A stretch of DNA of 23,921 nt, taken from positions 1 to 23,921 of the IMG/VR virus record IMGVR_UViG_3300038954_000699; one strand, written 5' to 3'. How positions within the stretch are numbered: position 1 is the first letter of the stretch; each line of letters opens with the position of its first letter. The notes under the pieces are model-generated. The model ran no database searches. It was not told where the DNA came from and worked only from the letters and a program-made list of their open reading frames with translations. The stretch is from a virus. The translations under genes and the position numbers were made by a program. Below are positions 1-23,921 of the stretch, in pieces.

Positions 1-23
1 AGTGAACTTTTCAAAAGTTCACT
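1..23. repeat. 23-bp perfect palindrome, possible operator
   Basis: Two 11-base arms, AGTGAACTTTT and its exact complement, flank a single central C. The symmetry and the position upstream of the primase gene suggest a repressor or replication-protein site. The AGTG-ACTT half-site resembles the GTGTACTT repeats at 4002-4031. It lies at the window edge, so its own neighbour upstream is unknown; a terminator of an upstream gene is an alternative. Confidence 0.6.
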
Positions 24-303
24 TTATCACTGCATAACAGTGCATGGCCAAGGCTTGCACAGAAAAGCTCCGCTTGGTGGCTGGTTTCAGTACGTATAAC
101 TATGTACTTATGTGAAGTAAGTCTCTTATTTGTGTTTGTTTTGGCTTGGTTTCGAGCGTGTAAGCGTGTTTTTTTACTGCGCATAAGTTCAACGGGCACA
201 GTGAAGGGGAGGGGGGATGGGTTGGCGTGGCGGGGAGCTGCCGGGGGCTGGGGGTCAATGGGTCGAAAATTGCGAGTAATTTTACAGAAAAGGGTTTGGT
301 AGC
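24..303. other. Leader region before the primase gene, no supported gene
   Basis: This stretch has no gene I can support. A weak dyad (AGTAC, 10 bases, GTACT) lies around 90-113, and a very G-rich run occupies about 205-255. The 66-codon reading frame at 102-302 is low complexity, ends directly against the next gene and has no ribosome-binding site. The last 15 bases contain an AAAAGGG sequence that can act as the ribosome-binding site for the gene at 304. Confidence 0.5.
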
Positions 304-3258
304 ATGGCAGAATCATTCAGGGAGTTCGTTGATAAGCTGAAGCGGGAAGTTGATTTGGTCGCTGAGATCAATAAGACGCCGGGGATGGCGATGCAAGACC
401 GGCGCCGTGGTAAGTATGTTTATGGGCAGAGTAAGGCTGCGGGCGGACCGGGTGATAGTTTGATGGTGGATGTGGGGCGGCAGACGTATACCTGGTGGCA
501 GAAAGGCGGGAATAGGGGCAGGAAGGGGGATGCTTACGGCGATGTGATCGATTGGCTGGAGACGTACCGCAAGATGGATTTCATGGATGCGGTTAAGTAT
601 TTGTGCCGTGAGTATAACGTGGCGCTGCCGCCCGATTTCGATCGTGAGCCAAGCCCGGAGATGGTGGCGTTTCGGCAGCGGATGGCGCTTTGGGATGTGG
701 TCGCTAAGTGGTTAGGTGAACGCTTGCTTTCTACTGCTGCGGCCATGGACTACGCCCGCGGCCGGGGGTGGACGGATGAGACGATCGAGAAGGCTCGGTT
801 AGGGTTTTCGCCAGGGGGCAGGGGGGAGCGGCTTGAGGAGATCAAGCGAGATTTGCGGGGCGATTTGCAGATGCATGAGTATGACCCCGAGTGTCCTGAA
901 GCGGTAGCGGTGCTGGGGCTTTCCGGGGGCAAGGAAAAGTTAAAGGCATGGGCAGCACGCTACGAGGTAGACATTGAGGCTCACCATAATTGGCTGGAAA
1001 AGGGCCGAATTTATGGGATGCTCGATTTTCCCAGGCTTGTCTATACGCATATACGGGGTGATAAGGTCGTTTATTTTAGCTGTAGGAACTTGCAATGGGA
1101 CAACAAGCGGCTGATGCCGGTATCCGGCAAGTATAAGACTTGGAATATGCCGCGGGTCTTGGTGGGGGAACGGAAGCATTATGCAAATTTTGAGTATTAT
1201 TCGAGCGCCGAGCGGGTGGTGGTGTGTGAAGGTCCGGCGGATGCGGTGACGTGGGCGCAGTGGGGGGTGGCGGCGTGGGCGCTGGCCGGGGTGGCGATGG
1301 ATGATGATTTGGCCGAGAAGCTGCGCAAGCATGATGTGCGCTTTTGGGGGCTGGATAACGGACCTGAAGGCCAGGAAGCGGTAGATGCGATGGGGCCACG
1401 GCTGGGAGCGGATAGCTGGGTGATCCATTTTCCGCTGGATGAAGATCAGGGGGAAGATGCGAATGATTATTTGCAAGCGATGATTGAGCGGGGGGTGAAA
1501 CGCACGGATGTGGCAATGCAACGGAAGAAGGCGGAAAGGCTGTTGAAACAGGCAGAGTTGTTTGCACTGCGGGCTGCTCGGAAGGCGGGTCAAACAACGG
1601 GACCTGATCGGGTGGAGGCTGTTGAGCAGGCTGGTGCGCTGATCAAGGCATTGCCTGAGGCGATTTTGAGCCAGTACCATAAGCCATTGCGCAAGGCGTT
1701 GGATTTTGGTGTGCGTGAGCTTGACCGGGTGCTGCGGAATGTGACCACGGACAACGGGAGCAAGAGCACAGAAGATAAGGTGGGGGTAGAGACGACGCTG
1801 GGGGGCAAGGTTTTCGATTGGGTGCTGGAGTATTGCTATGATCCGGAGACAGAAGAAGCGATTTTGGCATACCGCAACCCGAAGGGGGACGTGGGATTGG
1901 CACATGAAGTGGTGATTGAGGGGATCAAGTATATTCCGAAGCCGCCGAATAAGATGGTAAAGAGCGGCGGGGTGCTGTTCCCGAGCACGCTGGGGGAGAA
2001 ACGCAGCACGAGAGATCTGATTGAAGAGGTGGAATTATTTATCAATCGTTATTATTTGCTGGATGATGCTCATTTGGTGCGGATTATTGCCTATTATGTG
2101 CTGCTGACGTGGATTTATGACGCTTTTGAGGCGCTGCCTTATTTGCGGGCGCTGGGGGATTACGGCAGCGGCAAGAGTGAGCTGATGAAGCGGGTGGGGT
2201 ATATTTGCTACCGGCGGATTGCGGCGAGCGGGGCGAACACGAGCGCTACGTTTTTTCGGACGAAGGAGATGTATAACGGCACGGTTTATATCGACGAGGC
2301 TGATTTGCACGATGGGGGGGATATGAGCAATGATATTATCAAATTTTTGAATTTGGGGGCGATGAAGGGGACGCCGATTACCCGCATGGTGGAGACGGTG
2401 GATTATTACGGCAATAAGGTGCTGGAACCGACGCCTTTCGATACGTTTGGACCGAAACTGATTGCGATGCGGGAAGATTTTCGGGATAAGGCGGTTGGAA
2501 GCCGGTCTTTGACGATCAATGTGGTGGGCAAGGAGACGGAAGAGCTGATGGAGGCGGGGATCCCGCTGCATATCAATGATGTGTTTCGGCAGCATGCGCT
2601 GACGATGCGGAACCGACTGCTGCGCTGGCGCTTGGAGAACTTTGTTGACCAGATTGAGCTGACGGATGATTTGATGGATATGCACTTGAGCCCGAGGCTG
2701 AACCAGGTGACGATGGCGGTGAAGAGCTTGGCCAAGCTGGTGAATGATCACCAGTTGATGGATGAGATCACCACATTTTTGCGGGCGTATGCGCTGGAAG
2801 AGATTTACGAGCGGAGCCTGAGCGTTCCGGCGTATTTGGTCGAGGCGATTTGGGAGCTGTGGAAAACTGATAATGAGAATAAGAGAGAGAATTTGTACAT
2901 TCACAACTCTAGAGACGGACGGTTATATTTTTGGATGCACGATATTCGTGAGCGGGCGAACATGATTATGGACGCCTTGAACGAAGCGGGGTCGGTGCGC
3001 GATGATGATGTTTCGAAGTCTAAAAAGGAACTGACGCCGCAAGGAGTAGGGAATTACATACGAAACACGCTGCAACTGGAAGTGGGGGGGCGACAGGGCA
3101 GCGGGGTGCCGGTGTATTGGGACGAAGAGAAGATGGTGCGGCTGGGGAAGAAGTACGGGGTGCTGGAACAGAATTATGGTGAAGAGGGGGCAGAGGGGGC
3201 GGATGAGCCAGAGGAGCCAAAGGGTCCGACGGCTGAGCAATTGGATTTGGTTGGGTAG
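304..3258 (+). CDS. Phage DNA primase-helicase (TOPRIM + AAA+/SF3-like ATPase)
   Basis: The 984-residue protein probably primes and unwinds DNA for phage replication. Residues 1-110 align in pattern with the DnaG N-terminal region (YTWW..GG..GDVIDWLE), but the zinc-binding Cys/His residues are absent. A TOPRIM domain follows, with EGPAD at 309-313 and the acidic LDNG motif at 350-353, then EDANDYL. An ATPase domain carries a Walker A motif (GDYGSGKS, 618-625) and a Walker B motif (VYIDEAD, D664-E665). A C-terminal module at about 866-955 contains DIRERAN and GVPVYWD and is repeated in the next gene. Such fusions are known for phage and plasmid replication proteins. The exact helicase family is inferred from motifs only. 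The start at 304 follows an AAAAGGG site and gives the full N-terminal domain. Confidence 0.85.
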   Translation: MAESFREFVDKLKREVDLVAEINKTPGMAMQDRRRGKYVYGQSKAAGGPGDSLMVDVGRQTYTWWQKGGNRGRKGDAYGDVIDWLETYRKMDFMDAVKYLCREYNVALPPDFDREPSPEMVAFRQRMALWDVVAKWLGERLLSTAAAMDYARGRGWTDETIEKARLGFSPGGRGERLEEIKRDLRGDLQMHEYDPECPEAVAVLGLSGGKEKLKAWAARYEVDIEAHHNWLEKGRIYGMLDFPRLVYTHIRGDKVVYFSCRNLQWDNKRLMPVSGKYKTWNMPRVLVGERKHYANFEYYSSAERVVVCEGPADAVTWAQWGVAAWALAGVAMDDDLAEKLRKHDVRFWGLDNGPEGQEAVDAMGPRLGADSWVIHFPLDEDQGEDANDYLQAMIERGVKRTDVAMQRKKAERLLKQAELFALRAARKAGQTTGPDRVEAVEQAGALIKALPEAILSQYHKPLRKALDFGVRELDRVLRNVTTDNGSKSTEDKVGVETTLGGKVFDWVLEYCYDPETEEAILAYRNPKGDVGLAHEVVIEGIKYIPKPPNKMVKSGGVLFPSTLGEKRSTRDLIEEVELFINRYYLLDDAHLVRIIAYYVLLTWIYDAFEALPYLRALGDYGSGKSELMKRVGYICYRRIAASGANTSATFFRTKEMYNGTVYIDEADLHDGGDMSNDIIKFLNLGAMKGTPITRMVETVDYYGNKVLEPTPFDTFGPKLIAMREDFRDKAVGSRSLTINVVGKETEELMEAGIPLHINDVFRQHALTMRNRLLRWRLENFVDQIELTDDLMDMHLSPRLNQVTMAVKSLAKLVNDHQLMDEITTFLRAYALEEIYERSLSVPAYLVEAIWELWKTDNENKRENLYIHNSRDGRLYFWMHDIRERANMIMDALNEAGSVRDDDVSKSKKELTPQGVGNYIRNTLQLEVGGRQGSGVPVYWDEEKMVRLGKKYGVLEQNYGEEGAEGADEPEEPKGPTAEQLDLVG

Positions 3259-3259
3259 A

Positions 3260-3273
3260 TAGTGGGTAGTGGA
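3260..3273 (+). repeat. TAGTGGGTAGTGG intergenic simple repeat
   Basis: Two TAGTGG units follow immediately after the primase stop codon. The same simple motif occurs after the stop codons at 19583 and 23029, so it is a recurrent intergenic low-complexity repeat in this genome. Confidence 0.7.
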
Positions 3274-3310
3274 TTTTGTTCGTTCGTGAGAATGAGTTGG
3301 GAGAATTGTG

Positions 3311-3727
3311 ATGGATAGACTGGAACGCATTGAAAATAAGGTTGACGCCCTATTAGAAAAGGTTGATGCTATTGCTGCTAAGTTGGACGATCCTAATGTT
3401 GAGGTAATGACCTTTAAAGACAGCCAGATTGAAGTATTGGCAGCCTTGCTAAAGGCATATTGGGATTTGGCGAGTGAAGATGACCTGAAGTCAGAATATT
3501 TACAACAAGGCAGATATGGCCGTGAATACATTTTCATGGCTGATATTCGTAAGCGGGCAAACCTTCTTTTGGATAAGAAATTATCACCCCAAGCAGTGGG
3601 GAACCTAGTTAGAGATGTGCTTGATCTGGAAGTTGGGAAGCGCCAGGGGAAGGGTGTTCCGGTGTATTTTGATCGTGAACATGCTCTTGAACTGGCCGCT
3701 CATTACGGTTTCGATATGAATAAATAG
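3311..3727 (+). CDS. Small protein repeating the primase C-terminal domain
   Basis: The 138-residue product has no family name I recognise. Residues 1-32 form a likely coiled coil (LERIENKVDALLEKVDAI). Residues about 67-138 are clearly homologous to the last ~90 residues of the preceding primase-helicase: both share a DIR.RAN segment, PQ.VGN..R..L.LEVG.RQG.GVPVY.D, and a final YG. This looks like a partial gene duplication joined to a new coiled-coil start. A role as a partner or regulator of the replication protein is inferred. The ATG at 3311 sits 7 bases after GGGAG; a GTG at 3308 is a weaker alternative. Confidence 0.8.
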   Translation: MDRLERIENKVDALLEKVDAIAAKLDDPNVEVMTFKDSQIEVLAALLKAYWDLASEDDLKSEYLQQGRYGREYIFMADIRKRANLLLDKKLSPQAVGNLVRDVLDLEVGKRQGKGVPVYFDREHALELAAHYGFDMNK

Positions 3728-3741
3728 AAACTTACAATCAA

Positions 3742-3874
3742 AATAGTGTACAGGTGAGGACAAAAAGCCAAAAATGTGGGTCTCTGAAATGAAATGTGAT
3801 TTGCAATGTTTAAATTTTTACATTTCATTTGAAATGGGCTCAAAAACGAGTTTCTTAATCACCTGTACACTATT
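3742..3874. repeat. Nested inverted repeats in AT-rich region (possible origin or regulatory element)
   Basis: An outer perfect 16-base inverted repeat (AATAGTGTACAGGTGA at 3742-3757, complement at 3859-3874) encloses an inner perfect 11-base repeat (AAATGAAATGT at 3787-3797, complement at 3820-3830). Both share the same centre within one base. The stretch is distinctly A+T-rich compared with flanking genes and has no credible gene. A replication origin, a paired operator or a small MITE-like insertion are all possible. The outer arm contains the GTGTAC core seen in the repeats at 4002-4031. Confidence 0.65.
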
Positions 3875-4001
3875 CCAATCTAAGAAAATGGAAAATATCT
3901 CGAAAACTTGCAAAAACATGCTGATTATGGTGCTTATATGTATATATTTCTCTTTATATAAGCGAGAATGCGAAAAATTTGCAATGGGCGTATTTTGAAA
4001 G

Positions 4002-4078
4002 GTGTACTTCAAGTGTTCTTTTAGTGTACTTGGTTGTTTTTTATTGGCTAAAGCACACTATTGGGGATGAAGCACACT
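4002..4078. repeat. Iteron-like repeats: three GTGT(A/T)CTT plus two AGCACACT
   Basis: GTGTACTT occurs at 4002-4009, GTGTTCTT at 4013-4020 and GTGTACTT at 4024-4031, each spaced by exactly 11 bases, about one helical turn. Two related copies in the other orientation, AGCACACT, lie at 4052-4059 and 4071-4078. Evenly phased direct repeats beside an AT-rich inverted repeat and between replication genes are typical of an initiator-binding or repressor-binding region. Between 3875 and 4001 I see only AT-rich sequence. Confidence 0.6.
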
Positions 4079-4095
4079 TTCAGGGAGCGGAGACG

Positions 4096-4314
4096 ATGGA
4101 TGAGATGATGTTGTGGTTTGACGAAAATGGAGTTGGTTTTCCGGGGGCGGTGGGGGAGGCGGGCAGGTATTTTGAGGAGAAGTACGGTTTGCCTGCTGCA
4201 GTTTGTGAGGTGAATGCCAGTTTGATGGATGAGGATGAGCTGGATGTGGATGGTGTGCGGGTCGTTGCGAGCAGCGACCGGCCTAAGGGAACGTATTTGA
4301 TTGGAGGAAGATAA
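4096..4314 (+). CDS. Hypothetical acidic small protein upstream of ssb
   Basis: The 72-residue product is not recognised. It is acidic (MDEMMLWFDENG, a DEDELDVDG stretch) with no membrane segment. It is placed at the ATG preceded by GGAGCGGAG at 4085-4093. A longer upstream reading of the same frame would run into the AT-rich repeat region and has no ribosome-binding site. Its stop codon overlaps the start of ssb (TAATG), so the two are probably co-translated, suggesting a role in DNA replication; that is inference only. Confidence 0.65.
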   Translation: MDEMMLWFDENGVGFPGAVGEAGRYFEEKYGLPAAVCEVNASLMDEDELDVDGVRVVASSDRPKGTYLIGGR

Positions 4315-4700
4315 TGCACCAAAAAACGGAAATAATTGGACATTTAGGGAAAGATCCGGCGATGAAGTATACGCCGAATGGCAAGACGGTGACGCGGATG
4401 AGTGTAGCGGCGAACCGTCATTGGACCGGGGCTGATGGCCAGAAGCAAGAGGAGACGACCTGGTTTGTGGTGGAGGCTTGGGGCCGCCGAGCTGAGGTGT
4501 GCAACCAGTATTTGCACAAGGGCAGCAAGGTGTTCGTGGAAGGGCGTTTGAAGCCAGACCGGAACACGGGCAGGCCGCGGGTGTGGGAGGGGAATGACGG
4601 CGTTCACCGGGCCGATTTTGAGCTTGTGGCGCAGAATGTGATTTTTTTGGACAGCAAGGGCGCCGGTGGTGGTGCTGAAGAGGATGATATTCCGTACTAA
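4314..4700 (+). CDS. ssb: Single-stranded DNA-binding protein
   Basis: The 128-residue product is an SSB: it coats single-stranded DNA during replication and recruits partner proteins. The OB-fold pattern is clear: IIGHLGKDP at the start, then a TWFVVEAWGRRAE segment and a KVFVEGRL strand. The acidic C-terminal tail ends in DDIPY, close to the canonical DDIPF that binds partners. Length is shorter than the chromosomal type, as usual for phage SSBs. The start overlaps the stop of the preceding gene, with a GGAGG site just upstream at 4303-4307. Confidence 0.95.
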   Translation: MHQKTEIIGHLGKDPAMKYTPNGKTVTRMSVAANRHWTGADGQKQEETTWFVVEAWGRRAEVCNQYLHKGSKVFVEGRLKPDRNTGRPRVWEGNDGVHRADFELVAQNVIFLDSKGAGGGAEEDDIPY

Positions 4701-4710
4701 AGAGACCATG

Positions 4711-4765
4711 CGCAGGATCTCATGATCCTGCGTGGCGAGCAAGCGGGTGGAAAACGCTTGCTCGC
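4711..4765 (+). repeat. Two-hairpin palindromic repeat, copy 1 (intergenic)
   Basis: Hairpin 1 pairs CGCAGGATC (4711-4719) with its complement at 4724-4732. Hairpin 2 pairs GCGAGCAAGCG (4735-4745) with its complement at 4755-4765. The same layout (hairpin 1, GTG-like linker, hairpin 2 opening GCGAG and closing CTCGC) recurs at 6671, 6766, 7076, 7519 and 18752 with compensating base changes. This copy ends just before the GCAAGGAGG sequence that is the ribosome-binding site of the next gene. Confidence 0.85.
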
Positions 4766-4778
4766 GCAAGGAGGCGTT

Positions 4779-5105
4779 ATGGGCATTACGGTAGGCGATT
4801 TGAGTGAGAATAAGTGGCTTGAGCGCCTGATGGGGAGGGCTGAGAAGCCTGACAAGCAGCTCAGGGAGGTGCGGGATTGGTATTTGGGCTTGCTGCCATC
4901 GGAGCGGTTGGCCGTCTTGAGGATGGCGCAGCGGTTTCGACATGCGTTTGCCAGGTTTGGGGCGCAGAGTGCGTTATTGCTGGTGTTCGATTTGTACCGG
5001 ATTTATGGTTGGAAGGCGGTGGAGAGTGATGATGGTCCGCCTGAGGAGATATTTAGAAGAGATCGGGAGAGATTCACCACAAAGGCACGAAGTACACAAA
5101 GTTAG
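4779..5105 (+). CDS. Hypothetical protein between ssb and parA
   Basis: The 108-residue product is not recognised. It is helical and basic-acidic in composition, with a LLPSERLAVLRMAQRFRHAF segment, and has no membrane span. The ATG at 4779 follows a strong AAGGAGG site at 4768-4774 supplied by the flank of a palindromic repeat. A start at 4722 in the same frame would lie inside that repeat and is rejected. The last ten residues (FTTKARSTQS) are encoded by a CACAAAGG-type dispersed repeat, which suggests the original C-terminus was replaced by repeat insertion. Confidence 0.65.
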   Translation: MGITVGDLSENKWLERLMGRAEKPDKQLREVRDWYLGLLPSERLAVLRMAQRFRHAFARFGAQSALLLVFDLYRIYGWKAVESDDGPPEEIFRRDRERFTTKARSTQS

Positions 5106-5124
5106 TTATGTAGAACACAAAGGA
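5075..5124 (+). repeat. CACAAAGG-type dispersed repeat, copy 1
   Basis: The units CACCACAAAGGCACGAAG, TACACAAAG and ACACAAAGGA form a degenerate array spanning the end of one gene and the ribosome-binding site of parA. Related copies occur at 18959, 20417 and 23611. Confidence 0.75.
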
Positions 5125-5131
5125 AGCGGAG

Positions 5132-5866
5132 ATGATTGTGACGATTGCTAATCAAAAAGGGGGGGTAGGGAAGACGACGACGGCGGTGACGCTGGCTCAT
5201 GGTTTGGCACTGCTGGGGGCTGAGGTGCTGGTGATCGATTTGGATCCGCAGGGTCAGGCGGCGGTTGCGCTGGGGTTGGATAGTGAGCCGGGGATTTTTG
5301 ACTGGCTGGTGAGTGAGCGACCGCTGATGGAGTGTGTACGAACGGCACGGAAGAATTTGCGGGTTGTGCCTGGGAATAAGAAGAGCAGTTTCGTGCAGTT
5401 CTTTCTAACGCAACAGCAGGAAGGGGTTGATTACCTGGCCAGGAAACTGAAGGCGTTTACCCGCCGGGGGCTGGATTATGTGGTTTTGGATACAAGCCCG
5501 AGCGTGGGGGGGTTGCAGGAACGGGCGCTGTATGCGTGTGATTTGGCGGTTGTTCCGACGAGTATGGATTTTTTGAGCGCTGACAGCGTGGGGAGTACGT
5601 TTGGGACGATGAATAAGCTGCGTGATCACGGTTGGGAGGGCGGGGCGGTGGTGCTGCCTACGTTTTTCGATGGGGTGACGAATGAGAGTAAGCAGATTTT
5701 GGCAGAGCTGAAGGCTGTTTACGGCGACCGGGTGCGGCAGGAAATTCACCAGGCGACGGTGCTGCGGGAGTGCTCGGCTGAGGGGGTTACGATTTGGGAG
5801 CGTGCTCCGCAGTCTCGCAGTGGGGTGGAGTATGGGGATTTGGTTCATTGGGTGAAGGAGCTGTGA
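5132..5866 (+). CDS. parA: ParA-family partition ATPase
   Basis: The 244-residue product is a ParA/Soj-type ATPase, which positions replicons on the nucleoid so that both daughter cells inherit them. The deviant Walker A motif KGGVGKTT spans 9-16 with the signature lysine K9 and K14. VIDLDPQG (34-41) forms the A' motif, and VVLDTSPS carries Walker B D120. It lacks an N-terminal DNA-binding extension, so it is of the short (type Ib or chromosomal-like) class. The ATG at 5132 lies after AAGGAAGCGGAG. It overlaps the next gene, which probably encodes its DNA-binding partner. In a phage this points to a plasmid-like prophage state. Confidence 0.92.
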   Translation: MIVTIANQKGGVGKTTTAVTLAHGLALLGAEVLVIDLDPQGQAAVALGLDSEPGIFDWLVSERPLMECVRTARKNLRVVPGNKKSSFVQFFLTQQQEGVDYLARKLKAFTRRGLDYVVLDTSPSVGGLQERALYACDLAVVPTSMDFLSADSVGSTFGTMNKLRDHGWEGGAVVLPTFFDGVTNESKQILAELKAVYGDRVRQEIHQATVLRECSAEGVTIWERAPQSRSGVEYGDLVHWVKEL

Positions 5867-6165
5867 TGAGTGGAAGTCGTCGGATACAAGACCCTGATGA
5901 TGTGATGATCCCGAAGCCGGAAAAGTCGAAGCGGGACCGGAGTTGGGAGAAGCGCCAGCGGAGCGGGGAGTATTGCCAGGCGAGTTACCGGCATGTGCCC
6001 CGGGAGGTGCGAGACCGGATTACGGAGATTGCGCAGGAGTTGTATGTGAGCGCCGATGAGGTTGGCCGTGCGTTTTTGGAGTATGCGTTGGAGGCGTTTG
6101 AGGCTGGGGAGTTGGTGCTTGATCCGGTGCTGCATGAGGGGAAGTTGGTGCTCTTCGATGAGTGA
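5866..6165 (+). CDS. Putative ribbon-helix-helix partner of ParA (ParB/ParG-like)
   Basis: The 99-residue product begins on a start codon that overlaps the parA stop (TGATG). The first 35 residues are basic and charged. Residues about 41-85 (SYRHVPREVRDRITEIAQE, then a DEVGRAFLEYALEAF helix) have the strand-helix-helix pattern of a ribbon-helix-helix fold, as in small centromere-binding proteins that pair with short ParA proteins. No close family is recognised, so the function rests on fold pattern and gene order. Confidence 0.6.
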   Translation: MSGSRRIQDPDDVMIPKPEKSKRDRSWEKRQRSGEYCQASYRHVPREVRDRITEIAQELYVSADEVGRAFLEYALEAFEAGELVLDPVLHEGKLVLFDE

Positions 6166-6218
6166 GATAGTTTTGTGGTGGTCTAAAATGAGCAATGTTT
6201 GGTTTTTGGCGATTGTGT

Positions 6219-6297
6219 CGCTTGCGGCTTGCGTGCGGTTTGTATGCGGGTTGCTTGCTTGTCGCTTGCGTGACGCTTGCGGCGTGCTTGCGTCGGG
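6219..6297 (+). repeat. Degenerate GCTTGCG tandem repeat region
   Basis: The interval 6166-6422 has no well-supported gene. Within it about eight degenerate copies of GCTTGCG or GCGTGC follow one another. A hydrophobic 80-codon frame from ATG 6188 crosses this array, but it has no good ribosome-binding site and biased G/T composition, so I treat it as non-coding with low certainty. Confidence 0.5.
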
Positions 6298-6386
6298 TTT
6301 GTCAGGATTGATTGTGGGCGGTTTTTGGGGTGGGGGGCGTGTGGTAGGTGGTTTTGAGAGAAAGCCGCTCTGCGGGCGTTTTGGGC

Positions 6387-6407
6387 GGGCGATGCGGTGC
6401 ATCGCCC
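6387..6407. repeat. GGGCGATGC hairpin repeat, copy 1
   Basis: A perfect 9-base inverted repeat, GGGCGATGC and its complement, closes a GGT loop. It is followed by CCTACGGGAGG, which holds the ribosome-binding site of the next gene. The same element occurs at 8772-8792 and 13626-13648. Confidence 0.85.
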
Positions 6408-6422
6408 CTACGGGAGGCTGTT

Positions 6423-7451
6423 ATGTCTGATGATATGTTGTTTGCTCCGAGTGAGGTGCGAGATCGGAAGAAGCGGGATGGGCAAGATGTGTTTGTTCGG
6501 TTTATGAGGCGGTGGTTTACGCCGGTTGCGTTGGTGTGGTTGGTGTTTGTGTTTGTGGTTTTTGGGGTGGCGCATAGGAGGCGTTTAGTGGAGGAGGCGG
6601 CGCAAACTCCCATGAGCGCAGACGGGCGACTCAACGAGTCGCCCGTACCGAGCGTTACGCTGTTGCCATCGCAAACTCCCACGAGTTTGCGTGGCGAGAT
6701 GGCTGTGGAGACTCAGCCTTCTCGCGCAACGGATACTGTGTCGCCGGTTCCGACGAAGACTGTAGCGCCGGTTCCCACGAACCGGCGTGGCGAGATGGCG
6801 CATACGAGCACGCCTTCTCGCGCAACGCCGTTGCCGAGTGAGACGCCGCTGCCCAGCCCGACGCCGGATTATGAGGCCATTGAGGATGCCAGGTTGACGC
6901 AGTCTTGGGTGGCGTTCGATGATCAGCAGGAGCAATGGCGAAGGCAAGAGGCGTTGAAGCTGGAGCTGAGGCGTTATGCCGGTATTGGCGGGATTGTGGT
7001 GGTGACGACGTTTTTGCTTGGTATTGTGTTGTGGTTGCTTTTGAATTTGTGGTCGTCTGGGGAATTGGATGATGGCGCAGAATCTCTTGATCCTGCGTGG
7101 CGAGAAGGGCAAGGGGATGCGCCCATCTCGCGCAAGGCGCCAGAGGAGGAGTGGGTTCGGCTGGAGCTGAAGAGTGAGAATCGGAAGTTGTGGAGTAAGT
7201 ATCCGGTTGAGAAGCGGGTTTTGCGCCAGTGGGCTCAGGTTGCGCTGAACGGAGGGAGTATTGCTATTCGGAGATGGGCAGGGGATGATAAGCCGTTTAG
7301 CCGTGCGGAGTATGAGAAGTTCATCGAGTATTGGCTAGAGGGCGGTGTTTTGAAGGATAAGTATGAGGGGATGGAGAATTCTGAGCGGATTGTGACGGAG
7401 CCGGGCAAAGAGGTTTTGAAGGCTATTTTGGTTGAATTGGGGGGTGTGTAG
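6423..7451 (+). CDS. Two-TM membrane protein with repeat-encoded linker
   Basis: The 342-residue protein is not recognised. Transmembrane segments are predicted at about 32-50 and 186-212. Between them is a Pro/Ser/Thr-rich, low-complexity stretch (TPLPSETPLPSPTP), and after TM2 is a charged cytoplasmic-type domain containing WSKYPVEKRVLRQWAQ. At least three two-hairpin palindromic repeats and one further hairpin lie in frame inside the gene, giving peptides such as RRGEMA and SRAT in the linker and SLDPAWRE after TM2. The start is chosen at ATG 6423, 5 bases after GGGAGG. The repeats probably expanded the linker; the C-terminal domain may be winged-helix-like (inference). Confidence 0.7.
   Translation: MSDDMLFAPSEVRDRKKRDGQDVFVRFMRRWFTPVALVWLVFVFVVFGVAHRRRLVEEAAQTPMSADGRLNESPVPSVTLLPSQTPTSLRGEMAVETQPSRATDTVSPVPTKTVAPVPTNRRGEMAHTSTPSRATPLPSETPLPSPTPDYEAIEDARLTQSWVAFDDQQEQWRRQEALKLELRRYAGIGGIVVVTTFLLGIVLWLLLNLWSSGELDDGAESLDPAWREGQGDAPISRKAPEEEWVRLELKSENRKLWSKYPVEKRVLRQWAQVALNGGSIAIRRWAGDDKPFSRAEYEKFIEYWLEGGVLKDKYEGMENSERIVTEPGKEVLKAILVELGGV
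6622..6646 (+). repeat. ACGGGCGACTC hairpin within membrane-protein gene
   Basis: ACGGGCGACTC (6622-6632) pairs with its exact complement at 6636-6646 around an AAC loop. It is preceded by CGCAAACTCCCATGAG, similar to hairpin 1 of the two-hairpin family, so it is probably a related or truncated copy. Confidence 0.7.
6671..6725 (+). repeat. Two-hairpin palindromic repeat, copy 2 (in gene)
   Basis: Hairpin 1: GCAAACTC (6671-6678) with its complement at 6683-6690. Hairpin 2: GCGAGA then GGCTG (6694-6705) with CAGCC then TCTCGC (6714-6725), with a T/T mismatch between the two helices. It is read through in frame. Confidence 0.85.
6766..6821 (+). repeat. Two-hairpin palindromic repeat, copy 3 (in gene)
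   Basis: Hairpin 1: CGCCGGTTC (6766-6774) with its complement at 6779-6787. Hairpin 2: GCGAGA and GGCG (6790-6800) with CGCC and TCTCGC (6811-6821). The arms differ from copy 2 on both sides, so pairing is preserved by compensating changes. Confidence 0.85.
7076..7131 (+). repeat. Two-hairpin palindromic repeat, copy 4 (in gene)
   Basis: Hairpin 1 pairs CGCAG-ATC with GAT-CTGCG (7076-7097) around TCTT, with one A/C mismatch. Hairpin 2 pairs GCGAGA and GGGC (7100-7110) with GCCC and TCTCGC (7121-7131). It encodes the SLDPAWRE segment after TM2. Confidence 0.8.
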
Positions 7452-7474
7452 GGGTGTGTGTGCGTGTGTGTGTA
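7452..7474 (+). repeat. GT dinucleotide repeat
   Basis: An almost pure GT run interrupted by one C begins right after the stop codon of the membrane-protein gene. A microsatellite of this kind is prone to slippage. Confidence 0.7.
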
Positions 7475-7518
7475 TGCATAGGGGTGCTTTTTGGGGTAGG
7501 AGGAGGCGGTGGGGGAGG

Positions 7519-7572
7519 GCAAGATCTCTTGATCTTGCATGGCGAGAAGTCGCGGATGATGCTCTTTCTCGC
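7519..7572 (+). repeat. Two-hairpin palindromic repeat, copy 5 (intergenic)
   Basis: Hairpin 1: GCAAGATC (7519-7526) with its complement at 7531-7538 around TCTT. Hairpin 2: GCGAGA (7542-7547) with TCTCGC (7567-7572). It lies in the 170-base gap before the gene at 7622. Confidence 0.8.
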
Positions 7573-7621
7573 GCAGGGTGGTTTCTTCCCGGTGGTCAGA
7601 AACTACGGGTAAAGGAGTAGG

Positions 7622-7906
7622 GTGAGCGGAACAGGGAATCGGGTTATGTATGTTGCTGGTAAGCGGTGGCCACATGCGGTTGGGGAGGCTGTGCCTGGTA
7701 TCAAAGGCGGGGCGGACTCGGTTGTGGCGAATGTGGCTTATTCAACGGGTTTGAAAAAAATCCATGTAAGACGGTTTGGAGATGCTCCAGACGTGGGGAA
7801 GTACCGTCGTTTGGCTGGCGAGGATGCGGTTGTGCTGGCGTGGGATGACGGGGATCAGGGCGATGCGTTGGTGTATGATTTGCTGGTCCTGTGGAAGGAG
7901 CTATGA
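7622..7906 (+). CDS. Hypothetical protein
   Basis: The 94-residue product is not recognised and has no membrane span. It reads as a small mixed alpha/beta protein with VVLAWDDGDQGDALVYDLL near the end. I place the start at GTG 7622 because AAAGGAG lies 4 bases upstream; ATG 7646 would be an alternative with no ribosome-binding site. The stop overlaps the start of the next gene (TGATG), so both are probably translated together. Confidence 0.6.
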   Translation: MSGTGNRVMYVAGKRWPHAVGEAVPGIKGGADSVVANVAYSTGLKKIHVRRFGDAPDVGKYRRLAGEDAVVLAWDDGDQGDALVYDLLVLWKEL

Positions 7907-8205
7907 TGAAGGCGTGGGTTTGCAGGGAGTGCGGGGCGATTTTGGGGCGGGTGAGGCGGAATGGGAGCGGGGTGAGGCAGTTGATGCTGTATCGGGAGGC
8001 GATCGATGGCTCTGGCGAGGGCGATATGGCGGATGTGGATGTGATTGCGGTTGTGGAGGGGTATGCGACGGAGGTAAAGTGTTCGCTGCCGGGGTGCGGG
8101 GCGACTCGGACGTGGATGCCCGGGCAGGAGGCGCTGGATAGGATTATTGAACGGTGCAGGAGGGGCCAGAGGGGCCATAAGGGCCAAACGGTTCAGAGGA
8201 GGTAG
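7906..8205 (+). CDS. Small zinc-ribbon protein
   Basis: The 99-residue product has two cysteine pairs: CRECG near the N-terminus (C6, C9) and CSLPGCG in the middle, spaced as in a treble-clef or zinc-ribbon fold. Such proteins bind nucleic acid or act as adaptors; the specific role is unknown. Its C-terminus is basic (RGQRGHKGQTVQRR). The ATG at 7906 follows AAGGAG by 5 bases and overlaps the upstream stop; ATG 7903 is also possible. Confidence 0.65.
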   Translation: MKAWVCRECGAILGRVRRNGSGVRQLMLYREAIDGSGEGDMADVDVIAVVEGYATEVKCSLPGCGATRTWMPGQEALDRIIERCRRGQRGHKGQTVQRR

Positions 8206-8208
8206 GAG

Positions 8209-8358
8209 ATGAAATGTACGATGACATGGTTAGTTGGCTTGCTTGGTGGGTTTGCGTTAGGTATGGCTGATAGCAGCATAAAGTTGATTGCTTATGGTAT
8301 TTTGACGCTGCTATTATTTGGATTTGTGCTGTATTTTTGGCCTGAAGAGGGAAACTGA
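8209..8358 (+). CDS. Small membrane protein (49 aa)
   Basis: The 49-residue product is almost entirely hydrophobic, with two predicted membrane spans: WLVGLLGGFALGMA and LIAYGILTLLLFGFVLYFW. The ATG at 8209 is preceded by an AGAGGAGGTAGGAG ribosome-binding region and lies 3 bases after the previous stop. Its composition is less G-rich than neighbours. The function is unknown; a small holin-like or stress membrane peptide is possible but cannot be distinguished here. Confidence 0.65.
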   Translation: MKCTMTWLVGLLGGFALGMADSSIKLIAYGILTLLLFGFVLYFWPEEGN

Positions 8359-8371
8359 TGCGGTTTGGTGG

Positions 8372-8399
8372 TTGTGTTATGGCTGGGTTTTGGTATAAT
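8372..8399 (+). promoter_or_regulatory. Extended -10 promoter for the putative small RNA
   Basis: A perfect TATAAT lies at 8394-8399, preceded by TGG, so it is an extended -10 element. The -35 region (TTGTGT at 8372) is weak, as usual with extended -10 promoters. The expected start point at about 8406 coincides with the first base of the long stem that begins at 8407. Confidence 0.7.
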
Positions 8400-8405
8400 G
8401 TAGTC

Positions 8406-8569
8406 AAGCAGGACAGCTTGATTGGCGATTTTTGTGTTTTATGCCGATCTTCACAACCGAATACGTTTGTTGTGGGAAGAGACCCGCAACAGAACCCAAT
8501 GGGAACCCTATCGCCAGAGCTGTCCTGCTCCCGATCGGCTACCGTTGGCTCTTCTGTTGTGGGTTTTTT
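8406..8569 (+). ncRNA. Putative structured non-coding RNA, about 165 nt
   Basis: The predicted transcript opens with AGCAGGACAGCU (8407-8418), which is exactly complementary to 8518-8529. Inside, TGGCGAT (8423-8429) pairs with 8510-8516, and CACAAC (8452-8457) pairs with 8469-8474 with an adjoining 4-base stem. Downstream, 8482-8494 pairs with 8552-8564, followed by six T residues, forming an intrinsic terminator. This terminator stem crosses the main stem, so the two are mutually exclusive or form a pseudoknot. No known RNA family is recognised. The interval is open in one frame, but it has no codon-like pattern and the next gene has its own ribosome-binding site. Confidence 0.65.
8552..8569 (+). 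terminator. Intrinsic terminator, 3' arm and T tract
   Basis: TTCTGTTGTGGGT (8552-8564) pairs with ACCCGCAACAGAA at 8482-8494 with one G-U pair and runs into TTTTTT. The long loop contains the 3' half of the other stem, which suggests conditional termination. Confidence 0.65.
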
Positions 8570-8591
8570 CGTTTCTGGAAAGGAGCAGGAC

Positions 8592-8816
8592 ATGTGCTTG
8601 GATGATTTGGCGTTGGCGATGGAGGGGCGGCTGGTATGGCGGCTGAGAGATTTGGTTGCGGGGTGGCTGGCCAGCACAAGGTTGGGGTGCTATGTTGCTC
8701 ACGTGTGGGCGGGGGAGCAGGGGTATTTGTTTGTTCGTGAAGGTGAGATGGCGGATTACGATGATGAGGAAGGGCGATGCGGTGCATCGCCCCTACGTGG
8801 GGGGAATGATGTCTAG
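8592..8816 (+). CDS. Hypothetical protein upstream of the integrase
   Basis: The 74-residue product is not recognised. It begins at ATG 8592, 6 bases after AAAGGAG at 8579-8585; the same frame is open back to 8358 but that part overlaps the structured RNA. The protein is helical then charged (MEGRLVWRLRDLVAGWLAS, MADYDDEEG). Its last residues (RCGASPLRGGNDV) are encoded by a GGGCGATGC hairpin repeat. It overlaps the integrase start by 8 bases, so it may be translationally coupled to it. Confidence 0.55.
   Translation: MCLDDLALAMEGRLVWRLRDLVAGWLASTRLGCYVAHVWAGEQGYLFVREGEMADYDDEEGRCGASPLRGGNDV
8772..8792. repeat. GGGCGATGC hairpin repeat, copy 2
   Basis: Identical 9-base arms and GGT loop to the copy at 6387, followed again by CCTACG. 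It is translated as the C-terminus of the small gene and lies 17 bases upstream of the integrase start. Confidence 0.85.
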
Positions 8817-9759
8817 GTTTTTGAGGGAGTTTGCGGATGTGCTGGGGGAGCAGGGGCGCTCGGCCCGGACGGTGGATACGTACGTGGGCTGGGCGGAGCG
8901 GTTTATTCGGTTTCATGGGATACGGCATCCGCAGGAGATGGGGGCGGATGAGGTGCAGGATTTTGTTGATTATTTGGCTTTGGACCGGCAGGTGGCGGCT
9001 GGGACGCAAAATCAGGCTGTGAGTGCGCTGACGATTCTGTATGAGGATTTTATGGGGGTGGAGCTTGGTGATTTGGGGGATGTGCGGGCAAAGCGGCGGA
9101 AAGGGTTGCCTGCTACGGTGTCCAAGGCGGAGGCGATGGATGTGTTCGATAAGATGAGGGGCCAGTTCCGCTTGGGGGCGCAGTTGTGTTTTGGGGCCGG
9201 TTTGCGGTTGTGTGAGGTGGTGGGCCTGCGGGTGAGGGATGTGGATTTTGAAGCTATGAAGATTTGGGTGCGGGGTGCGACGTGCGACGTGCGTTGGACA
9301 GTGCTGCCTGAATCTTTGGTCGATGTGTTGCGGTTGCAGTTGGACCGTGCCAGGATGGTGTGGCGGGGGGATAAGTTGGATGGGCGTGGGGGGATGCCGC
9401 TGGATGGGGGCAGGCGGTTTGTTTGGGCGTGGTGGTGGTTGTTTCCGTCGTCGAGGTTGTCGGATGATCCGCAGGGGCGGAAGCGGCGCTGGCATGTGCA
9501 TGAGAGTACGTTTCAGAAGAAGATTCGCAGTGCGGCGCAGAGGGCACAGCTTCAGCGCCGGTGTACGGCAAGTATTTTGCGGAATTCGTTTGCGGTGGCG
9601 CTGTTTCGTCGGGGGGAGAATGCGAGGGTGATTCAGAAGTTGATGGGGCACGCGTCAATTCGTTCGACGCTGAGGTATAAGCGTTGTTTGGCGGGGCAGA
9701 ATGTTGTCTCGCCGTTGGATCGGTTGGAGATTCGCGAGAGTGAGTCTCGCGAGGGGTAG
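8809..9759 (+). CDS. intI: Integron integrase (IntI-type tyrosine recombinase), degenerate active site
   Basis: The 316-residue product has the length and domain order of integron integrases, which recombine folded attC sites with attI. The N-terminal SAM-like domain spans about 1-90. The IntI-specific insert is recognisable (WWWLFPSSRLSDDPQGRKRR, then HESTFQKKIR), and the C-terminus has the VVSPLDRL motif typical of the family. Catalytic residues: R133 (GLRLCE), R258, H281 (LMGH) and Y290 are present. The HxLRH box reads SILRN, losing the histidine at 255, and the lysine loop is replaced by GATCDVRW, encoded by a TGCGACG tandem duplication. Activity is therefore doubtful. ATG 8806 or 8809 both fit; the ribosome-binding site is weak. 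Confidence 0.9.
   Translation: MSRFLREFADVLGEQGRSARTVDTYVGWAERFIRFHGIRHPQEMGADEVQDFVDYLALDRQVAAGTQNQAVSALTILYEDFMGVELGDLGDVRAKRRKGLPATVSKAEAMDVFDKMRGQFRLGAQLCFGAGLRLCEVVGLRVRDVDFEAMKIWVRGATCDVRWTVLPESLVDVLRLQLDRARMVWRGDKLDGRGGMPLDGGRRFVWAWWWLFPSSRLSDDPQGRKRRWHVHESTFQKKIRSAAQRAQLQRRCTASILRNSFAVALFRRGENARVIQKLMGHASIRSTLRYKRCLAGQNVVSPLDRLEIRESESREG
9732..9752. repeat. Hairpin at 3' end of intI
   Basis: TCGCGAGA (9732-9739) pairs with TCTCGCGA (9745-9752) around GTGAG. It overlaps the last codons of intI, just before the cassette insertion point, and could belong to the attI site or be a relic of the GCGAGA...TCTCGC repeat. Confidence 0.6.
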
Positions 9760-9818
9760 TTAGGCGTTGCTCATAGACAGCCTGCGGCTGCCCGTCGCAA
9801 CGCCTAATGGTCGAAGTT
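9755..9818. other. attI-like junction and mirror-image cassette remnant
   Basis: The G-TTAGGC crossover lies at 9759-9765. The 16 bases at 9755-9770 are the exact reverse complement of the first part of attC1 (10046-10061). The 13 bases at 9806-9818 (AATGGTCGAAGTT) are the exact reverse complement of the attC1 3' end (10157-10169). Between them, TTAGGCGTTGC and its complement (9760-9770, 9797-9807) enclose a 26-base hairpin. This looks like a tiny inverted, gene-less cassette fused to the start of cassette 1. Confidence 0.6.
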
Positions 9819-9845
9819 GGCATTTAGGCTTTTGCTAAATACTAT
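9817..9845 (+). promoter_or_regulatory. Possible cassette promoter
   Basis: TTGGCA (9817-9822), a 17-base gap, then TACTAT (9840-9845) resemble a sigma-70 promoter, with the -35 element close to consensus and the -10 weaker. It would drive cassette 1 and perhaps those behind it. Confidence 0.4.
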
Positions 9846-9862
9846 TGCAAATGGAGTGGATT

Positions 9863-10084
9863 ATGGAAAAATGGATTATTGACAATAAGAATATATGGTG
9901 CGGATTTTCTGTCAAAAAGAATATATTTGGTTTGGGTGTGCAGTTGATGATCGACACGTCGAATTGGAAAGATGGCCTTGGTATTGATATAAAATTCGAT
10001 TGCCAATTAATCTTTTTCAATTTCTGGTTTTTTCTAGATATACCCGCAACGCCTAACTACCGTTCCACCTGCAAGCGAAAATAG
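9863..10084 (+). CDS. Cassette 1 hypothetical protein
   Basis: The 73-residue product is not recognised. It has aromatic and hydrophobic stretches (LIFFNFWFFLDI) and could be membrane-associated. ATG 9863 is chosen because GGAG lies 6 bases upstream; ATG 9851 is also possible. The last ~13 residues are encoded by the 5' part of attC1, so the natural protein ends within the recombination site, as often seen in cassettes. A+T-rich composition sets it apart from the phage genes. Confidence 0.6.
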   Translation: MEKWIIDNKNIWCGFSVKKNIFGLGVQLMIDTSNWKDGLGIDIKFDCQLIFFNFWFFLDIPATPNYRSTCKRK

Positions 10085-10173
10085 GCTACGCGGTAAATGA
10101 TTTATCGAGTATCGAAGTTTACCAAGTCAAATAATTTATTCGAGCCGTTGCAGGTGAACTTCGACCATTCGCG
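10051..10173 (+). other. attC site of cassette 1
   Basis: The inverse core GCCTAAC is at 10051-10057. The arms pair as GTT-CACCTGCAA-CG (10062-10077) with CG-TTGCAGGTG-AAC (10146-10159), leaving an unpaired C and G on the 5' arm. The crossover is before TT at 10168; the preceding base is A instead of the usual G. Its central region resembles that of attC3. Confidence 0.82.
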
Positions 10174-10208
10174 GGCTTGGCTTTTTAGAATAGCAAAGGA
10201 GTAATTTT

Positions 10209-10595
10209 ATGAAGGTGAAGGTAGGAGATAAAATTTATAGCGGGGAAGATCAGCCTGTCATGGTTATTTTGACGGAGCAGGATAAGTACAACATAGAAAA
10301 TATGTTGCCAGATTGCACCAAGTATGCCATGTATCCAGACGGAGAATTCAGCGCAGAAGAAATCCATGAGTGGATGGATTGGGGCGAAGAAGTTTCGCAA
10401 AAGTCGCCAAGCCCGCGAACTACGTTTCCACTTGACCAGCCTTCGGCTGTAGAGTCAGCGGCCGCGTTGCTCGAAGAAGCTTTGGAGAACTCAGAGAATG
10501 CCGCAACGCTAATTGCGTGGTTTGACGGCGAACGCCAGATAATAGAGCAAACCGTTCAAGAGCTAACTGCTTTACTAGAATCGGCTGGCAAGTGA
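10209..10595 (+). CDS. Cassette 2 hypothetical protein, reads through attC2
   Basis: The 128-residue product is of unknown function. The first ~65 residues (MKVKVGDKIYSGEDQPVMVI, TEQDKYNIENM, EFSAEEIHEWMDW) resemble a widespread uncharacterised small protein type; I recall such sequences but cannot name a family. AAAGGAG lies upstream of ATG 10209. The remaining residues, including a helical segment LLEEALENSENAATLIAWF, are encoded inside attC2: the stop codon lies within its 3' arm. Either attC2 has an unusually long coding loop, or the reading frame was extended by a fusion. Confidence 0.7.
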   Translation: MKVKVGDKIYSGEDQPVMVILTEQDKYNIENMLPDCTKYAMYPDGEFSAEEIHEWMDWGEEVSQKSPSPRTTFPLDQPSAVESAAALLEEALENSENAATLIAWFDGERQIIEQTVQELTALLESAGK

Positions 10596-10611
10596 AACAA
10601 GTTCGTTCGGC
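10414..10611 (+). other. attC site of cassette 2, long coding loop
   Basis: The 5' end GCCAAGCCCGCGAAC (10406-10420) is the complement of the cassette start at 10168. Arms pair as GTTT-CACTTG-CCAGCC (10424-10441) with GGCTGG-CAAGTG-AAAC (10583-10598), with unpaired C and A on the 5' arm. The loop of about 141 bases is coding. The crossover is G-TT at 10605-10607. RRR consensus is not met (GTTCGGC). Confidence 0.78.
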
Positions 10612-10664
10612 GGCACTCGCAGACCCAAAAAGCGGGCCGCTCCCGCCGCCGAATGGACGCCGTT
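10605..10664. other. Mirror-image cassette remnant at start of cassette 3
   Basis: TTCGGCGGC (10606-10614) is complementary to 10645-10653. The following 13 bases, AATGGACGCCGTT (10652-10664), are the exact reverse complement of the attC3 3' end (11095-11107). This is the same arrangement as at the head of cassette 1. The enclosed 30 bases include a GC-rich stem (GCGGGCCGCTCCCGC). Confidence 0.6.
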
Positions 10665-10727
10665 ATGAGATAGTTCTGGCGGCTATAAACGTAAAGCAAA
10701 AGCCCGCCCTATTTTGAAAAGGAAAGA

Positions 10728-10943
10728 ATGATGACAGAAAAAAGACCGTTTGTAGTAACAGGCGAACCAGATTTGGGCGTGATCGAATATTATGTTGTAT
10801 TCGCACGTGGAAAGGGAGAGGCCGAACACCTGCTAAAGAAGGCCAACTCCAATTTGATTTATGTGTCCGCGTGTCCTGCCAGAAGTCTAACAAACGATGT
10901 CATCAATGTTGCTTTCGTTAGAAGGGGCGGGCAAATAGAGTAG
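10728..10943 (+). CDS. Cassette 3 hypothetical protein
   Basis: The 71-residue product (70 if ATG 10731 is used) is not recognised. It has an alternating strand-helix pattern (IEYYVVFARGKGEAEHLLKK, then VINVAFVRRGG) and no membrane span. AAAAGGA precedes the start. The stop lies about 45 bases before attC3. Base composition matches the other cassettes. Confidence 0.6.
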   Translation: MMTEKRPFVVTGEPDLGVIEYYVVFARGKGEAEHLLKKANSNLIYVSACPARSLTNDVINVAFVRRGGQIE

Positions 10944-10988
10944 CCAAGCACACAGCAGTAATCGAGATTATCTTTGCAAGATCGTGCC

Positions 10989-11111
10989 GCCGAACTACTC
11001 ATTCCACCGCTCGGCGAAAATAGGTAGCAAGTCAAATGATTGTATCAATGGATAAATTAGCGAAGTCAAATCAATTATTCATACGCCGACGGTGAACGGC
11101 GTCCATTAGGT
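10989..11111 (+). other. attC site of cassette 3
   Basis: GTGCCGCCGAAC (10984-10995) is the exact complement of the cassette start at 10605-10616. Arms TT-CACCG-TCGGCG (11002-11016) and CGCCGA-CGGTG-AA (11084-11096) pair with one unpaired C and another unpaired base on the 5' arm. The crossover is A-TT at 11105-11107. Confidence 0.8.
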
Positions 11112-11135
11112 TGCACAAAAGAAAGGAATATTGAC

Positions 11136-11423
11136 ATGTCGAAATATAGAAAAATAATTGAACAGGCAATAGAAAAACATAAAGGCGAAATGCCCGCTAT
11201 CGGCTCAGTAGTCGCGCATGAGTCCGACCCAATCTCTTATGAGTTGTTGCGTTACGAAAATAATGCCGCAGTAGTCGGGTTGGATGGCGAAGAGAAAATC
11301 TTTCCATCTGAAGAAATTTTCGATGTCAACGCAGTAAAGCGCACGGCATTGAATATAAAATTCCAAAATCAGTTCAAAGCATGTGTATCAGCCGCAAAAG
11401 CGGGCATTGTGCAACCTAACTAA
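11136..11423 (+). CDS. Cassette 4 hypothetical protein
   Basis: The 95-residue product is not recognised. It is soluble, with a helical start (KYRKIIEQAIEKHKGE) and a beta-rich middle (ISYELLRYENNAAVVGLDGE) that could be a small SH3-like barrel; that is speculative. AAAGGAA precedes the ATG. The stop codon is formed directly behind the inverse core of attC4, so the last residues (IVQPN) come from the recombination site. Confidence 0.65.
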   Translation: MSKYRKIIEQAIEKHKGEMPAIGSVVAHESDPISYELLRYENNAAVVGLDGEEKIFPSEEIFDVNAVKRTALNIKFQNQFKACVSAAKAGIVQPN

Positions 11424-11567
11424 CGCATCAAGCGGAATTGTGGTAAGCGGGGCCGAGCCGACGGTAACGAACGGCAAGCGTCTCAGTGCTAGGTCGGACG
11501 CCAGGAGTATCACGCACCCGTTGGCCCCGCTTGGACACCACAATCAGCTTATGCTTCTACGTTAGAC
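11414..11567 (+). other. attC site of cassette 4 (canonical cores)
   Basis: The inverse core ACCTAAC (11414-11420) and the core GTTAGAC (11561-11567) both match RYYYAAC and GTTRRRY. The folded arms contain GCAT-AAGC-G-ATTGTGGT paired with ACCACAAT-C-GCTT-ATGC, with unpaired C, G and A on the 5' side, and an apical AAGCGGGGCC stem with its exact complement. Confidence 0.88.
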
Positions 11568-11574
11568 CCCAAAC

Positions 11575-11601
11575 AAAAAAGCCCCGGTGTTTAGCCGGGG
11601 C
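11575..11601 (-). terminator. Terminator of the reversed cassette-5 gene
   Basis: On the minus strand a 7-base stem GCCCCGG/CCGGGGC (11581-11601) with a 7-base loop is followed by six T residues. It lies 20 bases beyond the stop of the gene at 11622. Confidence 0.85.
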
Positions 11602-11621
11602 GGGAGCGATACGAATTGTGG

Positions 11622-12011
11622 TTATTTATCTTCTTTCCAGTCTTGCCACTGCTTTCTTATTACATCCATCATTCGAGCTCTGGCTTCTTCGGCGTCATCA
11701 ATTATGCCTTGCTCTTCTAGCGCAAATAGGTCTTGTTCGACGACATCCTCCGCTAGACTCTCGTCAAAATTTTGCCAAGCATCCGGCGCCGCATCGAAGC
11801 TTGCATAAAAGTCCAACATGTCATCAAAGTTTACTCTGTCAGCTTGGCTGCTTCTTAGGTTATATTTTGCGTTCATCTCAATCTCCTTTTCGTATAAGTC
11901 TTTTATTGCTATTGTGTAAATTTTGGTCAATGATCCGTATCGCTCTCGTTTTAGCCAGTTCAGCCGTTGTTTTGTTGCATCATCAAATCGTATCGTCGTT
12001 TTGCTGCTCAT
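11622..12011 (-). CDS. Ribbon-helix-helix regulator or antitoxin-like protein (reversed cassette 5)
   Basis: The 129-residue product starts with a clear ribbon-helix-helix domain (TTIRFDDATKQRLNWLKRER, then YTIAIKDLYEKEIE), the DNA-binding fold of many antitoxins and repressors. The remaining part is acidic and helical (DESLAEDVVEQDLFALEEQG) without a known toxin motif. An in-frame ATG at 11876 is preceded by AAAAGGAGATTGAG, almost identical to the site before the true start, so a separate 84-residue protein may also be made, or two genes have fused. It has its own promoter, palindromic operator and terminator, and lies opposite to the array direction. Confidence 0.8.
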   Translation of the reverse strand: MSSKTTIRFDDATKQRLNWLKRERYGSLTKIYTIAIKDLYEKEIEMNAKYNLRSSQADRVNFDDMLDFYASFDAAPDAWQNFDESLAEDVVEQDLFALEEQGIIDDAEEARARMMDVIRKQWQDWKEDK

Positions 12012-12063
12012 CTCAATCTCCTGTTCTATCGGCGTTTATGTTTATCTTTATCCAACTATCTAT

Positions 12064-12092
12064 ATTATGGCATAATGCCATACATTTGTCAA
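12064..12092 (-). promoter_or_regulatory. Promoter with palindromic operator for the RHH gene
   Basis: On the minus strand, TTGACA (12092-12087), a 17-base spacer and CATAAT (12069-12064) form a near-consensus sigma-70 promoter. The 17-base palindrome TATGGCATAATGCCATA (12066-12082) lies between and over these boxes, well placed for autorepression by the ribbon-helix-helix protein. Confidence 0.8.
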
Positions 12093-12149
12093 GACCTATA
12101 TCGTTACATCTTCGTTGCAATTCTCGCAATGTTCGGCGTACCGTTTGGT

Positions 12150-12279
12150 GTCTAACTACAGCATCAACGCAGACCAGGGCTACCGCCCTGGAGGGTCAGC
12201 GGCCTGAGCAGAAAAGTTTATTCGATGGCGAGGGCGCTTAGTCAAACCCGCCCTGGCTGGTTATGCAAATTCGTTGGGC
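12150..12279 (+). other. attC site of cassette 5 (canonical cores)
   Basis: The inverse core GTCTAAC (12150-12156) and the core GTTGGGC (12273-12279) match consensus. The extended 5' end GTTTGGTGTCTAA matches the complement of the cassette start at 11562 with one mismatch. Arms GCAT-AAC-CAG-CCAGGGC and GCCCTGG-CTG-GTT-ATGC pair perfectly, leaving single unpaired C, G and A bases on the 5' arm, as in attC4. Confidence 0.87.
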
Positions 12280-12300
12280 TTATTTTGAAGGGAGATACGC

Positions 12301-12960
12301 ATGGGAATGAATGTTTCGAAGGGGAATATGTATGCGTTTGTAACGCATACGTTCAATACGGTCAAAGGGGTTTGCCCGCATGATTGTTCGTACTGTTATA
12401 TGAAGCGATGGGGGAATCTCAAGAAGGTGCGGTTGGATGAGCGTGAGTTCGGAACGGATTTGGGGGCGGGGAATTTCGTTTTTGTGGGGTCGAGCTGCGA
12501 TATGTTTGCGGATGCTATTCCGACGGGGTGGATCGAGAGGACGATGGCGTATCTGAAGACGTTCGATAACCGGTATTTGTTTCAGAGCAAGAACCCGGTG
12601 CGGATGTTGGGTTGGGTTGATCCGGACGAACTTGATGCTGTTGTTTGCACAACGATTGAAACAAACCGTTGGTATCCAGATATTATGAAAAACTCTCCCA
12701 CGCCAGACTTACGAGCTGATGCGATGTCCATGCTGCCGCTTGAGCGGTATGTGACGATCGAGCCGATTATGCGGTTTGATTTGGATGAGTTGGTGGATAT
12801 GATTCGACATAGCGGGGCGGTTTCGGTGAATATTGGTGCTGACAGCGGCGGGAATGGGCTGCCTGAGCCGAGTGCTGATGAGGTCTTGGCGTTGATTGAG
12901 CGCCTGGAGCGGTTTGTGGTTGTGCGGCGGAAACCCAATTTGCAGCGGTTGTTGGTTTAG
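12301..12960 (+). CDS. DUF5131-type (phage Gp37/Gp68-like) radical-SAM-like protein
   Basis: The 219-residue product matches the pattern of the phage Gp37/Gp68 family (DUF5131): a conserved start with THTFN, then C25-x3-C29-x2-C32 (CPHDCSYCY) as in radical-SAM iron-sulfur proteins, and later VFVGSSCDMF and VTIEPIM segments. No activity has been established for this family as far as I know; a radical SAM reaction is inferred from the three-cysteine motif. GGGAG precedes ATG 12301. It starts 22 bases after the last attC core, but no matching attC lies downstream, so it is probably a phage gene and not a sixth cassette. Confidence 0.85.
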   Translation: MGMNVSKGNMYAFVTHTFNTVKGVCPHDCSYCYMKRWGNLKKVRLDEREFGTDLGAGNFVFVGSSCDMFADAIPTGWIERTMAYLKTFDNRYLFQSKNPVRMLGWVDPDELDAVVCTTIETNRWYPDIMKNSPTPDLRADAMSMLPLERYVTIEPIMRFDLDELVDMIRHSGAVSVNIGADSGGNGLPEPSADEVLALIERLERFVVVRRKPNLQRLLV

Positions 12961-12984
12961 CCGGACACGTGTGCGGTTGTGGTC

Positions 12985-13165
12985 TTGAAATGAAGGTGGA
13001 TTTGTGTTAAATTTTAGATAGTTGCGATTTGGGGCGGTTCCCCCCAAGGTCTCCGCCCTGCCGCCCCATTTCCAACGGTACAAAATAGCAGGCCCGATGT
13101 AGTTCGGGCCAGAGTCGGAGTTGAGCGCCCGGCAGTCGATTATGACTGTCGGGCGTTTGTCATTT
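12985..13165 (+). ncRNA. Possible structured small RNA with promoter and terminator-like hairpin
   Basis: The 230-base gap after the DUF5131 gene holds a possible promoter (TTGAAA 12985-12990, 17-base gap, TAAATT 13008-13013). Three stems follow: GGGGCGG/CCGCCCC (13031-13067), GGCCCGA/TCGGGCC (13091-13110), and a 12-base stem CGCCCGGCAGTC with its near complement (13126-13155, one G-U), which is followed by TTTGTCATTT. The row of stems with promoter and terminator-like ends suggests a small RNA or a structured leader for the holin gene. No family is recognised. Confidence 0.5.
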
Positions 13166-13190
13166 AAGCACACAAAGGAAGGTAAGTATC

Positions 13191-13616
13191 ATGAAGGGTC
13201 GTTGGGTTTTGGGTTTGATTGTTGTTTTGCTGGTGGCTGCGTTGGCGTTTGCGCCGATGGCTGAGGTTGAGCCCGGGCAGGTTGATTGGATGGAGCTGAT
13301 CAACACGGTTCTTGGTGTGATTGTTACGTTCTTGGTAACGAAGGCACTGCCGGTTGGTTTGCAGGCTGGCGAGGCATATTTCGAGAAGCTGAAAGCCGAG
13401 ATCGAGGTTCATCGATGGAATACTGCGAAAATCATCGTCGAAAATGCTGTCCGTACTGCTGAACAACTTGGACTTACAGAAGTGATCCGGGATAAGAAGG
13501 AGTATGCTGTCTCGCTGGCGCAAGAATGGCTCAATGGCGCCGGGATCGAGATGGATTTGGCCAGCATTGAGGACATGATCGAGGCTGAGGTGAATAAGCA
13601 GTTTGGGGGAGAGTAA
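13191..13616 (+). CDS. Phage holin, LLH-family-like
   Basis: The 141-residue product has two N-terminal hydrophobic segments (about 5-23 and 36-56) and a charged helical C-terminal half. The pattern AVRTAEQLG, KKEYAVSLAQEWLN, then IEAEVNKQ resembles phage holins of the LLH type (Pfam Phage_holin_6_1). Holins form the membrane lesions that trigger lysis. AAGGAAGG precedes ATG 13191; the flanking CACACAAAGGAAGG is related to a dispersed repeat. No endolysin gene is seen next to it, so a role in a lysis cassette is not proven here. Confidence 0.75.
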   Translation: MKGRWVLGLIVVLLVAALAFAPMAEVEPGQVDWMELINTVLGVIVTFLVTKALPVGLQAGEAYFEKLKAEIEVHRWNTAKIIVENAVRTAEQLGLTEVIRDKKEYAVSLAQEWLNGAGIEMDLASIEDMIEAEVNKQFGGE

Positions 13617-13625
13617 TAGTTGTTT

Positions 13626-13648
13626 GGGGCGATGCGGTGCATCGCCCC
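13626..13648. repeat. GGGCGATGC hairpin repeat, copy 3
   Basis: Ten-base arms, GGGGCGATGC (13626-13635) and its complement (13639-13648), close a GGT loop, as at 6387 and 8772. It lies between the holin stop and the next start. Confidence 0.85.
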
Positions 13649-13685
13649 GACACGATGCACTCAGAATTACATTGTGTGGGGTTTT

Positions 13686-13913
13686 ATGCCTGAGTTTGTT
13701 AATTTGTTGATGCAGATCCCGTTGGTGGGGATTTTTGTTTGGTTCACGCTGAAGATGCTTGAGATTCAGGAGAAGGCGAATCAGGAGCGTGATGAGCAAT
13801 GGAGACGGTTCTTGCAAGATCAGGCGGAGCAGTATAACAAGGGGCTGGCTCGTATTGCCGAAGAGGTGAAGGAGAATACGATCGAGCTGCGCAAGTTGAA
13901 GGAATGTAGCTGA
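13686..13913 (+). CDS. Single-TM coiled-coil protein, possibly holin-associated
   Basis: The 75-residue product has one N-terminal membrane segment (about 4-22, LLMQIPLVGIFVWFTL) followed by a long charged helix (EKANQERDEQWRRFL). This plan is seen in BhlA/UviB-type small holin-like proteins and in other lysis accessories. ATG 13686 has only a weak G-rich site; the upstream extension to 13620 reads through a repeat and is rejected. The stop overlaps the next start (TGATG). Confidence 0.6.
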   Translation: MPEFVNLLMQIPLVGIFVWFTLKMLEIQEKANQERDEQWRRFLQDQAEQYNKGLARIAEEVKENTIELRKLKECS

Positions 13914-15061
13914 TGGCGGGTCAATTTGCTTGTCAAGTTCCGGGATGCGATGAATTGATCGAGTCGAAGCAGGGATATGCTTCGCATTTGAGGGCTCATG
14001 TTCGGAGGGGTGAGATTACGAGCGATGAGTATGAGGCGTTGCGGTCTGATGAAGATAAGCGGGTTTTGCTGAGCCAGGAGGAGGTACGCAGGCTACGGGC
14101 TGAGGCAAGCCGGTGGAAGAGAATTGCCGAGCAGCTTGAGCAGGATTTGGAGTTTATCGATCGGGTGACGGCAATTGTGCAGGATAGTTTGGATGCACTT
14201 CCCCCGGTTGAGCCGCCAAAGATTGTGACGCCTGATGAGTATGTGCAGGATGAGGTGGCTCTCCTGAACCTGAGCGATGTGCATGTAGGCAAGAAGACGG
14301 CAACTTATAACCATCATGTTTTTGAGGTGAGAATGGAGAAGCTGATGCAGGGAATTGCATCGGTGATTTCGATTCAGCGGCATGTGAGACCAATCAAAAA
14401 GATTGTGGTCACGTTCAACGGCGACATTATTGACGCTGAGAGTATTTATCCAAGCCAGGCTGTTGATGGGGTTTCAGCTCATATTCTTGATCAGATTTTC
14501 ACGTATGGCGTTCCAGCGTTTATGCGTTTTTTGGAGTTTTTGTTGGGCTTGTTTGAGGAAGTTGAGATCCACGCCGTTAAGGGCAACCACGGCAACTTGA
14601 ACCCGAGCAAGTGGACTTCGGCAAAGAGTACGAATTGGGATTTGGTTTTTTACCATGCGTTGAAGGTTGCAATGCGCAATCAGGAGAGAATTGACTGGAA
14701 CATCTATGACAATGATTGGAAGGCGATGTTCCATGTGTTTGATTACGGAGTTTTAGCAACGCATGGGGACATGATCCGGATGTATTACAACACGCCTACG
14801 TATGGGATCAGCAGGCAGGCGACCAGGTGGCAGGCGACGTATGATGATTTTGGCTTGGACTTTTTTTTGTTCGGACATTTTCATACGCTGATTTTGCGTG
14901 AGCGGTTCAACCAGGTGCTTTATACGGTGAATGGTAGTTTTGTGACAGATGATGAATTTGCTGAGGAGAAGATGGGTGTGGGAAGTGAGCCTGAGCAGGC
15001 TATTTTTGGAATTCATCCGGAGCGAGGTTGGACGTGGAGTTATCCGTTGCAATTGGTCTGA
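13913..15061 (+). CDS. Calcineurin-like metallophosphoesterase with N-terminal zinc finger
   Basis: The 382-residue product has all metal-binding motifs of calcineurin-like phosphoesterases: D122-x-H124 (DVHVG), GD171 (GDIID), N225-H226 (GNHG), H284 (THGD) and GH322-F-H324. Before it are a C2H2 zinc finger (residues 7-28: two Cys, then H25 and H29 region, CQVPGCDEL and HLRAH) and a coiled-coil stretch (about 50-90). Similar enzymes in phages act on nucleic acid ends or nucleotides; the zinc finger suggests DNA binding. It sits between lysis-type and packaging genes, so a packaging-linked or host-DNA role is possible. Confidence 0.88.
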   Translation: MAGQFACQVPGCDELIESKQGYASHLRAHVRRGEITSDEYEALRSDEDKRVLLSQEEVRRLRAEASRWKRIAEQLEQDLEFIDRVTAIVQDSLDALPPVEPPKIVTPDEYVQDEVALLNLSDVHVGKKTATYNHHVFEVRMEKLMQGIASVISIQRHVRPIKKIVVTFNGDIIDAESIYPSQAVDGVSAHILDQIFTYGVPAFMRFLEFLLGLFEEVEIHAVKGNHGNLNPSKWTSAKSTNWDLVFYHALKVAMRNQERIDWNIYDNDWKAMFHVFDYGVLATHGDMIRMYYNTPTYGISRQATRWQATYDDFGLDFFLFGHFHTLILRERFNQVLYTVNGSFVTDDEFAEEKMGVGSEPEQAIFGIHPERGWTWSYPLQLV

Positions 15062-15122
15062 TGGGGATATAAAAGATGGAATGGCTGGCGGGGCAGAGGG
15101 TAGCAGGGTTGGGTTGCCTTGC

Positions 15123-15173
15123 ATGGAAATTGGTGTCTGGCAGAGCACGTTAGCTTGCGCCAGCCACTTCCAT
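15123..15173 (+). repeat. Hairpin before the small terminase gene
   Basis: ATGGAA, TGG and CTGGC (15123-15141) pair with GCCAG, CCA and TTCCAT (15159-15173) with small bulges. It lies in the 135-base gap after the phosphoesterase and may be a regulatory or packaging-site structure; the role is unknown. Confidence 0.5.
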
Positions 15174-15196
15174 CGAAATTGGGGATAAAGGTATTT

Positions 15197-15832
15197 ATGA
15201 AGAAGTTTGATTGGGATTTTATTGAGCAGCTTTCGCTGGGGTTGGATGTTGAGGAGGTGGAGACGGAGGACTCGGCGCTTTCTCGGGAGGAGGTGCTGAG
15301 GCGGAGTGAGCAGGCTCGGCGGGCGCTGGAGCATGGCGAGCATTGGGGCGAGGATGCGCCTAAGTGGATGCGGCATTATCTCAAGCTGGGGGAGATGGGG
15401 TATCCATGGCGGGTGGCTGTTTATATTGCTTGGGCAGCTTCTCCGAGACAGGAACGATGGCCAGAAACGAAAGAGGACTTGGCGACGCAGGTTTTGGGTT
15501 TGAAGAGCGCCCGGCAGATTTATAAGTGGCGAAAGAAGTATGAGGGGATCGATCAGGCGATCACGATGATGCAGGCAGCTCCGCTGTTGGAGCACCGAGC
15601 GGATATTTATGAGGCATTGGTGAAAGTGGCTTCGGACCCGGATTATAAGGCCAACCCCGACCGGAAGCTGGCTCTGGAGATGCTGGGGGATTACACGCCG
15701 CGGGCCAAGATTGGACGTGACTTTGAAACGATGTCGGATGATTTGAGCGAGTTGAGCGAGCGTGAGCTGGATACGCTGAGCAAGGCGCTGGGGATTGAGA
15801 TGGTTGATTTGCTCGAGGATGGTGAGGCGTGA
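15197..15832 (+). CDS. Terminase small subunit-like protein
   Basis: The 211-residue product directly precedes the large terminase and overlaps it by 4 bases. The region about 70-125 (WRVAVYIAWAASPRQ, TKEDLATQVLGLKSARQIYK, WRKKY) has the pattern of the phBC6A51-type helix-turn-helix found in small terminases, which bind the packaging site and start DNA loading. The ATG at 15197 follows AAAGG by 5 bases. The identification depends on this pattern and on gene order. Confidence 0.7.
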   Translation: MKKFDWDFIEQLSLGLDVEEVETEDSALSREEVLRRSEQARRALEHGEHWGEDAPKWMRHYLKLGEMGYPWRVAVYIAWAASPRQERWPETKEDLATQVLGLKSARQIYKWRKKYEGIDQAITMMQAAPLLEHRADIYEALVKVASDPDYKANPDRKLALEMLGDYTPRAKIGRDFETMSDDLSELSERELDTLSKALGIEMVDLLEDGEA

Positions 15833-17376
15833 CGGTTGCCGTTGCTCAGGGAAACAAGCAAGGTATGGCTTTGGCTGCTGACCGGGTGCTGCGGGAGCGG
15901 GCAAGGCGTTATTTGATTGATTTTGCTACGTATGTAGCGCCCTGGTATGAGCCTGCTCCGCACCATGTTTTGTTGGCGAAGTATCTGGAAAAGGTGGAGA
16001 CGTATATTCGAACGGGGGGCAAAGAGGGGATTGGGCGTTTGTTGATTTTTATGCCGCCACGCCACGGCAAAACGGAGATGGTGAGCCGGTTATTCCCTGC
16101 TTGGTTGTTGGGGCGTTTGCCTGACAGCCGGGTGATGTTGACGAGTTACGGCGCTGATTTGGCGAATAAGAACAGCAAGGCAGTGCGAGATTATATTTTG
16201 GGTCAACGGTATCAGGCTGTTTTTGGGGTGAATTCTTCGGTGGATGTGCCGGTGATGATGAGCGATGACAGCCGAAGCGTGCAGAGCTGGGAGCTTGCTT
16301 CTCCACATCGGGGCGGGTCGGTGGCTGCCGGTGTTGGCGGTGCTTTGGTTGGGATGGGTGCTCATCTGTTGGTTCCGGATGACTTGTTCAAAAACCGCAA
16401 GGAGGCGGAAAACCAGGGACACAGAGATGTGGTGTGGGAGTGGTGGCGGAGTGCGGCGTATACCCGCCTGGAAAAAGGCGGCGCTGTTGTGGGAATGATG
16501 ACACGGTGGCACCCGGATGATTGGGCTGGCAGGCTGTTGAAGGCGATGGCAAATGACCCGCTGGCGGATGAGTATGTGGTGTTGAGTTTGCCTGCACTGG
16601 CAGAAACGCCCGATAAGGAGGATGAGCGCAGCCGGGTTGAGTTTTTACAAGACGGGATTTGGCCGCCTGAGCGGGATCCACTGGGGAGGGAGGCAGGTGA
16701 TCCGCTGTGGGGGGACAAGTATGACCGTGATGCGCTGGATCAGTTTCGGGCGAATGTGGGGTTGTATGAATGGGCTGCTCAGTATCAGCAGAGGCCGTAT
16801 TTGCGTTCGGGTGAGTTTTTCAAGCGGGAATGGTTCCAGGTAGTGGATTCCGGCCCGAAGCCTGATGATGTAAGAGCAAGGGTGCGTTATTGGGATAAGG
16901 CGGCATCGGGTGGGGGCGACTATTCGGTGGGCGTTTTGATGTCGGTGACGAGGGACGGATTTTATTACGTGGAGCATGTGGCACGGGGTCGATGGACGCC
17001 GGGGAAGCGTGACGCTGTGATGGTTGAGACGGCGTTGATGGATAAGCGGCGAGATGGTCCAAGGATGACGACGTGGCATCAACAGGATCCGGGCAGTGCG
17101 GGGAAGGACAGCGCCGAGGCGACGAATCGGAAGTTGGCTGAGGCGGGTGTGCGGGCTCGGTTTGAGCCGGTAACTGGGAATAAGGAAGTGCGGGCGGATC
17201 CGTGGAGCAGTATGTGCCAGGCGGGGAAGGTTCGTTTGGTTCGCTCGGGATGGAACAGTGAGTTCGTTGAGGAGCATGTGGCTTTTCCGAAAGGGAATTA
17301 TGACGACCAGGTGGATGCGGCCAGCAGTGCTTTTAGCGAGTTGGCGAAGCCGGTACGGGAATCGAAGATTTTATGA
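15829..17376 (+). CDS. terL: Terminase large subunit
   Basis: The 515-residue product is the packaging motor: an ATPase joined to a nuclease. The Walker A motif reads PPRHGKTE (76-83, K81), and the Walker B motif LLVPDDL has D184-D185. The RNase H-like nuclease has D356 (RYWDKAA) and the C-terminal DDQVD with D492, D493 and D496. This fits the terminase_6C/psiM2-like type. The start is GTG 15829, overlapping the small subunit stop (GTGA); ATG 15862 is an alternative, but the conserved part begins later. The end overlaps the portal start by 4 bases. Confidence 0.93.
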   Translation: MTVAVAQGNKQGMALAADRVLRERARRYLIDFATYVAPWYEPAPHHVLLAKYLEKVETYIRTGGKEGIGRLLIFMPPRHGKTEMVSRLFPAWLLGRLPDSRVMLTSYGADLANKNSKAVRDYILGQRYQAVFGVNSSVDVPVMMSDDSRSVQSWELASPHRGGSVAAGVGGALVGMGAHLLVPDDLFKNRKEAENQGHRDVVWEWWRSAAYTRLEKGGAVVGMMTRWHPDDWAGRLLKAMANDPLADEYVVLSLPALAETPDKEDERSRVEFLQDGIWPPERDPLGREAGDPLWGDKYDRDALDQFRANVGLYEWAAQYQQRPYLRSGEFFKREWFQVVDSGPKPDDVRARVRYWDKAASGGGDYSVGVLMSVTRDGFYYVEHVARGRWTPGKRDAVMVETALMDKRRDGPRMTTWHQQDPGSAGKDSAEATNRKLAEAGVRARFEPVTGNKEVRADPWSSMCQAGKVRLVRSGWNSEFVEEHVAFPKGNYDDQVDAASSAFSELAKPVRESKIL

Positions 17377-19583
17377 ATATTTTGCAGCGAGTGGGCAGTT
17401 TGTTGGGCAAGCAGCCGAGTAAGCGGGATATGGTTTTGCGTCCAGCGTGGCAGCGGCATTTTTGGGCTCCGTATGATGAGTTTGAGGATGTGGTTGAGTA
17501 TGGGTACAAGAAGAATGCCACGGTGTTTGCATGCATGACGGTTTTGAGCTGGGCGTTTCCGGAGCCGGAGTTGTGGCCGTGGGAGCGGGGGGATCGGAAT
17601 GAGTATCGAATTTTGCAGGGACATCCGCTGCGGGCGTTGATGCGCCAGCCGAATTTGGATATGGGCGAGGTTGAGCTGTTTCAGTTTGCGATTACGTACG
17701 CCCCCCTGGGGGGGAATGCCTATTTTTGGAAGCAGCGGGATCAGGCTGAGCGGGTGAAGGCGCTGTGGCCGCTGCACGACGGCCAGATTACGCCGGTTCC
17801 GGGGATGACGACGAGTGAGGGTTTTACGGCGTATTATGTTTTGGATGTGCCTGGAGACAATGAGCAGTACAACCCGTTTGGTTTGGATCGGCATGATGAT
17901 ATGCCCGGGGTGGCTATTCCGAAGAGTGAGATGATCCATTGGAAGTGGATGATCGACCCGAGCCATCCGCACCGGGGGATGGGGGCGTTGGAGGCGAGCG
18001 CCGGGGATGTGGCGGTTGGGAATGAGATTCGGGATTATATTTACAGTTTCTTGAAGAACGATGCGACTCCGCCGATTGTGGTGACGCTGGTGGAGGGGGA
18101 TGAGCTGACGGAGGATAAGGCGGAGCGGCTGCGGGAGCAGTGGGTGCAAAGCGGCGGGGGCGATAAACGGGGGATGCCACGGTTTTTGGAGGCGGGGATG
18201 GGGGTGGAGCAGTTGATGTTCAGCCTGCGGGAGATGGAGTTCGGCGAGCTGCGGGATGGTCCGGACAGCTCTATTTGTATGGGGTTTCATATCCATCCGA
18301 GTGTGGTGGGGACGCTGGCGGGGTTGAGCAGTAGCACGTTTAGCAGCGATTACAGTGAGGCGAATAAGGCGCTGGCTGAGCAGACGTTGATTCCGCTGTG
18401 GCGGAGTTTGGCGAGTGAGTTCGAGCAGAGCCTGACGGGCGAGATTGGGTACGGTGATGACCTGGTGGTGCGGTTCGATTTGAGCCAGGTGCGGGCGCTG
18501 CAAGAGAGCGAGAAGGATATTGAGGAACGGTTGGGGAGTGCGTTCGACCGGGGCGGGATCACCCGGGCTGAGTACCGGCGGGGGATGGGGTATGACGCTG
18601 ATGAGGCGGATGAGGTTTATAAGGAAAATTTGGCCAGTATTTGGGTGCCGCGTGGGAAGCTAAGGGAGTATGATCCGGAGCTTTTGGGGGCGGAGGAGGA
18701 GAGGCAGGGGGGAGAAGAGGGGTCAGAGGAACCAGAAGAACCAGAGGAGGGCGCCAGATCTCTTGATCTGGCGTGGCGAGACGGCGTAAAGGATGACGCC
18801 TTCTCGCGCAAGGCGGCAGCACGGATGTTTTCTGAAGGCGTGGGGGTGAGTTTGCGGCGGGCTCGGCGGCGGTTGGAGTCGAGGATGGCGGAGGAGGTGG
18901 AGGCGTATTTTGGGCGGTTGGCGAATTCTGTTGTGTCAAGGGTTCGGAAGGGCAATTTACCACAAAGGCACAAGGGACACAAAGTGAGAGCAGATGATTT
19001 GATTACGGCGGGGGATGGGGAGGTGCTTGAGGCGCTGGTGAAGCGGTTTTATGTGGCGATTGCGGAGGCGAGTTGGGATACGATTAACCTTTCGCTGGGG
19101 GTGGAGGTTGCTTTTGATGCGGCCAACCCGGCGGTGACGAAGGTTTTGGGGGTGGCGGGCGACCGGGTGAAGGATATTTTGGATACGGCCAAGGATGCGC
19201 TGCGGGATACGCTGCAATACGGGCAGGAGAACGGTTGGGACGTGGATATGCTGGTTGCAGGGGATCCTGAGGCGGGTGTGCCCGGTATTCGGGATGTGGT
19301 GGCGGAGACGTATAAGAATCGACACAGAACGATTGCAAGGACCGAGTTAGGACTGGCACAGAATGCGGTGGCGGTGAATCGCTATGATGAGGCGGGGGTG
19401 CAGCAGGTTTTGGTTCTGGATGATGGGTTCGATAACAGCGACGAGAATTGTGTGTGGATCAGCGGGAAGGTGAGGCCGCTGGCGTGGACGAAGTCGGATC
19501 ACCCCGGGGAGGGGCCGAGCGGGATCAAGAATCCGCTTCAGCATCCGAATTGTGTGAGGGCGTTTGCGCCTTATTTTGAGTAG
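17373..19583 (+). CDS. Portal protein fused to SPP1 Gp7/Mu F-like head morphogenesis domain
   Basis: The 736-residue protein combines two head proteins. Residues about 25-430 are an HK97-type portal (LRALMRQPN, GNAYFW, MIHWKW, SSSTFSSDYSEANKA). About 590-736 resemble the SPP1 Gp7/Mu gp30 domain (TIARTELGLAQN, then the typical ending HPNCVRAFAPYFE). The linker is acidic and low in complexity (EEGSEEPEEPEE). It contains a translated two-hairpin repeat (residues 460-480, SLDLAWRDG) and a CACAAAGG repeat (about 530-537, PQRHKGHK). The portal forms the DNA gate of the capsid. Start overlaps terL (ATGA). Confidence 0.9.
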   Translation: MNILQRVGSLLGKQPSKRDMVLRPAWQRHFWAPYDEFEDVVEYGYKKNATVFACMTVLSWAFPEPELWPWERGDRNEYRILQGHPLRALMRQPNLDMGEVELFQFAITYAPLGGNAYFWKQRDQAERVKALWPLHDGQITPVPGMTTSEGFTAYYVLDVPGDNEQYNPFGLDRHDDMPGVAIPKSEMIHWKWMIDPSHPHRGMGALEASAGDVAVGNEIRDYIYSFLKNDATPPIVVTLVEGDELTEDKAERLREQWVQSGGGDKRGMPRFLEAGMGVEQLMFSLREMEFGELRDGPDSSICMGFHIHPSVVGTLAGLSSSTFSSDYSEANKALAEQTLIPLWRSLASEFEQSLTGEIGYGDDLVVRFDLSQVRALQESEKDIEERLGSAFDRGGITRAEYRRGMGYDADEADEVYKENLASIWVPRGKLREYDPELLGAEEERQGGEEGSEEPEEPEEGARSLDLAWRDGVKDDAFSRKAAARMFSEGVGVSLRRARRRLESRMAEEVEAYFGRLANSVVSRVRKGNLPQRHKGHKVRADDLITAGDGEVLEALVKRFYVAIAEASWDTINLSLGVEVAFDAANPAVTKVLGVAGDRVKDILDTAKDALRDTLQYGQENGWDVDMLVAGDPEAGVPGIRDVVAETYKNRHRTIARTELGLAQNAVAVNRYDEAGVQQVLVLDDGFDNSDENCVWISGKVRPLAWTKSDHPGEGPSGIKNPLQHPNCVRAFAPYFE
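18752..18807 (+). repeat. Two-hairpin palindromic repeat, copy 6 (in portal gene)
   Basis: Hairpin 1: CGCCAGATC (18752-18760) with its complement at 18765-18773 around TCTT. Hairpin 2: GCGAGA and GGCGT (18776-18787) with ACGCC and TCTCGC (18796-18807). It is read in the same frame as the copies at 7076 and 7519 (SLD-AWR-peptide). Confidence 0.88.
18959..18984 (+). repeat. CACAAAGG-type repeat, copy 2 (in portal gene)
   Basis: ACCACAAAGGCACAAGGG followed by ACACAAAG is translated as PQRHKGHK in the linker of the portal fusion. The motif matches copies at 5075, 20417 and 23611. Confidence 0.8.
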
Positions 19584-19627
19584 TGAGTGGTGAGTAGTGG
19601 GTAGTGGTTAGTGGATGGTGGTGAGTG
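19581..19627 (+). repeat. TAGTGG-type simple repeat after portal gene
   Basis: About seven degenerate units of TAGTGGG, TGAGTGG or TTAGTGG fill the whole gap between the portal stop and the protease start. Confidence 0.75.
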
Positions 19628-20413
19628 ATGGAATATAAAAAATTACCTTTGTTTACGAAGAGGATTGACCCGGAGAGCCGTGAGGTGACGGGTGTTTTTG
19701 CGGTGCACGGGAATATTGATGAGGGCAATGATGTGAGTGTGCCGGGGAGTTTCGGGAAGCGGTTGAAGAATGGGGGCAGGGACCGGGTGCGGTTTTTGTG
19801 GAACCATGATGGTTTCAGTCCGCCGATTGCGAGTATCAAGGATGTGCGGGAGGTGGGGCGGGATGAGCTTCCTGAGAAGGTTTTGCAGTGGGCGCCAGAG
19901 GCGAGCGGCGGTGTGCTGGTGACTCGCAAATATTATGAGGGCGTGCCGCTGAGTGAGTGGGTTTTCAAGGGGATTCAGGAGGGGGATATTAATGAAATGA
20001 GTTATGCGTATGAGCTGCACGATTACCGCATTGAGGAGCTGGAGGAAGAGGGCAAGCGGGTGCGGTATATGCTGGATGTGGAGCTTTTCGATATTAGTGA
20101 TGTGAATTGGGGCATGAACCCCGCTACGGCTGGCGTGAAGGGTCTCCCGGTGGCCGGGATGACGTTTACACAGCATTCGGAATGGGTGGCGACCGCCGTT
20201 GCGGATTATGTGAAGCGGGTGCAGGATCGGCAGGAGTTTCGTGCCCATGAAGGACGCACGATTTCTGGCTCGGTGCAGGAGACGTTGGCCAAGATGGCTG
20301 TGGAGATCCAGGCGATTTTGAAAGCGTGTGAACCGAAGGCGAGCGAGGAGGAGGTGCAGAAGGCGCTGACGAATTATTTGAATTTGGAGGCGCAGTTGGC
20401 TGGGATTGAGTAA
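19628..20413 (+). CDS. HK97-family prohead protease
   Basis: The 261-residue product matches the HK97 prohead protease family (S78-like serine protease), which trims capsid proteins after shell assembly. Conserved points are VTGVFAV, RVRFLWNHD with the catalytic histidine H60, and INEMSYAY with the catalytic serine S125. A DINWG-like DVNWGMNP segment and a helical C-terminal extension of about 90 residues follow, possibly a scaffold. The ATG at 19628 has no strong ribosome-binding site because the gap is a TAGTGG repeat; GTG 19625 is possible. It lies before its expected substrate, the capsid gene. Confidence 0.93.
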   Translation: MEYKKLPLFTKRIDPESREVTGVFAVHGNIDEGNDVSVPGSFGKRLKNGGRDRVRFLWNHDGFSPPIASIKDVREVGRDELPEKVLQWAPEASGGVLVTRKYYEGVPLSEWVFKGIQEGDINEMSYAYELHDYRIEELEEEGKRVRYMLDVELFDISDVNWGMNPATAGVKGLPVAGMTFTQHSEWVATAVADYVKRVQDRQEFRAHEGRTISGSVQETLAKMAVEIQAILKACEPKASEEEVQKALTNYLNLEAQLAGIE

Positions 20414-20416
20414 TCT

Positions 20417-20443
20417 CACCACAAAGGCACAAAGGACACAAAG
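20417..20443 (+). repeat. CACAAAGG-type repeat, copy 3 (intergenic)
   Basis: CACCACAAAGGCACAAAGG followed by ACACAAAG lies between the protease and capsid genes. Confidence 0.85.
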
Positions 20444-20476
20444 TTTATTTAGGGAAACAAAGAGAGGGTTAGTGTA

Positions 20477-21706
20477 ATGAAGACTGTAAAAGAGTATCAA
20501 ATTGAGATTGACGGCAAGCGGGATGAGTTGGCCCGTTTGTTTGACGACCACAAGGTGATGGACGGCGATGAGGCCAAGTACGATATGTCGCCTGAGCAAG
20601 TCGCCAGGGTGAATGAGCTGAATGACGAGATCGGTGAGCTGGTCGAGAAGCGTGACGAAGCCAAGAACCTGGACACGATTTTCCAGGACAACCAGAAGCA
20701 GATCAAGGAAGCGCAGCGAGCGAAGATGGATTTGCCGCTTGGCGGCGAAAAGGGTGTTGAGCCTGGACGCAAAGAAGCAAAAAGCCTGGGCGAGATGTTT
20801 ACCGAGAGCCGGGCTTACAAGGAGCGCCAAAACGGGCGTGACATTATCGCTTCTTTCGAGGATTTCCAGTTCAAGACGCTGATGACGACGAGTGCCGGTT
20901 TTGCGCCGGAAAGCACTCGCACGGGCAAGTTGGTGCCTTATGCGCACCGCCGCCCGATGGTTTTCCAACTGATGCCGAACACGCAAACGAACCAGGCTGC
21001 TGTTGTGTACATGGAAGAGACCACGTTCACGAACAACGCCGATACGGTCGCCGAGGGTGGCGAGTATCCCGAGGCTGCGCTGGCATACACGGAACGCAGC
21101 GAGACGATTCGCAAGATTGCGCAGTATTTGCCGGTGACGGATGAGCAGCTTGAGGATGTTCCGAGCATGCGTTCGCTGATCGATAACCGCCTTTTGACGA
21201 TGCTTGACCTGGAGCGTGAGGATCAAATTTTGACGGGCAGTGGCAGTTCGCCCGATTTGACCGGTTTCCACAACAAGAGCGGCGTGCAATCGCAGGCTTT
21301 GGGCAGCGACCCGATTCCCGATGCGATTTACAAGGCGATGACCAAGGTACGCTGGACGGGTTATGCCGAGCCTTCGGCTGTGGTTTTCCACCCGAATGAC
21401 TGGCAAACGGTGCGCTTACTGCGGACGACGGACGATGTCTACATTTGGGGCAACCCGAGTGAGGCCGGTCCTGAGCGGATTTGGGGCCTTCCGGTTGTGA
21501 TCACGAATGCGGAAACGGAAAACACTGCACTTTTGGGCGATTTCACGCTCTACAGTGAGCTGTTCCGCAAACGGGGCGCTGACATCAAGATCAGCGACAG
21601 CCACAGCGACTTCTTCATCAAGGGGAAGCAGGCTGTTCGCATCGATGAGCGGGTTGCTCTGGTGATTTACCGAGCTTCGGCGTTCTGCAAGGTGACTGGA
21701 ATTTAA
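20477..21706 (+). CDS. HK97-fold major capsid protein
   Basis: The 409-residue product is the major shell protein. Residues 1-105 form a charged, helical delta domain (KRDELARLFDDHK, RVNELNDEIGELVEK) that normally acts as scaffold and is cut off by the protease. The HK97-fold domain starts near 115 and includes LMTTSAGFAPE, LEREDQILTG and VVFHPNDWQ segments; it ends near the C-terminus with the FFIKGKQAVRIDERVALV strand. Codon choice shifts to C-ending codons compared with the G/T-rich neighbours, fitting high expression. The gene follows the protease in the usual order, with an AGAGAGGG site before ATG 20477. Confidence 0.95.
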   Translation: MKTVKEYQIEIDGKRDELARLFDDHKVMDGDEAKYDMSPEQVARVNELNDEIGELVEKRDEAKNLDTIFQDNQKQIKEAQRAKMDLPLGGEKGVEPGRKEAKSLGEMFTESRAYKERQNGRDIIASFEDFQFKTLMTTSAGFAPESTRTGKLVPYAHRRPMVFQLMPNTQTNQAAVVYMEETTFTNNADTVAEGGEYPEAALAYTERSETIRKIAQYLPVTDEQLEDVPSMRSLIDNRLLTMLDLEREDQILTGSGSSPDLTGFHNKSGVQSQALGSDPIPDAIYKAMTKVRWTGYAEPSAVVFHPNDWQTVRLLRTTDDVYIWGNPSEAGPERIWGLPVVITNAETENTALLGDFTLYSELFRKRGADIKISDSHSDFFIKGKQAVRIDERVALVIYRASAFCKVTGI

Positions 21707-21723
21707 CCCCTATCCCCCTGTAT

Positions 21724-21753
21724 CCCCCTTTCCCCGTGAACGGAGAAAGGGGG
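21724..21753. repeat. Strong hairpin between capsid and decoration genes
   Basis: CCCCCTTTC and CCGT (21724-21737) pair with ACGG and GAAAGGGGG (21740-21753), with one C/A mismatch. There is no T tract, so it is more likely an RNA-stabilising structure or partial attenuator than a terminator. Confidence 0.65.
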
Positions 21754-21782
21754 AGGCTGGGCGGTGAATAAGGAGAGATGCT

Positions 21783-22340
21783 ATGAGTGTAATTGTAGGT
21801 GGAGAGAAGGTTGCCGGTTCGTATGGGCCGTTTTTGTATGAAGGCACGCCCGCGGACGGGAGCAGCGGTACGCAGGCCGGGGTTGCGGCAGTAGGCGCTT
21901 TGCTGCTGGATGTGACCAATGCTGTTCTGTACCGCAATACGGGCTCGCAGAGTTCGCCCACGTGGAGCCGAATTGGCACCAATCAGGTGATGTCGAAGGA
22001 ATTCAACATTGATAACGGCAACGGCGTCACGGATGATGACTTGCTGGGCAATTTCCGCAATGGGGCTGTGCCGATTGCTGCCTGGGTGGTTTATTCGGAG
22101 GCTTCGGACAGCGGTGACGCCAGCGGGGCTACGATTCAGCTAGGGTCGAGCAAGGGCGGCAGTGACATTGTGGCAGCGACCAACCTGGAGAACGGTAAGG
22201 CGATCGGTTCGGTTACGGCGCTGACGCTGGGTTCGGGCGTGGATGATGTTGGCGATTACGGCAGCATTTGGGCACGCCATACCGGCGTTGCGGCCACGCA
22301 GGTGGGTAAGTACCACGTGATTGTGGAGTACAAAGCGTGA
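21783..22340 (+). CDS. Putative capsid decoration or head-associated protein
   Basis: The 185-residue product is not recognised by a specific family. It is rich in Gly, Ser, Ala and Asp with repeated short beta-type stretches, and has no membrane segment or coiled coil. The first half (YEGTPADGSSGTQAG, LYRNTGS) and second half (WVVYSEASDSGDASG, KYHVIVEY) look like surface-exposed beta domains. Position directly behind the major capsid gene and C-rich codon use similar to it suggest a head decoration or fiber protein. AAGGAG precedes ATG 21783. Confidence 0.6.
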   Translation: MSVIVGGEKVAGSYGPFLYEGTPADGSSGTQAGVAAVGALLLDVTNAVLYRNTGSQSSPTWSRIGTNQVMSKEFNIDNGNGVTDDDLLGNFRNGAVPIAAWVVYSEASDSGDASGATIQLGSSKGGSDIVAATNLENGKAIGSVTALTLGSGVDDVGDYGSIWARHTGVAATQVGKYHVIVEYKA

Positions 22341-23029
22341 TTCAGACGGATTGGGGCGGTTGGTATCCGGCTACTCTGGATGGTTTTGCGGGCGTTCATG
22401 CCGGTGAGACGTGCTTGATTGTGTGCAACGGGCCGAGTCTCAATGAGCTTCCGCTGGACTTTCTGGAGATGTACCCGAGCTTTGGCTGCAATACGATTTG
22501 CGAGTGGGAGGATTTCTCGCCGACGTATTATGTGGCCGTTGACGACCGGGTGCGGCGTGAGTTTGGGGATTGTGTGATGAGACGTTTCAGGCATATTCCC
22601 AAGTTCATTCCGACGCCAAACCTGGATCGATGGAAGGGTACGATGTTTTACCGCTGGTTCCACCGCCCGGGTCCGCTGTGGCCGTATGCGGCGACTTCGC
22701 TGTGGCCGAGTGAGATTTTGAGCAAAGATGGGATTACGTGGAGCTGCTGCCCGCATGTGATGATGCAGTTGGCGTTTTTCATGGGGTTTGAGACGATTTT
22801 GATTGTGGGGATGGATCACTCGGATGATTACCGGATGCACGCCTGGGGGGAGGATGAGGGGATTATCAGACGGCCTAATCCACGGGCGCTGTGGGAGAAG
22901 TGGGAGCGGGGTCATATGGAGCTGTGCAAGGGTTTTGCGGCTCGGGGTGTGAGGATGATCAATGTGACGCCGTGGACGGAGGAGAAGGCGCTTCCGAAGG
23001 GGGATTGGAGGGATTACTACAGTGGGTAG
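22337..23029 (+). CDS. DUF115-like protein (first of two)
   Basis: The 230-residue product has the pattern ETCLIVCNGPSLNELP near residue 24-40, typical of DUF115/MAF-type proteins, some of which are linked to sugar transfer on flagellin. Later a MMQLAFFMGFETILIVGMDH segment ends in a DHS motif. In phages such proteins may modify glycans or virion components, but no activity is shown. GTG 22337 overlaps the stop of the preceding gene (GTGA), with GGAG upstream. The next gene has the same overall plan. Confidence 0.7.
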   Translation: MIQTDWGGWYPATLDGFAGVHAGETCLIVCNGPSLNELPLDFLEMYPSFGCNTICEWEDFSPTYYVAVDDRVRREFGDCVMRRFRHIPKFIPTPNLDRWKGTMFYRWFHRPGPLWPYAATSLWPSEILSKDGITWSCCPHVMMQLAFFMGFETILIVGMDHSDDYRMHAWGEDEGIIRRPNPRALWEKWERGHMELCKGFAARGVRMINVTPWTEEKALPKGDWRDYYSG

Positions 23030-23046
23030 TGGGTGGTGGGTAGTGG
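23020..23046 (+). repeat. TAGTGG-type simple repeat
   Basis: Repeating TAGTGGG, TGGTGGG and TAGTGGA units cover the stop codon of the preceding gene and the short gap after it. Confidence 0.75.
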
Positions 23047-23058
23047 AGGATGCGAATT

Positions 23059-23877
23059 ATGAGACCGGACAATCCGAAGGCGATGGCGATGCATAAGGAC
23101 CGGTTTTACGGCGGTACGGCGCTGGTGATTTTGGGTGGTCCGAGTGGGGCGGGGTGGGAACGGCTGCGGGATGCGGTTGCGCCGGATGTGATTATCACGA
23201 TGAACGGTGCGACGAGAATTCCGGGGGCGGATTATTGGCTTTTGACGGAGAATATGAATTTCTGCGAGAGCCGAAAAGATCGGGATGAGCGTTTGGCGGC
23301 GTTTATGCATGTGATGGATAGGGGCAACACGGCGGAGACGCTGCTGGTTTCACACCGGAGTTGGAATTTGCTGCCGACGTACGGGATCGATGAGAGCCGG
23401 TGTGTGCGGGTGATGCGGGCACGGTACCCACGCCTGGAGATCGATTTGCGTAATTACGGCAAGGGTTTCCTAAAGGGGCCGCTTTCTCGCTGTAGGGGGT
23501 GGGAGCCTGGTGTGCGGGTGTGCGTGGGGACGGTGGGGCTTCAGGCGCTGCATTTGGCGGGGATTTTGGGATGCGCTGAGGTGCATACGATTGGGTTTGA
23601 TTTGATGTTCTCACCACAGAGACACAAAGGGCACAAAGATGGGCAGTTAGGTCACGAAGAAAAACACCATTGGTATGAGCATCCGAGGTATGAGGCGGGG
23701 CGGTTTCGGACGGAGGAGATGTTCATCGAGTACCGGGGGGTGCGGACGCAGGGGTGGTGGATGGAGACGGCGAAGTATTTGAAGAGTTTGCGGGATGTGT
23801 TTGAACGGTATGAGTTGATTTGGCAGGATCACAGCGATGGTTTGCTGGCGGTCGAAGGGGCATGGTGCGCTCAATGA
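23059..23877 (+). CDS. DUF115-like protein (second of two)
   Basis: The 272-residue product repeats the plan of the previous one: a TALVILGGPSGAGWERL start, an ITMNGATRIPGADYW segment and a VGLQALHLAGILGCAEVHTI helix-strand before GFDLMF. This suggests an ancient duplication. A CACAAAGG repeat is inserted in frame after GFDLMF (PQRHKGHKDG), at the place where the related protein has its DHS motif, perhaps inside a loop near the active site. ATG 23059 follows GGAGG by 9 bases; ATG 23050 directly abuts that site and is unlikely. Confidence 0.65.
   Translation: MRPDNPKAMAMHKDRFYGGTALVILGGPSGAGWERLRDAVAPDVIITMNGATRIPGADYWLLTENMNFCESRKDRDERLAAFMHVMDRGNTAETLLVSHRSWNLLPTYGIDESRCVRVMRARYPRLEIDLRNYGKGFLKGPLSRCRGWEPGVRVCVGTVGLQALHLAGILGCAEVHTIGFDLMFSPQRHKGHKDGQLGHEEKHHWYEHPRYEAGRFRTEEMFIEYRGVRTQGWWMETAKYLKSLRDVFERYELIWQDHSDGLLAVEGAWCAQ
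23611..23639 (+). repeat. CACAAAGG-type repeat, copy 4 (in gene)
   Basis: TCACCACAGAGACACAAAGG followed by GCACAAAGA lies in frame inside the second DUF115-like gene. Confidence 0.8.
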
Positions 23878-23921
23878 GGTATGCGGTTTACAACCACCAG
23901 GATAAGGCGGATGCGTTTATT
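23874..23921 (+). CDS. Partial gene at window end, unknown
   Basis: Only the first 16 residues (MRYAVYNHQDKADAFI) are visible. The start codon overlaps the preceding stop (ATGA), continuing the operon. No function can be read from so short a piece. Confidence 0.55.
   Translation, partial: MRYAVYNHQDKADAFI

Follow-up and report, generated by a model that had tools for sequence, protein, structure and literature searches.

We describe an RNA element that appears to belong to a new family of phage regulatory cassettes of about 185 nt, one member of which lies in the window, as we call the whole 23,921-base stretch of DNA analysed here, which is a virus record of IMG/VR and to which all window coordinates refer (the parts of the element and the genes next to it are on the + strand). 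The small structured RNA at 8407-8569 is almost certainly real, and the pairing of its anti-Shine-Dalgarno strand with the ribosome-binding site of the next gene is very probably functional. Our best reading of the comparison of members, on which we stand evenly divided, is that the RNA may be a base-pairing translation gate, similar to immunity RNAs, that acts on this ribosome-binding site. Family searches of the window named SSB, ParA-like, integrase and terminase genes, and those for capsid and portal were assigned by the order of the genes together with their matches to annotated phages.

Structure of the RNA in the window

The promoter (8372-8399) consists of an extended -10, TGG TATAAT (TGGTATAAT, hexamer at 8394-8399), and a weak best-fit -35, TTGTGT (8372-8377), separated by a 16-nt spacer. 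The initial annotation held that a perfect extended -10 sets the transcript start exactly at a 12-base closing stem. The extended -10 stands, the start can only be expected within a few bases of the stem, and the stem itself had been correctly located: it is a perfect helix of 12 bp (P1, 8407-8418/8518-8529). Best-fit promoters are found in 11 of 11 members, with a TTGNNN -35, a spacer of 16-17 nt and TATAAT, TAAAAT or TAGAAT as the -10.

The 5' strand of P1 (A, 8407-8418) is a mimic of a Shine-Dalgarno sequence; by eye, a possible alternative local hairpin, AAGC[AGGACA]GCUU, can be drawn at 8406-8419. P2 (8423-8429/8510-8516) is nested inside P1, and a local hairpin, P3 (8452-8474), is read from the sequence with strands 8452-8457/8469-8474; P3-like hairpins are visible by eye, without a count, in several relatives. 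P4 is a long terminator-like stem followed by six T (8478-8568; core 8482-8494/8552-8564) that carries strand B in its apical region. This second stem had been described as crossing the first, and it does. P5 (8443-8449/8533-8539) crosses both, so that P1, P5 and P4 are mutually crossing, in the strand order a1 a5 a4 b1 b5 b4. The initial annotation had missed P2 and P5, as well as a copy of the 5' strand of P1 at the ribosome-binding site (A', 8582-8592); the sequence repeated in this way is called the key below. Folding gave the window element a z-score of -4.77, and 0 of 200 shuffles were equally stable.

Relatives of the element and extent of the family

Related phages were obtained by protein searches with the major capsid protein, the terminase and the small gene at 7903-8205, the upstream neighbour of the element, which was used as an anchor and which we read as zinc-ribbon-like from the conserved C/H residues of its 23-row alignment. 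L176 was the first relative found with the same layout in different letters. Layout scans then added L137; L195, L210 and L211; L246 and L290; and L097, L153 and L170, which with the window make 11 distinct members, the lineages L195/L246/L290, L210/L211 and L097/L153/L170 being non-independent. L097 lies in a contig binned as Anaerolineaceae bacterium SURF_68 (family Anaerolineaceae, Chloroflexota). The element is accessory, since 11 members stand against 84 loci matched by the anchor gene (window and duplicates included) and 105 terminase loci with more than 5 kb upstream.

The scan for the crossed layout gave 36 matches in 193 loci plus the window and 17 in one shuffled set; only three of the matches had TATAAT just upstream (window, L137 and L176), all of them relatives. 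The loosest scan returned 17 distinct sequences, the 11 members with P4 scores of at least 30 and 6 others, mostly repeat arrays, with scores of at most 22; one shuffled set yielded 1 match, with a P4 score of 18.5. As a control, promoter-proximal stretches were sought that share at least 9 nt with a Shine-Dalgarno region 140-215 nt further on. Counted with duplicate records, 26 of the 747 promoter/start combinations had such a stretch, and in every one of the 26 the shared 9-mer was the key of a member.

Scans of viral contigs with the integrase, the primase and the exact stem pattern found no close relatives, a distant blastn search of a phages collection with the element found no match, and an RNA homology search in the first loci found no member. 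An nhmmer match in L140 (E 0.097) was dropped, as to the eye it resembles another promoter-terminator stretch without A-B-A'. In a search of the GTDB class, the anchor gene was found in at least 2 of 396 genomes and the terminase in 23 of 396 at 1e-20; the RNA was absent by the stricter scan from 13 upstream regions taken from this search, none of which was among the matches of the looser scan.

Covariation and coding potential

A MAFFT alignment misaligned the helices. The helix cores were cut from each member and joined with spacers, and their pairs were counted. In 7 distinct rows, 203 of 203 cells were paired and 27 of 29 pairs had changed on both sides, against 31.5-51.2% paired in slid controls, which are weaker than they look because their columns run partly into the added constant spacer. 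In 10 rows from the 11 members (L290 was left out, its core being equal to that of L195), the pairs kept were 90/90 in P1, 50/50 in P2, 58/60 in P5, 90/90 in P4 and 90/90 in B:A'; in L153 only 4 of 6 P5 pairs are kept. When the 3' strands were permuted among members, the observed value was reached 0 (P1), 1 (P2), 0 (P5), 0 (P4) and 0 (B:A') times per 5000 permutations.

Compensatory changes, for which the initial annotation had proposed to look, occur at 4-9 positions in each of P1, P2, P4, P5 and B:A'. They cover 9/9 core positions of P1 in 10 rows, 8/9 core positions of P4 in 7 rows and 9/9 in 10 rows, while both-side changes were counted at 4/5 core positions of P2, 6/6 of P5 and 9/9 positions of B:A'. 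A value of 100% paired is partly a product of construction, because the core segments were chosen as pairs in each member; independent support comes from the permutations, from two natural allele pairs and from the layout scan taken together with its control. Judged from these letters, the predicted helix pairing is well supported, and the suggestion of a pseudoknotted, switch-like RNA has gained the covariation of 11 members. Few positions are invariant across members in what is an imperfect alignment.

Protein coding was considered as an explanation and rejected. The frame 8358-8592 is open in the window, and in 10 of 10 relatives the frame leading into the ATG has a stop 12-144 nt upstream of it, inside the element, which speaks against the conserved coding that had been named as evidence contrary to an RNA.

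A three-place key

Strand B (TGTCCTGCTCC, 8521-8531) is an anti-Shine-Dalgarno strand displayed in the loop of the hairpin GAGC[UGUCCU]GCUC (8517-8530). Its two partners are A (as P1) and 8582-8592 (11 bp), where the sequence of A is found a second time, at the ribosome-binding site of the gene that follows. This copy, A' (GGAGCAGGACA), comprises the Shine-Dalgarno sequence and the spacer and terminates in the A of the next gene's ATG.

The A-B-A' layout is present in 11 of 11 members, with nine different keys; L153 and L170 share one key and L195 and L290 another, though they are different phages. In 8 members, the A and A' of the same member share 9-11 nt, against 3-6 nt across members, except for L195/L290 with their common key. 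The comparison shows A, B and A' changing together across members and, on the same comparative grounds, the three-way complementarity and the crossed fold being maintained by selection. Looking for targets of the key elsewhere in its own phage (the window and six relatives' records), we found one-mismatch matches at window 10274 and once in L176, both off starts; of the two-mismatch matches in these records, two stand before a start codon, one each in L246 and L210.

Calculated B:A' duplexes range from -20.3 to -24.0 kcal/mol for the same key (mean -22.6, n=15) and from -3.7 to -21.7 kcal/mol for different keys (mean -10.0, n=106). Only one different-key pair lies below -19 kcal/mol, the Shine-Dalgarno strand of L137 with B of L211 (-21.7), and thus the keys are not fully orthogonal. 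The two keys, GAGACGTCCA (L137, 2765) and GAGACGCCAA (L211, 3898), are close, a natural case of possible cross-recognition.

In pseudoknot-free folding, P4 was the leading helix (P 0.99-1.0) of all 8 members tested, and in nascent RNA ending at B the probability of A:B was 0.90-1.0, again in 8 of 8 members tested. In the P4 fold, the loop of P4 contains B as a small hairpin, both in the window and in 5 of the 6 relatives folded, the exception being L176; what stays constant in most members is thus the Shine-Dalgarno/anti-Shine-Dalgarno pairing (GAG/CUC), with about 6 nt variable, L153 and L170 having a different constant part. Among 7 members whose free RNA was evaluated, A:B was the stronger pairing in 4 and B:A' in 1, while in the other 2 they came within 0.1 kcal/mol of each other. 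As A:B is often the stronger pairing, B may be hidden from other RNAs unless it is freed by P4 folding or by processing.

Natural allele pairs

L195 and L246 are 91.4% identical in the 3.6 kb that surround the element. From the -10 to the ATG, only the key tells them apart: GA in A and A' of L195 is AG in L246, and B differs to match, so that A/B/A' read GAGCTGACA/TGTCAGCTC/GAGCTGACA in L195 and GAGCTAGCA/TGCTAGCTC/GAGCTAGCA in L246. L304 equals L246 over 7,265 bases.

L210 and L211 differ at 82 of 9,263 aligned columns, all of them between the -10 hexamer and the ATG, and in a larger piece there are again 82 differences, in the element only. Elsewhere in the L211 record, divergence from L210 is confined to the low end, below about 2,600, where the genes look like distal tail genes from their ORF sizes and sequences; the two phages were seen to be otherwise identical over about 20 kb. 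The L210 record is probably complete, since it has a direct terminal repeat of 127 bases. Thus, the RNA cassette with its Shine-Dalgarno sequence, together with one record end, is what separates two otherwise identical phages.

Downstream genes and the integrase

In the window, the translation expected to be gated is that of a 74-aa ORF (8592-8816, stop at 8814-8816), inside which a tyrosine integrase (PF00589) starts (8806-9759). The overlap of this ORF with the ATG of the integrase at 8806 makes a coupling of the two plausible, and repression of the ORF could lower the integrase in this phage. The initial annotation had proposed that the RNA could control the integrase or downstream expression. 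The complementarity of B to the downstream Shine-Dalgarno sequence supports control of the downstream gene in a specific form, but the RNA is not a general integrase leader: among members whose records were searched, the overlap is found only in the window; the next ORF in the 10 relatives encodes another small protein of 99-173 aa; and the integrase, where found (L137, L176, L210 and L246), is more than 8 kb from the element, none being found in the record of L195. An integrase is present in 5 of 8 RNA-bearing records searched, in keeping with temperate phages, and the three without a match are shorter records (9.5-23 kb).

The 74-aa ORF has no significant match in Pfam, PHROGs or PADLOC (best E 0.47), and no significant family match was obtained for 8 downstream proteins in Pfam and PHROGs or for 5 in PADLOC. 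From five seeds, the downstream proteins (74-173 aa) gave five unrelated groups. The fold model of the L195 protein was poor (pLDDT 52.9), and that of the L176 protein was fair (71.0), with three main helices.

A GAACN4GTTC box adjoins the RNA promoter, 53 nt upstream of A, in L097, L153 and L170 (3 of 11 members). It resembles the Gram-positive LexA box, and we take these boxes to be possible SOS boxes; if they are LexA sites, the RNA would be damage-induced, unlike a constantly made immunity RNA. GAAC-N4-GTTC was also seen just upstream of the downstream-type gene at 7714 in L176, 7204 in L159 and 4637 in L276; L159 and L276, which carry homologues of the L176 gene, were unmatched by the RNA scans.

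Other elements in these phages

Related phages contain a second promoter-leader-terminator element upstream of genes that we read as holin-like (L137 3190-3300; L139 about 3430-3660; L117 about 560-690; L171 about 7160-7260; L210 7210-7310). It often has GGAGATGAGCGCC at the terminator, the exact motif being found in 32 of 370 loci, and the sole GATGAGCGC of the window lies within the terminase gene, at 16621. This element is comparable to a late-promoter leader like lambda pR'-tR'. Repeated GTGTAC-type motifs at 3733-4030 of the window, downstream of a primase-like gene, are replication-iteron-like, and iteron-like arrays with different letters were seen in related phages. Repeat-like stretches (gcgatgcggtgcatcgcccctacg; caagatctcttgatcttgc) lie inside or beside genes at 8775-8800 and 7520-7570 of the window; that at 8775-8800 is the C-terminus of the 74-aa ORF, and similar phrases recur in the translated ORFs of the window. 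There is also a DUF5131/radical-SAM-like gene at 12301-12960, with apparent relatives, judged by eye, after the anchor gene in L120 (after 4349) and L092 (10310 on).

Comparison with known RNAs

An Rfam search, which the initial annotation had recommended, brought no family up to its gathering score, either in the window or at the loci of the 10 relatives, and a lax search of the window region returned only two microRNA models and one lncRNA model. The riboswitch classes in Rfam had no match in the window and relatives, nor had 6S RNA, tmRNA and ribozymes (Rfam and ARAGORN for the window, Rfam for the relatives). A literature search, with most subscription papers outside its reach, found no description of this RNA.

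In the immunity system of phage P4, the central segment is named seqB and seqC lies near the start region of a gene. The CI RNA of this phage has two complementary partners, of which seqA lies upstream of it and seqC downstream; it comes from the processing of a longer transcript and acts by terminating transcription prematurely (PMC4825925). The likeness lies in a central segment complementary to sequences upstream and downstream, here A-B-A' in every member; the RNA described here differs in its crossed three-helix fold, in the terminator-like stem between B and the target and in the position of A' exactly on the Shine-Dalgarno sequence. With the window and L195 as queries, a distant blastn search of 50,697 phage records returned at most chance matches.

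C4 is located upstream of its target on one transcript. In phages P1/P7, C4 is an RNA of about 77 nt after RNase P cleavage whose three hairpins carry two antisense loops: a', which determines the target, and b', which lies partly over ribosome-binding sites; the motif has an Rfam model (PMC5320573). A segment complementary to the ribosome-binding site is found here too, with covariation along the whole of B:A', whereas a single A-B-A' key and crossed helices take the place of the a'/b' loop pair in three hairpins, and the C4 covariance model of Rfam matched neither the window nor any locus of the 10 relatives. We would file the RNA in neither family, as the C4 model and the two-loop form do not fit it and the blastn search gave no sign of homology to CI.

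IsrK acts via a downstream ORF and an antirepressor operon. In Salmonella Gifsy-1, this prophage sRNA (IsrK/STnc1160) and a read-through transcript are made from one promoter, and the description accessible in PMC4825925 does not mention a three-copy key such as the one present here. AbiF/RCd22 of a C. difficile prophage comprises a structured RNA, a terminator and a gene reached by read-through, and RCd22 binds the AbiF protein (PMC12373285). The order of RNA, terminator and gene is the same here; the Rfam abiF motif RF03085 was absent from the window and the loci of 10 relatives, and no Abi_2 protein was found among the downstream proteins searched. Translational riboswitches arrange an anti-anti-Shine-Dalgarno, an anti-Shine-Dalgarno and a Shine-Dalgarno sequence; unlike them, the RNA described here has no conserved binding core that could be seen, a hypervariable key and a terminator-like stem upstream of the Shine-Dalgarno sequence.

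Proposed mechanism and alternatives

We propose that the promoter would place the transcript start at A and that the RNA would be released at P4, with B displayed as a loop. B would then cover the ribosome-binding site of the downstream gene and keep it from being translated, both in cis, when the transcript reads through, and in trans, on the RNA of a related phage, while A would close the RNA and compete for B. Recognition between phages would be set by the variable key, which measures about 6 nt within the hairpin loop and 9-11 nt once the duplex has formed. Action in trans is mildly favoured by the own promoter and the terminator-like end ahead of the target, and by keys that differ between otherwise identical phages. 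An immunity-like role is put forward with some reserve, from the same kind of evidence. More speculatively, the RNA may be a hypervariable self/non-self barcode of temperate phages, in which the key at the Shine-Dalgarno sequence would define incompatibility groups; key diversity would be kept by selection for escape from same-key resident phages, and the family would evolve by whole-cassette exchange, as between L210 and L211, and by concerted three-site change, as between L195 and L246.

A serious rival, to our judgement an unlikely one, is a purely cis-acting switch of the riboswitch or attenuator kind, with A as the anti-anti-Shine-Dalgarno, B as the anti-Shine-Dalgarno and A' as the Shine-Dalgarno sequence, and nothing acting in trans. 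The pseudoknot would sense a ligand, a protein or the speed of transcription, P4 would be a leaky terminator, and the keys would drift under the three-way constraint. A-B-A' on one transcript is indeed the textbook layout of a translational switch, A:B is predicted to form in the nascent RNA of all members tested, three members (L097, L153 and L170) have only TTT after the P4 stem, and the key matches the start of the adjacent ORF in every case. Such a switch leaves unexplained, however, why 82 differences are gathered in less than 200 nt between phages identical over 9.2 kb, and why six bases of the key change in concert on an otherwise unchanged RNA (L195/L246); the scarcity of invariant positions, read from an imperfect alignment, is also unlike ligand-binding RNAs.

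It is improbable that the RNA silences a harmful small protein, whether through base pairing or through protein binding, in the manner of toxins or abortive-infection genes under RNA control (type I-like or type III-like). The order of RNA, terminator and small gene is that of AbiF/RCd22 (PMC12373285), and the GAACN4GTTC boxes just upstream of the gene in L176 and of its L159 and L276 homologues would suit such a gene. Against this, the searches of downstream proteins gave no toxin or AbiF match, these proteins vary between members, and a protein-binding RNA would need no copy of the key at the Shine-Dalgarno sequence. A DNA-level element near the integrase, either a recombination site or an insertion with target-site duplication, is most improbable, for although the direct repeats A and A' flank the element, the integrase gene follows it in the window and the cassette differs as a unit in L210/L211, B inside the element is the reverse complement of the repeat, P2, P4 and P5 covary with some G-U pairs, the L195 and L246 keys differ at the same genomic place, and the integrase is far from the element in four relatives and was not found in the record of L195.

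The base-pairing gate that we prefer would be built on an unusual structure, a crossed three-helix fold around an anti-Shine-Dalgarno strand. Immunity specificity set by an RNA is known for a few enterobacterial phages. In phages related to those of Anaerolineae (Chloroflexota), the natural allele pairs isolate the letters of specificity, and the question of whether a few coordinated bases may switch the immunity group is made directly testable with natural sequences.

Follow-up and report, generated by a model that had tools for sequence, protein, structure and literature searches.

The window, that is, the whole stretch of DNA analysed here, is an entire IMG/VR virus record, linear and 23,921 bases long. 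All its named genes are on the plus strand, with a single cassette gene (that of cassette E) as the sole exception. In the left part, positions 304..3258 encode the phage primase-helicase (Toprim), the conserved left flank of the locus, which has homologues 5′ of IntI in the contigs L028, L046, L049, L057, L063, L229 and L232. A single-strand binding protein, a ParA-like ATPase and small phage proteins are also encoded left of the integron integrase (IntI). The small zinc-ribbon-like phage protein g7891 (7891..8205, plus strand) lies at the left border of the locus whether or not an integron is present.

To the right of the cassettes, the first gene past the array encodes a DUF5131/radical-SAM-like phage protein (12301..12960, plus strand); also on this side are a holin, a phosphoesterase/exonuclease, the small terminase TerS (15119..15832, plus strand; 47% identical to its homologue in Virus Rctr41k), the large terminase TerL (15829..17376, plus strand; 38% identical to Rctr41k terL), which is the right flank of the locus, the portal (17373..19583, plus strand; Pfam), the prohead protease and the major capsid protein (20477..21706, plus strand; Pfam). 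Terminase, portal, protease and HK97-type capsid are clustered, with Pfam matches above the cutoffs, which places the phage in the Caudoviricetes. The holin, TerL, portal, prohead protease and major capsid confirmed the location given in the original prediction, between phage replication genes and those for lysis, packaging and the head. The GC content of the cassettes is 40–47.5% versus 54–55% in the phage flanks; cassettes are commonly lower in GC. No RNA families were found in the window by an Rfam scan at gathering thresholds. A host in the Chloroflexota is only tentatively suggested, by the GCGATGCGGTGCATCGCCCC repeat.

Cassettes and attC sites of the window

Five cassettes are located 3′ of IntI, in the same direction. 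The putative attI, or first cassette junction (9755..9765, plus strand), overlaps the intI stop codon, with the crossover between G9759 and T9760 and a 16-nt perfect complement of the end of cassette A; in other phage arrays attI also lies just 3′ of the intI stop. Cassettes A (9760..10167; ORF 9863-10084), C (10606..11105; ORF 10728-10943) and D (11106..11561; ORF 11136-11423), all on the plus strand, encode proteins with no family. In cassette B (10168..10605, plus strand; ORF 10209-10595), the first ~57 amino acids correspond to a phage protein family of 57–63 residues that is present in ten other viral contigs from IMG/VR. Cassette E (11562..12273, plus strand) carries a gene on the minus strand (11622..12011), a correction to the original prediction, whose product has a ribbon-helix-helix-like N-terminus, as judged by eye, and no family match. 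Searches in Pfam, NCBIfam and PADLOC returned no family for the cassette proteins, and a DNA-level search of the array among phage records gave no match.

The cassette junctions were placed from the complementarity of each cassette start with its own attC. The exact complementary bases number 16 in A, 14 in B, 12 in C and 13 in D, while in E, judged by eye, there are 8 plus an indel. In 9740-12320 there are six inverted repeats that are 12 nt or longer and 200–650 nt apart, versus a mean of 0.06 and a maximum of 2 in 2000 shuffles, and none was found in seven control windows of 2.6 kb. Two of the six are inner repeats of cassettes A and C, treated below.

The attC of cassette A (10051..10173, plus strand) has the arms L″ GTTCCACCTGCAA and L′ TTGCAGGTGAAC, with one unpaired C, and its R′ is ATTCGCG instead of GTT. 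That of cassette B (10414..10611, plus strand) is long, about 200 nt, with L″ GTTTCCACTTG and L′ CAAGTGAAAC, and that of cassette C (10989..11111, plus strand) has ATTAGGT as R′. These three sites represent a different subtype, with L″ TTCCAC, and two of them, at the A/B and C/D junctions, have A|TT at the crossover, which corrects the G|TT given at first. The sites of cassettes D (11414..11567, plus strand; R″ ACCTAAC, R′ GTTAGAC) and E (12150..12279, plus strand; R″ GTCTAAC, R′ GTTGGGC) are canonical; the latter is the last site, and the phage gene starts at 12301. The single unpaired C typical of attC is present in all five L″ arms, in agreement with the unpaired bases described from the sequence at the outset.

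Twenty attC sites, all from phages other than that of the window, served to build a covariance model. Run without filters over 9000-12500, it placed 12150-12279 at the top (E 7e-9) and 11414-11567 next (E 3e-4), with weak matches at 10424-10600 (E 0.02), 10989-11111 (E 0.07) and 10051-10165 (E 0.7); all five predicted sites were therefore matched, those of D and E significantly and those of A–C weakly. With default filters and 18 sources, the model recovered 12150-12279 (E 6e-7). A gapped-stem attC scanner, validated with arrays of class 1 integrons, Vibrio and Shewanella, replaced a stricter exact-pairing scanner that was blind to most known sites. Its scores were 19.8 for D and 20.8 for E, both with perfect R boxes and on a par with class 1 sites, and 16.1 for C. 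The attC array of the window is real.

Cassettes A and C contain near their starts a shortened, inverted copy of their own attC. In cassette A (9797..9829, minus strand) the copy lacks the loop and has a 13-nt exact inner repeat (9806-9818/10157-10169), and it was recognised in the fold of the circular form. In cassette C (10645..10683, minus strand) it is shortened, has a 13-nt inner repeat (10652-10664/11095-11107) and was recovered both in the fold and in an automated count. The layout of these starts is an R′ core, then 26–38 nt, then the inverted attC without its variable loop. In the circular cassette, the predicted fold would pair the inverted copy with the right attC arm into a near-perfect stem of about 20–30 bp. 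Besides cassettes A and C, some cassettes of L081/G060, L227, L232 and G050 have such copies. The automated count gave 5 of 71 reverse-array sites, 0 of 219 canonical ones and 17 of 6000 mismatched pairs; the copies of window cassette A and G050 come from the other analysis only and are outside this count, and independent events are fewer than counted because some of these cassettes are homologous. No description of inverted attC copies was found in a narrow literature search. The alternative that A and C begin with two tiny additional cassettes was rejected, since an inverted attC copy fits the sequence better.

A derived integron integrase

Positions 8809..9759 (plus strand) encode the IntI, a derived protein of 316 residues. 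It matches TIGR02249 over the full profile (1-315 of 315; E 8.6e-73), with 245 bits, which is under the curated cutoff of 265. VchIntIA (2a3v) is its best PDB sequence match (phmmer, E 4.7e-44) and also the best fold match (Foldseek, E 4.5e-22) of its AlphaFold model, a confident fold with a mean pLDDT of 85.7. The IntI-specific insert is present and 7 residues shorter, in the helix region. Taken with the attC sites and the complementarity of cassette starts and ends, the full-length profile match and the likeness to VchIntIA bear out the predicted integron with an IntI-like recombinase and five cassettes.

The catalytic set R-K-H-R-H-Y is incomplete, a point at which the original prediction needed correction. 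The window IntI retains Arg I, Arg II, His III and Tyr and has lost the Lys and His II. In an alignment of 140 IntIs, the Lys occurs in 139 and His II in 139, and the window IntI is the sole exception for both. The Lys loop GKGxKDR reads GATCDVR, encoded by DNA that contains TGCGACG twice, and the His II motif HTLRH has become SILRN. One His of the RRHH motif is replaced by Trp; it is absent from one other of the 140 IntIs. The reading frame is open and its codon-position GC resembles that of other genes. From these sequence features, the protein has probably been maintained, or has decayed only recently, and has probably lost the ability to recombine; it may still serve some function, because the frame is intact and the codon-position GC is gene-like.

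Class 1 IntI1 and Vibrio IntIA share with the window full-length IntI homology, including the IntI-specific region, and a similar attC architecture. The window differs from both in the missing Lys and His II and in an array that lies downstream of intI, not divergent from it.

In a tree of 48 IntIs, the window sequence has the longest branch (1.95–2.22), and its position, inside or outside the phage clades, is not firm. Seventeen of the 22 reverse-array IntIs fall within two clades, starred in the tree and each with values of 100/99. The first includes Rctr41k, L028, L029 and L241. The second includes 15 rows around L057, of which 13 are reverse, one is unassigned and one (L091) is canonical, a call made from weak upstream matches alone, the downstream side being lost at the contig end. 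Among the 48 IntIs, these clades are composed mostly of reverse-array phage sequences, and bacterial IntIs may belong to them as well. Since the window IntI has no firm place in the tree, locus and gene order are the basis for proposing a shared descent of its integron and the integrons of other phages. The reading of G008 (L029) as a concatemer, suggested by two portal genes 39.7 kb apart, was dropped, the copies being just 85.6% identical.

The same locus in other phages

With IntI as the tblastn query against GenBank phages, the matches comprised the phages of Qi et al. 2023 as well as Virus Rctr41k (GenBank KX853513), from an anammox/DAMO enrichment. Its IntI (4680-5678), annotated merely as an integrase-like protein, is intact and is followed by six attC sites in the same direction and then by terS and terL, in the order g7891 – IntI – array – TerS – TerL. 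Rctr41k shares with the window the orientation of intI and the locus between g7891 and terS/terL, and differs in its intact IntI, its cassettes and its head genes. The main text of Qi et al. 2023 (PMC9892861) makes no mention of it.

Profile scans of IMG/VR for IntI relatives yielded 433 and 162 candidate stretches; for g7891, whose family profile is too diverse for such a scan, a single member was used as the query. The IMG/VR contigs come as linear fragments, with no estimate of completeness. Where an array was visible, it was mostly upstream of intI, as in ordinary integrons; a minority lay downstream in the same direction, and covariance-model matches in these reverse phage arrays were on the IntI strand. 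The order primase – g7891 – IntI – attC array – TerS – TerL(–portal) was found on one contig in L028, L046, L229 and L232. Contigs L049, L057 and L063 end in or beside the array and have terS/terL at the opposite contig end. An integron is present at this locus in nine phages, namely the window phage, Rctr41k and at least seven from IMG/VR. Relatives with the same locus and different cassettes, for which the original prediction had suggested a search, do exist. About 12 relatives have g7891 and the terminases with no IntI between them, and in one relative without the integron (L006) other genes occupy the locus. Since the locus is filled in some relatives and free of IntI in others, the integron is a recurrent, non-universal resident of one accessory locus.

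The cassettes are nearly all different between the arrays of related phages. An ATPase cassette (55% identical) is common to Rctr41k, in first position, and L028, in third, with differing neighbours; the IntIs of these two phages are 72% identical, and the shared cassette resembles part of the phages' own primase-helicase. These differing arrays hint, indirectly, that cassettes may be mobile in this lineage. As recognisable cargo, four arrays encode DNA methyltransferases of the C5, D12 and N6/N4 types, and a fifth encodes a DpdA-like protein for DNA modification. Evasion of restriction by the host would be a fitting role for such genes, as proposed for phage cassettes in the main text of Qi et al. 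(PMC9892861).

Origin, activity and significance of the integron

That a phage could have its own integron had been presented as undescribed, which is incorrect: the main text of Qi et al. 2023 (PMC9892861) reports three complete integrons, one In0 and 17 CALINs in phages, with Vibrio anguillarum p16 and p42, P1 L-II, Shewanella M16-3, TJE1, P12002L and PH101 among the examples. There, phage attC sites are shown to be active, phage-borne sites having been recombined by bacterial IntI1 in the laboratory, and the phage integrons are mostly fragments captured from host integrons. Those phage genomes, like the ones described here, contain intI, attC arrays and cassettes for DNA methyltransferases; in contrast, each complete case, as given in that text, is a portion of a host or mobile integron found in a single phage, and none is presented as a fixed locus of a lineage. 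The layout of the window resembles that of the reverse integrons of Treponema denticola, in which intI and cassettes have the same direction and attI is downstream of intI (PMC7691350, PMC3607928); the likeness is one of layout, and the Treponema integrons are chromosomal, while that of the window is in a phage. With intI and cassettes codirectional, the window, Rctr41k and the other phage loci are reverse integrons. No description of a phage lineage that owns an integron was found in the literature outside subscription journals and preprints. To our knowledge, it is new for a phage lineage, here with Rctr41k among its members, to have a reverse-orientation integron at a fixed locus.

We consider it probable that a reverse integron resides at a fixed accessory locus of a tailed-phage lineage, with the plan primase – g7891 – intI – attI – cassettes – lysis/terminase genes, and that the array of the window is most likely a remnant, because its IntI has lost the Lys, His II and some of the helix region specific to IntIs. 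By analogy with integrons studied elsewhere, IntI would recombine the folded single-stranded attC (bottom strand) of circular cassettes into attI; with attI at the 3′ end of intI, new cassettes would consequently be transcribed by phage read-through of intI. In this way related phages would acquire and shed small genes, frequently ones for DNA modification enzymes that would help against host restriction. The array of the window would be a remnant, or a store movable only by an IntI in trans.

The original prediction raised the risk that a phage contig had been joined artificially to a chromosomal integron of a bacterium. Such a chimera might be suspected from a single linear metagenomic IMG/VR record whose cassettes have a lower GC than the flanks. 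Low cassette GC is common, however, and the chimera is very unlikely because independent assemblies, namely Rctr41k and IMG/VR contigs from several separate metagenomes, have both junctions, on the same strand. We regard as quite unlikely a one-off capture of a host chromosomal integron piece, of the kind that the main text of Qi et al. 2023 (PMC9892861) documents for Vibrio phages. The IntI of the window phage has no firm place within the phage clades of the tree, which would leave room for such a capture, but the locus and also the reverse orientation are shared with at least eight further phages, and most reverse IntIs of viral contigs group in the two starred clades.

The open frame, coding-like composition, confident predicted fold and four kept catalytic residues would be compatible with an IntI that is still active, its catalysis or specificity altered in keeping with attC sites A and C, whose R′ is unusual and whose crossover is A|TT. 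Against this, which we find unlikely, stand the residues conserved in 139 of 140 IntIs and missing here, the helix region 7 residues short and the canonical sites D and E. The original suggestion that the window phage collects and exchanges cassettes is doubtful because its IntI is alone among the 140 in having neither the catalytic Lys nor His II. The array could instead store cassettes that only an IntI supplied in trans, by a host or a co-infecting phage, would move, a tentative reading in line with the canonical D and E and with the laboratory use of phage-borne attC by bacterial IntI1 (main text of PMC9892861); it is compatible with residence of a reverse integron in the phage lineage and does not exclude it.

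Beyond the resident reverse integron itself, we give about an even chance to the broader proposal that a tailed-phage lineage with its own fixed reverse integron trades anti-restriction and other small genes, and that the inverted attC copies may alter the movement or reading of cassettes. Integrons are bacterial gene-capture systems, which spread antibiotic-resistance genes in bacteria. The integron described here seems to be a permanent module in a lineage of phages, as opposed to the rare captured pieces reported so far. If this is true, viruses would gain a recombinase-driven swapping of counter-defence genes, and phages would be a reservoir and carrier of cassettes.

Inverted attC copies at the starts of cassettes

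Near the start of cassettes A and C of the window, at 9797-9829 and 10645-10683, lies an inverted copy of the cassette's own attC from which the loop is missing. Cassettes of the compared contigs L204 (G060), L227, L071 (G050) and L232 likewise carry a loop-less inverted copy of their own attC near the start. Such copies accompany 5 of the 71 sites in the reverse phage arrays, in which the cassettes lie downstream of intI in the same direction, and none of the 219 sites in canonical arrays.

Cassette contents and integrase genes

The ORF of cassette C contains an R''/R'-like pair, GTCTAACAAA...CGTTAGAA, at 10885-10923, with a length of only 39 nt. In cassette E, a single minus-strand frame presents two near-identical ribosome-binding/start regions (11873-11891 and 12008-12026), and looks as if two genes had been fused.

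In other phage arrays, an ATPase cassette is common to two phages (L023, 5748-6446; L195, about 4905-5537) and is similar to a portion of the primase-helicase that these phages themselves encode. A DpdA-like DNA modification protein is encoded by an integron cassette of phage contig L207 (G018), at about 4356-4922.

The window IntI gene has two tandem copies of TGCGACG (9276-9289) exactly at the expected place of the catalytic Lys loop. The IntI genes of L195 (G007; 2912-3907, with GWF*VFP as an example), L029 and L241 contain in-frame stop codons, which may reflect frequent integrase decay among such phages or a codon that is read differently.

Integron signals elsewhere and possible host of the phage

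The IMG/VR contigs L036, L054, L032, L072, L089 and L067 combine terminase or portal genes with a canonical-orientation integron or IntI, and may represent either a prophage adjoining an integron or a real phage integron. The 67.7 kb IMG/VR contig L029/G008 carries two portal genes, 39.7 kb apart and 85.6% identical, perhaps from two related prophages in tandem.

The covariance model of phage attC sites had matches, mostly short sites of about 60 nt, in 7 (G142, G145, G175, G182, G192, G195 and G196) of 79 genomes of Planctomycetota, the phylum of the compared genome L008.

In the window phage genome, GCGATGCGGTGCATCGCCCC is repeated at 6389, 8774 and 13629, where chance predicts no occurrence, and a further minus-strand copy with 3 mismatches lies at 13626. 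Repeats of this type presumably occur in Chloroflexota genomes, and this likeness is a possible hint at a Chloroflexota host.
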